Below are positions 1-64,000 of a DNA stretch of 64,000 nt, piece after piece. The notes below the pieces were generated by a model. It searched no databases. It had not been told where the DNA came from and saw nothing but the letters and a program-made list of their open reading frames with translations. Within the stretch, counting starts at the first letter, position 1. Each line of letters starts with the position of its first letter. This DNA comes from a virus. The translations under genes and the position numbers were made by a program. The stretch is from positions 1-64,000 of the IMG/VR virus record IMGVR_UViG_3300020733_000014; one strand, given 5' to 3'.

Positions 1-72
1 GTTTGGCAACAAAAACCCCTCAACACCAAAAAATAATAAAAAATAAAACACACATTTAAAATATATATTCAT
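1..72 (-). CDS. Partial ORF at window edge, hydrophobic start
   Basis: An ATG at 72-70 opens a frame that runs off the left edge after 24 codons (starts MNIYFKCVFYFLLFF). An AAAGG Shine-Dalgarno-like sequence lies about 7 bases upstream, just before the stop of the preceding gene. The hydrophobic run suggests a membrane segment or signal peptide. It is too short to identify. Confidence 0.35.
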   Translation of the reverse strand, partial: MNIYFKCVFYFLLFFGVEGFLLPN

Positions 73-74
73 AA

Positions 75-332
75 TCAACCTTTACTTTTACACGAAAAAA
101 CATAATTACCATCTGGAACATCATCTACATATGGCACTTGCTGAATATCATATCTATCTTTCGTTTTGAATATATAGTCACCTTCAGGCAATGTATCTTC
201 CCAGATCTTTTCAGCATTATACCCAAACTCTTTATTGAGTTCATCATAAAGATATTTTGCTTCATCATAAGTAACAGTACACTTAAAACCTTTTAATTCA
301 ATATTAAACTCTTTAATAATTTCAATTTTCAT
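75..332 (-). CDS. Hypothetical protein, 85 aa
   Basis: A small soluble acidic protein with no recognised domain. It follows the C-terminal half of nrdA by 12 bases in the same direction, so it is probably in the nrd transcript. There are no membrane segments and no obvious metal-binding cluster (only two separated Cys). It is accepted as real because it fills the gap tightly, starts with ATG and fits the tandem minus-strand arrangement. Confidence 0.6.
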   Translation of the reverse strand: MKIEIIKEFNIELKGFKCTVTYDEAKYLYDELNKEFGYNAEKIWEDTLPEGDYIFKTKDRYDIQQVPYVDDVPDGNYVFSCKSKG

Positions 333-344
333 AATAACTCTATA

Positions 345-1346
345 TCAACCATGACAACTCAGACACTCTTTTGAAACATTAACCCCAGTTTCAGATCTAA
401 TATAATACAACGATTTAATATAAGGATCTTTAAAGGCAGCTTTATGGACTTCTGAAATATATTCTTCATCTTCATCAGCAGAGAAGAAAAGATTTATAGA
501 TTGAGCTTGGTCAATATATTTTTGTCTTGTAGAAGCCAATCTAATTATACTATGCTGATTAATTTCAAAAGCAGTTTTAAATACTATTTTTTCTTCATCT
601 GTTAACCAATCTACATGCTGAACAGAACCATTATTAGAAATAATATCTTTAACAGTTTCTTCTGAATATACATTTATTTTTTTCATCAACGTTAATAATG
701 AAGGATTAACCCTATCCATTTTTCCTGCTGCTGTATTTTGAACATAAGCATTTTTATAGATAGGTTCAATACCTTGACTCACAGAACCACAGATTAACGC
801 AGAAGAAAGATTTGGTGCCACTGCAATTCTATGGGTATTTCTTACTCCATACCCTTTACACCATTCAGGTTCACCAAATTCTTTAGCCATCCATTCAGAA
901 GCACGTTTTGATTCTGCATCAAGATGTTTAAATATTTCTACATTTTTAAAATTAGCTTCTAAAGATTCAAAAGCAATTAAATGATCTTGAAGATAAGTAT
1001 GAAAACCAAGAAGACCTAATCCCAATGCTCTTGATTTTTCAGCAAATCTAACAACCCTTTCCATTCCCTTAGTGTTTTTACCAATTTCAATTAGATCTTG
1101 ATTGACGCAATCCAAGAATACTGTAGCATTAAACACAGCATCTGTATCTTTCCATTCATCATAAAGAGACGCATTCATAGATGAAAGAACACAAGAAAAT
1201 GTATGATCCTCATCAGAAAATAATGTGATTTCCGTGCAATTATGTACTAATATACCATTAGCAAAAAAATTGTGGTTATCTTCTACAGATATATCATATA
1301 CCGCTTCTTCATTTTCTAAATACTCAATTTTTAAACTCATTTTCAA
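345..1346 (-). CDS. nrdA: Split-intein C half fused to C-terminal half of ribonucleotide reductase NrdA
   Basis: The first ~36 residues are an intein C-terminal fragment ending FFANGILVHN (blocks F and G, penultimate His, terminal Asn). The next residue is Cys, and the remaining 297 residues are the C-terminal part of class I RNR large subunit. It begins CTEITLFSDEDHTFSC, which holds the active-site Cys (E. coli C439 position), its Glu partner and the C462-equivalent, and ends with the CxxC redox tail ECLSC. The ORF opens at a TTG (1346); an in-frame ATG at 1340 gives MSLKIE and is equally likely. The N-terminal partner is at 1516-2664. Both products should join by trans-splicing to a ~570-residue NrdA, which reduces NDPs for phage DNA synthesis together with NrdB. 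Confidence 0.93.
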   Translation of the reverse strand: MKMSLKIEYLENEEAVYDISVEDNHNFFANGILVHNCTEITLFSDEDHTFSCVLSSMNASLYDEWKDTDAVFNATVFLDCVNQDLIEIGKNTKGMERVVRFAEKSRALGLGLLGFHTYLQDHLIAFESLEANFKNVEIFKHLDAESKRASEWMAKEFGEPEWCKGYGVRNTHRIAVAPNLSSALICGSVSQGIEPIYKNAYVQNTAAGKMDRVNPSLLTLMKKINVYSEETVKDIISNNGSVQHVDWLTDEEKIVFKTAFEINQHSIIRLASTRQKYIDQAQSINLFFSADEDEEYISEVHKAAFKDPYIKSLYYIRSETGVNVSKECLSCHG

Positions 1347-1515
1347 TTTCCTCTTTTATTTTATTTGTATGGTGTTTAGCATATGAACCCAACTGTTTAT
1401 CAATTGCACCAAACTTATCTATAAGTAATTTTTGAATCTTTTTAGTAGTAATATTTTCTCTATAAGTTCCGCCAAATGAACTAGGAATATTTTCGTCATA
1501 TTTCAGTACACAAAA
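1324..1515 (-). pseudogene. ORF remnant between the two nrdA halves
   Basis: Directly after the TAG stop of the IntN gene, the same frame stays open for 63 codons (FCVLKYDENIPSSFGG to EEIENEFKN) and stops at 1324-1326, overlapping the start of the IntC gene in another frame. There is no ATG, GTG or TTG near its beginning. Codon composition looks coding. In this position split-intein genes often carry a homing endonuclease, so this may be the tail of a decayed one. No nuclease motif is visible, so the identity is open. Confidence 0.45.
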
Positions 1516-2664
1516 CTATTTTAATAATAATACATCATTTTCCATTAAATCTTTTGCACAAACATATCCACGGTTCTCGGTAAAAATCTTATGATCTGGC
1601 GTACATTTTATAGATTTTCCAGTTATTTCGTCTGTAATATTCATTATCTTAGTCGATATTGATGTTTGTGCAGATTTTATAATTTTTTTCCATTCGCTCA
1701 TGTTAGTTTCTGTGTTATATGACCAAACCTTCCAATTTTCTACATCATCATTTTTACCTAAATAATTATTTAACCCTTCCATTGATACTTGTAGTTCGCC
1801 ACTAATATCACCTTTAATATTAATTCTAGTATCACCAGTTAAACACAAATTTGATGCTTTTACAGATAAACCTTTATCTTTATACATTTGTGGATTTTGT
1901 TCATTAATAGCATCAATTTTAATGAAATAACCCTTTCCAGTAATCATTTTCAACTTTAACGCTTTTTGATATCTAGAAATTGCATCATTATCACCAGCAT
2001 CTAATCTATCAATAAAGTTTTTTGTGATAATCCATCCAATATTTGCATCGTCAGGATTCTTACCGATATAATTTACCAATTCATAAAAATCATCATGATC
2101 AATTTCAAGATACCCAGCCCAAGCACCTCGTCTTTGTGAACCTTGAGAAATATCTCTAGACATTTGTATAAAATCTTTGAATACTGGAAGGACACCAGAA
2201 GCACTACCTTTCATTCCAAAAATTTTAGAACCTCTTGGTCTAATTGCACCAAGATAGCCTGATGTACCAAAACCATTTTTTGATAGAACTGCAGCTTCTT
2301 TTTGTGCATCATAGAAATCATAAACTGAATCATTGATATATCCGCCTGAACAACTTACAGAACAACCAAATCCTGTTCCCATATTAGACAATACAGGAGT
2401 TGAAGCTGCCAAATATCCTTTCCAGAATAGATCAAAGAATTTTTGTTCCCATTCATCAGGATTTGTAGTATATTGCGCAGCATGTTTAGCTACACGTGTA
2501 TATACTGATTTTAAATCAGGATATTTTTCAGAAAGATAATTTTCTTTAAGCATTTGCCATGCAATAGTCGAACACCACATTGGTAATTTACCTTCACCTT
2601 GCAATTTTTTTCTTTCTTCACCTAATTCGTCGTATATTGATAATTCTTTCATTTCAGTTACCAT
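1516..2664 (-). CDS. nrdA: N-terminal half of ribonucleotide reductase NrdA fused to split-intein N half
   Basis: Residues 1-273 are the N-terminal part of class I RNR large subunit (ASTPVLSNMGTGFGCSVSC near residues 87-105, NGFGTSGYLGAIRPRGSK after it) and end at KASNL. Residues 274-382 are an intein N-terminal fragment: it starts CLTGDTRI (block A, catalytic Cys1) and has block B CTPDHKIF with the TxxH motif. It then stops at a TAG (1516-1518). No ATP-cone domain is present. The start overlaps the nrdB stop (ATGGTAA); a second ATG at 2652 is possible. The product is useless alone and needs the IntC partner at 345-1346. Confidence 0.93.
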   Translation of the reverse strand: MVTEMKELSIYDELGEERKKLQGEGKLPMWCSTIAWQMLKENYLSEKYPDLKSVYTRVAKHAAQYTTNPDEWEQKFFDLFWKGYLAASTPVLSNMGTGFGCSVSCSGGYINDSVYDFYDAQKEAAVLSKNGFGTSGYLGAIRPRGSKIFGMKGSASGVLPVFKDFIQMSRDISQGSQRRGAWAGYLEIDHDDFYELVNYIGKNPDDANIGWIITKNFIDRLDAGDNDAISRYQKALKLKMITGKGYFIKIDAINEQNPQMYKDKGLSVKASNLCLTGDTRINIKGDISGELQVSMEGLNNYLGKNDDVENWKVWSYNTETNMSEWKKIIKSAQTSISTKIMNITDEITGKSIKCTPDHKIFTENRGYVCAKDLMENDVLLLK

Positions 2665-3656
2665 TTAAATTTATTTTCAATCCAATTTCTATTATAATCA
2701 GAACCTTGCGACGAAAAAAAGTCGTGCAACGTAGAAGATTCTAGATCTTTATAGAACCAAGATTTAATCGGATTATACGTTGGTTTAAAAATTCCTTTAT
2801 ATCCAAGATTTTCTAAACAAATATCTAATCTAGATTCAACAAACCGTTTCAATTGATTTTCAGTAATACCTTTAATTTGACCTTTCTCAAATATTTTATC
2901 AATAATTATTGATTCGTGTTCTAATATCACTTTAGCAGTTTCTTCAAGTTCTCGAATTAATTCTTCAACAAATATATCTGTTACTTGACCATCTTCTTTA
3001 GCTTCTTTTAATAATGTTCTAAATAACCAACCGCCAGCTTGTGAATGTAAAGTTTCATCAATCGCAGAGAAATTGATTCCAGCATTAATAGCTACTAATT
3101 TATTTTTACCTGCAGAATTGAAATGTTTCAAGAAAGCAAAACTTGAATAAAGAATTGCACCTTCAATCATAGAGAAAATACCAACTGATTTTAATACGTC
3201 ATAAACAGTATTTCTTTTCTCAGTTCGTTTACCTATCCAAGCCATTCTATTTGCAAGAACTTCATCATTTAAATAATCAGTATAGAACTCATCATTATCT
3301 AAACCAAGAACTTCATTAATTTTATTATAGAATGGTGCATGAACACCCAATTCCATAAAAGAAAATGTTGCAGCCATTCTTTGAATATCTGGTCTCGGAA
3401 AAACTTTAGAAATATAATTTTGCCAATAATCATTTCCAACATTTAATTCATAAAGAGTGAATAATTTTAATGTTGAAATAACACCATGATATTCTGCTTC
3501 AGTAAAATTTGTTTTTAACTCATGAAGATCTTTTTCTACTTCAATTTCAGTAGGAAGCCAAAATACCTCAGCTTGTTTTTCTGCAAATTCTATAGCAGTA
3601 GGATAATCCGTTGTATAAATTGTTTTAGGAGTTAGTATTCTTATTCCCATAACCAT
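2658..3656 (-). CDS. nrdB: Ribonucleotide reductase small (radical) subunit NrdB
   Basis: A 332-residue ferritin-like R2 protein, the usual length. Likely metal ligands are E70, E102, H106, E165 and the E201-T-L-H204 pair; a Tyr (Y110) lies four residues after H106. The first ligand appears to be Glu where E. coli has Asp84. The spacing around the second ligand is E-x3-H (MELGVHAPFY) instead of the common E-x2-H. It generates the radical used by NrdA. It sits upstream of, and is translationally coupled to, the N-terminal nrdA gene. It is intact and has no intein. Confidence 0.93.
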   Translation of the reverse strand: MVMGIRILTPKTIYTTDYPTAIEFAEKQAEVFWLPTEIEVEKDLHELKTNFTEAEYHGVISTLKLFTLYELNVGNDYWQNYISKVFPRPDIQRMAATFSFMELGVHAPFYNKINEVLGLDNDEFYTDYLNDEVLANRMAWIGKRTEKRNTVYDVLKSVGIFSMIEGAILYSSFAFLKHFNSAGKNKLVAINAGINFSAIDETLHSQAGGWLFRTLLKEAKEDGQVTDIFVEELIRELEETAKVILEHESIIIDKIFEKGQIKGITENQLKRFVESRLDICLENLGYKGIFKPTYNPIKSWFYKDLESSTLHDFFSSQGSDYNRNWIENKFKW

Positions 3657-3673
3657 CCTTTTATATTTTATTT

Positions 3674-4090
3674 TTAAATATCACCATCTTGACGAATTTC
3701 AGATTTAATAATCTCAAACCCTTGAGGATAACGAGCTGATAACTTTTCAACATTCATAACAAGAATATCTTCTAGTGTAGTATTTAGTGCTGTACATGCA
3801 ACAGCAAGATACCAACAAATATCACCCAATTCTCTTTTCATATGATAGATATTATCTTCGTCCAATGGTTTCCCTTGGAATAATATTTTCTTAACAACTT
3901 CAGTAAATTCCCCTGATTCAGCAGATAATCCAGCAGATGCTGTTAATAATTCTGGAAGTTTTATTTGTAGTGGGATAGAATCAACATATAAAGAGTCTAA
4001 TCTTGTCAAAAATGATGAAACATCACTTGATGCAGGAGAAATTGTCTTCTTTACGAAATCTTGATAATCTTTTGTATCTATTTTACTCAT
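3674..4090 (-). CDS. MazG-like nucleotide pyrophosphohydrolase
   Basis: A 138-residue all-alpha NTP-PPase family protein. The signature E-x2-E ... E-x2-D is visible as GLSAESGEFTEVVKK (residues ~54-68) and ELGDICWYL (~88-96). Such enzymes hydrolyse (d)NTPs to NMP and PPi, and phage versions are thought to adjust nucleotide pools or alarmones. The gene lies between thyX and nrdB, consistent with nucleotide metabolism. Substrate cannot be inferred from sequence. Confidence 0.8.
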   Translation of the reverse strand: MSKIDTKDYQDFVKKTISPASSDVSSFLTRLDSLYVDSIPLQIKLPELLTASAGLSAESGEFTEVVKKILFQGKPLDEDNIYHMKRELGDICWYLAVACTALNTTLEDILVMNVEKLSARYPQGFEIIKSEIRQDGDI

Positions 4091-4099
4091 AATATGTTC

Positions 4100-4927
4100 C
4101 TATCGTTTGTTAAAAACTGTATCTTCAAGAATAGTTCTATATTGATTCCATCCTTTAAAATTCTTATAAAATGTATCATTTCCTTCTGCTTTTGCTGGAT
4201 GTTCGGCAGGAGAAGCATGTAATGGTTTAGAACCAACCAATCTATCGTGTAATTGAATATCTTTAGTAACAGAAGGCAAACTTCCATCATGATTATTATA
4301 TGAAACTCTAGCACACCTTGCTGTAGAAGCTTTTAACAGATCAGTAACATCAAATAATTCTCTTTCTTCATATGAAATATAAGGGAGATGCCAATCACCA
4401 TCTTCTAAAGACTTTGGATTACTATTATCAATAGCTTCTTTAATTTGTTTAGCTAATTCTTGTATTTCTGGTTGAGCATCGGGATGAATCCTTAATTCAA
4501 AAAAATTATCAAATTCAGTAGATGTTAAAATGACATTAATAAAAGAAAATGGTTCTAATATTCTATTTCCAATTTGTTTGTGTAATCCTATATTGTACAT
4601 AAAATATGCAAGAATACAAGCAAATTTAGAAGCAAGATTCCAAAAGGTTTTTGCTAAGTATAATTTAATACCAGTTAATTCAGTTTTAGCTTGCATACCA
4701 GAAATATTTTGACCCCAATGCAATGGCGTTGCTGGATTATTCCAAACTTCTGATATAATTTTTTTGATTGGTATTGCTCTTGAACTGGATGCAGATCTAG
4801 AAAAAACACGATGTGTCATAAATTCCGCATGTATATATCTATGATATTTTAATTGTAATGTACAGATTCTATTAGTTTTTGAAATTGAATCTTCAATCAT
4901 CTTAACTTGAATTTGAGATTTCATCAT
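4100..4927 (-). CDS. thyX: Flavin-dependent thymidylate synthase ThyX
   Basis: A 275-residue protein that methylates dUMP using FAD and methylene-tetrahydrofolate. The ThyX signature region is HRVFSRSASSSRAIP (residues ~39-53). The second conserved region includes LRIHPDAQPEIQELA, matching the conserved RxxxxAQxEI stretch of the family. It overlaps the stop of the small gene upstream (ATGATG/TGA), suggesting coupling. Use of ThyX instead of T4-type ThyA is common in aquatic T4-like phages. Confidence 0.9.
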   Translation of the reverse strand: MMKSQIQVKMIEDSISKTNRICTLQLKYHRYIHAEFMTHRVFSRSASSSRAIPIKKIISEVWNNPATPLHWGQNISGMQAKTELTGIKLYLAKTFWNLASKFACILAYFMYNIGLHKQIGNRILEPFSFINVILTSTEFDNFFELRIHPDAQPEIQELAKQIKEAIDNSNPKSLEDGDWHLPYISYEERELFDVTDLLKASTARCARVSYNNHDGSLPSVTKDIQLHDRLVGSKPLHASPAEHPAKAEGNDTFYKNFKGWNQYRTILEDTVFNKR

Positions 4928-5094
4928 ATATATTTCTCTTTGTATAATTGTTCTAATACCGTTGAATCTTTTGATGGCATATAGGCATCATTCAAATATT
5001 TGAACCAAATCCCATCGACCCTTACATATTCCACACCATTAACTTTAAATTTTAAAGTCGTTTTAAATTTTTCACTTTTCAAACTTTTCTCCAT
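4924..5094 (-). CDS. Small hypothetical protein, 56 aa
   Basis: An ATG at 5094, inside the last codons of the primase gene, opens a 56-codon frame (MEKSLKSEKFKTT ... LEQLYKEKYI). It fills the otherwise empty 150 bases between primase and thyX and stops by overlapping the thyX start. Overlaps at both ends and a lysine-rich, well-formed product argue that it is real. It contains a VEYVRVDGIWFKYLND segment. Function unknown. Confidence 0.6.
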   Translation of the reverse strand: MEKSLKSEKFKTTLKFKVNGVEYVRVDGIWFKYLNDAYMPSKDSTVLEQLYKEKYI

Positions 5095-6089
5095 CTTATA
5101 AATTCTAATTTCGCCCTTAAATCTTTATATGTATATTGATTTATTATACCTGATATTTCCTCTTTCGTCAACCCAGAAAGTACCATTTCATTAATATCCT
5201 TTTCTTTAATAGATTCAGGAAATAAACAAACAGAAAATCCAGATTTTATAAACCTCTCAACATTTTCTACTATATTTCGGTTTCTGGGCTCGTTGTCAGG
5301 AACTAATACCAAAGTACCTTTATCAAAAATATTACCTGCAGCAGCTAAATTGGAGTCGGCAACGGCGACTGCATTTGGTATGAACAAACTATCAAACGGT
5401 CCTTCAACTACAATAATTTGTTTTTTTGTATTAACCCTATCTAAACCAAATATTTTTTCAACATCTCTATCAATTTTAACTGTGATATATCTCATCGAAT
5501 AATCATCTAAAGCTCTTCCTTGAAATGCAATCAATTTCCCATCAACAGAGAAAAATGGAATCACAATTCTTGGGCTTGTTCTATCTAATTTTTTATCAGA
5601 AACACTTTCTGTAAAAGATTTAAAATCTTCCGCAAAATATAAAAGATCTAGAGAATAATCTGGAAGCTTTCTTTTTAGTATATATTGTTTTGCAATATGA
5701 TCATCAGATAATGACGAAATTGTTGGTAAATCCAGTTTTGGTTTTACAGCTTCTTTTGTTTTAAATATTGGAATTTTAGGAATTTTAGGGATTTTAATTT
5801 TTTTTTCAGAACTCAAATCTTTAAAATTTTCCATAACATATTCTTTCTCAAGATATGGATCTAGGAATTTAATTAAATTTCTTAAAGTTGTTCCAGTTTC
5901 GCAATTATGACAACGAAAAAAATAATGATTATCTTTTTCATAAACAAATCCCCTTGCTTTTGATTTGTTTTTCTCTGAATCCCCACAATATGGACAACGC
6001 ATATTAAAAAGATTTGTATTCTTTTGTTTAAATTGTTCTAATTTTGGAGATAACAAAAGAATATATTTTCGATCAATGTAAATACTCAT
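5079..6089 (-). CDS. 61: DNA primase (T4 gp61 type)
   Basis: A 336-residue primase. The N-terminal zinc ribbon is CPYCGDS (residues ~32-38) with the second pair CHNC (~60-63). A TOPRIM core is visible as IIVVEGPFDSLFIPNA and the acidic stretch after ADSN. It synthesises RNA primers with the gp41 helicase on the lagging strand. A promoter at 6130-6158 and a hairpin at 6104-6129 precede it, so it probably starts its own transcript. Confidence 0.92.
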   Translation of the reverse strand: MSIYIDRKYILLLSPKLEQFKQKNTNLFNMRCPYCGDSEKNKSKARGFVYEKDNHYFFRCHNCETGTTLRNLIKFLDPYLEKEYVMENFKDLSSEKKIKIPKIPKIPIFKTKEAVKPKLDLPTISSLSDDHIAKQYILKRKLPDYSLDLLYFAEDFKSFTESVSDKKLDRTSPRIVIPFFSVDGKLIAFQGRALDDYSMRYITVKIDRDVEKIFGLDRVNTKKQIIVVEGPFDSLFIPNAVAVADSNLAAAGNIFDKGTLVLVPDNEPRNRNIVENVERFIKSGFSVCLFPESIKEKDINEMVLSGLTKEEISGIINQYTYKDLRAKLEFIRWRKV

Positions 6090-6103
6090 ACAATATCCAT
6101 AAA

Positions 6104-6129
6104 AAAGCCTGAAATTATATCCAGGCTTT
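6104..6129 (-). terminator. Hairpin between 6165-6605 gene and primase
   Basis: An 8-bp stem AAAGCCTG/CAGGCTTT with a 10-base loop. On the minus strand it is followed by TTTTTT, so it can terminate the transcript entering from the right. It lies immediately downstream of the -10 of the promoter at 6130-6158, so it could also form at the very 5' end of the primase mRNA. Confidence 0.65.
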
Positions 6130-6158
6130 ATTATACTATAAAATACACAATTTGTAAA
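6130..6158 (-). promoter_or_regulatory. Sigma-70-type promoter for primase operon
   Basis: On the minus strand TTTACA, 17 bases, TATAAT, with TATAG directly before the -10. It has the same layout as the promoters at 35512, 36057 and 46728. It lies just after the stop of the upstream gene and 41 bases before the primase start. Confidence 0.75.
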
Positions 6159-6164
6159 GTTATT

Positions 6165-6605
6165 TTAATGTAACACATTTTTTATAAAATCAAGATTAGA
6201 AGCTAACCAAGTAACAAGAGCAATCATTCCTAAAGCCATCATCTTTATATTTGATAGATTACCAGTAATTTTTTCTTGTTTATCTAATCTTACTGACAAA
6301 TCGTGATTAATTGTTTTAATTTCTTCTGTTAATAATCTTTCTATAGAATTTATTCTTTCAGAAATTTCTTTTTCAGTTTGTTCAAAAGATGTATATAAAT
6401 TAACCAATTCTTCTTTAGTAAAAGAAAGGGTTGATTCAACTTTAGTAGTTTTGTCTATTAATATGTCATGTTGTGAATCAATTTTATTAATCACAACATC
6501 CATTTTTTCAAATAATTTATTAATGAACGAAACTTCTTTTTTTAACATAGCCACTTCAACTTTTAAATCCATAATAATAGAATTTTCAAGTTGGTTTTCT
6601 GCCAT
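6165..6605 (-). CDS. Coiled-coil protein with C-terminal membrane segment
   Basis: 146 residues: a long charged heptad-like region (residues ~10-110) followed by a hydrophobic stretch MMALGMIALVTWLA (~121-134) and a short tail. This plan (coiled coil plus one C-terminal TM) resembles hemolysin XhlA-type holin accessory proteins and other phage membrane-anchored proteins. There is no direct motif, so a lysis role is only a possibility. It is the last gene before a terminator hairpin. Confidence 0.6.
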   Translation of the reverse strand: MAENQLENSIIMDLKVEVAMLKKEVSFINKLFEKMDVVINKIDSQHDILIDKTTKVESTLSFTKEELVNLYTSFEQTEKEISERINSIERLLTEEIKTINHDLSVRLDKQEKITGNLSNIKMMALGMIALVTWLASNLDFIKNVLH

Positions 6606-6608
6606 AAC

Positions 6609-6791
6609 TTAATCCTTATAATTATTTTTTTCGGTATTTACAGTTTCTATTAATTTATCTAATTTTTTAGAATACGACTCAAAAGAATCTAATATTTTCT
6701 GACATTTATTAAAATCTATTCTTTCTTCTTTCTTAGTAGACAATACTTCATTATAATATAACGTAGTATTTATTTGTTCATAAGTTACCAT
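6609..6791 (-). CDS. Small hypothetical protein, 60 aa
   Basis: A short charged, helical protein (MVTYEQINTTLYYNEV ... EKNNYKD). It is four bases upstream of the coiled-coil gene and probably cotranscribed with it. No family recognised; the C-terminal part is predicted to be helical by its Lys/Glu pattern. Confidence 0.5.
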   Translation of the reverse strand: MVTYEQINTTLYYNEVLSTKKEERIDFNKCQKILDSFESYSKKLDKLIETVNTEKNNYKD

Positions 6792-6818
6792 AAAAAATAC
6801 CTAAAAAGAGAAAATAAT

Positions 6819-7376
6819 TTAGTTTAATTTCTGTAATTTATATACTGTACTATTACATAATTGTTCTGTTTCATCTATTATATTTTGTAGAGAACTATCA
6901 TCAGTAATTAAACTACGATTCTTATCCATCCAATCTCTAAATTCAATTATTGCATCAACTGCTTGTTGCATCTCAGCAGCGATTGGAGGAAGATTTATAA
7001 ATTTACCATATTTTCCAATATACGCTTCACAAAAAGTATCAATAGATTCAACAATTTCTTCATAAAATGTAGCTAAAGCTATATGTTCAGAAAACGAATC
7101 TGTACTTAAATGTGCAAAATGAGTAACAGTCGCTAAAGCTCTTGCTCTAGCAAAAAATTCACTAGCAACAGTATTTGAAATTCCTTCTTTTGAAGATGGA
7201 TCGTTAGCTTCTTCTGGGGGATTGGCTGGACTTCTTGCTTCAAACAATACTCTCTCTAACGTATCATCAACAGATTCAACAATTTCTGTTTCTTTATAAT
7301 GACGCTCAAAACCATTATTATCAACGATTGATTTAATTTTATTTAGATATTTGTCCATTTTAGTTTTTTCTCGCAA
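6819..7376 (-). CDS. Conserved phage protein, helical (DUF5856-like)
   Basis: About 185 residues (an alternative ATG giving MDKYLNK lies at 7358). The core FFARARALATVTHFAHLS and HIALATFYEEIVESID looks like a four-helix, ferritin/Dps-like phage family I associate with DUF5856. His and Glu residues on these helices could bind a metal, but this is not shown. The gene start overlaps the end of the HAD phosphatase gene, indicating one operon. Confidence 0.6.
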   Translation of the reverse strand: MREKTKMDKYLNKIKSIVDNNGFERHYKETEIVESVDDTLERVLFEARSPANPPEEANDPSSKEGISNTVASEFFARARALATVTHFAHLSTDSFSEHIALATFYEEIVESIDTFCEAYIGKYGKFINLPPIAAEMQQAVDAIIEFRDWMDKNRSLITDDSSLQNIIDETEQLCNSTVYKLQKLN

Positions 7377-8199
7377 GAATTTGTGTTAAGACAGGACTTT
7401 TTGGAAAATCCGATTTTCTTTTTTTATATTTTGGAAAAACTCCAGGTTCCCCTTGATTTGGCCCAACAGAAGGATTATTTACCCCAACTCCAGCTATTGC
7501 TCCGCCACCGACAGTATTTCCACCACCACCGCCAATACCGCCTGCAGCACCACCATCTTCATTTAAATTTGTAGGTTTGTATTTTTTAACAGAACCATCA
7601 TGTTGAACATGATAGGTATGAAATTCTGTTTCAGGGTGTTTTTGTTTTAATTTATGAACGGCATCTAAATTTTCTTTTCCGTCATCATATACATGAACTT
7701 TTTTATATGGTTGTTTTTCTAATATTTTTGATATTACATTTGCCTTTTTAACAGCAACTGTATCCGATCCAGTATCATTACCAGCTCTATATACATGTAT
7801 ATCGTTAATCGGAAGACCAAATTTCTTAAAAGTATTAAGATATGTATGTTTATTATCCATATCTGATCTAGCAGTATTGATAATAATTCTATGATTTGGA
7901 TTACTTGAGATATTCTTATGGATTGCTTTTACTTTAGAAATCATTTTTTGAATTGGAGCAGATTTGCTAAACGTATCAGAATTTCTAAATTCACTAAAAT
8001 CATAGTGTTGATCAGGTTCTAGTTTGTGGGTATTAAATTCGGAATTATGTAGCGATTTAACTCTTTCTCCATTTTGAACAACATGGATTTGTGCTTTTGG
8101 GTGTACTAATGTATCATCAACATCTAGAACGTGTAAACTTCCGGCATTCGGATTTTCATGTTCTACTTTTTCTAATACAAATTGTTTAAAACCTTTCAT
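7360..8199 (-). CDS. HAD-superfamily phosphatase with capsid-targeting-like N terminus
   Basis: The HAD core is LHVLDVDDTLVHP (motif I, DxDxT, residues ~22-34), IINTARS (motif II) and HVYDDGKENLD (motif IV). The family removes phosphates; the layout is close to phage and RNA-repair 3'-phosphatase domains. The C-terminal ~70 residues are a Gly-rich low-complexity linker and a basic tail. The first ten residues, MKGFKQFVLE, resemble the T4 capsid-targeting peptide cleaved by gp21 (T4 MKTYQEFIAE). It is coupled by ATGA overlap to the gene upstream. Nearby kinase, ligase and nucleotidyltransferase genes suggest a nucleic-acid end-processing role. Confidence 0.75.
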   Translation of the reverse strand: MKGFKQFVLEKVEHENPNAGSLHVLDVDDTLVHPKAQIHVVQNGERVKSLHNSEFNTHKLEPDQHYDFSEFRNSDTFSKSAPIQKMISKVKAIHKNISSNPNHRIIINTARSDMDNKHTYLNTFKKFGLPINDIHVYRAGNDTGSDTVAVKKANVISKILEKQPYKKVHVYDDGKENLDAVHKLKQKHPETEFHTYHVQHDGSVKKYKPTNLNEDGGAAGGIGGGGGNTVGGGAIAGVGVNNPSVGPNQGEPGVFPKYKKRKSDFPKSPVLTQILARKN

Positions 8200-8582
8200 A
8201 AAACCCTTAATAAATTTGCAACATTCATATCTACTTGAATATCTGAAGAAACAACTATATTATTATTTATTATAATTGTTTCTGGTATCCTATTTAAATA
8301 TACCAGAAACGTTTTTAAACTAGAGTAACAATCTGAATCTATTTTAAAAAATAACATTCTATTAACAGCAACAGTCGGTTCAAAGACATTATACAATAAT
8401 ATAAGATGATTAAGAATTAACCTTTCTGAAACTTTTCCAGTTTTTTTGTATTTCCTCAAAAGCCTTTTTATATACACTATTCTTTGTAAATCTGATTCAA
8501 ACTCAGCCATTGAATAGTGTATAGACCAATAGTGTTTTGCAGCAAATAATACAAAATTTTCTGGAGTCAATTCATCAAACAT
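8196..8582 (-). CDS. Conserved phage hypothetical protein, 128 aa
   Basis: It begins MFDELTPENFVLFAAKHYW and contains LILNHLILLYNVFEP, a pattern I recognise as a small helical protein widespread in T4-like phages, usually near virion genes. No enzyme motif. It overlaps the phosphatase gene by four bases (ATGA). Confidence 0.65.
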   Translation of the reverse strand: MFDELTPENFVLFAAKHYWSIHYSMAEFESDLQRIVYIKRLLRKYKKTGKVSERLILNHLILLYNVFEPTVAVNRMLFFKIDSDCYSSLKTFLVYLNRIPETIIINNNIVVSSDIQVDMNVANLLRVL

Positions 8583-8588
8583 AATATA

Positions 8589-8975
8589 TTATTTTATTTT
8601 AGCTGAGCACTTATACAATCCGTCTTCTAATTTATACGAAAATATTAAAATCCATGGGTTATCATTTTCAACTTTTCCATCAAATTCGTCCCATTTTGTA
8701 TTATTATGCCCAACAATTATTTTTAATGTATCCGAATCTTTATCATTTGAATCAACTTGTGGAATATCAAGACTATACATAGATAAAAGTTTTGCTAATC
8801 TTTGCACTGCAGATTCAACTGTCACAAAACTTTGACGAAAAATCAAACTTATATGGCGGTTTAATTCATTACGAATTTCAGGAATAGCGATATCTTGAGT
8901 TCCAGTAGTATCAATATATGCTACAGGAGATTGATGCTCCTGTAGATACGATTTAAATTCTTTAAACGACTTCAT
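8589..8975 (-). CDS. Hypothetical protein with capsid-targeting-like N terminus
   Basis: 128 residues starting MKSFKEFKSYLQE, which resembles the T4 capsid-targeting peptide followed by a gp21-type L-x-E cleavage site. The remainder is a small mixed alpha/beta domain without recognised motifs (ends LYKCSAKIK). It may be an internal head protein, by inference from the N terminus only. Confidence 0.55.
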   Translation of the reverse strand: MKSFKEFKSYLQEHQSPVAYIDTTGTQDIAIPEIRNELNRHISLIFRQSFVTVESAVQRLAKLLSMYSLDIPQVDSNDKDSDTLKIIVGHNNTKWDEFDGKVENDNPWILIFSYKLEDGLYKCSAKIK

Positions 8976-8978
8976 AAA

Positions 8979-9551
8979 TTATACGCCATGGAACCAAGGT
9001 TCAGCGCCATTAGCATTTGTTGAAGTAGGAGATGACAAAGCAACTAAAACTTCAGATTTAACTCTATTAGCTCTTCCACCTGCTTTACCAGTAAATACTA
9101 AAGTTGCATTATTTGCATTACCTGAAGTAGAAGAAACTACAGTTGGGTCTTGAATAAAACCAGAACCGACACTATTAATTTGAATGGTAATTGTGTTTGC
9201 ACCAGTAACAATAATTTGAGCATTAGCTGCGACATAAGGAGTATTAACAAAAGAAGCTGTATTTGCGCCAACAATAGTTAAATAATCATTAGAATATACA
9301 AGTCCTGGAGTAACATTAGCAACAGTAATAGAAGCCAAAGAACCTGTTCCATGTTGGTAATGAACCCAACCAGTATGTGATGTTCCTTTTGAAGAAACTC
9401 CAAATTGAACATTAGCATTTGCTAAACGAGAAGCATCAACTAAAACCGTATTGTTGCTATAATTATTTGTTATTGGTTGTGGCATCCCAATATGGGTAAT
9501 ATAAGATGGTTCGTTATTTGCTTGAGCGTCTGTATTTTTCCAACCTGACAT
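8979..9551 (-). CDS. Putative virion structural protein
   Basis: 190 residues, rich in Asn, Thr, Ala and Val in beta-strand-like repeats, starting MSGWKNTDAQANNEPS and ending EPWFHGV. This composition and the MSGWKN start are typical of decoration or head-associated proteins in aquatic T4-like phages. A late-promoter-like AATAAATA lies at 9591-9598, 40 bases upstream, supporting late expression. Confidence 0.6.
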   Translation of the reverse strand: MSGWKNTDAQANNEPSYITHIGMPQPITNNYSNNTVLVDASRLANANVQFGVSSKGTSHTGWVHYQHGTGSLASITVANVTPGLVYSNDYLTIVGANTASFVNTPYVAANAQIIVTGANTITIQINSVGSGFIQDPTVVSSTSGNANNATLVFTGKAGGRANRVKSEVLVALSSPTSTNANGAEPWFHGV

Positions 9552-9590
9552 AGTTTTATTCCTTTTTTAATATGATAAAAATTATAATAG

Positions 9591-9598
9591 TATTTATT
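9591..9598 (-). promoter_or_regulatory. Late-promoter-like element
   Basis: The minus strand reads AATAAATACT, one base from the TATAAATA core used by gp55 in T4. It stands 40 bases before the putative structural gene ending at 9551. Confidence 0.45.
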
Positions 9599-9605
9599 AA
9601 AAATT

Positions 9606-10145
9606 TTAATTTGGGGTTATGAAATTATCATCAGTTTGAGCAATATCTTTATCTGAATTAGAAGTATTTGCTGTTGATTTAGGATATCCAAAAAAATCAA
9701 TTTGAACTTTTCCCTTTGCTTCTTTTTTAGCTTCTTTTATTTTTTCGATAATTTGAGTATATTTCTTTTCATATTCAAAACTAGAATTAATTCTTGCCCA
9801 TGCTTGAAATGCTGGAGAAGCTTTAATTTTTGTTCTTAATTGTTTGCCAACTACGCCACGTAGTTTATATGGATCTAAACCTAAATGTCTATAATAGTTT
9901 ACAACTAAATCATAATTAGAAACTTCATCTAAAGTTTCTTCAGTTTCTAATTCGCCTTCTATTTCTTCACAGCACTTTTTTGCTTGAGCAGTTGCAATTG
10001 CCATTTTTTTTGACATTCCTTCTGGAGTCGAACCCATTCCAGGATGTTCTTTTTCCATTGCTTGAGCAATTTCTTCTTTCTTTTTTGATTCTGCTTTTGT
10101 TAATTTTCTCTCACTTAACATTTTTTGTATATCTTGAAGTTTCAT
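9606..10145 (-). CDS. Hypothetical protein, 179 aa, charged
   Basis: A Lys/Glu-rich protein. It starts MKLQDIQKMLSE, loosely similar to a capsid-targeting peptide with an L-S-E site. A central region EKEHPGMGSTPEGMSKKMA looks like a short helical motif shared by some phage head proteins. Two adjacent Cys (KKCCEE) are present. No function can be assigned. It lies between the kinase and the putative structural gene. Confidence 0.5.
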   Translation of the reverse strand: MKLQDIQKMLSERKLTKAESKKKEEIAQAMEKEHPGMGSTPEGMSKKMAIATAQAKKCCEEIEGELETEETLDEVSNYDLVVNYYRHLGLDPYKLRGVVGKQLRTKIKASPAFQAWARINSSFEYEKKYTQIIEKIKEAKKEAKGKVQIDFFGYPKSTANTSNSDKDIAQTDDNFITPN

Positions 10146-10177
10146 TAAAATTCCTTACTTAAATGATTTAAAATATT

Positions 10178-11083
10178 TTATCCAATTTGTTTTGGTATTG
10201 CAGTTTTAAAATGAATTTTTTTAATTTTATTCAAAACTTTTTTTATATCTTGTTTTTGTTGATCAGAACCCAAATTAGTTACTGGAGCAGAAGATTGTTG
10301 TCCAGGAGCTCCCATCATTGCATCACCAAATCCTGGAGAAGCAATAGGCCAATCTTCCGCTTCACCCAACGCAATGTTTGGTTGTTGATCTCCACTACCA
10401 TCAAAAAAATAACTTGGTGTTTTTGGGTATTTTTTTATTGTTTTTTTCTTTTCTTTAGAATCAAAACTATCAATAATAGGTAAAACTATTGCAGCAGGTC
10501 CAGGAACTTGTCTTGATATTGTTGGTTTTGATGTTTTTTGTAATTTATCTCTCAAATTTACATTTAATACACGCTCAACAGTTAGATCAGATTTAAATGA
10601 TAATTCGCTCAAAATATCTGAAATAAATTCTCTTGATTCAGTTAAATCTAAATTTTCTGAATTGTCAACAACAAACAAAGAATCAAATAATTCTAAAATA
10701 GAAGATTTATTATTATTTCCAATACTTATTCTTTCAAGAGACTCTTTAAGATTATTTCTATTATGTAATCTATCATAAGAAACAGAAAGATTGGCTTCAA
10801 CAAAAATTAAATGTGGAGTATATCCAACAGATTCTAATACAGATTTTGTAAGAATAAATCCCAAGTCAAAAGAATTTGCGGTTACTAAAATAGATTTTCT
10901 TTCTAAAAGAGAATTTCTTTTTTCGTATTTTGCTCTTTTAAATGCAGAGTCATCAGATAACATCTCATCTATTTGTGTTGATGTAAATTCAACAATATTG
11001 AAATTTGAAATTGTATCTCTGATAATAACATCTTTACCAGAACCTGGACTACCAATAACAAAGATTGCTTGATATTTTTGCAT
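10178..11083 (-). CDS. P-loop kinase-like protein
   Basis: 301 residues. Residues 1-160 form a P-loop NTPase resembling polynucleotide/zeta-toxin type kinases: Walker A GSPGSGKD (residues ~12-19), a hydrophobic strand HLIFVEANLS and an Arg-rich lid SYDRLHNRNN. The C-terminal ~130 residues are low complexity (Pro, Gly, Gln) and may be a linker or partner-binding tail. It lies two bases downstream of the double nucleotidyltransferase gene. A 5'-kinase role is inferred from context, not proven by motifs. Confidence 0.65.
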   Translation of the reverse strand: MQKYQAIFVIGSPGSGKDVIIRDTISNFNIVEFTSTQIDEMLSDDSAFKRAKYEKRNSLLERKSILVTANSFDLGFILTKSVLESVGYTPHLIFVEANLSVSYDRLHNRNNLKESLERISIGNNNKSSILELFDSLFVVDNSENLDLTESREFISDILSELSFKSDLTVERVLNVNLRDKLQKTSKPTISRQVPGPAAIVLPIIDSFDSKEKKKTIKKYPKTPSYFFDGSGDQQPNIALGEAEDWPIASPGFGDAMMGAPGQQSSAPVTNLGSDQQKQDIKKVLNKIKKIHFKTAIPKQIG

Positions 11084-11085
11084 AG

Positions 11086-12561
11086 TTATTTTCTTTTTAG
11101 AGGAATTGTTCCATTTTTAATACCAGTTTGGAATCTTGACATATGTTCTTCAGCTTCTTTTCTAGTAAAATTTGGACCTAAATGTTTATGGAATTCTTCT
11201 ATGTTACCTGCTGCTGCAGCTTCTCTCATTTTTGTTCCACTCATACCATGACTTCTTTTTGTATCTTCTGGATGATGAATGTGTATTTCATCAAAAGCTA
11301 AACCATGCATTTCCTTAAGTTTTCCTGCTTCTAAAGAAGACTTTAATCCATCGGCAAGGGATTTTCTATCATGACCCACCAATAAATGCAATACTTTTTT
11401 TCCTGTTTTTGGTAAAGAATCATATGCTGCTCTTATTGTTTGCCCAGCACCGGAAACATTATGTGCCGTTACTCCTTTTCCCCATTGTCTTTCAAGAACA
11501 TCCTTTCTTTCTTCTGGAGAATAAGCATCAGATTTTCCTGAAATTCCGATATGTTTACTTCCAGGTAATCTATTTAGGGTATTTCCTAAATCCAATTTAT
11601 GCCCTTCATGAGAAATTGGAACAAACCCAGTTATTGGCACTACTGATGCATGATGTACTTCTTCAACAGATTCTTGAATAGTATTATCATGAACATTAAG
11701 ATGTTTTCTCATATGAGATAATGCAGAAGAAAAATTTATTCCTCTAGAAGATTTTGCAGAATCTTTAAATTTGTCATAAATTTCTTGATGTTTTTCTTCT
11801 GGAATATGATTTTTAATACTTTTAACTAATCCATGAAACGACTCTAAATTTTTAACTGGAGCTTTTTCTCCAAATAATGTAGAAGATATTTTATTTTTAT
11901 TGTTTTCCCATTTTGGGTCAGTTCCTTCTCTAGAACCTAAACCATAAAGAATTGAAAATTTGTGTTTATCAGTTCCAATCGCATTCAATAGCATCTTATG
12001 ATGTGCGCCTTTAATTCCTTCTTTTACATCTTTCCAATTAGAACTATGTGCGAATTTATCAAAATCTGATGGTTTATCATTTTCATAATTTGAACCTTCA
12101 AAATCTATTTGATGTATTTGTCCATTTTCGTGTTTTATTAAAGCATGATGTCCACCAGCTCCATGTTTAACACCAACAACAGTATATTTTCCTATTTGTT
12201 TTCCTGGAACTAAATGATGTTCTAATGTAGCAAGATGTTGTTTTGGAACTTTTACATCAATATCACCAACAACAGGTTTATGTTTTGCGAATTCTTTATC
12301 ACTGATCGTTTTATCAAATAAATGATGAGTGGAACCAGAAAATGCTGACCCATCATCAAGTGCCGAAGAATTATTTCCAAATAAATGAGAACCATGAACC
12401 ATTTTATGAGAATTACTCAATCCATGTAAAAAACCACCAATATCAGAAGTAACAGATTTTCTATTTTCAGGTGTAATATGAATTGGATTAGCCTCTGATT
12501 CTCCAATCTTAATGTTCCCGCCTTCTGTTAAAACTTGTAAAAATTGTTTAAAATTTAGCAT
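11086..12561 (-). CDS. Two-domain nucleotidyltransferase, capsid-targeting-like start
   Basis: 491 residues. After a start resembling a capsid-targeting peptide (MLNFKQFLQVLTE), residues ~20-310 look like a pol-beta-type nucleotidyltransferase: the HLFDKT region and GDIDVKVP supply the acidic pair. Residues ~315-491 resemble a HIGH-type adenylyl/cytidylyltransferase: ISHEGHKLDLGNTL near the start and SGTKMREAAAAGN near the end, matching the HxGH and S-x-T-x2-R positions. The fusion of two unrelated nucleotidyl-transfer domains is unusual. Between kinase and ligase-like genes, a nucleic-acid repair role is likely, but NAD or cofactor metabolism is an alternative. Confidence 0.6.
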   Translation of the reverse strand: MLNFKQFLQVLTEGGNIKIGESEANPIHITPENRKSVTSDIGGFLHGLSNSHKMVHGSHLFGNNSSALDDGSAFSGSTHHLFDKTISDKEFAKHKPVVGDIDVKVPKQHLATLEHHLVPGKQIGKYTVVGVKHGAGGHHALIKHENGQIHQIDFEGSNYENDKPSDFDKFAHSSNWKDVKEGIKGAHHKMLLNAIGTDKHKFSILYGLGSREGTDPKWENNKNKISSTLFGEKAPVKNLESFHGLVKSIKNHIPEEKHQEIYDKFKDSAKSSRGINFSSALSHMRKHLNVHDNTIQESVEEVHHASVVPITGFVPISHEGHKLDLGNTLNRLPGSKHIGISGKSDAYSPEERKDVLERQWGKGVTAHNVSGAGQTIRAAYDSLPKTGKKVLHLLVGHDRKSLADGLKSSLEAGKLKEMHGLAFDEIHIHHPEDTKRSHGMSGTKMREAAAAGNIEEFHKHLGPNFTRKEAEEHMSRFQTGIKNGTIPLKRK

Positions 12562-12565
12562 TTAA

Positions 12566-13498
12566 TTATCTCTTTAATAAGTTTTTAGATTCATCGGAAC
12601 TTTTATATTTTCTAAATGCATCACTTGTCACTTTAAATCTTGGAGCATCAGGATTTTCTTTTGGAGGGTGTATTACAGCACCTTCAGTACCTGTACCCCA
12701 TTTCGGTTTAATATTTTGAGATTTGATGTGAGAATCAACTTTATCAGAAACTTTTTGTTTTATTGCATTAAATTTAGCAGTCTCAACTTCTTTATCTTCT
12801 GAATTTTTTTTAGTTTTTCTTGATTTTAATAATTCATGATTTAAATCATCAAAATCTTTCTTTTCTGGAGAAACATCAACATGACCAGACTTATGCTCTA
12901 TAATATCATCATCAAAATTTATATTTTTATCAGATAAATTCTTTTTAAAATGTTCTAAATCATGACCTTGATTTTCTGGCAATTTACTATGAATCACAAA
13001 TTTACCAACCGTTCCCATATGACTAGGGTCATAGGAAGTGCCAACAAATTTTACTTCTCCAGGAACTTCGCTAGGTCTACCCCAAGGTTTATAAAAAGAT
13101 TCTCCCCTAACTTTTACTTCATTACCAGTTTTTTTATATGTTGATTTTAGGTGTTCTTGGAGGGCTTTATTATTTTGGAGGTGCTTATGGATATCACCAA
13201 ATGCGTTTGACGAAGTTGGATCAAATGGTTTTCCTGTTTCTTCTGCTCTACGTTTTGCTCTTTCAGCATAATGTTCCGGAGCTCGCATTTTTTCATTTCC
13301 AGAACCAGAAGATTGAGTATAAAAACCATGTTCATCATGCCCAAAAACCATTGTTTGACCATCAGTTTTTTCTGTTACATGATTAATATGAACTTTTCCA
13401 CCTTTTGTAAGATTACCGAATTGTTCATGTGTCATTGTAGAAATGTGTGGTAAACCTTGTCTAACAGATTCTACGATAAATTGTCTAAAAGATTTCAT
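12566..13498 (-). CDS. Nucleotidyltransferase of the ATP-dependent ligase superfamily, capsid-targeting-like start
   Basis: 310 residues. Motif I is EKTDGQTMVFG (K-x-D-G, residues ~43-53), motif III/IIIa region GEVKFVGTSYDPS, motif IV GTEGAVIHPP and motif V RFKVTS. These are the landmarks of DNA/RNA ligases and capping enzymes, with the lysine of KTDG as the nucleotidylated residue. No OB-fold domain is evident at the end. The first residues MKSFRQFIVE closely match the T4 capsid-targeting peptide. A TATAAATA late promoter lies 30 bases upstream. It probably seals or adenylates nucleic-acid ends. Confidence 0.72.
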   Translation of the reverse strand: MKSFRQFIVESVRQGLPHISTMTHEQFGNLTKGGKVHINHVTEKTDGQTMVFGHDEHGFYTQSSGSGNEKMRAPEHYAERAKRRAEETGKPFDPTSSNAFGDIHKHLQNNKALQEHLKSTYKKTGNEVKVRGESFYKPWGRPSEVPGEVKFVGTSYDPSHMGTVGKFVIHSKLPENQGHDLEHFKKNLSDKNINFDDDIIEHKSGHVDVSPEKKDFDDLNHELLKSRKTKKNSEDKEVETAKFNAIKQKVSDKVDSHIKSQNIKPKWGTGTEGAVIHPPKENPDAPRFKVTSDAFRKYKSSDESKNLLKR

Positions 13499-13527
13499 AA
13501 GTACCCAAAATTTAAAAGTTATTTAAG

Positions 13528-13535
13528 TATTTATA
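13528..13535 (-). promoter_or_regulatory. Late promoter TATAAATA
   Basis: The minus strand reads TATAAATACTT, an exact match to the T4 late -10 element, 30 bases before the ligase-like gene. Confidence 0.6.
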
Positions 13536-13615
13536 AATCAATTAAATTCTAATAATATCTTCTTCAATACACTTATCACCATGTTGAACTTCAAATATTA
13601 TCACATTTTCTGATG

Positions 13616-14656
13616 TTAAATTTTGTATATATGTTGTTGCCAAAGAATTGTATTATTTAAACCTTCATCAAGAGCAATGAATGAAGTTTTGTTAAATTCG
13701 GATATATACTTATCAATATTAATATTAACAACTTTAGGGCTGCCAGTTAACGTTTTTGATGTTTCTGGCAAAAGTATTGGTTTATTCGTTTTAGTAGAGA
13801 TAATATTTGCCATTTCAAATATACTAAATGTAGTATTTCCACCAACATTATAAGTCACTTCTTTTCCATGCAAAATAATATTCCACATCATTTCTATTAC
13901 ATCAGAAATATAACAATAAGTTCTAATAGCTTCGCCCCTATCTCTCAATTCTATAGAATCATTTAATATAGATTTTTGAATCAAAGAACTAACAACCCTA
14001 GTATCAAACGGTTTTGTTCCTGGACCATATGTTAAACTCAATCTAGCAATTTTTACATCTTTACCCATATTTTTTTGAATATGACAAATAGCTTCACCAC
14101 AACGCTTTGATTCAATATAACACGCTCTAGGGTTAGTTGTATTTGATACCCCGATCTCATCTTCTGACACAGAAAACTTATCTAAACCATTATAAACTTC
14201 ACTAGAACTTAAAAATAAAAATGTTCCATTTGGATTTAATTTTTCAAATAAATTAATTGTAGCTGTGGTGTTTATTTGGATGGTTTTTATCTGATCTTCT
14301 AAGAATTTATCTGGCTGACCATAACCTGATGAATGAATAATAAAATCAAACATAGGTAATGAATCGAATGCTTTTAGATCGCTAATATCTTCCTTAATTA
14401 TATGACAATCAAAATCAAAAAAGGATTTAAAATTTGAATCAATATCACTTTTTATCCAAAAATAAGCATCAATATTATATTCTTTCTGTATTGTTTTTAA
14501 ACAAGAAACAAAATAAATTCCTAATAACCCAGAAGATCCTGTGATTAAGATAGATTTATTCCTTAGTTTTTCAAAATCTATAGATTTTATTATATTATTT
14601 ACATCAGATTCTATTATCATATTAATCTCAATTAAAGCACGTTCATTCTTATCCAT
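13616..14656 (-). CDS. NAD-dependent epimerase/dehydratase (SDR family)
   Basis: An extended SDR protein acting on nucleotide sugars. The Rossmann glycine motif is ITGSSGLLG (residues ~36-44), the catalytic Y-x3-K lies in ACYIESKRCGE, and FLFLSSSEVYN holds the Ser. The C-terminal half has the substrate-binding RTYCYISDVIEM. A second ATG at 14620, after the upstream stop, gives a 334-residue product and is the more likely start. It is the last gene of the glycan island. The exact sugar is not determinable. Confidence 0.8.
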   Translation of the reverse strand: MDKNERALIEINMIIESDVNNIIKSIDFEKLRNKSILITGSSGLLGIYFVSCLKTIQKEYNIDAYFWIKSDIDSNFKSFFDFDCHIIKEDISDLKAFDSLPMFDFIIHSSGYGQPDKFLEDQIKTIQINTTATINLFEKLNPNGTFLFLSSSEVYNGLDKFSVSEDEIGVSNTTNPRACYIESKRCGEAICHIQKNMGKDVKIARLSLTYGPGTKPFDTRVVSSLIQKSILNDSIELRDRGEAIRTYCYISDVIEMMWNIILHGKEVTYNVGGNTTFSIFEMANIISTKTNKPILLPETSKTLTGSPKVVNINIDKYISEFNKTSFIALDEGLNNTILWQQHIYKI

Positions 14657-15417
14657 TCATCAGGATAATAACTTATTACATCTGCACTACCATAACTTGA
14701 TGGACAAATAGTTATTGTTTCAGGTGTCTTATTTAAATATGCACCCCACCAACTATAACTACTATTTGCAATGATATTATGGTCACATAAAGACATTAAA
14801 CACATTTGTTCAGGATCAGATAACGATTCAACAAATATCATATTATCTATACCAACAAATTTCTCTTTCACCCATGTAATATCATTAGAAAAACACACAA
14901 ATTTTAATGTTGAATTTGGAAGTTTATTTTTAATTGTTTCAACTGCTCCATAAAAATATTCTAAAGAAAGGTTTAATGAAGAAATCGATAAATAATCGCC
15001 TCTTCTAAAATGGATTGAAACTAACAATTCGTCTGGTGAAGAATTATCTTTTATCCATGTATTACAATTAGAATATATTTCTGGCAAAAATGTATATAAA
15101 TTTAACAAATATTCTTTATGTTTATGAAAAATGCTATAATCGAAATTGAAATGTATATCATAATTACGATCAAAAGCTAAAACATCAGAAGGATTGTAGT
15201 TTATACCAGAATAATCACATTCTCCTTCAAAAATTTTAGGTTTATGTATAAATGGAAAATTTATTAACAAACCAAACATTCCAGGAAGATTTTTTAAATA
15301 AAATCCTGGAACAACTCCAGGATTTTCTAAAGAAACAGCAATTAAATAAGAATACTCAAACATTTGAGACCCTAATAGACACGACCCATGAATATTTGTA
15401 TTAGTAATATTTCCCAT
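14632..15417 (-). CDS. GT11-family fucosyltransferase (alpha-1,2 type)
   Basis: 261 residues. The GDP-fucose-binding motif is SIHFRRGDYLSI (HxRRxDY), and the downstream hallmark is NIIANSSYSWWGAYLN. GT11 enzymes transfer L-fucose from GDP-fucose, usually onto galactose. Gmd and Fcl, which make GDP-fucose, are encoded 2-5 kb upstream in the same direction. Its start overlaps the previous gene by TAATG. Confidence 0.85.
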   Translation of the reverse strand: MGNITNTNIHGSCLLGSQMFEYSYLIAVSLENPGVVPGFYLKNLPGMFGLLINFPFIHKPKIFEGECDYSGINYNPSDVLAFDRNYDIHFNFDYSIFHKHKEYLLNLYTFLPEIYSNCNTWIKDNSSPDELLVSIHFRRGDYLSISSLNLSLEYFYGAVETIKNKLPNSTLKFVCFSNDITWVKEKFVGIDNMIFVESLSDPEQMCLMSLCDHNIIANSSYSWWGAYLNKTPETITICPSSYGSADVISYYPDEWIRMNVL

Positions 15418-16262
15418 TACAATTTACCTAAAGATCGTAAACTTTGAACTGTGGTATCATGTCTATTATTTACATTATTCATATTCATCAATTCTGAGTT
15501 TATAAATATTCTTCCACCTTTCTTCTTAACATCACTACAGAAATTTACTAAATCACATTCTTCTGCATTACCAGCTTCAGAAGAACCTCTATACCGAGAA
15601 CCTTTAGCAAAAGAACTTTTGTAGATTCCAAAACCGCCATGAGCAGCATCAACTTCAATTAAACCATAATTTTTTGGAATTTGTATAAATTTAGATCCTA
15701 CATACATTATAAATGCTTCATCATAAGACATATAAGAAGGTCTATTATGAATTGCATACCAACAATCATTTTCAACCCAACCTTTTGCTCGTAAACACCA
15801 AATATCATAATAATTTAACTGATTTGCTGTCATACCTTCCCAAGAAGATATGTCGTATTTAAAGCAACTTAAGAAATCTTCTTCTTCAATCTTTTCACTA
15901 TTAACATCATCAACACACATATGAATATAATAATCATGAGTATCTAAGATATTATTTTGTTCACAATATTCAATCCCAACATTTCTTGCTGTAGCAATCC
16001 TACATGTTCTAGAATTAATTCTATCTTCTAATTTCCCTAAAGAAAGTATATGAATATTATCGCGACCACTTTTATAATTTTTAAGAATTTCTAAAGTATT
16101 ATCAGAAGAATCACTTTCCACAAATACACAAGAAAAAGATTTAAATAGTCCACCAATTCTTTCAATATTCTCAAATATTTTTGTAAGATTTCCAGAACTA
16201 TCTCTTGTTGGACCTACAAAAACAACACTAAGTTCTTTTACCTTTTCTCTAATTGAATTCAT
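15417..16262 (-). CDS. Glycosyltransferase, GT-A type
   Basis: 281 residues. The N-terminal segment SVVFVGPTRDSSGN and ESDSSDNTLEIL are typical of GT-A/GT2-like nucleotide-sugar binding, and IHMCVDDVN could supply the metal-binding acidic motif. HGGFGIYKS is a likely acceptor-side loop. Similar proteins occur in capsule mannosyltransferase families; the sugar is unknown. It is flanked by GT11 and the ColD-like gene. Confidence 0.68.
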   Translation of the reverse strand: MNSIREKVKELSVVFVGPTRDSSGNLTKIFENIERIGGLFKSFSCVFVESDSSDNTLEILKNYKSGRDNIHILSLGKLEDRINSRTCRIATARNVGIEYCEQNNILDTHDYYIHMCVDDVNSEKIEEEDFLSCFKYDISSWEGMTANQLNYYDIWCLRAKGWVENDCWYAIHNRPSYMSYDEAFIMYVGSKFIQIPKNYGLIEVDAAHGGFGIYKSSFAKGSRYRGSSEAGNAEECDLVNFCSDVKKKGGRIFINSELMNMNNVNNRHDTTVQSLRSLGKL

Positions 16263-16269
16263 AAAACCC

Positions 16270-17448
16270 TTATAATAAACTTAAAACTTTATCCAATAAC
16301 TTTAAATGTTTTTCAGATACAAATTGATTATTTCCTATATATAATCCATTAGTGTGTAATACATCAACATTAGCGACTAAACGATTCGTTGTCAATATAT
16401 AATCTTTTAGAAATGGATGTTTTAATAAATTTCCAGATAAAATTGGTCTATATTCAATATCATATTCTACCAACAACGATTTTAATTTAGATAACGATTC
16501 TGCATCCTTACATATAATAGGAAAACAAAAACTCGCACTAGTTTCATAAAATTTAATCTGTTGAATTTTATCTAAATATTTTTCAGTCATCTCAGAAAAC
16601 AATTTATGATTTTTACTTCTAATATCAACAAAGGATTTTAATCTTTTAATCTGAGAAGAAGCTAAAATTGCACATATTTCGTGGTTTCTGAAATTATAAC
16701 CATCAGTAATAAATAAAAACTGTTTATCAATATAAGGATATTTGGCAGCATAATCATCAAAAAATATTGATTCTCTCGCTAAACCATGACTTCTTTTCAT
16801 TTTCATCAAATCATATAATTCTGTATCATTTGTAGTAACAAAACCACCTTCAATTGAAGAAATAGTATGACCAAAATATGAACTGAATGTACACCCTAAA
16901 GAATTTGCACCAAGATAAGTTCCATCATTAGCTTTTGCACCCATTGCTTCACACGCATCTTCTAATATGATAGCATTTGGAAAATATGATTCTAATATTT
17001 TAGTATCTGAATTAAATCCCAAAAGGTGTGTTGTAAAAACAACTTTAATGTCAGGATGTTTTTCTGAAATATATGCTAATTCAGATTCATCAAAACTGAA
17101 ATTATCAAAAGAAACATCACAAAAGATAGGAGTAAAACCTAATTGCATTACTGGAGAAACATTTGTCATCCAAGTACAAGAAGAAACTAAAACTTTATCT
17201 TTTTGTTTTAAATTAAATTTTTCTTTAATCGCAGCTAATAATAAAAAATTTGCAGTACTTCCAGAAGAAACAAATAAAGAATGTTTAGCGCCAACCCATT
17301 CAGCCCATTCTTTCTCTACTTGGTTTACTTTATCTGCCATAGTGAATCTATCAGAAAATAAAACAAATTTAGCCAAATTAATTCTATCTTTTATTGTGAT
17401 AGAATTATTCATCAATTTCCAACCACATTTCAATTTCAATTTTTTCAT
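16270..17448 (-). CDS. DegT-fold PMP-dependent 3-dehydratase (ColD-like)
   Basis: 392 residues with the DegT/DnrJ/EryC1 fold: SSGSTANFLLLAA (phosphate-binding loop), ILEDACEAMGA (Asp against the pyridine N) and SSYFGHTISSIEGGFV. In the last motif the usual PLP-binding Lys is His. His at this site is the mark of GDP-4-keto-6-deoxymannose 3-dehydratase (ColD), which uses PMP to remove the 3-hydroxyl, instead of an aminotransferase. Gmd, encoded 1.7 kb upstream, would make its substrate. It nearly abuts the Fcl gene. An in-frame start at MNNSITIKDR is also possible. Confidence 0.72.
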   Translation of the reverse strand: MKKLKLKCGWKLMNNSITIKDRINLAKFVLFSDRFTMADKVNQVEKEWAEWVGAKHSLFVSSGSTANFLLLAAIKEKFNLKQKDKVLVSSCTWMTNVSPVMQLGFTPIFCDVSFDNFSFDESELAYISEKHPDIKVVFTTHLLGFNSDTKILESYFPNAIILEDACEAMGAKANDGTYLGANSLGCTFSSYFGHTISSIEGGFVTTNDTELYDLMKMKRSHGLARESIFFDDYAAKYPYIDKQFLFITDGYNFRNHEICAILASSQIKRLKSFVDIRSKNHKLFSEMTEKYLDKIQQIKFYETSASFCFPIICKDAESLSKLKSLLVEYDIEYRPILSGNLLKHPFLKDYILTTNRLVANVDVLHTNGLYIGNNQFVSEKHLKLLDKVLSLL

Positions 17449-17450
17449 TA

Positions 17451-18383
17451 TTATGACCTAATGTTTTCCAAATACCAATCTAATGTTATTTTTAATCCTT
17501 CTTCTAAAGTATATTTTGGTTTCCAACCAAGTTCTTTCAATTTAGCATTACACATCTTTCTTCTTGGAGTTCCATCCGGTTTATCAGAATTCCAAATTAT
17601 TTCACCTTCATATCCAACCAAATCTTTAATCTTTTCTGCCAATTCTTTAATAGTAATTTCATTATCAATACCAATATTAATCAAATCAACATATTCTTGA
17701 GTATTCATCAGAAAAATCAATGCATCAGCTAAATCATCAGAAAATAAAAATTCTCTTGTAGGAGTACCAGTTCCCCAACATTCTACACTACTAGAATTGC
17801 TTTCTTTAGCTTCTAAAAATTTATTAATTAATCCAGGAATAACATGACCATGATTCACATCAAATCTATCATTTATACCATAAAGATTTGTTGGCATCAC
17901 ATTAATACTTTTAAATCCATATTGTTCATAATATTTTTTACACATCATCAAACCAGAAATTTTAGCTAATGCATAAGCTTCATTAGTATGTTCTAATGGA
18001 CCTGTCATTAAGTATTCTTCTTTTATTGGTTGTTCTGTTATTTTAGGATAAATGCAAGCAGTACCCAATTGACAAATCTTTTTTATTCTATAATCAAAAG
18101 CACTTTTGATTATATTTGTTTGAATTTGTAAATTTTCAGTAATAAATTCTGCAGGATACATTTTATTGTAATTAATTCCACCAACTTTTGCTGCAGCAAC
18201 AAAAACATATTCAGGTCGCTCAATATCAAAAAACCTGTCAACAGCATATTGATTCCTAAGATCTAATTCTTTTCTTGTTTTTAAAACAAGATTAGTATAT
18301 CCTAATTCTTTTAATTTTCTAACAATTGCCGAACCAACTAAGCCATTATGGCCAGCAACATAAATTTTTGAATTCTTTTCCAT
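17451..18383 (-). CDS. fcl: GDP-L-fucose synthase (or ColC-like epimerase-reductase)
   Basis: 310 residues, the usual length for Fcl/WcaG. VAGHNGLVGSAIVRKL binds NADP, AAAKVGGI and GTACIYPK carry the active-site Cys region, and EAYALAKISG contains Y-x3-K. It epimerises and reduces GDP-4-keto-6-deoxymannose to GDP-L-fucose. ColC of the colitose pathway is a homologue, and the adjacent ColD-like gene makes that an alternative. It is part of a tight minus-strand operon with Gmd. Confidence 0.88.
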   Translation of the reverse strand: MEKNSKIYVAGHNGLVGSAIVRKLKELGYTNLVLKTRKELDLRNQYAVDRFFDIERPEYVFVAAAKVGGINYNKMYPAEFITENLQIQTNIIKSAFDYRIKKICQLGTACIYPKITEQPIKEEYLMTGPLEHTNEAYALAKISGLMMCKKYYEQYGFKSINVMPTNLYGINDRFDVNHGHVIPGLINKFLEAKESNSSSVECWGTGTPTREFLFSDDLADALIFLMNTQEYVDLINIGIDNEITIKELAEKIKDLVGYEGEIIWNSDKPDGTPRRKMCNAKLKELGWKPKYTLEEGLKITLDWYLENIRS

Positions 18384-18385
18384 AA

Positions 18386-19144
18386 TTAATTACCAATTAA
18401 AAAATATTTTTGAGTATCTAAATAAAAACCATTCAAACTTAAATTTAGAATCCGTGCATAACTAACAATGTTTGATGATTTACCCAATACAAAATCACAA
18501 GCTGATAACATATGAGCATCCAATAAAACTTGATCGCCTAATGATATCTTATTGGTATCTAAATAAAATACAGGAGTTGAATCACATCGTTCAACATCAT
18601 TAACAATTATATCAACATCATTAAAATTAATTTGAACAAAACCTGCTATAAGATCAATAAAGTTTTGTTGTTCGCTACAAATAAAAATTTGCTCATATTT
18701 ACCTGTTTTTAACTGTTCTTCTACATTAAGAAACATAATATCAGGTTTAATAATAGCATTAAAATGATCAGTCCCTCTATAATGAACACCTAAACATTTA
18801 TTTAATGATTTTATATTTTTATTAAGAAATGTTTTAAGTCTTGTATTATATGGTATAAACTTTGAATAACTTAATAAATTTAAGGATTCAACATTTGGAT
18901 ATTCTTCAATTTCATTTAACTCTCCAGTACTCCAGAATTCCGAGTTTTCGTCGCCATCAGAAAAATTATAAACATCAAACCATTCTCTAGGATTTCCACC
19001 ATACAATTTAAAATGTTCTGTTGAAATGTGTATATCTTTATAAGATATTCCTTCTTTACCAACAAACTTTTTATACGAATTTAAAATTGTAATATAATTT
19101 GACAAAAATCCACGACCAGATTCTTCACGTAAAACTATGCTCAC
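18386..19144 (-). CDS. Fucosyltransferase-like protein (HxRGTD motif)
   Basis: 252 residues. GVHYRGTDHF resembles the H-x-R-x-T-D motif of the NodZ/FUT8 and O-fucosyltransferase superfamily that binds GDP-fucose. LGKSSNIVSYARIL near the end fits the second donor-binding region. It lies exactly between Gmd and Fcl, with a gap of one base to Gmd. It begins abruptly (MSIVLREESGRGFLSNY), where the family normally has a longer N terminus. Confidence 0.6.
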   Translation of the reverse strand: MSIVLREESGRGFLSNYITILNSYKKFVGKEGISYKDIHISTEHFKLYGGNPREWFDVYNFSDGDENSEFWSTGELNEIEEYPNVESLNLLSYSKFIPYNTRLKTFLNKNIKSLNKCLGVHYRGTDHFNAIIKPDIMFLNVEEQLKTGKYEQIFICSEQQNFIDLIAGFVQINFNDVDIIVNDVERCDSTPVFYLDTNKISLGDQVLLDAHMLSACDFVLGKSSNIVSYARILNLSLNGFYLDTQKYFLIGN

Positions 19145-20152
19145 CTATTGAACCCCTAAACACATTTCTTCAACCAAATCAATAAAACTATATTCTGGTT
19201 TCCATCCTAATACAGTTCTAGCTTTTGTAGAATCACCTAATAATGTTGCAACTTCTGCTGGTCTAAAATACTTAGGATCAACTGCAATTATAGTTTTTCC
19301 AGTATTAACATCAATTCCAGTTTCATCCAAGCCTTCACCTTGCCATTCAATGTTCATATTAAAATGCGGGGCGCAAGCTTCTACAAATTGTCTAACGGAA
19401 TATTGTTCGCCAGTAGCAACGACATAATCATCTGGAGTATCTTGTTGGAGCATTAAATGCATGGCATAACAATAATCTTTAGCATGACCCCAATCTCTTA
19501 ATGCATTTAAATTACCAAGCGTCAATATGTCTGATTTGCCTTGAGAAATATCATTTAATCCCATTACAATTTTCTGAGTGACAAAAGTTTCACCTCTTCT
19601 CTCAGATTCGTGATTAAATAAAATACCATTACACGCAAATATATTATATGATTCTCTATAATTTTTTACAATCCAAAATCCATAGAGTTTAGCAACGCCA
19701 TATGGACTTCTTGGATAAAATGGAGTTGTTTCTTTTTGTGGAATTTCTTGCACTAAACCATACAATTCAGAAGTTGATGCTTGATAAAATTTAACTCGAT
19801 TTTCCATACCAAGTAAACGAATAGATTCAAGAACTCTAAGAGTACCTACAGCATCAACATTCGCAGTATATTCTGGAATTTCAAAAGAAACTTTTACATG
19901 AGATTGAGCGGACAAATTATAGATCTCATCAGGCTGAATTGCTTGAATAAGACTTGTCACATTAAGCGAATCAGTAACATCACCATAATGTAATTTAAAG
20001 TTTTTGTTTTCATAGATATGATCGATTCGTGATGTATTATATGAAGAACTTCTTCGTTTTACACCATGAACCTCATAACCTTTTTCTAAAAGAATTTCAG
20101 AAAGATAACTCCCATCTTGACCAGTTACACCAAATATTAACGCTTTCTTCAT
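19145..20152 (-). CDS. gmd: GDP-mannose 4,6-dehydratase
   Basis: 335 residues. Cofactor motif [20 protein letters not shown], catalytic region QASTSELYG and Y-x3-K in [15 protein letters not shown], and the [11 protein letters not shown] loop are all diagnostic for Gmd. It converts GDP-D-mannose to GDP-4-keto-6-deoxymannose, the branch point to GDP-fucose (Fcl) and GDP-colitose (ColD/ColC). It is a full-length protein without obvious lesions. Confidence 0.95.
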
Positions 20153-20170
20153 AAGTTCACCTTCAATTAA

Positions 20171-21118
20171 TCACCATATAAAGCGATTTTTATTATATTC
20201 AACAATTTTCTCTAATTCTAAATCAAAATTTGCAACAGGATTCCATCCAAGAGATTTTAATTTTGAATCATCAATAGCATACCTAACATCTTGACCAATC
20301 CTATTATATTTAAAATCAACATAATTATTATAATCTATAGAAGTATTATAATATAATTTTATGATTTTGTCAACTACTTTAATATTCTCATCTTCATAAT
20401 TTCCAGAAATATTAAAAATTGAATTTGTTACTCCCGATTCAATTATATGTATAACTGCTGAAACAGTATCAGAAACATGTAACCAAGTTCGTTTTGGTTT
20501 TCCATTTTCATGTACAGGAATTTTTCTATCTAATTGCAGATATTTACATGTTTTAGGTATTAATTTTTCAACATACTGACCAATACCATAATTATTTGTT
20601 GGACGCACAATAACATAAGGAATATTAAAAGTTCTATTCCATGCAAGAACAAGCATATCCGCAGAAGCTTTTGTTGCCGAATAAGGATTTGAAGGTTTTA
20701 ATAAATCATATTCTTTATGAAACCCATCAACTATATCACCATAAACTTCATCAGTACTGAAATGTAGTAATGTTGGCATTTTAAATTTATGTTTTTGTTT
20801 TATTAACTCCAATAGATGATGCACACCATTAATGTTACTATTTAAAAATTCGCTAGAACTTATTATAGAATTGTCTACATGTGTTTCGGCTGCTGTGTTA
20901 ATAATATAATCACAATCATAAAGATATTCTAAATCGTTTATATCTGATTTTATAAATTTAAAATTTGAATATGATTCAAATTCTGGTATTAATGATTCAT
21001 TTGCAGCATATGTGACTTTATCAACACCAATAACATACCAACCTTTATCTAAATATGCTCTTGTTATTTCAGAACCTATAAACCCTAGACATCCTGTAAC
21101 ATAAATAATCTTTTTCAT
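20171..21118 (-). CDS. RmlB-like nucleotide-sugar 4,6-dehydratase
   Basis: 315 residues. VTGCLGFIGSEITRAYLD, AAETHVDNSI, FSTDEVYGD, YSATKASADML (Y-x3-K), RTWLHVSDT and RIGQDVRYAIDDSKL match the dTDP-glucose 4,6-dehydratase family. The adjacent RfbH-like gene uses a CDP-4-keto sugar in known pathways, so a CDP-glucose substrate is possible. The ATG of this gene and the end of the next overlap by four bases. Confidence 0.82.
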   Translation of the reverse strand: MKKIIYVTGCLGFIGSEITRAYLDKGWYVIGVDKVTYAANESLIPEFESYSNFKFIKSDINDLEYLYDCDYIINTAAETHVDNSIISSSEFLNSNINGVHHLLELIKQKHKFKMPTLLHFSTDEVYGDIVDGFHKEYDLLKPSNPYSATKASADMLVLAWNRTFNIPYVIVRPTNNYGIGQYVEKLIPKTCKYLQLDRKIPVHENGKPKRTWLHVSDTVSAVIHIIESGVTNSIFNISGNYEDENIKVVDKIIKLYYNTSIDYNNYVDFKYNRIGQDVRYAIDDSKLKSLGWNPVANFDLELEKIVEYNKNRFIW

Positions 21119-21909
21119 TTAAAATAATCCTTAATGCCCTTTTCAATACCGCCAAAATTTAAATTTAATGAATCTAATACTTTAGACGAACCTGTATAAT
21201 TTATATGTGAATCTTTGAATTTAATTGTTTTTTGAATGTTATGGAATGTTAAAAATTTATTTACAAACTCACTTAACAGATATTTTTCTTTATATACCAA
21301 ATTCAAATCTTTTATTTTTTCGTTTTTCGGATTTAAATAATAATTTATAACTTCAAGAACATCATTCAACCAAAAATAATCAAACAACTTATCTTCTAGT
21401 ATTATATTATCTTCTAATAATACCTTATACAACAATCTAGATTTTTCTGAGCCATGAAAACAACCGAATAATCTAAGGTTATAAAAATTATCAACCTCAT
21501 AAATATTTCTTGAAATTATATTTTTACTAAAACCATAATGATCTTTTGGGAATTTTTTAAAGATTTCGTATTCTTTAACATAATCAATAGAAGAAGATCT
21601 ATCAAATTCAGCCCCAGAACCAAAATGAAGAACAAATTCAAATTCGTCTTTCATTTTATATATATTATTATATAATGTTAAGTTTTCATGGAAACATTCA
21701 AATTTAAATGTTGTTAATTGGGTATCAACATTAGACGCACAATTAACAACAACTTTTGGTTTTATTTTTTTTATACATTTATACAAAGAATCAAAATCCA
21801 AAAAATTGACATCGTTTCTAGACAATGAAACACAATTTAAATTCTTTGAAAGAAAATTACCAATAAATCCTGTAGATCCTAATATTAAAATATCAGAATC
21901 ATTTTCCAT
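21115..21909 (-). CDS. RmlD-like SDR sugar reductase/epimerase
   Basis: 264 residues with a Rossmann start ILILGSTGFIGNFLSKNL, NCASNVD and DHYGFSKNIISR (Y-x3-K) in the short RmlD-like style. It would reduce or epimerise a 4-keto sugar. The order here is SDR, RmlB-like, Gmd on one transcript. It overlaps the ThDP beta-like gene by 11 bases. The substrate is not assignable. Confidence 0.68.
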   Translation of the reverse strand: MENDSDILILGSTGFIGNFLSKNLNCVSLSRNDVNFLDFDSLYKCIKKIKPKVVVNCASNVDTQLTTFKFECFHENLTLYNNIYKMKDEFEFVLHFGSGAEFDRSSSIDYVKEYEIFKKFPKDHYGFSKNIISRNIYEVDNFYNLRLFGCFHGSEKSRLLYKVLLEDNIILEDKLFDYFWLNDVLEVINYYLNPKNEKIKDLNLVYKEKYLLSEFVNKFLTFHNIQKTIKFKDSHINYTGSSKVLDSLNLNFGGIEKGIKDYFK

Positions 21910-22474
21910 AATCAGAAAATTCTACTAATATTGTACTTTTATTATCAGTTCTATTATATGCATACTGATAACTTTTTAAAATATCATCAGGTGTGTGTAA
22001 TTCAATAATATCTACATGTTTAAACAAATTTCTAAATCCTTCAGAAAAATTACCTTTATGTTGGTCTTGTGGATCGATAGGTAATTCTGACCCAACAGCA
22101 ACTCTAATGATAACTTTTGGGTTATATTCACCAAGACTCATTGATGGCAATTTATCTAAATGATTGACGAGTTGATCGGCGGCACAAACAAGAAAATTCC
22201 ACCTTGGGAAAATAGAAATTGGAACAATACCATTTAATGCCATTCCAATACTAAATCCTATTTGTAAATTTTCGGTAACAGGAAATTCAAGTTTCAATTC
22301 GTCAGGAACAGAATGTAATGTTTGAAATAATCCAGTTCCTGGATATTTAACAGCCTGACCCAAAAATAAAGTATTTTCTTGCTCAGAAAGCCATTTCATG
22401 GCAGCGATCAATTCATTATTATATAATTGTTGTTCATTCATATTAAAATTCCACCCTAACCCCAGCACCAGCAT
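21899..22474 (-). CDS. ThDP-dependent enzyme, pyrimidine-binding (E1 beta-like) subunit
   Basis: The true start is probably the ATG at 22441 (MNEQQLYNNEL), giving 180 residues. LFLGQAVKYPGTGLF, FPVTENLQIGFSIGMAL (the Glu that activates thiamine diphosphate) and the IRVAVG strand match the transketolase-like pyrimidine-binding domain of E1 beta subunits. The protein is shorter than a standard E1 beta (about 325 aa) and lacks the C-terminal transketolase domain. It pairs with the gene directly upstream. Confidence 0.75.
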   Translation of the reverse strand: MLVLGLGWNFNMNEQQLYNNELIAAMKWLSEQENTLFLGQAVKYPGTGLFQTLHSVPDELKLEFPVTENLQIGFSIGMALNGIVPISIFPRWNFLVCAADQLVNHLDKLPSMSLGEYNPKVIIRVAVGSELPIDPQDQHKGNFSEGFRNLFKHVDIIELHTPDDILKSYQYAYNRTDNKSTILVEFSDYGK

Positions 22475-23069
22475 GAGGATATTTTTCGTTTTTATATTTG
22501 TAGTATATTAAATGTTCTGATTCAAATTTATCACCAGTAAACTCTTCAGGTAAATACCAAGGAGTTTGTCTACCCCAAATTTCTGAAGTTGGAGATGTAA
22601 CACTTAATCCATTATCTTCAACAATAAATGTTATTGGAAGATTAAATCCAACAGCATATTTATATGCTTCATGAAAAGCTCCAGTTTCAGCACTCATATC
22701 CCCTAACCAACACCAGACTCTAGATTTTTCTTCTTTAAGTTGGATTGCTTTTGCAATACCAGCTGCAATACTAGGAATTCCACCAACAATACTTGAACAT
22801 ACAATTTTATATTGTTCCAAGTTTATTACCATACTTTTACCAGCAAGGATTTTCTCTATCAACAATTCTTCAGGAACACCTTTTAATAAGCATTGATAGT
22901 GATTTCTCCATGTACAACAAACCCAGTCATTTTCAGTATCTATTTTTTCAAATACTGTTTGTATTTGCTTTTCATTTCCATGATATAAATGGATAGGAGC
23001 TCTAATTTGTTTATTATTAAACAAATCAGCAACTTTGTTTTCAAATTCAATAAGTTCTTGATCTTTCAT
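22443..23069 (-). CDS. ThDP-dependent enzyme, diphosphate-binding (E1 alpha-like) subunit
   Basis: 208 residues. The thiamine-diphosphate/Mg motif is GDMSAETGAFHEAYKYA through IVEDNG (G-D-x ... N). IVGGIPSIAAGIAKAIQ precedes it as in E1 alpha subunits. With the beta-like gene downstream it should form an alpha2-beta2 ThDP enzyme. In sugar clusters such enzymes can build branched-chain sugars by transferring an acyl unit from a 2-keto acid; its place two genes after an RfbH-like dehydratase makes that the preferred guess. Confidence 0.75.
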   Translation of the reverse strand: MKDQELIEFENKVADLFNNKQIRAPIHLYHGNEKQIQTVFEKIDTENDWVCCTWRNHYQCLLKGVPEELLIEKILAGKSMVINLEQYKIVCSSIVGGIPSIAAGIAKAIQLKEEKSRVWCWLGDMSAETGAFHEAYKYAVGFNLPITFIVEDNGLSVTSPTSEIWGRQTPWYLPEEFTGDKFESEHLIYYKYKNEKYPHAGAGVRVEF

Positions 23070-23070
23070 A

Positions 23071-23757
23071 TTAATATATTATTTCTTTAGAATATTGTTT
23101 AACCAATTGGGCACGTTTTTGCCAGCTAATTCCAGCAAGATGTAATAACCAATCACCCTTTTCCCAATTACCTCTATTACCTTTTGTATCAAATTTTATC
23201 TTTTCACTATCAGCCGAATTTTCATCATAACTATTCATAAAATTTTGTGGCATTATTTGAATCAGTTTATCAAAATTTGATAAAAAATCAATCATACATT
23301 CTTGTTCAAAATATGGTTTTTGTGAATATACCTCAAAATTATCAAGTATAAATTTTAACCACAATTTCGATTCTTCAGTATTTTTAATCAAAATAGAATC
23401 ACTATTAATAGGGAAATTAAAATCACCACTCATAATAATATTTGCGTTTGGATTTATGTTTAATGCTTCTTCAAGCTTTTCTTCAACTCTAACATTAAAA
23501 TTTGTAATTAGTGTATCACAACCAGTCCACCAAATCCAAGAACACTGAGGAACGCTAACTAACAAATCATAAAGAAAAATTATTTTTTCAAACCCTATTT
23601 GAACATTATAAAAACCATTCGATTTACTTATTGCAAGATAATTATGTTTTTTAGCATAATTTACCTTATTTAAATTCCAAGTAATATTTGCAACTTCAGA
23701 AAAATCATTTTGTTCATACCCATTTAATGGGGTATGAATCGATGCCAATAAAATCAT
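23071..23757 (-). CDS. GT34-like glycosyltransferase
   Basis: 228 residues. WIWWTGCDTLITN (acidic metal-binding motif in a GMA12/MNN10-type context) and GDWLLHLAGI near the C terminus match galactosyl/mannosyltransferase family GT34. It lies between the ThDP pair and the RfbH-like gene with gaps of 1-3 bases, so it is firmly in the same operon. Donor and acceptor are unknown. Confidence 0.65.
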   Translation of the reverse strand: MILLASIHTPLNGYEQNDFSEVANITWNLNKVNYAKKHNYLAISKSNGFYNVQIGFEKIIFLYDLLVSVPQCSWIWWTGCDTLITNFNVRVEEKLEEALNINPNANIIMSGDFNFPINSDSILIKNTEESKLWLKFILDNFEVYSQKPYFEQECMIDFLSNFDKLIQIMPQNFMNSYDENSADSEKIKFDTKGNRGNWEKGDWLLHLAGISWQKRAQLVKQYSKEIIY

Positions 23758-23760
23758 AAC

Positions 23761-25095
23761 CTATCCTATAAACTGTTTCATAAAATCATCTACTACTATT
23801 TTTATATAGGCAATTTGATCATCGCTAATTACTGGACTTGTTCCATGGAATAATGTATGTGTAGTAGTATATGTTGCATTTGGATAATTCACTTTTGCAG
23901 TATTTGTATCCATAATATGTGTATACGCAGGTTGTAACATAATATTTCCAGCAAAATATGGTCTAGTTTGAATTTTTTTATTTTCAAGATAATTAACAAA
24001 CTCAAATCGTGTAAATGGAGCACCTTTTCTAATAGTCAATGGAAAAGCAAACCAACTCACATCAGATTTATCTCTAGCTCTTGGAAGATGAAAGAATTCT
24101 TCATATTTTTCATAAATTTGAAATAACAGATTATAATTTTTCTTTCTTAATTGTCCAATAGTATCCAATTTCTCAATTTGATGAAGACCAATTGATGCTT
24201 GCATTTCAATAGGCTTTAAATTAAATCCAATTTCATCATAAACATATTTGTGATCAAAAGTTTCATTTTCCAATGCTGGAATCCAATTACTAAATCTATT
24301 TTTACATGTTCCACATTTTAGGGTATTTGCTTTGGGACCAACACAATAACAACCACGACCCCACTCTCTTAAACTTCTTAAAATAACTTCTTGTTCTTTA
24401 GTGTTACAAGAAACAAATCCACCTTCACCCATTGTAATATGATGTGCTGGATAAAAACTACAAGAAGCCATCTCACCAAAACTGCCTAATGGTTTTCCAT
24501 CATAACTAGAACCTAAAGCATCACAACAATCTTCCAAAAGAATCAAATTATATTTGTTAACTAAATCCATCAATTTGTCCATATCTGGCGGATTACCTAA
24601 AACATGAGCAAATGTTATTATTTTAATGTCATGTTCTTTTATCAAGTCTTCAGCTTTAGTTAAATCAAGATTTAAAGTATCTAATTCGATATCAAGAAAT
24701 ATAGGTTCAAATCCAACTTGAAGTGTCGGATTTAATGTTGTCGGGAAACCAGCAATAGGCATCAAGACTTTTGTTCCTTTTGGGAAATTATGACCGTTTT
24801 TGCTTGTTAGGCTATACATCATTAACAAATTTGAACTAGATCCACTATTTGTTAGAATCCCATGATTTTTACCAAAAAATTTAGGAAATTTATGTTCAAA
24901 TTTCAAACTATCATTTCCCATCACAAGCCAACCATTTAAAATAGTATTTACGGCAGCAACATATTCATTATGATCAAAAAATGGACCAGCATAATTTACA
25001 TAATCAATACCAGCTTCCCATTTTTTTGTCAACAAATTATTTTCAGCATAACTTTTTACTGATGCTAAAATTTCACTTAAATCATTATTATTCAT
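23761..25095 (-). CDS. RfbH/DdhC-like PMP- and iron-sulfur-dependent 3-dehydratase
   Basis: 444 residues with the DegT fold. SGSSSNLLMMYSL binds phosphate, LLEDCCDALGSSYDG supplies the Asp, and CSFYPAHHITMGEGGF has His instead of the Schiff-base Lys. After it comes GRGCYCVGPK and LKCGTCKNRF, a four-Cys cluster placed like the [2Fe-2S] ligands of CDP-6-deoxy-4-hexulose-3-dehydrase (E1, RfbH/DdhC/AscC). It would remove the C3 hydroxyl of a 4-keto-6-deoxy sugar with electrons from a reductase partner; no such reductase (RfbI/AscD) is visible in the window. Confidence 0.85.
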   Translation of the reverse strand: MNNNDLSEILASVKSYAENNLLTKKWEAGIDYVNYAGPFFDHNEYVAAVNTILNGWLVMGNDSLKFEHKFPKFFGKNHGILTNSGSSSNLLMMYSLTSKNGHNFPKGTKVLMPIAGFPTTLNPTLQVGFEPIFLDIELDTLNLDLTKAEDLIKEHDIKIITFAHVLGNPPDMDKLMDLVNKYNLILLEDCCDALGSSYDGKPLGSFGEMASCSFYPAHHITMGEGGFVSCNTKEQEVILRSLREWGRGCYCVGPKANTLKCGTCKNRFSNWIPALENETFDHKYVYDEIGFNLKPIEMQASIGLHQIEKLDTIGQLRKKNYNLLFQIYEKYEEFFHLPRARDKSDVSWFAFPLTIRKGAPFTRFEFVNYLENKKIQTRPYFAGNIMLQPAYTHIMDTNTAKVNYPNATYTTTHTLFHGTSPVISDDQIAYIKIVVDDFMKQFIG

Positions 25096-25098
25096 AAT

Positions 25099-26022
25099 TT
25101 ATACTTTCCAATATGCAGTTGAGGTTTCAAGAAATCCAATTTCGTTTCGTTTTTGTGGTTCATCTTCTTCAAGAGGATAAATCCAATGCTCATTAAATAA
25201 TTTTTCTGGTGATGGATAACAATAATTATAATAATCAGGATTCAACCATCTTCCACCTAAAATACCAAAAAATAACTGTAAAGCACCGCCAGTTTGTATA
25301 CCAACCTTCCCTCTTTCTCTAGCATGATTTGCATAAAACGGAGATTGTGTTGTAACGCTTGTTAATAATACATCATAATCATATTGATCAATTCTATCTT
25401 TCGTTATATTTACTAATTGCTCAAAATCACCACAATCTTTATATTGTCTATCATCAATAGCAGGATGAAATGGCGTACTGATTGCATCAACCAATTCAAA
25501 AGGAACTATTTCTTCTACTCTATCGCCCCATATTTTATTAATATTTTTCCATTGATGTAAAATCGTTTTTGCATGGGAAGAAATAATAAGAACCTTTTTC
25601 CCTTTGAGATATTTTGTCCAAGGATTTTCTAGTTTTCCAAACTTAGAATACCCCATTATATATCCAGCATCAAAAATATGAAAATCAAAAAATGTGGGTT
25701 TATCTGGGAATTGATCTAAAAATTTATTTTCATTTGCTTTAATTTTACCAGAAACATCAACAAACCCTAAAATATTACATTGTTTCATCATTTCTATAGT
25801 TTTAGGCATCACAACCTGAAATGAATAATTTAAATCAGTCGGATAAATTCCACTTTCAACTAACGTATAATTATTGTAAAATTCTTCGCTTGGAGATTGT
25901 TTTTCGTGTAAACAATCAAGAACATATCCAGCAGTATTATCAATACGCAAAACAGAAAATGGTTCTCCAGATTGTAATCGCTCACCAATCAAATCATTTA
26001 TTTCATAAAAATCTTTTTGCAT
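25099..26022 (-). CDS. Putative GT-D-fold glycosyltransferase
   Basis: 307 residues. FSVLRIDNTAGYVL lies where GT-D proteins have their R-x-G-D-x-E-like donor motif, and QTGGALQLFFGILGGRW near the C terminus is a signature seen in GT-D-type proteins from polysaccharide clusters. GKKVLIISSHAKTI marks a Rossmann-like strand. The assignment is by pattern only; it sits in an unbroken run of glycosyltransferase genes. Confidence 0.55.
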   Translation of the reverse strand: MQKDFYEINDLIGERLQSGEPFSVLRIDNTAGYVLDCLHEKQSPSEEFYNNYTLVESGIYPTDLNYSFQVVMPKTIEMMKQCNILGFVDVSGKIKANENKFLDQFPDKPTFFDFHIFDAGYIMGYSKFGKLENPWTKYLKGKKVLIISSHAKTILHQWKNINKIWGDRVEEIVPFELVDAISTPFHPAIDDRQYKDCGDFEQLVNITKDRIDQYDYDVLLTSVTTQSPFYANHARERGKVGIQTGGALQLFFGILGGRWLNPDYYNYCYPSPEKLFNEHWIYPLEEDEPQKRNEIGFLETSTAYWKV

Positions 26023-26023
26023 A

Positions 26024-26866
26024 TTATTTTAATTTATCCTTTAAAAAATTATATAATGGGTCTAATGTTGGTAAAGTATTAAATAATGGCTCAGAAGAAA
26101 TAGCCAAAAATAGATTTTTATCATTTTCAATATCTACAACTTTTTTATAAATTTGTTCTAATGAAAGACCTGTAATATCAAGATAACAATCTTTATTAAA
26201 ATCTATAGTAGCTGCATTAGATCCATAATATAAAGGAATACACCCAGAAATTTTAGCTTGTAATAATTTTTCTGTCACATATCCATCATATATAGAATTC
26301 TCAAAACAAATATTCCACCTATAGTTGTACAAAAGTTTAAGTTTATCATCTACAGGATTATTAAACACCCTACCAAATCCATGAACAGGTTTAAATTCGT
26401 TTAATTTTGCTGTAGTATCTATTCTATTTTGAACTGGATTACCAATTATTATAGAACAAAATTCTTTTCTATTCCAAATTTCTTTAGAGTCAATCCATTT
26501 AGTCAAAGCAATCAATGGAATTTCAGCATGTTGAAAATTTGGTTCGTCCCACCAATTTATATATAGATACCAATGAGGAAGTCTAAAATTTCTTCCTGAA
26601 TAATCATCAAAATCAAAACTTAACGAATAATCAGCAACAGAATAATTGGGTCTTTCATTTTCGCCAATATATAAAATTTTAATTGCTTTAGAATTTTTAT
26701 ATACTTGATGTTCACTACCAAAACATGAAAAGAAAATAACATCAGCATATTCAGGTGCTGTTATTTTTATTTCTCTGTCAGGAAATGCACCACGCAATAG
26801 TAAATTAAACCAATTTGAAGAAGGATCAAATCCTGGCCAAAAATCTAAATATGAAATTTTCATCAA
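26024..26866 (-). CDS. GT10-family fucosyltransferase (alpha-1,3/4 type)
   Basis: 280 residues. FENSIYDGYVTEKLLQAK followed by SGCIPLYYGS is the hallmark GDP-fucose-binding region of GT10 fucosyltransferases. The N-terminal domain is short, as in bacterial members. It uses GDP-L-fucose, for which Gmd and Fcl are encoded in the same island. Its ATGA start/stop overlap with the gene upstream indicates coupling. Confidence 0.88.
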   Translation of the reverse strand: MMKISYLDFWPGFDPSSNWFNLLLRGAFPDREIKITAPEYADVIFFSCFGSEHQVYKNSKAIKILYIGENERPNYSVADYSLSFDFDDYSGRNFRLPHWYLYINWWDEPNFQHAEIPLIALTKWIDSKEIWNRKEFCSIIIGNPVQNRIDTTAKLNEFKPVHGFGRVFNNPVDDKLKLLYNYRWNICFENSIYDGYVTEKLLQAKISGCIPLYYGSNAATIDFNKDCYLDITGLSLEQIYKKVVDIENDKNLFLAISSEPLFNTLPTLDPLYNFLKDKLK

Positions 26867-27630
26867 TAAATTCCTGTTGCAGTATTATAAATTATTTCAG
26901 CAGAATTAGAAACTTGTTGAATATTATATAATTTTCCCAATTCTCTTGGTTTTACCTTAATATTATAAATAGTTTCTTGTAATTTTAAATCACATTTTTG
27001 AAACATTTCTTGCATTTCTTTCTCTGCTTTATCTTTCATATATCCTGTTGAAGTAGGATGATTAACTTCGAAAGAATAATCTCTTATGACATATCGACCA
27101 TCAAGATGACTAAGAGCACAAATAATTAAATCCCAACCCCAACCTAAAATATTTTCTCTCATTAAATGATAATTAGCTTTCATTGCATTAATATAATCTT
27201 TATGAATAAACCAACAAGTATTATCAGTTGTTGCAACAAGTTTTAAATTTCCATCTAAATCTGAAACATCAGTTCTTTCTGAAATGTAAAATGTATCGTT
27301 AACATTTGGAGCAAATACACCCCAATTATAAGTATTATAACTTTCTCTTGCTGATTTTATAATTGGTTCCCACTCAGAATAAGAAGCATCAGCTTGAATA
27401 TGCCACAAAACATCATATTTTGAATCATCAAATGCATCTAGAGCAGTTCTAAACTGATCAGAAAAATAACATTCGTTCCCAATATTAATCCAACCCTCTT
27501 TTGTATTATCATCATCAGAATTTATTACAACTACATCTAATAACGGAGATAATTGTTCTTGCAATTTGACAGCATTTTCAAACTGACCTTTCCAAGAAAA
27601 TATATAACATAATATTTTTATTTCGCCCAT
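26863..27630 (-). CDS. Glycosyltransferase, GT-A-like
   Basis: 255 residues. Strands ILCYIFSWKGQFENAVKL and DVLWHIQADASYSEW (a likely acidic metal motif) suggest a GT-A fold; WGWDLIICALSH resembles the catalytic-side WGxED-like loop of GT2-type enzymes. No closer family is recognised. It overlaps both neighbours by a few bases. Confidence 0.6.
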   Translation of the reverse strand: MGEIKILCYIFSWKGQFENAVKLQEQLSPLLDVVVINSDDDNTKEGWINIGNECYFSDQFRTALDAFDDSKYDVLWHIQADASYSEWEPIIKSARESYNTYNWGVFAPNVNDTFYISERTDVSDLDGNLKLVATTDNTCWFIHKDYINAMKANYHLMRENILGWGWDLIICALSHLDGRYVIRDYSFEVNHPTSTGYMKDKAEKEMQEMFQKCDLKLQETIYNIKVKPRELGKLYNIQQVSNSAEIIYNTATGIY

Positions 27631-28337
27631 GGATATTTTCCTTTATATTGACTATCAATTACACTGTTTCCCTGTTCAAAAAAATCTTTTGATACAGAAC
27701 CCACATTTCCACCTAATCTATAATTTATTGTATATTTACCAGAACATTCATAATTAGGAAAATGTTCATTTAAAATAGAGAAAATAACACGATCTTCACC
27801 CCAACCACAATGCCAAAATCTTGATATTTCTACAGCTATATTTCTTGGAATACAATAACAATTAGTATCAACCATGTTAGTATTTGTATAAGCGTTCCAT
27901 TTCCCCAAACTTTCACAATTATCTTGAAGCAAATAATCGCCATCAGGAGAATATATATTTCTTAAACTATATGCCCATTGGCATCCAGTAGATTCTATTG
28001 TATTAATCATATATTCAATATGATTAGGCTCATACCAATTATCTTGATCAAGATAGAAAACATAATCTTTATTTACTAAATGGGAAAATGCAGCATATAC
28101 TCTTTGTCCATAAAATCCATTTGCGCCAACATTTTCTTGTAAATAAACAACCTGTTTGTTTAAATTTGGATGTTTATCTATAATATTATCAACTTTAGAT
28201 TTATATTCAGGACCATCAACAACAATTAATGTTGTTACATCTTTATGAGTTTGATTCTCTAAACTTTTTAATGTTTGATCTAAAACAACAGAACCAATTG
28301 TTGGAATTATTACAACAGCACTACTCATTTTATCCAT
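27618..28337 (-). CDS. GT2-family glycosyltransferase
   Basis: 239 residues. VVIIPTIGSVVLDQTLKSL and SLENQTHKDVTTLIVVDG form the nucleotide-binding half, FYLDQDNWYEP is the DxD-type metal motif and CGWGEDRVIFS is the W-G-E-D catalytic loop. It is the first gene of the glycan island in the direction of transcription, overlapping the small gene upstream. Confidence 0.8.
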   Translation of the reverse strand: MDKMSSAVVIIPTIGSVVLDQTLKSLENQTHKDVTTLIVVDGPEYKSKVDNIIDKHPNLNKQVVYLQENVGANGFYGQRVYAAFSHLVNKDYVFYLDQDNWYEPNHIEYMINTIESTGCQWAYSLRNIYSPDGDYLLQDNCESLGKWNAYTNTNMVDTNCYCIPRNIAVEISRFWHCGWGEDRVIFSILNEHFPNYECSGKYTINYRLGGNVGSVSKDFFEQGNSVIDSQYKGKYPWAK

Positions 28338-28660
28338 TCCATAATTCGTCTCACAACATCATCAGATGTATGACCATCCCAAACGACACCAAATTCCAAC
28401 TCAGCAATCGGAAGAATTTCCCAAAATTCGTCTACAGGAAGGTGATATGTAACATCACCTGTTGGTAATCTCATACCAGCAATAAACCAACCATCCCAAG
28501 ATGTACCATCGCTGTGTTTTTTACTCTTCCAAGAAGCTTGTGGGTGAGACTTTAACAATGCAGCAAATAGTGTACATCTATGTGCATATAATTCTGACAT
28601 TGTATGATAACCATCAGATATATCAATATCTTCACCAACAACTGTATATCGTTTTTCCAT
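28325..28660 (-). CDS. Conserved phage hypothetical protein, 111 aa
   Basis: Contains WDGWFIAGMRLPTGDVTYHL followed by a Trp-rich segment, a pattern I associate with a small protein found in many large phages. The ELYAHRCTLFAALLKS segment is a second conserved part. No catalytic motif. It lies between the gp41 helicase gene and the glycan island. Confidence 0.6.
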   Translation of the reverse strand: MEKRYTVVGEDIDISDGYHTMSELYAHRCTLFAALLKSHPQASWKSKKHSDGTSWDGWFIAGMRLPTGDVTYHLPVDEFWEILPIAELEFGVVWDGHTSDDVVRRIMEWIK

Positions 28661-28663
28661 ATT

Positions 28664-30076
28664 TTATACCTTGAATCCACTAAATGAGTTTTTATCTATT
28701 TTCTTTTTACTTCCAAAAGAAGCAGCATTATATTCAGGTTCAGGAGAACCAGTATCAACTAATCCGTCTTGAGCTGAATCTTCAACATCGTACAACCTCA
28801 TTTTTGCACGATCAATTCCAACAACAAAACGTTTATTTAAATTTAAATCTCTAAATCTATTTTTTAATTGTTTTACCATCAATTGATTCAATTCTTGAAG
28901 TTCTTCAGAGTTAATAATAGACACCATAAAGTCCGCAATATGAGCAATACCGAAACTTTCTGAGATATCGGTCATATCGGTATCACTAGAATTTGCTGCG
29001 CCTCTGGTGGTCTGTGTGGCGCTCACAATAGGAACATTAAACTCTTGAGCCAAACCCCTTAATTCCTCACCAATAGCTTTAATATATGTGTAGGAATTAA
29101 CTGCCCCCGACATCTTCATTCTTGAAGACGCTATGATATTTAAATAATCAACAAATATAACATCAGGGACAAAATTCTTTTTTAATCTTAACTCATTTAA
29201 AAGAGTTCTGAAATGTGTCACAGAAGCACAAGATGTTGGATATTCTTTTATAAACAATTTTCCAGAAGTTTTAGATTTTACGAAATTTATTTTTTTCTCA
29301 TATTGAGCTTTTGTCATATTCATTAAATCGTCCATATAGACATTTAATAAATTTGCATCAATTCTTTTTGCAATTTCTTCTTCTGCCATTTCAGCAGTTA
29401 TATAAAGAACGTTTTTACCAGATTGATAAAAACTTGTTGCAAAATCACACATCATCAAACTTTTTCCAGAATGTGGAGCAGCTAGAATTATTGATAATGT
29501 TTTCTTAGGTAAACCTCCATTTGTTATCTTATTAAACCAATTTAAACTAAATGGAATTTTTTCTTCAGTTCTATGATAGTATTCATATCTCGAATCACTA
29601 TCATCAACATATTCATGACCAACACTAGAATCAAAAGAAATAGCTAATGCATCAGATAGCAATTTTGGAATAGATCCTTTAGATAAATCAGGATGTTTAT
29701 TTTCTAAAATTGAAATTGATTCAACAACAGCATTATATACTGCTTTTTCTTGACAAAATGTTTCTGTTTTATCAATCAACCATTCCAATTCAACTGTTTC
29801 TGCTTTCGATTCATGAAACTCGTTTAATAATCCAATTGCATCACTATATTCTCCATCAGATAAAGATTTATTTTCTAATTGGATAATTAATGATTCATAA
29901 GTTGGCAAATTACCATATTCTCCAATGAAAGAAGTTATTTCATTAAATATTAATTTTTCACTTCTTTCACTAAAATAATCTTGTTTTATAAACGGTAAAA
30001 CTTTTCGAGAATAATCATCCCAATATTGCAGATTCTTTAGAATCAGTTTGTTCAAGTTCAATAGTATTCTCCGCAC
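28664..30076 (-). CDS. 41: Replicative DNA helicase (T4 gp41, DnaB type)
   Basis: 470 residues, close to T4 gp41. Walker A is LAAPHSGKSLMMCD, Walker B region VIFVDYLNIIAS, and the H4 region includes SATQTTRGAANSS. It unwinds ahead of the fork and activates gp61 primase. The ATG start lies 62 bases inside the end of the upstream gene; the resulting N terminus aligns with the T4 start, so the overlap is probably real. No intein is present, although gp41 is a known split-intein host elsewhere. Confidence 0.95.
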   Translation of the reverse strand: MRRILLNLNKLILKNLQYWDDYSRKVLPFIKQDYFSERSEKLIFNEITSFIGEYGNLPTYESLIIQLENKSLSDGEYSDAIGLLNEFHESKAETVELEWLIDKTETFCQEKAVYNAVVESISILENKHPDLSKGSIPKLLSDALAISFDSSVGHEYVDDSDSRYEYYHRTEEKIPFSLNWFNKITNGGLPKKTLSIILAAPHSGKSLMMCDFATSFYQSGKNVLYITAEMAEEEIAKRIDANLLNVYMDDLMNMTKAQYEKKINFVKSKTSGKLFIKEYPTSCASVTHFRTLLNELRLKKNFVPDVIFVDYLNIIASSRMKMSGAVNSYTYIKAIGEELRGLAQEFNVPIVSATQTTRGAANSSDTDMTDISESFGIAHIADFMVSIINSEELQELNQLMVKQLKNRFRDLNLNKRFVVGIDRAKMRLYDVEDSAQDGLVDTGSPEPEYNAASFGSKKKIDKNSFSGFKV

Positions 30077-30353
30077 TTTTTGCTAAAATTGACATTAAAA
30101 TATCACCAATTTTAGTTTTAAATTCAATTGTCTGAAACTCTTCTTCAGTGTAACCAGACGAATCAACAATATCATAATTAAAACTCAACATTGCCGGAAG
30201 ATCTTCATCTGTAACATCATCTTTTGCTTCTGATATTGAAACACGAGAATATGTATAAATTACATCTTCAAAATTACCACTAATAATCTTTATACCAGCA
30301 GCACCATTAGCCTCAATGAAAGTATAATCTATTTCCTCTTTATAGTCAAGCAT
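30015..30353 (-). CDS. Conserved hypothetical protein upstream of helicase, 112 aa
   Basis: An acidic protein (MLDYKEEIDYTFIEANGAA ... DSKESAILG) without recognised domain. Position between uvsX and 41 corresponds to T4 gene 40, but no membrane segment typical of gp40 is seen. Its last 62 bases overlap the helicase start in another frame. Confidence 0.6.
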   Translation of the reverse strand: MLDYKEEIDYTFIEANGAAGIKIISGNFEDVIYTYSRVSISEAKDDVTDEDLPAMLSFNYDIVDSSGYTEEEFQTIEFKTKIGDILMSILAKSAENTIELEQTDSKESAILG

Positions 30354-30362
30354 TATTTTCTC

Positions 30363-30578
30363 CTACCAAATATTAAACCAATATCCAATTCCATGAACCC
30401 ATGCAACAGGAAATGCAATAGCACCAGCAATCAAAAAACCCCAAGATGCAGTTTTAATACAAACAACAACATGAGTTATCCATGCTGATAATAATACAAC
30501 AATAAGACAAATTGCAAATATTGCTCCTGTCAATTCAGCACAATTTTTATAATTCTTCATCATCCCCAATTTCTGCAA
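30363..30578 (-). CDS. Small membrane protein
   Basis: Most likely starts at MMKNYKNCAELTG (ATG at 30560, inside the final codons of uvsX). Two hydrophobic segments, GAIFAICLIVVLLSAWITHV and SWGFLIAGAIAFPVAWVHGI, indicate a two-pass inner-membrane protein of about 65 residues. It could be a holin-like or superinfection protein; there is no evidence beyond topology. Confidence 0.6.
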   Translation of the reverse strand: MQKLGMMKNYKNCAELTGAIFAICLIVVLLSAWITHVVVCIKTASWGFLIAGAIAFPVAWVHGIGYWFNIW

Positions 30579-31101
30579 ATGTTTGTTCTATATCTTTATC
30601 TGAAGCTAAAATATTTCCATGAGATACTTGATAATTAGATTTAATCCAATCTTGAAAAGTTTTATCTAATAATATTTTATTCCAGAAGTCCTTTGTATCT
30701 GTATCTTTAAGGCGATATTTCTTTTCTTCAACCTCGCCTGTCGCAGTATTAACTCGCGAATACCAACCATTAGATGGTTTTACAACATGTCCTGATTCTA
30801 GAGCCATATCAATTAAACCTGACCAAGAACTTAAACCGCCTTCATATTTTACAGTAATTGGTATTTTTGATTTTTCACGAACATGTCTTGATTTTTCAAC
30901 ATTTATAATAAAATTATACCCAACAACATCAGTACCTTCTTTTTCTTGTTGTCTGCCCAAGATGTAAATATTATCAGCAGAAAGATAAACACCAGTATTA
31001 TGTGTGATAACACCATTTTCTAGTACATATTGATGATTATCAGCAACAGTTATATCAAATACGTTTCTTTTACCAACTTTTTCTATATTAACAATTTTCA
31101 T
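30547..31101 (-). CDS. uvsX: Split-intein C half fused to C-terminal part of UvsX recombinase
   Basis: Residues 1-35 are an intein C fragment (MKIVNIEKVGKRNVFDITVA ... NGVITHN, blocks F and G). The next residue is Thr, followed by 149 residues of UvsX: TGVYLSADNIYILGRQQ, NVEKSRHVREKSKIP and VKPSNGWYSRV match T4 UvsX. The start ATGA overlaps the stop of the homing endonuclease frame. Trans-splicing with the product of 31663-32571 restores the conserved SGG-TG junction and a ~359-residue recombinase. Confidence 0.93.
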   Translation of the reverse strand: MKIVNIEKVGKRNVFDITVADNHQYVLENGVITHNTGVYLSADNIYILGRQQEKEGTDVVGYNFIINVEKSRHVREKSKIPITVKYEGGLSSWSGLIDMALESGHVVKPSNGWYSRVNTATGEVEEKKYRLKDTDTKDFWNKILLDKTFQDWIKSNYQVSHGNILASDKDIEQTFAEIGDDEEL

Positions 31102-31588
31102 ATTTTTTTCTCTTTACAATTATCATTATGCCAGCGTTTAATATTACCGACCACACTTTCTTTCCCACAATATATGCAAATTTCACGTTTTTGAAATGAT
31201 GATGTTGTTGCCCAAACATCTTTATCCATAACAGTATCAAATATATTTTTTTCCACTTTTTGTATTTCACCAGTTAAAACATTTTTTACAGTTAATGTTC
31301 CTTTATGTGCTTTAGAACATGCCTGTCTATGTGCATTACTTTAGCAATATGTGCATCTTGTTCCATAGATAATGCATCATTATATACATCAAATTCGCCT
31401 AAAATAAAAACTTCATAATTACATTTTGATAATGCTTCTAAATACACATTAGAATCACAAGATCCTTCATATAATTTATTATTTTTATCAAATATTTTTC
31501 CTTCTTTAATATAACAATTGCTTTTTGACCCAATATATAAATTTGGTAACCTGTTTCTTTTAAATTTAAATAAATATACTATATGCAT
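31098..31588 (-). pseudogene. GIY-YIG homing endonuclease, frameshifted
   Basis: The first frame (31588 down to ~31340) has IVYLFKFKRN and LYIGSKSN, the GIY-YIG module, with a Glu in DALSMEQDAHIAK. That frame ends at 31292. A shift of one base at the TTT run 31340-31342 opens SNAHRQACSKAHKGTLTV and continues to a C-terminal zinc-finger-like CIYCGKE ... NIKRWHNDNC, ending at 31098. One extra A in an AAA run would restore a ~163-residue enzyme. An AGGA ribosome site precedes the ATG. It lies exactly between the two uvsX halves, like the free endonucleases of fractured split-intein genes. Confidence 0.82.
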
Positions 31589-31662
31589 TATGTTTCCTAT
31601 AAATAGTTAATTCGACACAGGCATTTATTACTCTGCTGATATCATTTATAAGATTTATAATT

Positions 31663-32571
31663 TCACAATGTTGTTATATCATCTCCAATACTAAGTTCCT
31701 TTGCCGATACAAATTCTGAATTTTTAAGAAATGGGTGTTCATCAGAGCAAATTACAGAGTAACCATCTTCAAATGTAATTTTATAACATTCTGGATTTCC
31801 ATCTAAAAGTGTCTCTGGGTTCCAACTATGTGTAACAATTTTAGGACCATCTTGAGTTTTAACCAAACATCCAGGTGTAATATCCTCAATAGATTTTGAC
31901 GATCCATCAAACATTTGAATTTTAGTGCCTGCTACAACACAACCCCCGCTAACGACTGGTTTACTGAACATTTCCTGAGTCATATAGATATGATTTACTG
32001 CTACCATAGGAATATCATATTTAACTAGATATGGTGTAATCATACGAAACATAGATTTCATAGATTTTGCACGAGTCATATCAGCAACAGATTTACCATC
32101 AATAGCATCATCAGTTTCTTTTTTACTAGCCATATTTCCTAAAGAATCAACAACAAATATTACTTTGTCGCCTCTAGTAATATTTTGAAGGTGATTAATA
32201 ATATCAAATTTAAACTCTTCCATATTCATAATTGGGGTATGGAGAATTCTATCTTTATCCATACCTAATGAATCAAAATATGCTTCGGGTGTACCAAATT
32301 CGCAATCATAAAATACTAATACAGATTCTGGATATTTATCCATATATGCTTTAGCTAAAATCAAACAAAAAAGGCTTTTAAAATGTTTACTAGGACCACA
32401 AAATAATGAAAGTCCTGGAGTTAATCCGCCATCCAATCTGCCTGATAATGCAACATTAAACGCAGGAATTGGAGTTGTTATCATATCCTTTTTAGTAAAA
32501 AATTTTGATACAGATAAAATAGATGATTCTTTTATCGTTGAATTTTTTTTAAGTTTTTCAAGTAAACTCAT
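31663..32571 (-). CDS. uvsX: N-terminal part of UvsX recombinase fused to split-intein N half
   Basis: Residues 1-210 are UvsX (RecA-like): Walker A GPSKHFKS (59-66), Walker B VIFVVDSLGN, ending MTQEMFSKPVVSGG at the RecA loop-L2 region. Residues 211-302 are an intein N fragment: CVVAGTKIQMFDGSSKSIED (block A) and VICSDEHPFLKN (block B, His in a SDEH form of TxxH), ending GDDITTL. The partner is at 30547-31101. UvsX drives strand exchange and recombination-dependent replication. Confidence 0.93.
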   Translation of the reverse strand: MSLLEKLKKNSTIKESSILSVSKFFTKKDMITTPIPAFNVALSGRLDGGLTPGLSLFCGPSKHFKSLFCLILAKAYMDKYPESVLVFYDCEFGTPEAYFDSLGMDKDRILHTPIMNMEEFKFDIINHLQNITRGDKVIFVVDSLGNMASKKETDDAIDGKSVADMTRAKSMKSMFRMITPYLVKYDIPMVAVNHIYMTQEMFSKPVVSGGCVVAGTKIQMFDGSSKSIEDITPGCLVKTQDGPKIVTHSWNPETLLDGNPECYKITFEDGYSVICSDEHPFLKNSEFVSAKELSIGDDITTL

Positions 32572-32585
32572 AATATTTCCTTTAA

Positions 32586-35132
32586 TTAAGAAAAAAAGTC
32601 TTCAATAGAATTGGTTTTTTCAGTTGTCCAATCTAATATTTGAAGGATAGATTTTATTGGTTCTAAAAATGTTTTTTCAAATTGTTTATCATAATCGATA
32701 TAATTTTCAAGTTTAAATTCTTTTGGAAGTTCAGAGGGAAATCCAATAACAATATCTTTAATTGGGTTTGGCGATTTTAAATATGTATATTTAATTCTAT
32801 CACCTTCACCAACAATAGGATAAGTATTATCCAACTTTAATTCCCTTAATTTTTTATTGTAAATAATTGCACCTTTTGTATGCAAAGGACACCCAGAATT
32901 ATACACCGTAGTGGAATTAGAATATTTTTCAATACCATTAACTCCTCTTGGAGATGCAATATCTTCAACAGGAAGAGATTTAAATTCTAATCTAAAATCC
33001 TCAATAAAATTTTGTAAATCATCTTCTTTGTTATCAAGAATTAAAGATAAACACGTCTTTAATTTCTCCCTTACAACACCTGGAGTTGAAGATTTTACAA
33101 CTTCTAAACCCATAACTTTTAATTTTGGAGAAGCATACCTTACCCCTTCATTATCAAGAACATTCAAAAAATAACGTTTTTTAGCAACCCAAATGCCATT
33201 ACTAGAAATACCCTCTTGTTTAAAAGAAATCATATTTCTATAAGAATTTGTATATGTTTGAAGGTCTAAACAATTATCATTAATAATAGGTGTTATTTTT
33301 TCTTTAGAAATCTTATCGATAAGATTGACAAGTTTTTCATCAGACAAATCCTTATAAAACTTATTTACCATAGGTTCCAAAGAAACATAACAAGAATCTG
33401 TATCAGAATAAAAAGACCAATCGTAATCATCAATTTTAAATAATTTACTAAGATCTCTATTCAATCCTTCACCGACCGTTTTAATTATATATTGTCCAGT
33501 CAAAGTAATAGCTCTTGCATTTTCTAATTCAAAATACCTACAGTAAGCATTTCCAATCGCCCCATAGAGACTATTAAGACCAATTTTAAACGCCATTTGT
33601 TCATTATTAAATTTAGATATTTCATTAACAAGACGTTTGTATTCTTTTTGTTCATCAATATCAGAATCAAATTTAATTTTCTTTAATTTTTCCAACTGTT
33701 TTTCTGCTTCAATCATACTATTTTTAGCAGATCTTCTTTTTGCCATGTAAATATCAATAAGTTCTGGAAGCAACCCTTTCTTATCTCTTTTATACATAGC
33801 TCCATTAGCAGCAGTAGCATATTCTTCTGATATCTCACATTTCTTACCCATTAACCCAGATACAGAAATTGATGTATCAACACCCATATAAGTTTCTGGA
33901 GAAATATTCCATGTCTGCATAATACTAGGATAAAGTGAAGTTGCATCAAAACTAACAACCCAATTGTATAATCCAGGAACTGGTTCTTTTACAAATGCGC
34001 CTTCAAATTGTTCTGATTTAGAACCAGATGCTTTTTTAGGTATTACAATGTTCTGATGTTTTAAATGATTATAAATGATTGAATCCCACATTCTAATTTG
34101 TGAGAATACATCATTATAATTTATTTTTGCCAAATATGACATTGTTAAACAAAGTTCAATTAACTTTAATTTCTCTTCAAGTTCAATAACTCGAATCGTA
34201 TCAATGATGTTATAATCAATGAACTTATCAAATCCTTTAGTGTAAAATTCTTTAAATGTAGCAAATTCACTATGATCTAATTTACCTTTACCCAATTCAA
34301 CTTGACAAATATAATCTAAAGAATACATTTCTCTTTTAACATATGTAAATTTGAGATATAGTTGCATAAAATCCAAACAACTAACTCCAGCAATATCATA
34401 AACAATATCATCTTTACCAAACTTACCTTTTATTTTTCTAGAAGAAACCATTTTCCATGGACTTAATCGTTTAGCATGATCATCTCCCATAACATTCGAT
34501 ATTCTATTAATCAAATATGGTATATCAAAACCATCAATATTCCAACCAGAAACGATATCAATACCAATACGATTCCAATGATCAAGAAATTGATTTAATA
34601 ACGAATACTCATCTTGGCATAAAATAATTTCAGCATTATCATCATTTGTCCCATTGTAATCTCTTGATGTGAATGTTGTGACTTTTTTTGTAGACAATTC
34701 AGTCATAGAAATTAAAAGAATTTCTTCTGGTGCTGTTAATTTATGAGACACAGCATTTACATTTTCAGAAGCAGTTTCAATATCTAAGATATGAATTGAA
34801 ATTTTATTTATATCCCAATCTACATTAGATTGGAACTTATCTGAAATGTATTGTACATCAAATCCAATATCACCATAAATATCGAAATTATCAACTTCTT
34901 CATATCGTTTTATGAAATCTCTTGTTTCTTTGATACATCCAGGTTCAATTTCATCTACATACTTTCCATCCAAAGTTTTAAAATTCGATTGTTTATTAGA
35001 AGGAACATAAACCTTTGGGCTATATTCATATTTAAATCTGATCTGTTGGCCCGAGTCATCAACACCCCTATAACAAATATTATTTCCAATAACTCTTACA
35101 TTTGTGTAGAAGGAAGAACCTTCACTTTCCAT
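32586..35132 (-). CDS. 43: DNA polymerase (T4 gp43, family B)
   Basis: 848 residues, uninterrupted. Exonuclease motifs: HILDIETASEN (Exo I), GWNIDGFDIPY (Exo II) and DYNIIDTIR (Exo III). Polymerase motifs: DATSLYPSIMQ (A), KIGLNSLYGAIGNAYCRYFE (B) and FYSDTDSCYV (C). It is the replicative polymerase with proofreading. The C terminus ends EDFFS, plausibly the clamp-binding tail. It lies 14 bases upstream of the UvsX N half. Confidence 0.97.
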   Translation of the reverse strand: MESEGSSFYTNVRVIGNNICYRGVDDSGQQIRFKYEYSPKVYVPSNKQSNFKTLDGKYVDEIEPGCIKETRDFIKRYEEVDNFDIYGDIGFDVQYISDKFQSNVDWDINKISIHILDIETASENVNAVSHKLTAPEEILLISMTELSTKKVTTFTSRDYNGTNDDNAEIILCQDEYSLLNQFLDHWNRIGIDIVSGWNIDGFDIPYLINRISNVMGDDHAKRLSPWKMVSSRKIKGKFGKDDIVYDIAGVSCLDFMQLYLKFTYVKREMYSLDYICQVELGKGKLDHSEFATFKEFYTKGFDKFIDYNIIDTIRVIELEEKLKLIELCLTMSYLAKINYNDVFSQIRMWDSIIYNHLKHQNIVIPKKASGSKSEQFEGAFVKEPVPGLYNWVVSFDATSLYPSIMQTWNISPETYMGVDTSISVSGLMGKKCEISEEYATAANGAMYKRDKKGLLPELIDIYMAKRRSAKNSMIEAEKQLEKLKKIKFDSDIDEQKEYKRLVNEISKFNNEQMAFKIGLNSLYGAIGNAYCRYFELENARAITLTGQYIIKTVGEGLNRDLSKLFKIDDYDWSFYSDTDSCYVSLEPMVNKFYKDLSDEKLVNLIDKISKEKITPIINDNCLDLQTYTNSYRNMISFKQEGISSNGIWVAKKRYFLNVLDNEGVRYASPKLKVMGLEVVKSSTPGVVREKLKTCLSLILDNKEDDLQNFIEDFRLEFKSLPVEDIASPRGVNGIEKYSNSTTVYNSGCPLHTKGAIIYNKKLRELKLDNTYPIVGEGDRIKYTYLKSPNPIKDIVIGFPSELPKEFKLENYIDYDKQFEKTFLEPIKSILQILDWTTEKTNSIEDFFS

Positions 35133-35170
35133 ATATCAACTCCTATCAATTATCATATTTAGAATTATTT

Positions 35171-35482
35171 TTAAATAATAATTTTTGGAGCAGGTGCCGA
35201 TATAATTCCGAAAATTGAATTATATTGTTCTAAGAATTGTTCATCAATATCAATAAAAAATGAAATTAAATTTGTATTAAATGTAATTTTACCTTCTGTA
35301 TTTTGTTGAGCATATTGTGGGAATGGTGCAAATGCATAGGATTGCTCTTCTGGATTACTTCTTTTAGGCACAATAACTAATTGTATGGCATTTTTATAAA
35401 CATCACCTGTTTTGTTTGTTTCCACAAATTCCGCAATAACATCTTCACCACTAATTGTTCTAAACATTCTAATATCTGTCAT
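35171..35482 (-). CDS. Conserved hypothetical protein, paralogue of 46762-47145
   Basis: 103 residues starting MTDIRMFRTISGEDVIAEFV. The R-x(2-4)-(S/T)GED-(L/V)I segment is shared with the product at 46762-47145 (IRMKTGEDLIGF). Small beta-rich proteins with this start are common in aquatic T4-like phages; the function is unknown to me. A sigma-70-type promoter at 35512-35540 lies 30 bases upstream. Confidence 0.65.
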   Translation of the reverse strand: MTDIRMFRTISGEDVIAEFVETNKTGDVYKNAIQLVIVPKRSNPEEQSYAFAPFPQYAQQNTEGKITFNTNLISFFIDIDEQFLEQYNSIFGIISAPAPKIII

Positions 35483-35511
35483 GATTTTTCCTTTATTGTA
35501 TTTAAGATTAT

Positions 35512-35540
35512 ATTATACTATACATTAGCTCTTTCGTCAA
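35512..35540 (-). promoter_or_regulatory. Sigma-70-type promoter
   Basis: On the minus strand TTGACG, 17 bases ending TATAG, TATAAT. It overlaps the 3' end of the dCMP deaminase gene and drives the hypothetical gene at 35171-35482, possibly with gp43 beyond. Confidence 0.75.
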
Positions 35541-36033
35541 TGTATTTTATAATCTCAACTCCACACATTTTTAAAAATTTTATTCCTTCTGTTGAACGAT
35601 ATTCGTGTTTATAATATACAGTTTTAATTCCAGCACTATAAATTATTTTACTACATTGAATGCAAGGAGAATGCGTGCAAAACATTATCGCACCAACTCC
35701 AGATTCAGTTGAACTCGCTAATCTTGAGATTGAATTTGCTTCAGAATGTATTACTTCATCATATGTTTTTAAACCCTTCCAAAAATAAATCCCATCTATT
35801 GGGGTATATTTTTGCTTTTCTTCGGTTGTAGAATTGAAATATTCAGCATCAGAAAGAAATGAAACTTTCTCGCATATATTTGAATTCCATCCTGCAGGTA
35901 ATCCATTATATCCACAAGAAATTATTCTATCATCTTTTACAATAACAGAACCAACTTTTAATTTTTTAGCATGAGAGAGATTTGCAGTTAATTCTGCAAC
36001 AGACATAAAATAGTCAATAAATTTTTGTTTCAT
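35518..36033 (-). CDS. cd: dCMP deaminase
   Basis: 171 residues. The zinc site is VIHSEANSI (H-x-E) and HSPCIQCSK (P-C-x2-C). SCGYNGLPAGW is the conserved family segment. It converts dCMP to dUMP, which ThyX then methylates. The N-terminal and linker lengths fit T4 Cd. Promoter 36057-36085 lies 24 bases upstream. Confidence 0.93.
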   Translation of the reverse strand: MKQKFIDYFMSVAELTANLSHAKKLKVGSVIVKDDRIISCGYNGLPAGWNSNICEKVSFLSDAEYFNSTTEEKQKYTPIDGIYFWKGLKTYDEVIHSEANSISRLASSTESGVGAIMFCTHSPCIQCSKIIYSAGIKTVYYKHEYRSTEGIKFLKMCGVEIIKYIDERANV

Positions 36034-36056
36034 AAAAAATCCTAAATTAAAAATTT

Positions 36057-36085
36057 ATTATACTATAAAAGTGATAAAACGGCAA
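36057..36085 (-). promoter_or_regulatory. Sigma-70-type promoter for dCMP deaminase
   Basis: On the minus strand TTGCCG, 17 bases ending TATAG, TATAAT. The -35 hexamer is the 3' arm of the terminator hairpin at 36076-36103, so the terminator of hsp20 and the promoter of the next gene share bases. Confidence 0.68.
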
Positions 36086-36103
36086 GGTTTAATTTGCCGT
36101 TTT
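36076..36103 (-). terminator. Terminator downstream of hsp20
   Basis: A 10-bp perfect stem AAAACGGCAA/TTGCCGTTTT with an 8-base loop. The U tract is short (TTTT, with a second TTTT seven bases on). It lies 17 bases after the hsp20 stop. Confidence 0.72.
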
Positions 36104-36119
36104 ATTTAGAACATTAAAC

Positions 36120-36569
36120 CTATATAATTTCAAAAGTTTTTGGTTTTTGGCTTTCTGGAATTACATTTTTTAAATGTATAGATAACATACCTTCAGACAA
36201 TTTTACTTCAGAAACTTCAACAGTATCTGCAAGAGTAAATTCTCTTTTGAAATTCCTTTGCGAAATTCCTTTATAAAGATATTCGGGATATTTTTCTTTT
36301 TTATCCAATAAAGAATCTAATGAATAATCATCAGGTCTTATTGATCCATCCACAAATAATCTTCCAGAATCTAATGTTACAGAAATATCATCTTTCGTAT
36401 AACCAGCAACAGCCAATTTAATAACAAAAGCATCATCAGATGTTTTAATTATATCATAGGGAGGGAAATTTGTTTTTGGACTTTCTAATTCTTTGATTCT
36501 ACGAAATAGATCATCAAAACCTATTAACGCAGTATTGTGAATTGTTCTAAATTGTTCTAATTGTGTCAT
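36120..36569 (-). CDS. Small heat-shock protein, Hsp20/alpha-crystallin family
   Basis: 149 residues. The alpha-crystallin domain is visible from FVIKLAVAGYTKDDISVTLD, through FKREFTLADTVEVSEVKLSE, to GMLSIHLKNVIPE, with the G-x-L motif in GMLSI. It is an ATP-independent chaperone; Hsp20 genes are typical of aquatic T4-like phages. It is followed by a strong terminator. Confidence 0.92.
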   Translation of the reverse strand: MTQLEQFRTIHNTALIGFDDLFRRIKELESPKTNFPPYDIIKTSDDAFVIKLAVAGYTKDDISVTLDSGRLFVDGSIRPDDYSLDSLLDKKEKYPEYLYKGISQRNFKREFTLADTVEVSEVKLSEGMLSIHLKNVIPESQKPKTFEII

Positions 36570-36608
36570 TTTAGTCTCCTTTAAAAAGCAAGATTTTATT
36601 TAAAAATT

Positions 36609-36655
36609 CTTAAACCCCCGAAGCAGGCTTAAGCTTTGTAGGAACACCCTACAAA
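36609..36655 (-). terminator. Two tandem hairpins after 36662-37456 gene
   Basis: On the minus strand TTTGTAGG/CCTACAAA (8 bp, 5-base loop) is followed by CTTAAGCC/GGTTTAAG (8 bp with one G-U), then an A/T-rich tail with TTTTT. They stand just downstream of the stop at 36662. Confidence 0.6.
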
Positions 36656-36661
36656 TTCTAT

Positions 36662-37456
36662 TTAGGTATTTGGTCCAATCTTCATTGCTTTAGACTTACA
36701 GCTTGAAATATCATTTTGTGTAAGAATAAAAGCAGCAATATTATTAAATTGTTGCAATGCAGTATTTATTTCTTGGATGGTTGGAGAAGCTCCAGATAAA
36801 AGACCTCCAGCTTGAGCAACAACACCAGCAACACCCGCATTAATTGTATTAACAACTTGTTGAGCCTTAAGATATGCAACTCTTAAAGAATTAATTTGAC
36901 TTTGTGTAAATTCTCCAACAGGAGCAATAGAAGCTGAATACCAAGCATCATATGCTTGTTGCGCTAAATTAATATTATAAGATTTATCATTATTTAATGA
37001 TGACATTGCTAATGCTTGAACGGTCCCATTGACCGCATTTGGTACCAAAGAATTTAATTCGTTTTGTACAGAAATCATTTCACTTAATGCTGTTTCAGTT
37101 ATCGAATCAATACCATAATTAACAGCTCCAACAACTTGTGCAGCAGCAGAATCAACAATACCTTCCGCTAAATCATCAATACTTGAAGCCGACAACATGG
37201 TCAACATTCTCATTGTATTTTGAAGTTCCTTTGGAATCAAGGCTGATAATAATGCACGAAGGATTTTCATCCCTATAGGATTTAAATTATAAATTGCTGC
37301 AGTAGCTGCTGCACTTCCAGCAGTAAATGGATTTGCAGCTAACGACAACGCTAATTGAGATATACCAGCATAATGTGCATTTATATCATTCTCAGCTTGT
37401 TCTAACCTAGCTTGAAGACCCTTTAATTGCGAATTTAATTCATTATGACAAGGCAT
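36662..37456 (-). CDS. Hypothetical protein, Ala-rich, possible virion protein
   Basis: 264 residues, rich in Ala, Ser, Asn and Ile, predicted mostly helical. It begins MPCHNELNSQLKGLQARLEQ (coiled-coil-like) and has Cys near both ends (residue 3 and SSCKSKAMKIG). No recognised family. Isolated termination by two hairpins suggests separate expression. Composition resembles structural or secreted proteins more than enzymes. Confidence 0.6.
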   Translation of the reverse strand: MPCHNELNSQLKGLQARLEQAENDINAHYAGISQLALSLAANPFTAGSAAATAAIYNLNPIGMKILRALLSALIPKELQNTMRMLTMLSASSIDDLAEGIVDSAAAQVVGAVNYGIDSITETALSEMISVQNELNSLVPNAVNGTVQALAMSSLNNDKSYNINLAQQAYDAWYSASIAPVGEFTQSQINSLRVAYLKAQQVVNTINAGVAGVVAQAGGLLSGASPTIQEINTALQQFNNIAAFILTQNDISSCKSKAMKIGPNT

Positions 37457-37471
37457 GATTAATTTCCAAAT

Positions 37472-37876
37472 TTACTTTGATTTTATTTTGCCAATATTAT
37501 ATTTACTAACTAAATTATAATCAGATTTTTCTTTATAAGAAAGAATTTTTATTTGAGATATTGGAACTAATGGAGATTTACAAGAATCTGGATTTTGAAT
37601 CTCAAGAAGTTCCCAATCTTGTAATAATTTTACAATTGTATTTCTTCTAGCAATATCATTTTCATCAATACTATGTAGTTTATTATCAAGAGCAAATAAT
37701 TCTTTAAAATGAATTACAACATATCTGCCTTGTTTATGTAATATATGACAAGACTGATACAATGAATTATCTTTTTTTGATAAAACACCAATTCTTGATA
37801 ACGTTTCTTTTATTTTTAAAAAATTTTCTTCATCAATGAAGACCTCAACCCCAAATCCATTAAAAATATCACTCAT
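37472..37876 (-). CDS. regA: RegA translational repressor
   Basis: The ATG at 37876 (MSDIFNGFGVEV), with GGAG nine bases upstream, gives 134 residues, near T4 RegA (122); a longer frame opens at 37963 but its start overlaps gp62. FLKIKETLSRIGV, LYQSCHILHKQGRYVVIHFK and LVSKYNIG align with T4 RegA. It binds early mRNA start sites and represses translation. Order regA-62-44-45 is as in T4. Confidence 0.93.
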   Translation of the reverse strand: MSDIFNGFGVEVFIDEENFLKIKETLSRIGVLSKKDNSLYQSCHILHKQGRYVVIHFKELFALDNKLHSIDENDIARRNTIVKLLQDWELLEIQNPDSCKSPLVPISQIKILSYKEKSDYNLVSKYNIGKIKSK

Positions 37877-37914
37877 AATATAGCTCCATAAATCCTTATG
37901 TTTTAAAATAAAAG

Positions 37915-37922
37915 TATTTATA
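37915..37922 (-). promoter_or_regulatory. Late promoter TATAAATA before regA
   Basis: The minus strand reads TATAAATACTTTT, an exact T4 late -10 element, 39 bases before the RegA start at 37876. Confidence 0.5.
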
Positions 37923-37937
37923 AAACATAAAATGTTG

Positions 37938-38318
37938 CTATTCCCTACCACCTTTATCAACAATTTTAGCTATATGTCCTAATTGTTCTGTTGTCAGTAT
38001 TCTCAAAGCTTCTTTTGCCTTCTCAGAAGAAAATCCAAAGTATTCTTTCACATTTAATAGGTCTTTTGATTCTGTAGATTTAAACCACTTTTGATACGGA
38101 CGTTTCTGCGCTCGTAAAGCATAATAATAAAAATCATATTGCATCTTATTATCAAGACTTGGATATTGATTCATCTCATTTACATATAATACACAATCAG
38201 TATGTTGCGATAATGCCATATTAACAATATAAGGTTTATATTCTTTTTCGTTATCTTCATTAAGGATATAATTCTTTTTTTGCAATATACCTGGAAGCAA
38301 ATCCTTAAATAAATCCAT
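37938..38318 (-). CDS. 62: Sliding clamp loader small subunit (gp62)
   Basis: 126 residues, shorter than T4 gp62 (187). YIVNMALSQHTDCVLYVNEM, MQYDFYYYALRAQKRPYQKW and YFGFSSEKAKEAL match the gp62 pattern. It forms a 1:4 complex with gp44 to load gp45. Start and gp44 stop overlap by one base (TAATG-like junction), consistent with coupled translation. Confidence 0.88.
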   Translation of the reverse strand: MDLFKDLLPGILQKKNYILNEDNEKEYKPYIVNMALSQHTDCVLYVNEMNQYPSLDNKMQYDFYYYALRAQKRPYQKWFKSTESKDLLNVKEYFGFSSEKAKEALRILTTEQLGHIAKIVDKGGRE

Positions 38319-39259
38319 TATTGATATTCCAATTCTATCATCATTTCAGTAAACAATGCTAACGTATTAATTTGCTGATCAGCAACGAAAGCGTTTTGAT
38401 ATTGATATTTTGCTATCAATAAAACTAATTGTGGAATTGAATTTGGTTTTAACAATTCATAAGAATTATCATACAATTTTCTGAAAAGTGTTACAGAATC
38501 AATATCGTCATTATCAGATAACCATTTTCTAGTATCTGCAAAATTCTTTTCTTTTAACGCTGTAATTAAAGGTGTTAATTGAATATCGGAAACTTGAGAC
38601 AATAAACCTACATCAATTGTTCCACCCATCGCATAACGTTGTAATTCATTAAGGATTCTACGGTTATCTGGATAATATTTAGAAATAACTTGAGCTACAA
38701 CTTCTTTATTATATTCTATCTTTTCTTCACCTAAAATCCAACAAACTCGTTTAAAAAACTGAGCCATCAATTTAGGTTTATCTTCCTTTGATATTTTCAC
38801 ATCAATAACAGAACATCTTGAATGTAATGGTTCAATAATTCTATTTTTATAATTGCATGTGAAAATAAAAGAACAATTAATAGAAAATTCTTCTATAGCG
38901 TTACGCAATGCTGGTTGTAACGAATTTGCATTAAGATAATCCGCCTCATCAATAATTACAACCTTTCTCCCTCCACTCAAAGAAACTGAAGAAGCATAAT
39001 TTTTAATTTTCCCACGAAGAACATCAATACCATTTTCATCAGATCCATTAATAATTATGTAATCACAACCAACTTCTTCACAAAGAGCTTTTGCAAGTGT
39101 TGTTTTACCAGAACCTTGAGAACCAGAAATCAACAGATTTGGGATTTTATCTTGGTTAACAAATTCTTGAAATGATGTTTTGATTGATTCAGGAAGAATA
39201 CAATCTGCAATTTTATTTGGTCTGTATTTTTGAGCCCACAGAATCTCTTCTCTTACCAT
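38318..39259 (-). CDS. 44: Sliding clamp loader ATPase (gp44)
   Basis: 313 residues, AAA+ RFC-type. Walker A is ISGSQGSGKTTLAKAL, Walker B KVVIIDEADYLN, sensor 1 FIFTCNYKNRI and the SRC motif HSRCSVIDV. It loads gp45 onto primed DNA with gp62. It is preceded by a terminator hairpin at 39276-39305. Confidence 0.95.
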   Translation of the reverse strand: MVREEILWAQKYRPNKIADCILPESIKTSFQEFVNQDKIPNLLISGSQGSGKTTLAKALCEEVGCDYIIINGSDENGIDVLRGKIKNYASSVSLSGGRKVVIIDEADYLNANSLQPALRNAIEEFSINCSFIFTCNYKNRIIEPLHSRCSVIDVKISKEDKPKLMAQFFKRVCWILGEEKIEYNKEVVAQVISKYYPDNRRILNELQRYAMGGTIDVGLLSQVSDIQLTPLITALKEKNFADTRKWLSDNDDIDSVTLFRKLYDNSYELLKPNSIPQLVLLIAKYQYQNAFVADQQINTLALFTEMMIELEYQ

Positions 39260-39275
39260 ATTATATATCTCACAT

Positions 39276-39305
39276 AAAAAAGCCTCACCAATTTCTCAGC
39301 GAGGC
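39276..39305 (-). terminator. Rho-independent terminator downstream of dsbA-like gene
   Basis: On the minus strand GCCTC, 14-base loop, GAGGC, then TTTTTT. It separates the 45/dsbA group from 44/62 but readthrough is likely, since no clear promoter lies between it and gp44. Confidence 0.65.
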
Positions 39306-39317
39306 AAAAATCATAAT

Positions 39318-39599
39318 TTAATTACTAAATAAAGCAGAATATAGTGATTGGAATTCGTTGTCTTCAACAACTACTTCAGAAAAGCATTGTTTATGATAAA
39401 CTTTAGCAAATCTATTAATCATTTTTTTAGGAACTTTAGTTTCATCAAAAACGGAAGCGACAATATCTTTAATCGCTTCCTTTTCAATATCCATCCTAGA
39501 CAGATGGACAGATATTTCTTTAATACCTTCACGAAGAGTTTGTGATTGGTTATCGTCTAATGTTCCAAATACTGTTTCAATACTAATTTTATTACTCAT
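39318..39599 (-). CDS. dsbA: Double-stranded DNA-binding protein, DsbA-like
   Basis: The ATG at 39599 (MSNKISIETVFG), with AGGA about nine bases upstream, gives 93 residues (T4 DsbA 89); the longer frame to 39626 is less likely. IKDIVASVFDETKVPKKMIN and RFAKVYHKQ with the terminal LYSALFSN align with T4 DsbA, a protein that binds near late promoters. The location next to 45 fits a role with late transcription. Confidence 0.75.
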   Translation of the reverse strand: MSNKISIETVFGTLDDNQSQTLREGIKEISVHLSRMDIEKEAIKDIVASVFDETKVPKKMINRFAKVYHKQCFSEVVVEDNEFQSLYSALFSN

Positions 39600-39615
39600 A
39601 ATATATTTCCTAATT

Positions 39616-39837
39616 TTATTGTTCAATCAATGTTACATCAATGCTATCTGGATAAACCAAAACTGAAGCTGGATCAACAACACTTTTAAATGCTTCAGTC
39701 ACAGCAGACAAATATTCTTGCGCTTTTTCATATGATAAATCGCCAATATCAACACTAACTAATAATTTATGTTTTTCAGTTAATTGTTGCGAATCTAAAA
39801 CTTTTATACTATTTTCAGACAATTCAATTGTTTGCAA
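39616..39837 (-). CDS. Small hypothetical protein between dsbA and 45
   Basis: A TTG at 39837, preceded by a strong GGAGG about five bases away, starts a 73-residue product (QTIELSENSIKVLDS ...). An earlier in-frame TTG at 39849 would destroy this ribosome site and overlap gp45. It is acidic, with no recognised domain. Confidence 0.6.
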   Translation of the reverse strand: MQTIELSENSIKVLDSQQLTEKHKLLVSVDIGDLSYEKAQEYLSAVTEAFKSVVDPASVLVYPDSIDVTLIEQ

Positions 39838-39838
39838 A

Positions 39839-40522
39839 TTACCCTCCAAATTTACTTGATGTTTCTAATGTAATGTAATATTTAATTTCATTAGTTATTG
39901 AAGTCCATGTTGAAATACCTTTAGAACTAATTTCAACAGAATATGAATCAGGAATAACTTTTAAATTTTCAGTTTTATAAACTAATTTAAACACATTTCC
40001 TTCTGGATCCACATCACTCATTTCTAATGAGTTTGTATGACCTGCATCATTACTCTCATCAAATGTCACTAATGATACAGTTGTACCGTCTGATTCAACA
40101 GCTAAATGTGGTGCACCAATAACAGACGCTGTTTTAATAACCCATTCTAGATCTTCTTTTGAGAATGTAAATTTAACATCAACAACTGGAAGTTTGGGAC
40201 GTTTATCTGGAGCAACTACAATCATTGATGGATCAGTAATACGGTATTTAATTTTTGACCTACCATTCAAACCTTTGATAATTACATGATTTTGATCAAA
40301 TTCTAATTCAGAGCCATCTTTAAATAATGATGTCACAGATAAAAAATTATTTAAATCGTAAATACCAAAATCTTGTGGTATAGTTTCTGTAATTGTTGCA
40401 TCAACAAGAATATTCTTTTGTGGACTCATAGTTGAGATGACAGAACCTTTTTTAAAGAATAATGATTGATTAATATGTGCGAAGTTTTTTAGAATCGCAT
40501 TTGTTTCTGGTGATATTTTCAT
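39839..40522 (-). CDS. 45: DNA polymerase sliding clamp (gp45)
   Basis: 227 residues, identical in length class to T4 gp45 (228). FAHINQSLFFKKGSVISTMS, YDLNNFLSVTSLFKDGSELE and FTFSKEDLEWVIKTASVIG match the clamp family. It tethers gp43 and also activates late transcription through gp55. A consensus promoter at 40559-40587 lies 37 bases upstream. Confidence 0.95.
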   Translation of the reverse strand: MKISPETNAILKNFAHINQSLFFKKGSVISTMSPQKNILVDATITETIPQDFGIYDLNNFLSVTSLFKDGSELEFDQNHVIIKGLNGRSKIKYRITDPSMIVVAPDKRPKLPVVDVKFTFSKEDLEWVIKTASVIGAPHLAVESDGTTVSLVTFDESNDAGHTNSLEMSDVDPEGNVFKLVYKTENLKVIPDSYSVEISSKGISTWTSITNEIKYYITLETSSKFGG

Positions 40523-40558
40523 TTTATTTCCTCATGTTAAAATTTTAAATCAGATATA

Positions 40559-40587
40559 ATTATAACTTATAATTAAGATTTTGTCAA
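40559..40587 (-). promoter_or_regulatory. Consensus sigma-70 promoter for gp45
   Basis: On the minus strand TTGACA, 17 bases, TATAAT: a perfect match to both consensus hexamers. It lies between the tRNA cluster and gp45. Confidence 0.82.
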
Positions 40588-40597
40588 GTATTTTATT

Positions 40598-40675
40598 TGG
40601 TGCACCGACCTGGGATTTGAACCCAGAACCTATCCGTTATGAGCGGAGAGCTCTAACCAATTGAGCTAGTGGTGC
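40598..40675 (-). tRNA. tRNA with CAT anticodon (Met or Ile2)
   Basis: Cloverleaf: acceptor GCACCAC paired with GT(C)GGTGC, D arm GCTC/GAGC, anticodon loop CTCATAA, T arm CTGGG-TTCAAAT-CCCAG, discriminator A and encoded CCA at 40598-40600. One unpaired C bulges from the 3' acceptor strand. CAT can read AUG (Met) or, with lysidine, AUA (Ile); AUA is common in such AT-rich phages, so Ile2 is plausible. Confidence 0.82.
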
Positions 40676-40680
40676 GAAAA

Positions 40681-40771
40681 TGGCGGAAGAGGTGGGATTC
40701 GAACCCACGGAGGGGTATTAACCCTCGACAGTTTTCAAGACTGCTGTCTTAAACCACTCAACCACTCTTCC
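40681..40771 (-). tRNA. tRNA-Ser (TGA)
   Basis: Acceptor GGAAGAG/CTCTTCC, anticodon loop CTTGAAA (anticodon TGA), long class II variable arm GAGGGTTAATACCCCTC, T arm GTGGG-TTCGAAT-CCCAC, discriminator G, encoded CCA. All stems pair correctly. Confidence 0.93.
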
Positions 40772-40775
40772 AAAC

Positions 40776-40851
40776 TGGTCTCTCTGCTTCGATTTGAACG
40801 AAGGACAATGCGCCCCAAACGCATCATGTTACCAGACTACACTACAGAGAG
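40776..40851 (-). tRNA. tRNA-Pro (TGG)
   Basis: Acceptor CTCTCTG/CAGAGAG, anticodon stem ATGCG/CGCAT with loop TTTGGGG (anticodon TGG), T arm CTTCG-TTCAAAT-CGAAG, discriminator A and encoded CCA. All stems pair. Confidence 0.92.
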
Positions 40852-40861
40852 ATAAACTAAG

Positions 40862-40937
40862 TGAGGAACGATGGGATTCGAACCCATGCTTAAATGTTAT
40901 TTCTAACAAACTGCTCTACCATTGAGCTACCATCCTC
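40862..40937 (-). tRNA. tRNA-like element, anticodon unclear
   Basis: The D arm GCTCAATGGTAGAGC and T arm ATGGG-TTCGAAT-CCCAT are perfect. The outer helix GAGGA/TCCTC pairs for only five bases before mismatches. The anticodon arm is abnormal: TGTTA-GAAA-TAACA gives a four-base loop, and no seven-base loop with U33 pairs well. No CCA is encoded. It is a degenerate tRNA or a tRNA mimic. Confidence 0.55.
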
Positions 40938-40940
40938 AAA

Positions 40941-41032
40941 ACAAGGGGGAGATATCACAGACTTTTACTGCACCACTATTCAAAGTGTATCTCCCGACCT
41001 TTGAAGTGTTTTCTTTCAAGATTTTACCTTGT
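40941..41032 (-). other. tRNA-sized branched structure in tRNA cluster
   Basis: The minus-strand sequence can fold as: outer helix ACAAGG/CCTTGT; hairpin TTGAA-9 nt-TTCAA; an 8-bp helix GGGAGATA/TATCTCCC enclosing hairpins CACT-TTGAAT-AGTG and GCAG-TAAAAGT-CTGT. It has no T-arm consensus. It fills the gap between two tRNA-type genes and is 92 bases long. Possibly a new small RNA or heavily diverged tRNA. Confidence 0.5.
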
Positions 41033-41045
41033 AATTTATTTAAAT

Positions 41046-41147
41046 GAGCAGTGCTCTTAGGGAGGGACTCGAACCCCCATAACATTTCTGTATACGTTTG
41101 ATTAACAGTCAAATCTCTTACCATTAGAGTACCTAAGAGCACTGCTC
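41046..41147 (-). repeat. 16-bp perfect inverted repeat enclosing the tRNA-Asn-like gene
   Basis: Arms 41046-41061 (GAGCAGTGCTCTTAGG) and 41132-41147 (CCTAAGAGCACTGCTC) are exact reverse complements. They contain the tRNA acceptor strands and extend the acceptor helix outward by seven pairs. Confidence 0.85.
41052..41140 (-). tRNA. tRNA-Asn-like (GTT) with long variable region
   Basis: The anticodon arm TTTGA-CTGTTAA-TCAAA (GTT) and D arm CTCT/AGAG are good. The T arm is GGGGG-TTCGAGT-CCCTC. Unusual features: the acceptor helix GCTCTTAGG/CCTAAGAGC is nine pairs before the U8-A9 position, it continues outward into a 16-bp helix, and the variable region is about 19 bases (normal for Asn is 5). 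No CCA is encoded. Confidence 0.68.
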
Positions 41148-41160
41148 ACTTTTCACTATT

Positions 41161-41766
41161 CTACCTGTTCAACAATTTTTGTTCTAAATCTTCTTTTGAA
41201 CCATTATTGTCAATTATATAGTCAATACCTTTATTACCTATCCAACCCCATTCCGATTTATGTATCCTTGGGTATTCTCTTATAAAAAGAATATCATTAG
41301 TATACAATGTATTGTTTCTTTCAGCAACAGAATACCATTCAGGTAATTCACCTCTATTGATTTGTATAATTCGACCATTTAAGTTTCTTAAGAAATCAAT
41401 CTCATTAGAAAATCTAACATCTGTAACCACAACATTTTCATATAAAGAAAGTTTTCTTTCAAGCGAATCAACCCAAATAGAATCAAGACAATTGTTTCGA
41501 ACAACCTCAGTCCCAAACTCCTGTAATATAATTCTAGGGGTAATCTCCCTTCCAAACTTTTTTGTCCAAAATGGATCAACATCTTCTCTAAAATCTCTAG
41601 ATTCATCAGTATCACCCTCAAGTAATGCTCTTTCCCATCCAAAGATAGCAGAAACAGCATCCTTAAGAGAACCAGCAAATGATAGTGGAACAAAACCATG
41701 TTCCACTAAGATTTCACCAGCAGTGCCTTTTCCTGAACCAATTAAACCACATAAACCAATAATCAT
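41161..41766 (-). CDS. 1: Deoxynucleoside monophosphate kinase (T4 gp1 type)
   Basis: 201 residues. P-loop GLIGSGKGTAGEILVE (residues 6-21); FVPLSFAGSLKDAVSAIFGW and VVVTDVRFSNEIDFLR match the gp1 family. It phosphorylates dNMPs to feed the dNTP pool. It lies just downstream of a promoter at 41798-41826. Confidence 0.88.
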   Translation of the reverse strand: MIIGLCGLIGSGKGTAGEILVEHGFVPLSFAGSLKDAVSAIFGWERALLEGDTDESRDFREDVDPFWTKKFGREITPRIILQEFGTEVVRNNCLDSIWVDSLERKLSLYENVVVTDVRFSNEIDFLRNLNGRIIQINRGELPEWYSVAERNNTLYTNDILFIREYPRIHKSEWGWIGNKGIDYIIDNNGSKEDLEQKLLNR

Positions 41767-41797
41767 AACATATTTCTCAAATTCAAACTACAATATT

Positions 41798-41826
41798 ATT
41801 GTATAGTATATATTTTAAATTGTCAA
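41798..41826 (-). promoter_or_regulatory. Sigma-70-type promoter for dNMP kinase
   Basis: On the minus strand TTGACA, 17 bases, TACAAT. It lies 32 bases before the kinase start, after the glycosyltransferase stop. Confidence 0.72.
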
Positions 41827-41833
41827 GCACTTT

Positions 41834-42628
41834 TTATAATTCGCCCAAATTTGCTGCAATTGAAGGAAGACTTCCTTGGAACATATAGGTTCCAGTATGA
41901 CCACAAATAATCCATGGAGCCATCCAAATTTGAATACCAATTTTTCTACTATGCTGACAGAAGTGATAATCTTCACTCAAAGTTCTTCTTGATCCTGGAT
42001 CAATCTCAACATTAAAATATGACATAATCTCTCTATCACCACTAAAATTTGCAGTACCAACATGATCAGGAAGATAAGAATATTCTGGATATGCTTCTTT
42101 ATATCGCTCAAAAACATCTCTACGAATCATCATCATTCCAGTACCAACTTCCAATACTTCAAGAGGATCTGTTACACTAAATCTTTCTGTCCCAGAAACT
42201 GGATTAAATACAATATCACCACCAAGTTTTTCTAATTCCCCAACATCAATATCTGGATTTTTTAAAATAGCCTTTTTGACATTAGACCACTTAATAGTTT
42301 TCTTTGGATATGGTGCGCCAATAATATCTTTATCCAAAGAGATCATTGCAAGAATATCAATTGGATTGAAAGAAATATCTGCATCAATAAACATCATATG
42401 TGTGCATGAAGACCGTACAAATTCATCAACTAGATAATTTCTAGCTCTTTGGATAAGACTCTCATTAAAAAGAAATGAGAATTTAATTTCAACACCATAT
42501 TGGATACATAATGTTTGAAGGTCCAAACAAGATTTCATATACATACCAAGGCATTGACCACCATACATTGGTGTTGCAATAAATATTGATTTTCCTTCCA
42601 ATGTTTCTTTACTAATTTTTATTTCCAT
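41834..42628 (-). CDS. GT-A glycosyltransferase-like protein
   Basis: 264 residues. SIFIATPMYGGQCLGMYMKS and MMFIDADISFNPIDILAM (a DxD-type metal motif) are typical of a GT-A family common in aquatic T4-like phages. DYHFCQHSRKIGIQIWMAPW is the likely catalytic loop. It is far from the main glycan island and is probably a core accessory gene. Acceptor unknown; DNA or a virion glycan are both possible. Confidence 0.72.
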   Translation of the reverse strand: MEIKISKETLEGKSIFIATPMYGGQCLGMYMKSCLDLQTLCIQYGVEIKFSFLFNESLIQRARNYLVDEFVRSSCTHMMFIDADISFNPIDILAMISLDKDIIGAPYPKKTIKWSNVKKAILKNPDIDVGELEKLGGDIVFNPVSGTERFSVTDPLEVLEVGTGMMMIRRDVFERYKEAYPEYSYLPDHVGTANFSGDREIMSYFNVEIDPGSRRTLSEDYHFCQHSRKIGIQIWMAPWIICGHTGTYMFQGSLPSIAANLGEL

Positions 42629-42651
42629 AATATTTCACCTTTAAATTAAAA

Positions 42652-43248
42652 TTATTTTCTCACCGTTTTTATATAAGTATTTTGTTTTACGAATTTTTTA
42701 ACCTTTTTATCAAGAGCTTTAGTTGCTCTATCAAGAACCAATTTTGAAACTCGCATCTCAAACCCAATACCATTTAACCTGTCAATACATTGTTGTACAA
42801 TTCTTGCAGTTAAACCATCGAAGTGTAATGTTTGTAGTTGACCATTTAAATCTTGAAATTGAACAGTTACAGATTTTGGCCGTTTAACATGCAACAACAA
42901 ACCCATATTACTCAAATCTGTTTCAGGAATTAATGACGTTTCTTCAGATTCAAGTATAATTTCTGGGTTAAAAAATGCAATATAATTTTCATCAGCACCA
43001 GCAACAAAAACCCTATATCTTTCACCACATTGATTTGCTGCAATCCCAAAAGAATTATGCAATTTTGCAGTTTCTACTAATCTAGAACCAATTTCTAATG
43101 GATCATGATTTGGATATCCAAAATCAAAAATTTGTATTTTCGATCCTAATATTTCAGCATCCTGAGGAGCCAACGTATAAGGTTCAAACTCTGGAACTAT
43201 TTTCGCTGGAGGGTTTAATTCATTTGTATTATAAATTATTTCTTGCAT
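42652..43248 (-). CDS. Peptide-deformylase-like protein lacking the catalytic residues
   Basis: 198 residues with the PDF fold pattern. Motif 1 is NSFGIAANQCG (residues ~65-75, normal). Motif 2, normally EGCLS, is PETDLSN (109-114), losing the metal Cys. Motif 3, normally HExDH, is QQCIDRLNG (152-160), losing both His ligands and the Glu. It is therefore not expected to be an active metallo-deformylase. Phage PDFs are known from cyanophages. The rest of the fold looks intact, so it may have a binding role. Confidence 0.75.
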   Translation of the reverse strand: MQEIIYNTNELNPPAKIVPEFEPYTLAPQDAEILGSKIQIFDFGYPNHDPLEIGSRLVETAKLHNSFGIAANQCGERYRVFVAGADENYIAFFNPEIILESEETSLIPETDLSNMGLLLHVKRPKSVTVQFQDLNGQLQTLHFDGLTARIVQQCIDRLNGIGFEMRVSKLVLDRATKALDKKVKKFVKQNTYIKTVRK

Positions 43249-43250
43249 AG

Positions 43251-44963
43251 TTAGATCACCGTCATTTTAGAGAAATTTTTCACTTTATCAAATTGTAATA
43301 TTCTATCAAACTTATCAGAAATCTGATCCGTTTTATGACTTATTACAAAAATATTTGTATGTTTATCTGTAGAAGAAATGAGATCCATAAAAACATCTGT
43401 TCCATTAGCATCTAAGCTAGAATCCATAACTTCGTCCAAAATCAATAAATTTGTATTTACTGAATTTTTTAATCTTGCTAATTGTCTAAACGAAAATAAG
43501 ACAGCAAGATCTAATCTCATCTTTTCGCCCTCAGAAAAATTTGAATATGTAAATTCGTCTCTATGTCTAGATTTAATTACTTCTTCAAAATTTTCATTTA
43601 TATTAAAATTAACAAAAAAATCTAATTGAGTCAAATATTGATTTATATATTTATTTAAAACTGGAAGATATTGTTTAATTATCCGCGTTTTAATCCCACC
43701 ATCTTTCAACATAACAGATATAAAATCATAATAAGATTTTTCAATTATATATTCTTCATAATTTTCAACATAAACATCAAGACTCTCAACCAAAGACTGT
43801 AAATTATCACTCCCTTCAGTTTGATTTACAACATTTAGTTCTTGCAATTCATGAGAAATCAATTTTATATATTTATGAGCTGAAACGATAGAAGCATTAA
43901 GTTTAGAAATTTCTATATTATTTTCTGATATAGTTTTGTTTATTATATTAATTTCTTCTAATCTTTTTTTAACACTTAATAATTCTCCAGATAATTTCTC
44001 TTCACCATCCTTTAATTGTTGTAGTTTTGTATTATTACTTTCAACAATTGACGATTTAAATTCCAAATCTATTGATTGTTTGCATGTTGGACAATTATTA
44101 TTAGAATCATAAAAAGAATTTTCTTTTTCAAATTTTAACTTATTTGTTTTAAATTTTTCTTGGATAACAACAAATTTTTGTTTTTTTGATTCTACTAAAT
44201 CAAAATCTAAAATAATTTCAGATAAAGATTGATTAATTTCCAACAAAGTATTTAATTCATTTTGATGCAATTCAACATCATTAAATGTATTAGCAATTAA
44301 AGATTCTTTTTTTAATATTATTTCTTCTGATGCTTTTTTACTTTGCTTTATATTAGATTTCTGAATATCAATTTTATCTTTATACAATTCTATATTATAT
44401 TTACAATCTTGTATTGATTCTTTCAACGCAGATAATTTATCCTTTACAATAAGATTCATATTCGAAAAAATCTGGATATCAAGTAAATCCTCAATAACTG
44501 AGCGTCTATCAGAAGCTGATAATTGCATAAACGGAGTATATCTCGCTGAACCTAAAATCACCACCTGAGTAAAGGATTTATAGCTCATTTTGAGGATATA
44601 ACGTTCTAGATGATCTTGATAATCTTTAACTTTTGCGTCTTGTTGCACTAAAACGTCATTGCAATAAATTTCAAAGATATTTGGTTTAATTCCACGAATT
44701 ATTTTATAATAATGTGACCCAATAGAGAATTCAATTTCAGTAACCAATTCTAATTTATTAATTGAATTTAATAAACCCGATTTGTTTATTTTCCTGAATG
44801 GCTTTCCATATAATGCAAATGTTATTGCATCAATAGCAACAGATTTACCAAAACCATTTTTTCCACACAACAATGTTTTATTTGCTGTATTTAATTCAAT
44901 TTCAGTAAATGTATTCCCATAAGATAATAGATTTTTAAATCTTACTTTTGTAAAAATAATCAT
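43251..44963 (-). CDS. 46: Recombination endonuclease subunit gp46 (Rad50/SbcC family)
   Basis: 570 residues. Walker A LCGKNGFGKSVAIDAI, zinc hook NNCPTCKQS midway through a long coiled coil, signature NFSEGEKMRLDLAVLFSF and Walker B NLLILDEVMDSSLD. With gp47 it resects DNA ends for recombination-dependent replication. It overlaps gp47 by four bases. Confidence 0.95.
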   Translation of the reverse strand: MIIFTKVRFKNLLSYGNTFTEIELNTANKTLLCGKNGFGKSVAIDAITFALYGKPFRKINKSGLLNSINKLELVTEIEFSIGSHYYKIIRGIKPNIFEIYCNDVLVQQDAKVKDYQDHLERYILKMSYKSFTQVVILGSARYTPFMQLSASDRRSVIEDLLDIQIFSNMNLIVKDKLSALKESIQDCKYNIELYKDKIDIQKSNIKQSKKASEEIILKKESLIANTFNDVELHQNELNTLLEINQSLSEIILDFDLVESKKQKFVVIQEKFKTNKLKFEKENSFYDSNNNCPTCKQSIDLEFKSSIVESNNTKLQQLKDGEEKLSGELLSVKKRLEEINIINKTISENNIEISKLNASIVSAHKYIKLISHELQELNVVNQTEGSDNLQSLVESLDVYVENYEEYIIEKSYYDFISVMLKDGGIKTRIIKQYLPVLNKYINQYLTQLDFFVNFNINENFEEVIKSRHRDEFTYSNFSEGEKMRLDLAVLFSFRQLARLKNSVNTNLLILDEVMDSSLDANGTDVFMDLISSTDKHTNIFVISHKTDQISDKFDRILQFDKVKNFSKMTVI

Positions 44964-46027
44964 TCTACCGCCAACGCATCATTATATAAACTATTCATTA
45001 TATTTTTCAATTTAACTTTATCTAAATCTTGTTGATTTATTCCATCAATATATTTGTATGTGATTGTCAATGTATCATCTGTTTCATCAATAGAATCCTC
45101 AACCTCAGTATCAACAATTTCTTCTATTGTAGAAACATCTATAGGGTTTTGTGCATATACTTGATCAATAAACAAATCATAAAGATATGGATTTGTTTTT
45201 TCTTTTACTTGTATTTTTACATATTTAGATTTAAATTGTTCAAGATACTCTTTATCCAAATAACTTGAATTTGTTGTTTCAACACCAGTATCATCATAAT
45301 CAACCTTTACATAAATTGAAAAGGGGTTTTTAATAAATTGTAGTTTTCTAGTTTCTGTATCAAACAAATGAAAACCTTTTTGGTCGCCAAAATCTTGCCA
45401 AGTCATTTCATAAGGTGTACCAATATATTCTATATTACCTTTCTTAGACCTGTGATGATAATGGCCAGACAAAACTCTATCATAATTAGAAAAAGTTTTT
45501 TCTGATAATCCATGCTCAGAAGAAATACCACCTTGATACATTTTAAAACCTTGGATTTCAAAATGGCCGACACACATTTCAGAACTTGATTGTTTTATAA
45601 ATTTAACACATTCTTCATAATTTTCTTTACAGATCCACGGAATAATATCTATACTAACACCATCTTTTAATATTCTAGATGGTTCTTTTATTACTTCAAC
45701 ATTCTCAAACTGAGATAAAAATAAATCTGACGAACTGACAGATAACGATTCTTTAAAAGCAATATCATGATTCCCAAGTAATGTTATAAGTTTTATATCA
45801 TATTCTTCGAATTTAGAGAAAAACATCTTCTTTGCTTCATGCAAAGCATTATGATTAGAATATTTTCTAGAATCAAAAATATCACCAAGTTGTATAACTA
45901 ATTTTATATCATTTTTAAGTAAATATGGAAAGAATGTTTCTGAATAAAATTTTTCAAATAAACCTTGAAGGTGTTGATTCGCATTTCTACAACCGAAATG
46001 TGTATCGCCAAGAAAAACGAATTTCAT
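44960..46027 (-). CDS. 47: Recombination endonuclease subunit gp47 (Mre11/SbcD family)
   Basis: 355 residues. Metallophosphoesterase motifs: GDTHFGCRN (I), QLGDIFDSRKY (II), LLGNHDI (III) and GHYHHRSKKGN (V). The C-terminal ~90 residues are an acidic extension (DTEVEDSIDETDD). It partners gp46. Start overlaps the gp55 stop by one base. Confidence 0.95.
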   Translation of the reverse strand: MKFVFLGDTHFGCRNANQHLQGLFEKFYSETFFPYLLKNDIKLVIQLGDIFDSRKYSNHNALHEAKKMFFSKFEEYDIKLITLLGNHDIAFKESLSVSSSDLFLSQFENVEVIKEPSRILKDGVSIDIIPWICKENYEECVKFIKQSSSEMCVGHFEIQGFKMYQGGISSEHGLSEKTFSNYDRVLSGHYHHRSKKGNIEYIGTPYEMTWQDFGDQKGFHLFDTETRKLQFIKNPFSIYVKVDYDDTGVETTNSSYLDKEYLEQFKSKYVKIQVKEKTNPYLYDLFIDQVYAQNPIDVSTIEEIVDTEVEDSIDETDDTLTITYKYIDGINQQDLDKVKLKNIMNSLYNDALAVE

Positions 46028-46698
46028 TAACCCTCCAAGAAAGTTTCAATTCCACAAACTTTAATTTGCTTTTCTTTTATGGATTTTTCTGTTTTCTTTA
46101 AAGATGTTTCTTCAAATTTCTTAATATACTCATATAAATTATCATAAACTTCAATTTGTTTAATATTTCCATCACCCAATTCCATCAATTCAGCAGTATC
46201 TAAAATACCAAAATTTTCTGTAGCTTTATATTTGATGTATTGTTGTGTTTTTTCTTTTTTAATTCTACGAACAAAAGCCCACCATAATATTTGGGTAAAA
46301 TATGCAAAAGGGTTTTTTGTTTTTTCTGGATTAAAATTTTCAATATATCTCAAACAATTTTCTATACCATCAGAAACCATTTCATCACGATAAGAATAAC
46401 CGAAAAAATTTGGTCTTCTAGAAAGACCCTCTGCTAACTTTGTAAAACACTCACCAATATAATTGGAAACAATCGGTTTTTTTGTTCCATTTTCTTTAGC
46501 TAAATCACATTTTTTCTTATATTCTACAATAGCTTCATAAAAATCTGCATTATTAATATAATTCTTTGGAACCTTCTTCCTTTTAACTTTTACAGTTTCG
46601 TCTTTTATAGGATCATCTAAAAAGATTTCCTCAGGAATAATTTCTTCTGGTATGACTTCATCAAACCCTAAATCTAAATCTAAATCTAATTCTTTCAT
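46027..46698 (-). CDS. 55: Late-transcription sigma factor gp55
   Basis: 223 residues. YRDEMVSDGIENCLRYIENF and PEKTKNPFAYFTQILWWAFV with RRIKKEK form the sigma region 2 equivalent. The first ~30 residues are an acidic repeat (DLDLDLGFDE, PEEIIPEEI). It directs host RNA polymerase to TATAAATA promoters, several of which are in this window. A sigma-70-type promoter at 46728-46756 drives it. Confidence 0.94.
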   Translation of the reverse strand: MKELDLDLDLGFDEVIPEEIIPEEIFLDDPIKDETVKVKRKKVPKNYINNADFYEAIVEYKKKCDLAKENGTKKPIVSNYIGECFTKLAEGLSRRPNFFGYSYRDEMVSDGIENCLRYIENFNPEKTKNPFAYFTQILWWAFVRRIKKEKTQQYIKYKATENFGILDTAELMELGDGNIKQIEVYDNLYEYIKKFEETSLKKTEKSIKEKQIKVCGIETFLEG

Positions 46699-46727
46699 TT
46701 TAACCTCATATTATTACACTTTTTTCA

Positions 46728-46756
46728 ATTATACTATAGAATTATAAAAAAGTCAA
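46728..46756 (-). promoter_or_regulatory. Sigma-70-type promoter for gp55-47-46
   Basis: On the minus strand TTGACT, 17 bases ending TATAG, TATAAT, 30 bases before the gp55 start. Confidence 0.8.
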
Positions 46757-46761
46757 TAGTT

Positions 46762-47145
46762 TTAATGTAATATATCATTTTTAGCTTCAGGAAAAGAATC
46801 TTTTGTTTCAGATAACAATTTTTGTATTTTTGTTGCTAATTCTGTCGTCTCATCTAATGAATCTTGTATCACAGAAAGGTATTGATAACCAAATGCAGTA
46901 TTCGTATAAGATGAAAATAAAACGTTACTGGAATCAAATTTAACTTCTTGCGAATAAAAAGCAAGTTTAGGAAGCCAATCAATAAGGACAATCTCTTCAT
47001 CACTTGTATCTGGATCTATATAGGAATAAAATGTTTTTGGGTATTTTATTATTATCTTATTATTAATTCTATCTTCAAAACAAAAACCAATAAGATCTTC
47101 GCCCGTCTTCATTCTAATAATTTTCAATTCAAACTTTTCAATCAT
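46762..47145 (-). CDS. Conserved hypothetical protein, paralogue of 35171-35482
   Basis: 127 residues: LKIIRMKTGEDLIGFCFED at the N terminus resembles the start of the product at 35171-35482. The middle region is hydrophobic beta-like (KIIIKYPKTFYSYI), and the C terminus is charged. Function unknown. It is transcribed toward gp55 and diverges from the small plus-strand gene at 47211. Confidence 0.62.
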   Translation of the reverse strand: MIEKFELKIIRMKTGEDLIGFCFEDRINNKIIIKYPKTFYSYIDPDTSDEEIVLIDWLPKLAFYSQEVKFDSSNVLFSSYTNTAFGYQYLSVIQDSLDETTELATKIQKLLSETKDSFPEAKNDILH

Positions 47146-47210
47146 AATACAAACCTCAAAATAACATTAATATATAATTATATATATTTTTATTTAAACG
47201 GTATTTTAAT

Positions 47211-47438
47211 ATGATAACATATTTACAATTTGATAATAAAGAACAGTTAGACCGAGCTAAAAGAATTGGGATTTACTTTGACCACCAATACAGGCGCTGG
47301 TATACAACAGATATTAATATGTTTAGAAAATTAGAAGCATATTACGAAGAACATAAATATACAAAACAAAAAAAGAAACCTAGAAAAAAATTATGCTACG
47401 AAAAAGGATACAAGAAAAAAATTAAAAATAATGCTTGA
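47211..47438 (+). CDS. Small basic protein, DUF5710-like
   Basis: 75 residues. The segment ITYLQFDNKEQLDRAKRIGI then YFDHQYRRWYTT follows the DUF5710 pattern (residues that lead to A-x-x-x-G-x-x-x-D-x2-x2-W-Y). The C-terminal 25 residues are almost all Lys/Arg, suggesting nucleic-acid binding. It is one of only three plus-strand genes, upstream of a plus-strand promoter at its own 3' end. Confidence 0.62.
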   Translation: MITYLQFDNKEQLDRAKRIGIYFDHQYRRWYTTDINMFRKLEAYYEEHKYTKQKKKPRKKLCYEKGYKKKIKNNA

Positions 47439-47463
47439 CTTTTTTTAAATGTTATAGTAGACT
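47435..47463 (+). promoter_or_regulatory. Plus-strand sigma-70-like promoter
   Basis: TTGACT, 17 bases ending TATAG, TAGACT. The TATAG-TA-x-ACT form matches the plus-strand promoter at 50765-50793. It would transcribe the noncoding region that follows. Confidence 0.55.
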
Positions 47464-47858
47464 TTGATTTATGTATATTTAGTATGACTAAATATTAACT
47501 ATAAATGTATGAGTTTAAAGGTTGGTGAGCCGATTTGTATTTCACCGGAAAATCCATTCTTAAAGGAGATGGTACTCCAAATCTACGCTTCATACCGTAG
47601 TCTTTTATCTTCTGCCCCGAAAGGGATGCCTTAAATCGTACCAGCCGTTCTGGGATTCGGTTAAGATAATCGTAAAAGGTTAAATAAAGGTCAGAATAGA
47701 ACATTAACTTGTTAATATATTTTATTCGATCTAGAATTCATAAAAAGCATTATATAGAGAAACTGACACCGAGTTCTCTTTAAAAATCGTAGTAAGTGGG
47801 GTAAGGTACAGAGCCCAATAATGCGGATTCAAATAAAAATACTTACTGTCATAAATCT
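47464..47858 (+). ncRNA. Candidate structured noncoding RNA region
   Basis: No credible gene. Successive hairpins can be drawn: ATATTTAG/CTAAATAT (47475-47495), GGTGA/TCACC (47524-47546), GGAG/CTCC (47565-47578), CTACG/CGTAG (47583-47600), CCAG/CTGG (47641-47653), AGAGAA/TTCTCT (47756-47779) and a long-range AGTAAGT/ACTTACT (47791-47847). Base composition is less AT-rich than neighbours. A 69-codon minus frame exists at 47495-47704 but uses codons rare in this genome. The promoter at 47435 points into it. Large phage RNAs such as GOLLD are possible relatives; not verified. Confidence 0.4.
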
Positions 47859-47895
47859 AAAAAAAAATTTTGATGCCCCCTGAAAATGGGGTGTC
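47859..47895 (-). terminator. Terminator-like hairpin after uvsW
   Basis: On the minus strand GACACCCC-8 nt-GGGGCATC-type stem (8 bp with two G-U) followed by AAAA and a run of nine T. It would end transcripts coming from uvsW, about 300 bases past its stop. Confidence 0.5.
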
Positions 47896-47943
47896 ATATC
47901 CTTCGCTGCTGCTTAAATCTAATATTAAACAAAATAGATGTTG

Positions 47944-48092
47944 TGCGAGCGCAGCGAAGCAGGAGCGAAGCGACGAGTCAAAGAAACTCGATGTAGTTTA
48001 AATTCAATTAATATTTTTAAAGTAGAGATAGTATTAATTAAATTCAATTAGGTCTTATTAAGTCGCTTCGCTCCTGCTTCGCTGCGCTCGCA
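47944..48092. repeat. 31-bp perfect inverted repeat, GC-rich
   Basis: Arms 47944-47974 and 48062-48092 are exact reverse complements (core GCGAGCGCAGCGAAGCAGG continuing AGCGAAGCGAC) with an 87-bp AT-rich spacer. The arms are about 65% GC in an AT-rich genome and contain internal GCGAAGC repeats. The spacer holds a hairpin CGAGT/ACTCG and two copies of TAAATTCAATTA. No ORF of note. A mobile-element end pair, a recombination site or a giant hairpin are possible. Confidence 0.85.
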
Positions 48093-48198
48093 ACCATCAT
48101 TTTAAAGCATTTGAAGATAGATAATTACTAATTGATACTATAAGGTCAATTAAAAAATATCATTAAACAGTAAGCCTCCAGTTAGCCGTAATTAAGAT

Positions 48199-49704
48199 CT
48201 ATAGGGTCTGATCTAGATCAATATTAATCAATTTATAATTAAATTTTTCTTCATTGTAAATTTTAATTCTTTCTTTAAAATGAAGAATAGTATAATTTTG
48301 ATGCTTTTTATACCTCAGATCGTCTGCTAAATCATAAAGGATAGCTTTATCCTTATTCTCATTAAGTCGAAGAACCCTTCCAATTGCTTGGAGATTTCTA
48401 ACTCTTGATTTGCTTGGACTTGCAAAAATAATGTTGTGTAAGTTTTTAATATTTGTTCCAGTAGAAACAGTACCAACAGAACCTATTAGAATAACATTAT
48501 TTTGAGTCTCCATCGCCTTTCTTATGGATTCCCTTTCTTCCGCTTTTATATCTCCATGTATATAGTATACAATTTTATCTTGTGCAAATTTCGAATTAGA
48601 AATAAGGTTATATAACACATCTCCATGTTTTTCTACGAATTGATACAACAATAATGTATTTCCTTTAAGAGATAAAGTTAGATTTTTAATAAATTTATTT
48701 CTTTCTTTATTTGATATAATAAAATCTAATTCTTCTTGGTATTTTAAATTTTGGGTAAGTTTTGTTATTTCTTCTGGATACTTTAATACAATACATTTAA
48801 TGGCTAAATTTGTTACTTGATTATTATCCATTAATTCTTTTGTTGTAATAACTTTTTTTACTGGACCAAATAATGATTCTAATTGCAATGAATGTATTTT
48901 TTGACCATTTAGAGTACCAGTTACACCAATTCTATATTCAGCATTAATACACTTTTCTATTATAGTAGTTATTTCTTTTCCTGAAGAAAGATGCGCTTCA
49001 TCACAAATAACAAGATCAAATTGTTTAAAGTAATTTTTATCTTTTATGGTATATAAAGATTGCCATGTAGATAAAATTATTTCTTTATCAGCATCTTTAT
49101 CTTTTCCGGAAAACACTAGATGTATATGATTATCAGAATCCCATTTATTGTGTGATGCATAATCTACAAAATCTGAGGCTAATTGGTGGCATAATGATAC
49201 ATTTGGTACAATTAATAATGTTTTTTTACAAGTATTTTGTATTAAATAGCGTATTATAATATAAAGAATCAGACTCTTTCCAGAACTGGTTGGACTTAAT
49301 CCTACCATTCTTTTCGTATTTAAAAAATCTAACACACATTTAAATTGATAATCTCTAACTTCAATACGTTTTCCGTAAGAATGTATATTTAATTTTTCAA
49401 TAAAGCATTGTAATTCTTCTGATGAAATTAAATTCAAACGATCATCATAATTTTTAATTAGGGAATATTCTCTGTCCGAACAAAATATTTCTAGTTGGTT
49501 AATTAATCCGACATAAAATTCAACATCACCATTTGGAAGAAGTTTAGCTAATCTTAATTTTCCATCCCACATTTTATTTTTAAATGCAGGCATATATTTG
49601 TAACCAGGAACTAGAAACGAAAAATATTCAGATAATTCTTGGGCTATTCCTCTATCGCATTTAAGGATAACAAAGGATTCGTTTATTTTATGTACTTCTA
49701 TCAT
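48199..49704 (-). CDS. uvsW: RNA-DNA/DNA helicase UvsW
   Basis: 501 residues, SF2 helicase like T4 UvsW (503). Motif I is VGLSPTSSGKSLILY, motif II VICDEAHLSSG, motif III GVTGTLNG, motif IV region NTLLLYQFVEKHGD and motif VI LQAIGRVLRLNE. It remodels branched DNA and unwinds R-loops at origins. Its stop overlaps the next element-free region. It is coupled to uvsY upstream by a one-base overlap. Confidence 0.95.
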   Translation of the reverse strand: MIEVHKINESFVILKCDRGIAQELSEYFSFLVPGYKYMPAFKNKMWDGKLRLAKLLPNGDVEFYVGLINQLEIFCSDREYSLIKNYDDRLNLISSEELQCFIEKLNIHSYGKRIEVRDYQFKCVLDFLNTKRMVGLSPTSSGKSLILYIIIRYLIQNTCKKTLLIVPNVSLCHQLASDFVDYASHNKWDSDNHIHLVFSGKDKDADKEIILSTWQSLYTIKDKNYFKQFDLVICDEAHLSSGKEITTIIEKCINAEYRIGVTGTLNGQKIHSLQLESLFGPVKKVITTKELMDNNQVTNLAIKCIVLKYPEEITKLTQNLKYQEELDFIISNKERNKFIKNLTLSLKGNTLLLYQFVEKHGDVLYNLISNSKFAQDKIVYYIHGDIKAEERESIRKAMETQNNVILIGSVGTVSTGTNIKNLHNIIFASPSKSRVRNLQAIGRVLRLNENKDKAILYDLADDLRYKKHQNYTILHFKERIKIYNEEKFNYKLINIDLDQTL

Positions 49705-50144
49705 TATCCACCAGCCAAAAATTTGTTATATTGCATAAATTCCCTGAGTTGCCAAGTACGAGCAGACAATTCTTTTAGAATTGATTCGCATATTGATACA
49801 CATTCATCATAATAAGCTTTTTTTTCAAGAAGTCTTATTAAATTCTCGTCTGAATCTAAGTAGTAATCTACATTACCTTTAGTTCCAATCCTAAGATCAA
49901 ACTGCTCCCACCCATATTCATCAAGGGTTTCTTTGTCTAAATTCCCAAAATAATATTCCCTTCTGATTTTTTTCATTTTTGAGTGGTTAAATTTCATTTT
50001 ATGTGATGCTAGTCTTTGTTGAGACAATATTTCAATATATTTTGCATGGAGCAATGGGGTTTTTATTAGTTCGTGTTGAGGGTCTGTTTCATCTATTTTA
50101 CAATCAGATTTCCATTCCTCAATGATTTGATCAAGTTTTAGCAT
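49704..50144 (-). CDS. uvsY: Recombination mediator UvsY
   Basis: 146 residues (T4 137). The pattern LKLDQIIEEWKSDCKID, PLLHAKYIEILSQQRLASHK and YDECVSICESILKELSARTW QLREF matches UvsY. It loads UvsX onto gp32-coated single-stranded DNA. The uvsY-uvsW order is that of T4. Confidence 0.92.
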   Translation of the reverse strand: MLKLDQIIEEWKSDCKIDETDPQHELIKTPLLHAKYIEILSQQRLASHKMKFNHSKMKKIRREYYFGNLDKETLDEYGWEQFDLRIGTKGNVDYYLDSDENLIRLLEKKAYYDECVSICESILKELSARTWQLREFMQYNKFLAGG

Positions 50145-50177
50145 AATAATTAATTCTCAAATAAATTTATATAGGTA

Positions 50178-50708
50178 CTACAATATTTCTACATCATACC
50201 TTTTATATTTAAAGGACGCAGATGCTGTCATTACTTTTTCAGAACTCAATCTTATATCAAAGTCTATCGCAGATAAAGAAATAGGAAATAAATCTTTAAA
50301 ATATACTTTTACTGTTGGTTGATTTGATGAAGATAAAACAACCAATTCTGCATCAGCATATTGAGGGAATTCTACTCGTTCACTATATTTTGATTGATGC
50401 CTTAAATTTATATATTGATCAAAATTTTCAGGAAACGCAATACCCCGCATCCATTCACTTATTCCAATCCATGACTGCAATTCCTCATCTAACAAAAATT
50501 CTATATTTAAATCCTCAAAAATTATTTTATCGCCTGGAATTGCTAGGTCTAAAAATGTAGTAGTTTGATATTTTGCATGTGTTGATATTCCAGGAATATT
50601 TGCTGCCTGACAAAAGAATTGTGTAGAGGTTAATCTAGGAATAGTAAAGATAAATTTTGCAGATTGCAAAATATCTTGATCACATGGAGAAAAGTCTTGT
50701 GCAGCCAT
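50178..50708 (-). CDS. Putative tail/baseplate structural protein (tail-tube-like)
   Basis: 176 residues. AKFIFTIPRLTSTQFFCQAA and NIPGIS, then IFEDLNIEFLLDEELQSWIG, resemble the beta-barrel family of T4 gp19/gp54 tail tube and initiator proteins. In T4 this side of uvsY carries baseplate genes (25, 26). A TATAAATA late promoter at 50734 is 26 bases upstream, consistent with a virion protein. The specific T4 counterpart is uncertain. Confidence 0.6.
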   Translation of the reverse strand: MAAQDFSPCDQDILQSAKFIFTIPRLTSTQFFCQAANIPGISTHAKYQTTTFLDLAIPGDKIIFEDLNIEFLLDEELQSWIGISEWMRGIAFPENFDQYINLRHQSKYSERVEFPQYADAELVVLSSSNQPTVKVYFKDLFPISLSAIDFDIRLSSEKVMTASASFKYKRYDVEIL

Positions 50709-50733
50709 TTTAAGTTCCTTTGTTTTATTACTA

Positions 50734-50741
50734 TATTTATA
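50734..50741 (-). promoter_or_regulatory. Late promoter TATAAATA
   Basis: The minus strand reads TATAAATATAG, an exact late -10 element, 26 bases before the gene ending at 50708. Confidence 0.6.
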
Positions 50742-50764
50742 TTTTTCTAAATAACAAAAAGTGC

Positions 50765-50793
50765 TTTACTTTATTTAAAAAGTATAGTAAACT
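50765..50793 (+). promoter_or_regulatory. Plus-strand promoter for the dioxygenase operon
   Basis: TTTACT, 17 bases ending TATAG, TAAACT, 30 bases before the dioxygenase start. It is divergent from the late promoter at 50734. Confidence 0.62.
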
Positions 50794-50822
50794 ATGAGTA
50801 TTAATATTAATAGGATCAAAAA

Positions 50823-52241
50823 ATGACAAAAGTAATTGTATTAAAACCTGAAGAAGTTATACCAAGACCAGATTTAATAGGTCAATGGTTAGATGATTCA
50901 CATTATCATACATTGATAGAAGAAGATTGTGATATATATTTACCACCAGATTGTGCTGATTTCACAGCTGAAGAAAATTGTGAAAAAAATATGGATTGTG
51001 GGCATTGTGGAAAGGGGTTGAACGAAAAAAATATTGTTTTTAAATTCCGTAAAAACTTCTTTACACAAGAAGAAGCTGATTCAGCTTATGCTGGATTACG
51101 AGAAGCAGCAGTTGAAACTCAAAATAGAGGTATTGCTGGTGGACCAAGAACAGGTACATGTGGCGGAAGAGAATGGGTTACAGATGAGCAATTCGATATT
51201 CTTGAACATTTTTTAAAAAATAATATTTCTGATATTTTTGGAGAAAGAAATCCAAGAAAAGAAATTAATATAATTAGAGAGAAATATAAAACATTAAAAT
51301 CTGATGAGAGTAGGGGTGTTGTTTGGTTGACCGAAAAAATCAAAGCAAATAATTTTATATTTGATGATTTTGCAAATTCATTGTGTGACGAAGAGGTAGA
51401 TATTGCAAAAAAGAAAGCACAAGATATTTTAGATAATTATATTAGCGATACAACTTATGCTAATGTTGTTAATAGTGGCATTTCTGGTTGGTATTCAAGA
51501 TATCCAAGAATTCCATATGGTAGAGCAACATCTTATACCAGAGATAATCCAGAAGAATTTGCATTAGCATATCCATTTTTACAATCCTTATCTAAAGGAT
51601 TTAAAGAATTACTTCCATGGAGATTTAGTAATCAAATGGAAGTAGCAGAAAAAATTGATTCTAAATTTCGAGTTCCAGGAACTCCATTTACAACAGTAAC
51701 TGTGAATCGTAATTTTAGAACTGCAGCACATCATGATGCCAAGAATATGGAATTAGGGATGGCAAATTTATGTGTCATGAGCAATAATGATAAGTTTTCT
51801 GGTGGTTATCTAACATTCCCTGAAATTGGTTATGCTGTAAATGTTAGACCAAGAGATTTATTATTAGTTTTAAATACTGTTGGTTTACATGGAAATACAC
51901 CAATTGTTCTTGAGGATCCTGATGCAGAAAGATTATCAATAATTGCATTTACTCATGAATCTATGGCTGAATTAGGTTCTTTTGAGTATGAACAAGAAAG
52001 AAGAATATTTGTTGAATCAAGAAGATTAAACAAAGATCATCCAGAACAAAGAAACCGTTGGAATGGAATAAGTCCAGGAATGTGGGCTGACTCTGAAGAC
52101 AAACATCACGATTATGCTAGAGCAAAAGAGTGGTATGATTATTTAAAATCCAAAGGCGATCAAGGTGATGAATGGTTAGAAAAACATCATCCATGGTTAA
52201 AAAAATCATTTGAATTAAATGGTATTGAAGATTTCTTCTGA
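50823..52241 (+). CDS. 2OG-Fe(II) dioxygenase, TET/JBP-like
   Basis: 472 residues. The double-stranded beta-helix core has VNRNFRT then AHHDAKN (iron ligands H303 and D305), a distal His in VGLHGNTPI (H356) and the 2-oxoglutarate Arg in ERLSIIAFT (R370). The N-x-N-x4-H-x-D-x2-N arrangement is that of the TET/JBP family, which hydroxylates the methyl of 5-methylcytosine or thymine in DNA. The N-terminal 65 residues hold a Cys cluster (CADF, ENC, DCGHCGKG) that could bind zinc. The C-terminal ~90 residues are charged and unique. It is followed after 12 bases by a glycosyltransferase. Confidence 0.8.
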   Translation: MTKVIVLKPEEVIPRPDLIGQWLDDSHYHTLIEEDCDIYLPPDCADFTAEENCEKNMDCGHCGKGLNEKNIVFKFRKNFFTQEEADSAYAGLREAAVETQNRGIAGGPRTGTCGGREWVTDEQFDILEHFLKNNISDIFGERNPRKEINIIREKYKTLKSDESRGVVWLTEKIKANNFIFDDFANSLCDEEVDIAKKKAQDILDNYISDTTYANVVNSGISGWYSRYPRIPYGRATSYTRDNPEEFALAYPFLQSLSKGFKELLPWRFSNQMEVAEKIDSKFRVPGTPFTTVTVNRNFRTAAHHDAKNMELGMANLCVMSNNDKFSGGYLTFPEIGYAVNVRPRDLLLVLNTVGLHGNTPIVLEDPDAERLSIIAFTHESMAELGSFEYEQERRIFVESRRLNKDHPEQRNRWNGISPGMWADSEDKHHDYARAKEWYDYLKSKGDQGDEWLEKHHPWLKKSFELNGIEDFF

Positions 52242-52253
52242 GGCGAGAATTAA

Positions 52254-53594
52254 ATGAAAATATTTGTAGTTATGCATGTGTTTAATAATTTTGGTGGAAT
52301 TATTAATCATAATGAGCAGTTATGTGCTGGATTAAAAGAACTTGGTCATGATGTGACATTTGCATTTGTGAAACCAACAAAAACTCCTCAGAAAGGAGAT
52401 CTTGATTATTCTTTAAAAGAAGGATATGAGATTGGTGTGGGGACTGGATATCCAGTCCATCAAGGAAAGGGTTGGATTTGTCCGTATTATGCTTTAAAGA
52501 ACACTAATGAAATTTCTAGATTTGTGGAAGATGCAAATAAACATGATTTGGTTATTTGGCAATCTATTTTTGGGTTTAAAAATTCAGAAACAGAACACTT
52601 TCTTGATTGGACTCCAATGATTGAAGATGTAACAGCAAAACAAATTGTTGTTATTCATGATGGAAATCTTATTAAGAATTATTCTTGGATATATAAATTT
52701 CAACATAAATTTTCAGGTCTTGCTTGTGTTCACCCATCAGCAGTAAAATCAGCTAATTTTTTAACTGTTCCAAGAAATTTAATTTTAAATCCTCAAGATT
52801 TATCAAAACAGAAAATACCATCTTTTGCTTTAAAAGAAGATAAAATTTTATCTTTACAAACATTCAAGCGGTGGAAAAGGGTTGATGATTTAATTGCAGC
52901 AGTTCCCTATATTGATGGATATGTTATTGTAGCTGGTGATGGGATTGAAAGGAATTATATGACTTCCGTTGATAAGTGTAAGCCAGAATATCATTGTACA
53001 AAACAATTAGATCCAAATGCTGGTAGTGATAGATTAAATATGCCAATTTGGGACAATGCTGCAAATTCAGGAAAATTCTCATATATTGGATTTATTACCG
53101 AAAATAAGCGTGACGAAATTCTTGATACATGTAAATTTTTATTAGATCCTAGTTGGTCTATGAATTATGGAGAACATTTTAATAGAGTAATTGTTGATTC
53201 TATGCTTAATGGTGTTGTCCCTATTGCTAGAAATTTTGGAGTTTCAGACAACGAAAAAGGTATTGGTGAAGTATTTAAACCAAACGAAAATTATTTAATG
53301 ATTCCTCATGATGCAACACCAAAAGAGTTTGGTGATCTTATTAATCAATATTTTAATATTAATGAAAAAGATTATCTTAAAATTATTAAAAACAATCAAA
53401 AGAAACTTTTATCGTTTGATAGAAAAACTATTGCTTCACAATTCATTAATCTTGCATTTGGAGGTAATAATAGCGGAGAATATGAACAACCCCTTGTTGG
53501 AAAAGAGAATCCTGAAGTAAAAAGGGTTGCTGATAAATTATGGAAAGATCATTTTATTGAAGAAGAAATTGTTACTTTTGATTCTTTCTTTTAA
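52254..53594 (+). CDS. GT-B glycosyltransferase, possible DNA glucosyltransferase
   Basis: 446 residues in the GT4-like GT-B style: VMHVFNNFGGIINHNEQL at the N terminus, LQTFKRWKRVDDLIAAV at the domain junction and DPSWSMNYGEHFNRVIVDSM in the nucleotide-sugar site. It shares the plus-strand operon with the TET/JBP-like enzyme and ends at a terminator. Known phage logic couples base hydroxylation with glycosylation, so hydroxymethylated DNA is the favoured acceptor; a virion glycan cannot be excluded. Confidence 0.72.
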   Translation: MKIFVVMHVFNNFGGIINHNEQLCAGLKELGHDVTFAFVKPTKTPQKGDLDYSLKEGYEIGVGTGYPVHQGKGWICPYYALKNTNEISRFVEDANKHDLVIWQSIFGFKNSETEHFLDWTPMIEDVTAKQIVVIHDGNLIKNYSWIYKFQHKFSGLACVHPSAVKSANFLTVPRNLILNPQDLSKQKIPSFALKEDKILSLQTFKRWKRVDDLIAAVPYIDGYVIVAGDGIERNYMTSVDKCKPEYHCTKQLDPNAGSDRLNMPIWDNAANSGKFSYIGFITENKRDEILDTCKFLLDPSWSMNYGEHFNRVIVDSMLNGVVPIARNFGVSDNEKGIGEVFKPNENYLMIPHDATPKEFGDLINQYFNINEKDYLKIIKNNQKKLLSFDRKTIASQFINLAFGGNNSGEYEQPLVGKENPEVKRVADKLWKDHFIEEEIVTFDSFF

Positions 53595-53600
53595 GCATAA

Positions 53601-53624
53601 AAAAGGGGCTTTTCAGCCCCTTTC
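53601..53624. terminator. Bidirectional terminator between convergent operons
   Basis: AAAGGGGCT-TTTC-AGCCCCTTT, a 9-bp stem with flanking A and T runs, so it works in both directions. It separates the plus-strand dioxygenase operon from the minus-strand gp23. Confidence 0.85.
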
Positions 53625-53651
53625 CTAATATAACCGAAGTTATAGTTTCTA

Positions 53652-54974
53652 TTACATTAAGTTTTTGATAGCAAAAATTCTGTAATATAAGTTTGCACGA
53701 GCATTTAATTGTCCTAAACCTTGATTTAAACCTTCAGCAAAAGGATTAGCAACTAAACCGTAACGAGTCTTAAATCCAATTTTTGGTTGGAAAGTTGAAG
53801 GATCAACTGCACGAACCATTTGTAAAGGAACGTATGGGCAGTAGAATAAACCTGAATCATAAGGAGAAGTACCTTTATAACCAACAGTACATAATTCTAC
53901 GTTTTGTGCAGAACCACCAAAATAAGGATCAATATAAACTTTGATACGACCATGTAACAAACCAGCAAAAGTATTTCCAGTGTCATCTACTTGTAGATCA
54001 GCAGAAAGAGCAGGAGTATATTGTAATACACCAGCCATTGCTAAAGCAGAAGCAACATCAGAAGAAACGATTAAGATGTTACCTTTTCCTCTACGAGTAG
54101 TTTTCGCGATTTGGTTAGCTTCTCTTTCGATATGATAAATCAAACCTTTGAAACGCTCAACTGACCAACGACCATTTGAATCAGTATCTAAATCAAATAT
54201 ACCAGGAGTTACAGTACCGAATTGAGCACCAGCTTTAGCTACAGTGTAGATAGTACGGATAACTTCACGGTTGATTTCTGATAAAATTTCAGTAGAAAGA
54301 ATATTAGACAATTCAGTTTCAGCGTCAAGACCATGAATTGCTTTTAAGTCTTGTGCCATTTCTAAAGAGTACTCAGCTTTCAATGCACGAGTTTTAGCAG
54401 AAACAGTTACTTTCTCGATAGAGATACCCATTTCAGGGAAAGCGTTTGATGCACCTAAAACTTCACCCAAAGCAGTAGTTAAACCAGTACCAGTATCAAA
54501 ACTAGATAAAGCTAATGGACCAGTAGAATCAACAGCACTATTTGCAGAAGCAGCAGAAGCAGTAGTAGAACCAGTATTACCTGCTGGAGTATTACCAATA
54601 ATACCAGAGAAGATAGTATTAGCTTCATTGTAGAAAGCTTCAGCGCCAGATTGTGAACCGTAACGTGAACGTAATGCAAAGATCAAACCAGTTGGACCAG
54701 TCATTGGTTGAACGCCAGCGATATCATAAGCAATTAAGTTAGGAAGCGCACGACGTACTAAGCTGATTAAGATTGGATCAAAATTTGAAATACCACCAGC
54801 AACGTTAGTTGTTGTTTCGTTCAAAGTTTGACGATCAGCATCCATTGCATTTTGTTGATTTTCTAAAATAATAGCAGTAACTGCTTTTTTATATGGATCA
54901 GAAATGCTAGTTAATTCAGGGTGCTCTAAAATTGGACCCCATTTTAGGTTTAATTCTTCGTTTAATAATGCCAT
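53652..54974 (-). CDS. 23: Major capsid protein (gp23)
   Basis: 440 residues. PILISLVRRALPNLIAYDIA, GVQPMTGPTGLIFALRSRY and YYRIFAIKNLM at the end are diagnostic for T4-type gp23. An N-terminal region of ~60 residues is expected to be removed by gp21. Codon use is less AT-biased than in accessory genes, as expected for the most abundant protein. A weak late-promoter-like AAAAATACT lies 30 bases upstream. Confidence 0.97.
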   Translation of the reverse strand: MALLNEELNLKWGPILEHPELTSISDPYKKAVTAIILENQQNAMDADRQTLNETTTNVAGGISNFDPILISLVRRALPNLIAYDIAGVQPMTGPTGLIFALRSRYGSQSGAEAFYNEANTIFSGIIGNTPAGNTGSTTASAASANSAVDSTGPLALSSFDTGTGLTTALGEVLGASNAFPEMGISIEKVTVSAKTRALKAEYSLEMAQDLKAIHGLDAETELSNILSTEILSEINREVIRTIYTVAKAGAQFGTVTPGIFDLDTDSNGRWSVERFKGLIYHIEREANQIAKTTRRGKGNILIVSSDVASALAMAGVLQYTPALSADLQVDDTGNTFAGLLHGRIKVYIDPYFGGSAQNVELCTVGYKGTSPYDSGLFYCPYVPLQMVRAVDPSTFQPKIGFKTRYGLVANPFAEGLNQGLGQLNARANLYYRIFAIKNLM

Positions 54975-55008
54975 TTTTTACAACTCCTTTTTATTTTCTA
55001 AAGTATTT

Positions 55009-56109
55009 TTATTTTAATAGTGTTTGAGAAATTTTAGAAGCATAAGCTGCGATAACTGGATCAACAACTTTTTGTTCTTTTTCTTCGATTAATTCTACTA
55101 CATCGTTCAAAGATTCTTTCGAAGCGGGTTTAACAGAAGTAGCAGTAGAGAAATAAGATTCTTTAATGTCTTCCATTTGATTTACGAAATCTTCATCAGA
55201 AACAAATTCTACACCCTCGGCGATAGATTTAATTTTTTCTGCTTGAGATAAAGTTAATCCTTCACAAACTGCATGAAGAGCTTCTACTTTCTTTTGTTCT
55301 GACAATTTTTGTTTCAAGTTAATGTTTTTTGTCATTTCTTCATTGACTTGTTTTTCTAAAACTTCTACTTTAGAAGTTAAACTTTCAACTACATCAAATT
55401 TTTCTTCAGGGATATCAATATAGTGCTCTTCGAACACTGCTTTTAATGATTCCATAAAACCTTCAGCTATTTCAGTTCTTAGACCTGATTCAATAGCAAG
55501 AGTATTTTCTTCTAACCAAGATTCAACAACGTAATCTAAATATTCGTCTACTTTTGTTGAGAAATCTTCTTTCATTTCTTCATAAGCTTCTTCGAATTGA
55601 GCAACATATTGTGCTTCTAATTCTTCAGCTAATTCAGAAACTTTTGCTTTAACAGCAGCTTCAAAGATAGCAGTAGCTTTCTTTTTAAATTCTTCAGAAA
55701 GGTTTTCGCCAGCCATTAATGCTTCGATATCTTCATTAACTTCTTCTTCAGATTCAGTTTCATCAACTTCTTCCTCTTCGTTAACAAATTTTCCCAATTT
55801 TCCCTTTTTAGGTAATTGGTCAACTTTAGTATCAACAGCTGTTGAAGTTTCTGATGGTTGAGGAGCTAATTTTTTAATTGGTTCTGAGCCAACAGGAGGA
55901 GTTTCTCCTGGAGCAGTTGCAGTAGGAACATCTTTCAAATCATATTCTGCAAAATTTGCACTTCCGATATCAGAAGCACTTTTATTTACTGTATCTTTTA
56001 ATTTTTCGCCTTGGCCGAATTTATCTTGGCTAGCATCTTTTGTTTTTACGTTTGTGTTCAGAATCTCTAATGCAGCTTCAGAAAGATTCAAATTTTTTTC
56101 TTTTGACAT
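55009..56109 (-). CDS. 22: Prohead core scaffold protein (gp22)
   Basis: 366 residues. It is very acidic and Lys/Glu-rich with long coiled-coil segments (LAEELEAQYVAQFEEAYEEM, LTSKVEVLEKQVNEEM) and an N-terminal Pro-rich part. Located between gp21 and gp23 as in T4. It forms the prohead scaffold and is degraded by gp21. Several L-x-E sites are present. Confidence 0.9.
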   Translation of the reverse strand: MSKEKNLNLSEAALEILNTNVKTKDASQDKFGQGEKLKDTVNKSASDIGSANFAEYDLKDVPTATAPGETPPVGSEPIKKLAPQPSETSTAVDTKVDQLPKKGKLGKFVNEEEEVDETESEEEVNEDIEALMAGENLSEEFKKKATAIFEAAVKAKVSELAEELEAQYVAQFEEAYEEMKEDFSTKVDEYLDYVVESWLEENTLAIESGLRTEIAEGFMESLKAVFEEHYIDIPEEKFDVVESLTSKVEVLEKQVNEEMTKNINLKQKLSEQKKVEALHAVCEGLTLSQAEKIKSIAEGVEFVSDEDFVNQMEDIKESYFSTATSVKPASKESLNDVVELIEEKEQKVVDPVIAAYASKISQTLLK

Positions 56110-56139
56110 GTATATATCCTCTTAGATTTCGTTTAGTAT

Positions 56140-56147
56140 TATTTATA
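56140..56147 (-). promoter_or_regulatory. Late promoter TATAAATA before gp22
   Basis: The minus strand reads TATAAATAATAC, an exact late -10 element, 31 bases before the gp22 start. Confidence 0.62.
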
Positions 56148-56151
56148 AAAG

Positions 56152-56802
56152 TTATAATTTTGCGAGAAAATTCTCAAAAATTTGTAACGCCATTGGTTCA
56201 ACATCTTTAGCTTTTAGTGTTTTTAAGGTTTTTCGCGATTCTTCAAGGTATTGTTCTACCCAACCTTTCCCATCAACATACATCCATTCTTTTCCTTCCA
56301 TCAATCCTTCGACATAACACGCTTTTCCAGATGGATCTAAAACTATATCTACTGTAACTAAGCGAAAATCTGGTTGGACATATTTCAAACCGCCAGATTC
56401 TTTGATCGAACCAAGACCTCTAGTTGAGACGCCAAAATTTACTCCAGCATCAATAAATGATTTAACGATATTACCATTCGGGGTATCTAGAATTGTTGCC
56501 TCGCCAATGCACAAATTATCAACAAATTCTAATTTTGTAATTAAATGAGAAACTTTATCAGGGTTGATTGCTGGACCTTCTGGGTGAGAAAGTTCTCCTA
56601 ATGCTCTTCTTGTATCTACAAAATCTTTTTTATATCTAGAAACTTCCGGAAGCATATGTTCTTTTATATAAATACGACCATTTCTATTTGCTTCTTCTGT
56701 ATGAATAAATGGACCATTAATTTTATAAGATTTTTTGCCAGTCGTTTCTTCAACCAACACATTAGTTGAGACCGATTCTGTAAATTCGTTTAATAATTTC
56801 AT
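56152..56802 (-). CDS. 21: Prohead protease (gp21)
   Basis: 216 residues. The serine protease triad is suggested by ALGELSHPEG (His) and VNFGVSTRGLG (Ser). FIHTEEANRNGRIY is the conserved N-terminal motif. It cleaves head and internal proteins, including any with capsid-targeting peptides. Its own N terminus MKLLNEFTES is similar in style. Confidence 0.95.
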   Translation of the reverse strand: MKLLNEFTESVSTNVLVEETTGKKSYKINGPFIHTEEANRNGRIYIKEHMLPEVSRYKKDFVDTRRALGELSHPEGPAINPDKVSHLITKLEFVDNLCIGEATILDTPNGNIVKSFIDAGVNFGVSTRGLGSIKESGGLKYVQPDFRLVTVDIVLDPSGKACYVEGLMEGKEWMYVDGKGWVEQYLEESRKTLKTLKAKDVEPMALQIFENFLAKL

Positions 56803-57218
56803 TGTTCTTCTAACTCCTGATTTGATTCAGATTCCGTTATATCTGATGATAAATTTACAGCCTGTTCTAATAATTCTAAGAATTTTTTATCAGAAACAAC
56901 AATTGCTTCTAATAATTCCGGTTGAGATGCAATAAATTCTAACATTATATCAGCACATTCTTTATTTATATTCAATTCAGATAGATCTTCAAATACTAAT
57001 GTTTCGACATCATCATTTTCTGAGATATAATTTAATCTTTCTAAAACGCTTTCAACTGTATTAGAAGAAAATTGTGAATTGTCTAAAGGAACAGTAACAA
57101 ATTGATTTAAATGATCAGAATGATATAATGCAACCATTTGTCCATTTGGAAATCTTTGAATAAACTGCCGTTTTAATACCAAAACTTGTGGTAAATCTTT
57201 TTTTATATGTTTAGCCAT
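56799..57218 (-). CDS. Putative prohead core protein (gp67/68 position)
   Basis: 139 residues between gp20 and gp21, where T4 has genes 67 and 68. FIQRFPNGQMVALYHSDHLN is the only distinctive segment; the rest is acidic and helical with a Glu-rich C terminus (ESESNQELEEQ). Coupled to both neighbours by overlaps of 4-8 bases. Assignment is by position and composition. Confidence 0.6.
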   Translation of the reverse strand: MAKHIKKDLPQVLVLKRQFIQRFPNGQMVALYHSDHLNQFVTVPLDNSQFSSNTVESVLERLNYISENDDVETLVFEDLSELNINKECADIMLEFIASQPELLEAIVVSDKKFLELLEQAVNLSSDITESESNQELEEQ

Positions 57219-58875
57219 TAGTATAATATGGGTTATTAGATTGTTGATCAGAATCTTTTTGTTTTTTTACAGGTTTATTTTGTGGTTCATCTTGTTGATC
57301 GTTGCTAGCATCAGTATTATCTGAAACAGGCAAAGAGTCTTGGCTCCCATCAGGAGGTAAACCACCTAAAGATGGATCTGTTGCAGCAAGTTTTGGGTCA
57401 GGATACCATCCATCTTTAACTTCATCTGTAATCTCTTTTGCCATTTGTTTAATATCTTCATCAGAAAATTGTAATATATTTTTCTGAATCCATTGTTGTG
57501 AATAATATTTCCCAACATAGGGGGCAACAGAATCAAGAACACCCATTCTACTTTGCAATAGTTGTGCATCAATTAATTCTGCATAATGGTTATCTATCTT
57601 AAAATCATAATAGATATGTTGTTTATATGTATCAAATTCTTCTTGAGAACAAATACCTTTTAAGTAACATTGAACTCTTAATGCTTGATCAAATAAATCA
57701 GTAAATTTTAATCTTAATCTATTAATAAATTTTGCAAATTTAATTTCGTCTCTAGATATTTGGTCCGGATTTCCTGCATCAAAAGGAGAATCAGATTGAA
57801 TTAGTCTTGAATATGGAACATTTAAAGATTTATATAATTTCTTTTCAAAATATTCAATCATTGACATATCATCAAATGCTGCTGATGATGGTAATGTTGT
57901 AATTTCAGTTGATTGTCCATTTCTTCTTGGTAACCAGAAATCTTCTTGCATAGAAAGAAATCTTCTATCATCACGAATTGCACCAGTGTTTGCATCATAT
58001 ACAACTTTATTTTTGTATTTTGTCATAATATCTTTAAGATATTGTTCTGCCTTCATTTTCGGCAAATTTCCAACATCTATATAAAATATTCTTCTTTCTG
58101 GAGCTCTAGAGATTTTATATATAATAGTAGCATCTTCAATCATTCTTAATTGATTGAGAGGTTTAATACTTTTATGTAAATAACTTAATATTATAGATCG
58201 TTTTGAATCTAATAGTCCGCTTGTCACAGAAATAATAGAATCTGGAGCAATTCTTAGTCCAGAATTAGATAAATTCGATTTTGTAGAAATCGAATCTGAA
58301 TAAATATAATATTCAGTAAATCCTTGCACAATATCAAAACCAGTAGTTTTATCTTTTACTTTTTTTATTTCTCTGATTTTAGTAAGTTTTCTTGGATCAG
58401 TATAACGTAATTCTTGAATACCTGCTTGTGGATTTTCTTTATCTAGAATGATATTATAAAATAATCTTCCATCAACATAATATCTTCTGAATATATCTTG
58501 GCCTAAATTTTTGAAATTTAAAAGAGTTAAGATATTTTGGAATTCTTCATCAATAGCAGCTCTTACTTTTGGAGAGGCTTTGATATTATCTGAGACAATT
58601 TTAACTGATTCATCTTCGTCATGAATTACTGCTTCATTGATAATGTCGTCAACAGCAGTTTCAATTTCTGGTTGCATTGCCATTTCACGATACCGAGTAA
58701 TTAACTCAACATCATTCTTATAATTTGAATCTAAATCAATGCTTGTTCCATAATGTGCTGCAGCCGTTATGGTTACAGCACCATCATCTAGCACAGGTGG
58801 AGAAAACGAGGGTAAAACTTCCTGCGCAGGAGTATCTTTCCCAAGTTTAAATCCGAATAATGATATTTTTGCCAT
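57211..58875 (-). CDS. 20: Portal protein (gp20)
   Basis: 554 residues (T4 524). YRKM-like REMAMQPEIETAVDDIINEA, RYYVDGRLFYNIILD, IDVGNLPKMKAEQYLKDIM and NVPYSRLIQSDSPFD identify T4-type portal. It forms the dodecameric head vertex for packaging and neck attachment. The C-terminal tail is Gln/Asp-rich. Confidence 0.96.
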   Translation of the reverse strand: MAKISLFGFKLGKDTPAQEVLPSFSPPVLDDGAVTITAAAHYGTSIDLDSNYKNDVELITRYREMAMQPEIETAVDDIINEAVIHDEDESVKIVSDNIKASPKVRAAIDEEFQNILTLLNFKNLGQDIFRRYYVDGRLFYNIILDKENPQAGIQELRYTDPRKLTKIREIKKVKDKTTGFDIVQGFTEYYIYSDSISTKSNLSNSGLRIAPDSIISVTSGLLDSKRSIILSYLHKSIKPLNQLRMIEDATIIYKISRAPERRIFYIDVGNLPKMKAEQYLKDIMTKYKNKVVYDANTGAIRDDRRFLSMQEDFWLPRRNGQSTEITTLPSSAAFDDMSMIEYFEKKLYKSLNVPYSRLIQSDSPFDAGNPDQISRDEIKFAKFINRLRLKFTDLFDQALRVQCYLKGICSQEEFDTYKQHIYYDFKIDNHYAELIDAQLLQSRMGVLDSVAPYVGKYYSQQWIQKNILQFSDEDIKQMAKEITDEVKDGWYPDPKLAATDPSLGGLPPDGSQDSLPVSDNTDASNDQQDEPQNKPVKKQKDSDQQSNNPYYTNG

Positions 58876-58896
58876 AATCTAAAAACTCAAAAAATA

Positions 58897-59475
58897 TTAT
58901 AGGAAAGCTGCAGAAGCTGCATTAGGAGAAGGCTGTGTTGCAGCATCTCTTGTAGACTCCCAATATTGATACGAGAATGTAACGCCAAATTCTTCAATAG
59001 TATCATTATTTCCCCAACTTAAATTGATAGGATCAACTTGGGTAGGAAATAAACCAACAAAATTATATTGTTTTAATGGTTGACCATCTTTACTGAATTG
59101 TGTTACTTGAGCATCAACAGAATACCCACCACTATACACTGCACCTGAATCTCTCACATTTCCACTATTATTGTTTATTATATTCAACCATTGTTCAAAT
59201 GCATTTCTGATATTAAATGTTTCATCATTAATTACATTAATTGACCAATCCTGAAATACTCTATTTCCAGGAAATTTTACTTCTCTACCAAAATAACTTT
59301 GTCTTGCTACACCAACAATAGATGATGGTAATGTTGTTGAATTTGCCATAAAAGATAATTCTTTTGTGTCACCATAAGCGACAAGGCTTGGAAATGATAA
59401 TGTTACTTGGAACAAGTTTGGTCTTGCACCATCAAATGTCATTGCCCTTCTAAATTGATCTACATTAAACGCCAT
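58897..59475 (-). CDS. 19: Tail tube protein (gp19)
   Basis: 192 residues (T4 163). It starts MAFNVDQFRRAMTFDGARPN, with VTLSFPSL, FPGNRVFQDWSINVINDETF and NFVGLFPTQVDPINLSW. It forms the inner tube inside the gp18 sheath. A hairpin lies between it and gp18. Confidence 0.93.
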   Translation of the reverse strand: MAFNVDQFRRAMTFDGARPNLFQVTLSFPSLVAYGDTKELSFMANSTTLPSSIVGVARQSYFGREVKFPGNRVFQDWSINVINDETFNIRNAFEQWLNIINNNSGNVRDSGAVYSGGYSVDAQVTQFSKDGQPLKQYNFVGLFPTQVDPINLSWGNNDTIEEFGVTFSYQYWESTRDAATQPSPNAASAAFL

Positions 59476-59508
59476 TTGTTTATTCCTCTTTATAAGATCT
59501 TTTGTTTA

Positions 59509-59528
59509 GAGCAGCCCGAAAGCTGCTC
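59509..59528 (-). terminator. Hairpin between gp18 and gp19
   Basis: A 7-bp stem GAGCAGC/GCTGCTC with a 6-base loop, lying between the gp18 stop and gp19 start on the minus strand. The T run after it is weak, so it may adjust the gp18:gp19 ratio or shield RNA ends, not stop transcription fully. Confidence 0.6.
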
Positions 59529-59553
59529 CCTTTTATTTATTTATTAACAAAAA

Positions 59554-61449
59554 TTAACCGACTGAAGTTCCTGCAACTTCAGTAAAACTAACACCACTAT
59601 TTACTGCAGTAAAGTTTAATTGTATAAAGTTAATAGATTTAGCTGGTTGGATAAAAATATCGCCAACGAAACCATTTTGATCAACAACAGATGGTGGGTT
59701 ATTAGACGAATCACAAACAACTTTGTAAGCGTAGATTCCTTTTCCAGATTTTACTGAACGAAGATAAGGATCAACTAACGAGATAAATGCTGATTGTGTG
59801 AATGTGTCATTAAATTCAAACAATGAATATTTAGCAGCATCAGCAATTGCTCTTTCAAGAGTAATAAACAATCTACGAACGTTTATGCGATCAAACGCAG
59901 AAGCTTTTGCTTGCATAGTTTTATCGCCAAATAAAACAACACCTTGTCCTGGGAATGAACATACAGGATTAATACCAGCTTGATATAAATCGTCTCTGTT
60001 TGTTTGAGTTGGATTATATGACAATCTAATAGCATTTAATATTTGACCACGATTATATCCAGCAGGAGAATACCATGGAGCATTTGTTTTATCAGTTCTT
60101 GCACATAAACCAGCAATATCAGCATTTAATGGAACATATCTATACACATTATTGTATTTGTCGTATTGATATTTGTACCCTGAATCTATAACTGAGTAAG
60201 AAGTAGATGGACTTAAACTGTTTCTGTACGCAATAATATTATCAATATTTACAGAAGTTACAGCATCTTGTCTTAATGGAGAGATGAATGCAACACAATC
60301 TTTTCTTTGATTAGCTATAGTTAATATTGCATCTGAAACAGTAGCGCTTGATTCGCCAGCGATTAAAAAGTCAACTGTTACTTCTTCGGGGTTTGCAAAC
60401 AATTGATATCCATTAATTCTATCAGAATCAGAAGATAGAACATCAGTCCCACCGCTAAGTTGTACTGTATAATTATTTGCACCGTTAAATACAGTATTTA
60501 ATGAAGTTTGGTCCCAATTTGTTGCTCCAGGAACTGTTCCAGCTTTAAATATATACTTTGATTTGTCAAAGATAGCTGAATTATAATAGTTATTTGAACC
60601 ATCATCTGTAATTGAATCAGTAGCTTTTGATACACGATCAAATGTTTCTAACACATAACCTTTAACACCAGTAAATGCACCATTTGTATCAATAACAGCA
60701 ATAGAAATTTCATCTCCAGAAGCACCTTGAGAAGCGCCATAAACTGAAGTTCCAGGAGCAGCTGAGAATGATGAAGCATATTTCCAAGAAAGTTTTGCTG
60801 TAACATTAGTTGCAGTTGTTGGTTGTTGAGTTGTTGTAGTAACTGTATTACCTGAAATTGATGCAATTGTATATGAAGTTCCATTTAATGTAATAATATC
60901 ATTAGAACTAAAATACGGATATGAAGCAGCAAATGCTGTAGTAAATCCAGTTATCAAAACAGAAGTAGAGTTTGCAACTGTATTTGCTGTAAATGCAGGG
61001 CTTTTAAATGCAGTATTGCTAGAACAAACTGAAACAGTTAAAGAGTTCCCTAATGCTCCTGGATATCTTGCTGCGAATGGTCCAATAACATTTAAATTTG
61101 ATTGGTTTGTAGAATAAGCTAATTCCCAATTTTCTTTGTTTGGAATACTAAATGTTGCAGAAGCATTAGCTGTTGCATTATATGAATTTGAATTAACTGT
61201 TCTTACTACAATTAAATTGTTTGTATATGCTAAAAAATTTGAAGCTGAAAAGAATGAAGCGTAGTTATTGTTGGTTGGTTGAGTGTATGTTGATACCAAT
61301 TCATTCTCTGAACCTATAGATATTCTTTTGTTTCCTGGACCCCAAGAGAAATCTCCAGCAAAAGCGCCTACTGAAGAACCTGAAACTGGTATAGAATTAG
61401 TGTTATCATATTCTGATAATGTAACACTTGGACTGACTTGAAATGCCAT
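59554..61449 (-). CDS. 18: Tail sheath protein (gp18)
   Basis: 631 residues (T4 659). It starts MAFQVSPSVTLSEYDNTN; SSVGAFAGDFSWGPGNKRIS is the conserved N-terminal motif, and the C-terminal DKTMQAKASAFDRINVRRLF and LERAIADAAKYSLFEFND are the sheath core. The middle (residues ~120-330) is a Thr/Ser/Asn-rich variable domain. A TATAAATA late promoter precedes it by 37 bases. Confidence 0.96.
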   Translation of the reverse strand: MAFQVSPSVTLSEYDNTNSIPVSGSSVGAFAGDFSWGPGNKRISIGSENELVSTYTQPTNNNYASFFSASNFLAYTNNLIVVRTVNSNSYNATANASATFSIPNKENWELAYSTNQSNLNVIGPFAARYPGALGNSLTVSVCSSNTAFKSPAFTANTVANSTSVLITGFTTAFAASYPYFSSNDIITLNGTSYTIASISGNTVTTTTQQPTTATNVTAKLSWKYASSFSAAPGTSVYGASQGASGDEISIAVIDTNGAFTGVKGYVLETFDRVSKATDSITDDGSNNYYNSAIFDKSKYIFKAGTVPGATNWDQTSLNTVFNGANNYTVQLSGGTDVLSSDSDRINGYQLFANPEEVTVDFLIAGESSATVSDAILTIANQRKDCVAFISPLRQDAVTSVNIDNIIAYRNSLSPSTSYSVIDSGYKYQYDKYNNVYRYVPLNADIAGLCARTDKTNAPWYSPAGYNRGQILNAIRLSYNPTQTNRDDLYQAGINPVCSFPGQGVVLFGDKTMQAKASAFDRINVRRLFITLERAIADAAKYSLFEFNDTFTQSAFISLVDPYLRSVKSGKGIYAYKVVCDSSNNPPSVVDQNGFVGDIFIQPAKSINFIQLNFTAVNSGVSFTEVAGTSVG

Positions 61450-61485
61450 AATTTACTCCTTGTTGAAAGATAATATTTTTAATAG

Positions 61486-61493
61486 TATTTATA
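61486..61493 (-). promoter_or_regulatory. Late promoter TATAAATA before gp18
   Basis: The minus strand reads TATAAATACTATT, an exact late -10 element, 37 bases before the gp18 start. Confidence 0.68.
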
Positions 61494-61514
61494 ATATCTA
61501 ACGTTTTGGTAACC

Positions 61515-63194
61515 TTAATAATAAAATTGTTCTTCTTCTACAACTTGCCAAAGATCTCCAGCTTCTAAAATGAACCTATCTCTTAAATCGTCAGAAAACA
61601 TAGGCATTGGTGGTATTTCGGAATCTTCTTCTTTTGCATAATTATGTTCAATTTGTAACCTTTTTCTTATATCTGTAGAAGACAATTCTATGAATAATTT
61701 TTGAGTTGTCACCCAAGCAAACATAACTAACGTCATAGCTAAATCGTCATGAGCTCCTTCTTCAGCAGCAAATGAATTATTTGTAGCAATAAATCTAGTT
61801 AATTCATATATTGTTTCTGAAGAATAAATTTCAAGTTTATTTGTTTCAATTATAGTTTTTAGTGCAGAACATCCAGTTCGTTTCACTAATGGGCTCATAT
61901 TTAAGCCATTTTGAGTTGCCTTTCCACTCTCAGATAATTGTTGTGCTTGTTTATTTCCAGAATATATTTTGAACACATTTTCATATTCTAGGTCCTGATA
62001 TAGAATATCTGCAACTTGAGGGTTATTATTTATTTCTATTAATACATGAGCATTATTATAATATTCAGCACATAACCTTAATATATCAGGAAATAGCATA
62101 GGGGAAATTTGATTATTTCTATATGTTGCAACCTGTTTATATGGAATTGTTGAAACATCAAAAACAGAAAATGTTGTATAATCTAAATTTTTTCCTTCAG
62201 AAACATCAGCACAAAGAACATAGATATGATCTTTATCAACCATCTTTTGTGTTTCATCATCATAATATTCTCTTATTGGCTTTTCGTAAATTTCCATTCC
62301 GAAAGCATCTTTTTCGTCAAGTTCCAATGGTTCTTTTGCAATTAATATCTGAAGTTTTCCTCCATCAATTAATGTATTTGTTGATCCATGGAATTCGCAG
62401 CCGAATTCTTGTGCAAATTGCCTTTCTGAAGTATTACGAATGGTCTTTTCGCGCCATGCTTCATCTCTTCCAGGGACTCTTGACCAATGAATATCTACAG
62501 GGAAATAATCGCTTTTTCCGTTTATTGCATCCATCCACATTCTATAATATAGATTCATGCCTCTTGGAGTAGAAACTATAATAATTTTAGTAGATGTTCC
62601 AGAAGAAATTACAGGATATGTAGAAGTAAAAAATTCTTCGGCTAAGTTATTGTGGACGTGAGCAAATTCGTCCATCATTACAAGATTGAACGATCCACCA
62701 CGAATAGAACTTGCAGCTGTAGATGCTGCTAAAAGTTTTGATCCATTTTCTAATTCAACAGACCCTTTATTCCAAATAACAACACCTTGTTGTAACCACA
62801 TTGGAAGATTTTCGTATGCTAATTGATATCTAGATAAAATATCTACAGCTAAAGCTTTTTTATTTGCTGTTATTGCAATACTATATCTTTCGGTAAAAAT
62901 AGATAACCAGAGTAAATATGCTACAGATGTTGTTGTTTTTCCTGACTGTCTACCAATACGAACTATTGAGAATCGATTATTGTGGAATGCATTAACCATC
63001 TCTTCTTGATATTTGTGCATATTAAAATATATAATGCCTTCATCTAGAGATATGATTTTTACATAATTTCTAATGAAGTATATTGGATCAGAAGCACATT
63101 TTTCTATTTCTTCTAATTGCCATTGTTCAAATTCATATTGAACACCTGGACGTTTTAAGAGTAAATTGTCTCTATAATATTCTTTTTCACTCAC
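61515..63194 (-). CDS. 17: Terminase large subunit (gp17)
   Basis: 559 residues. ATPase: Walker A VRIGRQSGKTTTSVAYL, Walker B FNLVMMDEFAHV, coupling motif IIVSTPRGMN. Nuclease: CADVSEGKNLDYTTFSV (first Asp), INNNPQVADILY and EEGAHDDLAMTL (final Asp pair). It cuts concatemers and drives packaging through gp20. It overlaps gp16 by eight bases. Confidence 0.97.
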   Translation of the reverse strand: MSEKEYYRDNLLLKRPGVQYEFEQWQLEEIEKCASDPIYFIRNYVKIISLDEGIIYFNMHKYQEEMVNAFHNNRFSIVRIGRQSGKTTTSVAYLLWLSIFTERYSIAITANKKALAVDILSRYQLAYENLPMWLQQGVVIWNKGSVELENGSKLLAASTAASSIRGGSFNLVMMDEFAHVHNNLAEEFFTSTYPVISSGTSTKIIIVSTPRGMNLYYRMWMDAINGKSDYFPVDIHWSRVPGRDEAWREKTIRNTSERQFAQEFGCEFHGSTNTLIDGGKLQILIAKEPLELDEKDAFGMEIYEKPIREYYDDETQKMVDKDHIYVLCADVSEGKNLDYTTFSVFDVSTIPYKQVATYRNNQISPMLFPDILRLCAEYYNNAHVLIEINNNPQVADILYQDLEYENVFKIYSGNKQAQQLSESGKATQNGLNMSPLVKRTGCSALKTIIETNKLEIYSSETIYELTRFIATNNSFAAEEGAHDDLAMTLVMFAWVTTQKLFIELSSTDIRKRLQIEHNYAKEEDSEIPPMPMFSDDLRDRFILEAGDLWQVVEEEQFYY

Positions 63195-63633
63195 TTATAT
63201 TTCCGTTTTTAATATCTTTCATCGCCTTCAGAAGTTCTGTTGTACTCCCAACAAAAACTGCATTTTTAATATTAGTAGTTCCTGAATCTTTTTTTCCTGT
63301 CATTTCTCTCATTTTCTTTTGTACTTCCAATAAATCTTTCGAAGCATCAACAATGGTTTTGATCATATTACCAGCAACTTCAAAATCTCTCGCTTTTTCT
63401 GATTCTCTAGCAATAGAAAGCATGCTATCAATAGCATCAGTTCCTTTTTCTATTAAGGAATCAAGTTTATTTCTAGTTTTTTCGTAATCCTGTTTAAGAT
63501 CATGATCCAAAAGGGCTGTTAATTCTTGGTCTGAGTCAGCTGGAAGATATTCTTGGAGTTCTGAATCATCATATAAAACAGATGAAGGAACATCAAATAA
63601 TTTCTCCATTTTTTTATTAAATTGTGTTGTCAT
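63187..63633 (-). CDS. 16: Terminase small subunit (gp16)
   Basis: 148 residues (T4 164). KMEKLFDVPSSVLYDDSELQ near the start, and a central helical hairpin with SMLSIARESEKARDFEVAGN and MIKTIVDASKDLLEVQKKMR, match T4-type gp16. It recognises DNA and regulates gp17. Confidence 0.9.
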   Translation of the reverse strand: MTTQFNKKMEKLFDVPSSVLYDDSELQEYLPADSDQELTALLDHDLKQDYEKTRNKLDSLIEKGTDAIDSMLSIARESEKARDFEVAGNMIKTIVDASKDLLEVQKKMREMTGKKDSGTTNIKNAVFVGSTTELLKAMKDIKNGNISE

Positions 63634-63636
63634 AAT

Positions 63637-64000
63637 TTATTTTGTATAGTCAGTTGTAATAATATTATAATCATATGGACCAACTACTGGATATGTGTTT
63701 GGCACAGGGGTAATTTTTGTGTTGTAAGCAATAGAACCGTTTACATTCGCAGTGATATATTTAGCTGTTTTTTCTAGATTTTGTATTACTGTATTTGGAG
63801 TAAATGATCCAGAAACTGGAGATATTCTTAATGTTTTTGTGTTTGGATCCCAATAATCTACAGTAGCTTTAGCTGTTGCTCTATCAAAAGAATCTCCTTG
63901 AAATACTGTATCTCCAACATAAAACGTTCCATTACCAGAAACAACATTTATATTGTTTGTAGATTGTATTATATTAATATTTGTATCTGTAAAAAGAATC
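63637..64000 (-). CDS. C-terminal part of an unidentified virion protein
   Basis: A frame open from the right edge to a TAA at 63637-63639, giving 120 residues without a start in the window. It is Asn/Thr-rich and beta-like (GNGTFYVGDTVFQGDSF, DYWDPNTKTLRISPVSGSF), ending IITTDYTK. The position before gp16 corresponds to neck/tail genes 13-15 in T4, but the sequence suggests a beta-sandwich of a fibre or baseplate-like protein. Not identified. Confidence 0.7.
   Translation of the reverse strand, partial: ILFTDTNINIIQSTNNINVVSGNGTFYVGDTVFQGDSFDRATAKATVDYWDPNTKTLRISPVSGSFTPNTVIQNLEKTAKYITANVNGSIAYNTKITPVPNTYPVVGPYDYNIITTDYTK

What the first reader, a model, noticed from the sequence alone, without database searches (positions are those of the whole stretch)
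30547..32571. UvsX recombinase also split by a trans-splicing intein
The N part ends VVSGG followed by an intein N fragment (CVVAGTKIQM, block B SDEH), and the C part starts with an intein C fragment (GVITHN) followed by Thr, then YLSADNIYILG of UvsX. The joined sequence reads SGG-TGVY, as in T4 (SGG-TGPMY). A second fractured core gene in one genome, with a different +1 residue (Thr) and clearly different intein sequence from that of NrdA, means two independent split inteins operate side by side and must not cross-react.
Basis: partly seen in the sequence, partly recalled or inferred. Interest (0 to 1): 0.88.

Follow-up and report, generated by a model that had tools for sequence, protein, structure and literature searches.

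The report
Split intein in phage UvsX recombinase
This virus makes its main DNA-recombination enzyme as two proteins that a self-removing protein splicer is expected to join, and close relatives show the splicer moving between viruses, losing its DNA-cutting gene and, apparently twice, turning back into a one-piece splicer.

Summary
The only uvsX in the 67.7-kb virus record is in two pieces: UvsX 1-210 plus a 92-aa intein N fragment, and a 35-aa intein C fragment plus Thr+1 and the rest of UvsX. The window has every splicing residue, and a natural one-piece relative is predicted to fold as an intein (nearest solved structure gp41-1). Trans-splicing is strongly inferred, not shown. A copy with an intact ORF (L003) shares 96.6% of the aligned insert bases while uvsX beside it shares about 76%, so the unit moved between phages recently. 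Of 64 distinct split inserts at this site, 41 keep a nuclease-sized ORF and 23 do not. In two separate intein clades the halves form one in-frame intein; in one, the former ribosome-binding site and start codon are still readable as EEIM. The arrangement is the known 'fractured gene' kind and 19 cultured phages carry it, so the window is a new member. What is new is the strain-level decay series and the evidence that fracture is reversible. Non-cross-reaction with the NrdA intein is untested; the two have opposite charge polarity.

The parts
31942..32571 (-). UvsX N-extein, residues 1-210, ending PVVSGG
   Evidence: T4 UvsX (3io5) is matched at E 4.6e-109 by the intein-free relative L011
31663..31941 (-). 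Intein N fragment (92 aa plus stop): Cys1, block B S66-D-E-H69
   Evidence: A1 alignment of 22 sequences, window included: Cys1, S66 and H69 invariant; TIGR01445 21 bits, below its 24.5 cut-off
30997..31101 (-). Intein C fragment (35 aa, own ATG): block F Asp16, H34-N35, followed by Thr+1
   Evidence: A2 alignment of 22 sequences, window included: D16, H34, N35 and T36 invariant; TIGR01443 26.4 bits, cut-off 15.6
30547..30996 (-). UvsX C-extein, 149 aa from Thr+1
   Evidence: phrog_18112 and T4_UVSX_C
31292..31588 (-). Remnant of a homing-endonuclease gene (GIY-YIG-like N part), ORF of 98 aa whose last part is out of frame
   Evidence: phrog_7504 homing endonuclease E 7.2e-11; about residues 1-82 match the intact 282-aa ORF of L003
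31098..31342 (-). Remnant of the nuclease C-terminal region (zinc-finger-like CIYCGK...RWHNDNC) in another frame; a 358-bp deletion relative to L003 lies at about 31342/31343
   Evidence: alignment with L003, 913 of 945 aligned bases identical; same 945-bp insert length in contigs of L001, L002 and L177
1516..2664 (-). NrdA N-extein plus NrdA intein N fragment (109 aa, CLTGDTRI...), second split intein of the same genome
   Evidence: TIGR01445 31.6 bits, cut-off 24.5
345..1346 (-). NrdA intein C fragment (HN|C) plus NrdA C-extein
   Evidence: TIGR01443 43.1 bits, cut-off 15.6
32586..35132 (-). Neighbour: B-family DNA polymerase (gp43-like), upstream of uvsX
   Evidence: named by eye from the translation; not scanned. 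Aeromonas phage Aeh1 has the order 43 - uvsX - 40 - 41
28664..30076 (-). Neighbour: gp41-like replicative helicase
   Evidence: named by eye; not scanned. Order as in Aeh1; T4 has uvsX - 40 - 41

Best explanation
A UvsX trans-splicing split intein whose homing-endonuclease gene has decayed. Shown from sequence: the two ORFs, all splicing residues present, a broken nuclease gene between them, recent horizontal transfer of the whole insert, and low dN/dS of both intein pieces. Inferred: the two precursors are translated separately; the acidic IntN and the basic start of IntC associate and fold into a HINT domain; Cys1 attacks the Gly-Cys bond, the acyl group passes to Thr+1, Asn35 cyclises, and UvsX is released joined as SGG-TGVY, within the region that corresponds to the ssDNA-binding L2 loop of RecA (position recalled). 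The insert first arrived by homing: an intact nuclease like that of L003 cuts an intein-free uvsX and recombinational repair copies the unit in. After arrival the nuclease is no longer needed and decays (358-bp deletion in the window lineage, almost complete loss in L179), while splicing is kept because UvsX is needed.
For: Single uvsX in the record, split, between polymerase and helicase genes. Splicing residues: C1, S66, H69, D16, H34, N35, T36 invariant in 22 aligned sequences; over all 72 distinct alleles at this site Cys1 72, block B S/T-x-x-H 71, terminal Asn 72, His-Asn 69, Thr+1 71. One-piece relative L239 folds as an intein: pLDDT 94.3, pTM 0.87; Foldseek E 3.5e-9 to Prp8 and 5.3e-9 to gp41-1; Z 19.4, rmsd 1.6 over 124 residues to gp41-1. 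It lies in a continuous 490-aa ORF, where the 140-aa insert must leave if UvsX is to work as in intein-free relatives. IntN dN/dS 0 to 0.27 and IntC 0 to 0.11 where defined, in 14 chosen pairs. Mobility: window and L003 share 913 of 945 aligned insert bases but 76% of uvsX N DNA; synonymous distance 0.035 in IntN and 0 in IntC against 2.2 and 2.7 in the exteins. Intein presence needs at least 21 changes on a 121-row UvsX tree, 12 of them forced by well supported branches (quick method). Same insert in independent contigs.
Against: No splicing assay. The window's IntN alone is below the curated cut-offs of PF14890 and TIGR01445. Some relatives depart from the consensus: L207 lacks the block B His at its place, L202, L241 and L248 have Ser-Asn instead of His-Asn, L189 has Ser+1, so not every copy need be active. 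GIY-YIG identity of the nuclease is only moderately supported: NUMOD3 in 11 of 11 and SegE_GIY-YIG in 4 of 11 relatives (best E 0.00038); the predicted structure is poor (pLDDT 68.6) and matched nothing at E 0.001. Nuclease cutting of intein-free uvsX is inferred from transfer, not shown.
Confidence: 0.9

Rival explanations
1. UvsX works as two non-covalently assembled subunits and the intein pieces are inert, as for the Aeh1 NrdA gene split by a homing endonuclease insertion (described in PMC2988022).
For: Such genes-in-pieces enzymes exist (PMC2988022, passages); no splicing has been measured here; a few relatives lack a consensus splicing residue.
Against: Inert tails would not keep Cys1 and the terminal Asn in 72 of 72 distinct alleles nor low dN/dS. 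In the one-piece relatives L239, L244 and L205 the intein lies inside a single 490-, 497- or 472-aa ORF.
Confidence: 0.05
2. The interruption is removed from RNA (group I intron) or bypassed in translation, not by protein splicing.
For: Group I introns with GIY-YIG nucleases occur in T4 (I-TevI, I-TevII; PMC2988022, passages).
Against: No Rfam family reaches its gathering score in 28600-35200; both reading frames run into intein blocks with conserved protein residues right up to the extein borders, and relatives have in-frame one-piece versions.
Confidence: 0.02
3. uvsX is a dead gene in this virus: insertion and nuclease decay are steps of gene loss, and another recombinase does the work.
For: The record may be a fragment; the nuclease is clearly broken.
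Against: Both exteins and both intein pieces are open and intact in the window, identical in L001 and with 2 base differences in L002 over 2022 bp, and lie between polymerase and helicase genes.
Confidence: 0.03

Closest known systems
Fractured genes with split inteins and a free-standing endonuclease between the halves (Dassa et al. 2009, doi 10.1093/nar/gkp095; paper not held; contents recalled, except that passages of PMC3653736, cite it for 7 nrdA and 2 nrdJ intein cases)
   Same: A phage DNA-metabolism gene broken by a split intein with a nuclease gene in the gap.
   Different: Here the host gene is UvsX; the nucleases found are GIY-YIG-like or HNH-like rather than the Vsr-like family named in that paper's abstract (recalled); in the window the nuclease is broken. 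I could not check whether UvsX is among its enzyme types.
gp41-1 and NrdJ-1 split inteins (6qaz/6riz, 8ubs)
   Same: Fold of the one-piece relative L239 (Z 19.4 and 17.4).
   Different: Only 23-25% and 17% identity over the aligned part; different host gene.
Split UvsX of cultured phages, e.g. Escherichia HY03, Proteus PM2, Shewanella Thanatos-1, Vibrio vB_VmeM-32
   Same: Same site, homologous IntN and IntC, nuclease or hypothetical gene between.
   Different: In the nine such records opened the halves are deposited as two genes under names such as recombination protein, RecA-like protein, recombinase, DNA repair protein or hypothetical; only vB_VmeM-32 notes a HintC domain. The longest ORF between their halves is longer than the window's remnant.
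T4 SegA, free-standing GIY-YIG nuclease beside uvsX
   Same: Cuts uvsX and lies next to it (PMC2988022, passages).
   Different: Outside the gene, no intein; similarity to the L003 nuclease is weak (BLASTP E 0.005; hhalign 89.7% over 63 columns).

Membership tests
Split intein (HINT, class 1) | Nucleophile at intein position 1, block B T/S-x-x-H, block F Asp, C-terminal His-Asn, +1 Cys/Ser/Thr | tested here: met
   All present in the window; invariant in the 22 rows of A1 and A2; a few exceptions among 72 distinct alleles
Split intein (HINT, class 1) | HINT fold | tested here: met
   Tested on the one-piece relative L239, not on the window pair:
Split intein (HINT, class 1) | Two separately encoded precursors that together carry all blocks | tested here: met
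   ORFs 31663-32571 and 30547-31101
Split intein (HINT, class 1) | Trans-splicing activity | not testable with these tools
   Needs expression
Fractured gene (Dassa 2009) | Endonuclease gene between the intein halves | tested here: met
   As a broken remnant in the window; ORF of 180 codons or more in 41 of 64 distinct split inserts
Fractured gene (Dassa 2009) | Vsr-like endonuclease (in half of their loci, recalled) | tested here: inconclusive
   Not listed by Pfam at E 0.01 for 10 ORFs scanned, three of which had no match at all; the other ORFs were not scanned for it, save those of A7
UvsX recombinase | RecA-like core plus T4 UvsX C-terminal domain | tested here: met
   phrog_97, T4_UVSX_C over its cut-off; PF00154 RecA just under its cut-off, 24.2 of 27 bits
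GIY-YIG homing endonuclease | GIY-YIG domain | tested here: inconclusive
   Y5, Y18-I19-G20 nearly invariant and E76, N93 invariant in A7; SegE_GIY-YIG in 4 of 11; TIGR01453 in 7 of 11, L003 at 17 of 56 bits; fold search empty
Homing mobile element | Insert more alike than its flanks in different hosts, including at synonymous sites | tested here: met
   Window against L003; 36 locus pairs with the first 240 nt of the insert over 90% and the extein under 85% identical, near-copies included
Homing mobile element | Endonuclease cuts the intein-free allele | not testable with these tools
   Needs assay

The most novel reading that the evidence does not exclude
Gene fracture by split inteins is reversible. 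In the UvsX family, deletion of the nuclease gene has at least twice (L239/L240/L244 and L205) fused a split intein back into a one-piece, in-frame mini-intein; in the first case the junction VEY-EEIM-KIK is the translated ribosome-binding region and start codon of the former second gene, next to sister alleles that are still split with an intact nuclease ORF (L245, L246) or split with it deleted (L250, L251). Split and one-piece inteins are then successive states of one homing cycle, and some natural mini-inteins would be former split inteins.
Probability: 0.82. Interest if true: 0.72.

Novelty: new member of a known kind. Interest (0 to 1): 0.56.

Why it matters
The element sits in UvsX; T4 intron homing depends on host RecA or phage UvsX (PMC2988022, passages), so the spread of this element may depend on its having first spliced: a natural link between protein splicing and homing that can be tested. 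The near-identical allele series (intact nuclease, broken, gone, re-fused) suggests that the homing cycle described for inteins with nested nucleases (PMC8966425, passages) also runs in split inteins, at strain level. The family also gives 61 distinct natural IntN/IntC pairs of graded similarity, useful for learning what makes split inteins orthogonal.

Tried and rejected
Assembly error as the cause of the broken nuclease: rejected, since contigs from three other metagenome accessions (L001, L002, L177) have the same 945-bp insert, and L179, of the same lineage, has a larger deletion. A second uvsX: none in the record; PF00154 passed no match at E 0.001 there, UvsX being too distant. RNA intron: no Rfam match. 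Promoters or terminators in the region: no more than in shuffles (44 against a mean of 47.1; 2 against 1.6).

Origin of the nuclease from T4 SegA: only weak similarity, so not claimed. Structure of the nuclease: poor model, no match. Of the 25 listed phage records with a relative of the L003 nuclease, 22 are records that carry the split UvsX intein; 127 records match in all and the other 102 were not listed.

Residue check: a last pass over 74 distinct alleles found the departures told above (L207, L202, L241, L248; L189 has Ser+1); for the two second-site alleles the scripted start was one residue late, so they are left out of the 72.

Literature: searches 'split intein'+'uvsX'+'phage' (0 papers) and 'intein'+'uvsX' (9 papers; passages of five were seen and no shown passage describes a UvsX intein; the other four were seen in the listing only), and the listings showed no paper on a UvsX intein or on a split intein re-fusing in nature; the library lacks most subscription papers and Dassa 2009. 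Only listings and passages were seen, no whole paper. One-piece inteins as chimeric assemblies: the 420-bp block with its junction occurs in three contigs with different flanks (L239, L240, L244), so the junction is unlikely to be an artefact; but L244 and L245 share 3441 bp upstream at 99.97% and then diverge (first 300 nt of the C-extein 68%), so one of those two could be a chimera.

Full report
What is there. The window lies in a 67,668-base virus record. On the minus strand, between genes that look by eye like a B-family DNA polymerase and a gp41 helicase (same order as Aeromonas phage Aeh1), uvsX is in two ORFs. The first (31663-32571) holds UvsX 1-210 and a 92-residue intein N fragment; the second (30547-31101) holds a 35-residue intein C fragment and UvsX from Thr+1. 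Family searches agree: phrog_97/phrog_8337 and phrog_18112, T4_UVSX_C, PF14890 over its cut-off when both pieces are read together though not for either ORF alone, TIGR01443 over its cut-off for IntC, TIGR01445 under it for IntN (21 against 24.5 bits). There is no other uvsX in the record.

Splicing residues. In 22 aligned sequences, window included, Cys1, Ser66, His69, Asp16 of IntC, His34, Asn35 and Thr+1 do not vary. Over all 72 distinct alleles at this site Cys1 and the terminal Asn are in 72, block B S/T-x-x-H in 71 (not L207), His-Asn in 69 (Ser-Asn in L202, L241, L248) and Thr+1 in 71 (Ser in L189). The window pair itself was not folded together. The natural one-piece relative L239 was folded (35-row alignment) with pLDDT 94.3 and pTM 0.87; its best solved matches are inteins (Foldseek E 3.5e-9 Prp8, 5.3e-9 gp41-1; Z 19.4 gp41-1). 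In 14 chosen pairs dN/dS is 0-0.27 for IntN and 0-0.11 for IntC where it can be computed. Trans-splicing is therefore the best reading; it is not shown.

The gap. Between the halves lie two ORFs in different frames, of 98 and 52 codons. The related contig L003 has one intact 282-aa ORF there that matches homing-endonuclease families phrog_7504 and phrog_314 and the NUMOD3 motif. The window lacks 358 bp of it and is out of frame after the deletion. The same insert is in contigs of three other metagenome accessions, so it is real. L179, which is 99.9% identical to the window lineage (L176) over 3608 bp and 99.5% over 1111 bp, has lost nearly the whole nuclease and is still split.

Mobility. Outside the deletion, 913 of 945 insert bases are identical between window and L003, while uvsX N DNA is 76% identical. 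Synonymous distances are 0.035 (IntN) and 0 (IntC) against 2.2 and 2.7 for the exteins, so selection on protein cannot explain the difference. On a UvsX tree of 121 rows (58 intein-free) the presence of the intein needs at least 21 changes, 12 forced by well supported branches; the nearest rows of the window other than its own strain are intein-free L011, then L003, then intein-free L018 (quick method, several long branches). The rows were reduced from 231 by removing near-duplicates, and the loci are the best 80 hits of each capped scan, so proportions are not prevalence.

Census. 105 fetched loci have IntN, IntC and the C-extein, 74 of them distinct, two at the second site. Among 64 distinct split inserts at the SGG|T site, 41 keep an ORF of 180 codons or more and 23 do not. 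Four distinct alleles are one-piece (L205/L206, L239/L081, L240/L082, L244). Different kinds of nuclease gene occupy the same place: GIY-YIG-like (L003, HY03; annotated so in Thanatos-1 and TG1) and an HNH-like kind (L245, which shares phrog_655 with the second-site ORF of L017, an HNH match). L225 and L183 carry larger, different ones. In 29 of 41 inserts with such an ORF it overlaps the start of the IntC ORF, in 11 by exactly 4 bases, which suggests translational coupling.

Re-fusion. L245 and L246 are split with an intact nuclease ORF; L250 and L251 are split with it deleted at different end points; L239, L240 and L244 are one-piece, in frame, with the junction GTAGAATAC-GAGGAAATTATG (shown for L239 and L244), that is the end of IntN joined to the ribosome-binding region and start codon of the former IntC gene. 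IntN DNA is 97-100% identical among L081 (the L239 contig), L240, L244, L245, L246, L250 and L251, while uvsX N DNA is 75-80% identical in 17 of their 21 pairs and 97-100% in the other four. L239 and L251 are close strains (97.8-99.0% over about 4.5 kb), one fused and one split. On the intein tree the one-piece alleles fall in two separate, well supported places among split ones, so split to one-piece is the simpler direction; the tree is unrooted and cannot prove it. The reverse (a nuclease invading a one-piece intein exactly at a latent start site) would need homologous nucleases to have entered the same point in many clades. In L205 the junction keeps an internal Met at the place of the IntC start but no clear ribosome-binding site.

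The other intein and cross-reaction. NrdA has its own split intein (345-2664) with Cys+1. The IntN sequences have no BLASTP alignment. In the UvsX pair the second half of IntN has charge -7 and the first 18 residues of IntC +2; this polarity holds across the family (IntN second half negative in 61 of 61 distinct pairs, IntC start positive in 60 of 61). In NrdA the signs are reversed, +1 and -3. If capture is electrostatic, as proposed for known split inteins (recalled), mixed pairs would repel. This is a prediction.

What is known. Split inteins with an endonuclease gene in the gap are the 'fractured genes' of Dassa et al. 2009 (not held; recalled; cited by PMC3653736 for 7 nrdA and 2 nrdJ intein cases, passages). 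19 cultured phages (25 records with RefSeq copies, of 35 records matching the one-piece intein) carry the UvsX version. I found no paper in the held library that names a UvsX intein or a natural re-fusion (searches listed under Tried and rejected), but could not read Dassa 2009. The window is therefore a new member of a known kind; the decay and re-fusion series is what I would follow.

Noticed in passing
L017:4592-5800; L034 and L100; L102: A second split-intein site in UvsX, 13 residues upstream (between YM and TQEM), with a divergent intein and, in L017, an HNH-like nuclease ORF.
   Followed up: partly
L239:4001-4420, L244:3136-3555, L205:3987-4376: One-piece UvsX mini-inteins nested among split ones; in L239 and L244 the former ribosome-binding region and start codon are translated as EEIM.
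   Followed up: yes
window 1347-1515: The gap between the two NrdA ORFs is only 169 bp, too short for a nuclease gene; the NrdA element may be a further decayed fractured gene.
   Followed up: no
window 13616-28337: A long run of genes that look, by eye, like nucleotide-sugar epimerases, dehydratases, aminotransferases and glycosyltransferases lies just beyond the helicase gene.
   Followed up: no
L225:1170-2660 and L183:3133-4428: Much larger ORFs (497 and 432 aa) at the same place between the UvsX intein halves; neither matches Pfam at E 0.01; the first matches homing-endonuclease phrog_3339 strongly, the second only weakly.
   Followed up: partly
L164 (Vibrio phage vB_VmeM-32): Five HINT matches at E up to 0.01 in one phage: UvsX, two in a DNA polymerase region annotated in pieces, and two more.
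   Followed up: no
L202, L241, L248, L207, L189: UvsX inteins that depart from the splicing consensus: Ser-Asn instead of His-Asn, a shifted or lost block B His, or Ser+1.
   Followed up: partly
L244 and L245: 99.97% identical over 3441 bp up to the intein, then 68% in the first 300 nt of the C-extein: recombination at the intein or a chimeric contig.
   Followed up: partly
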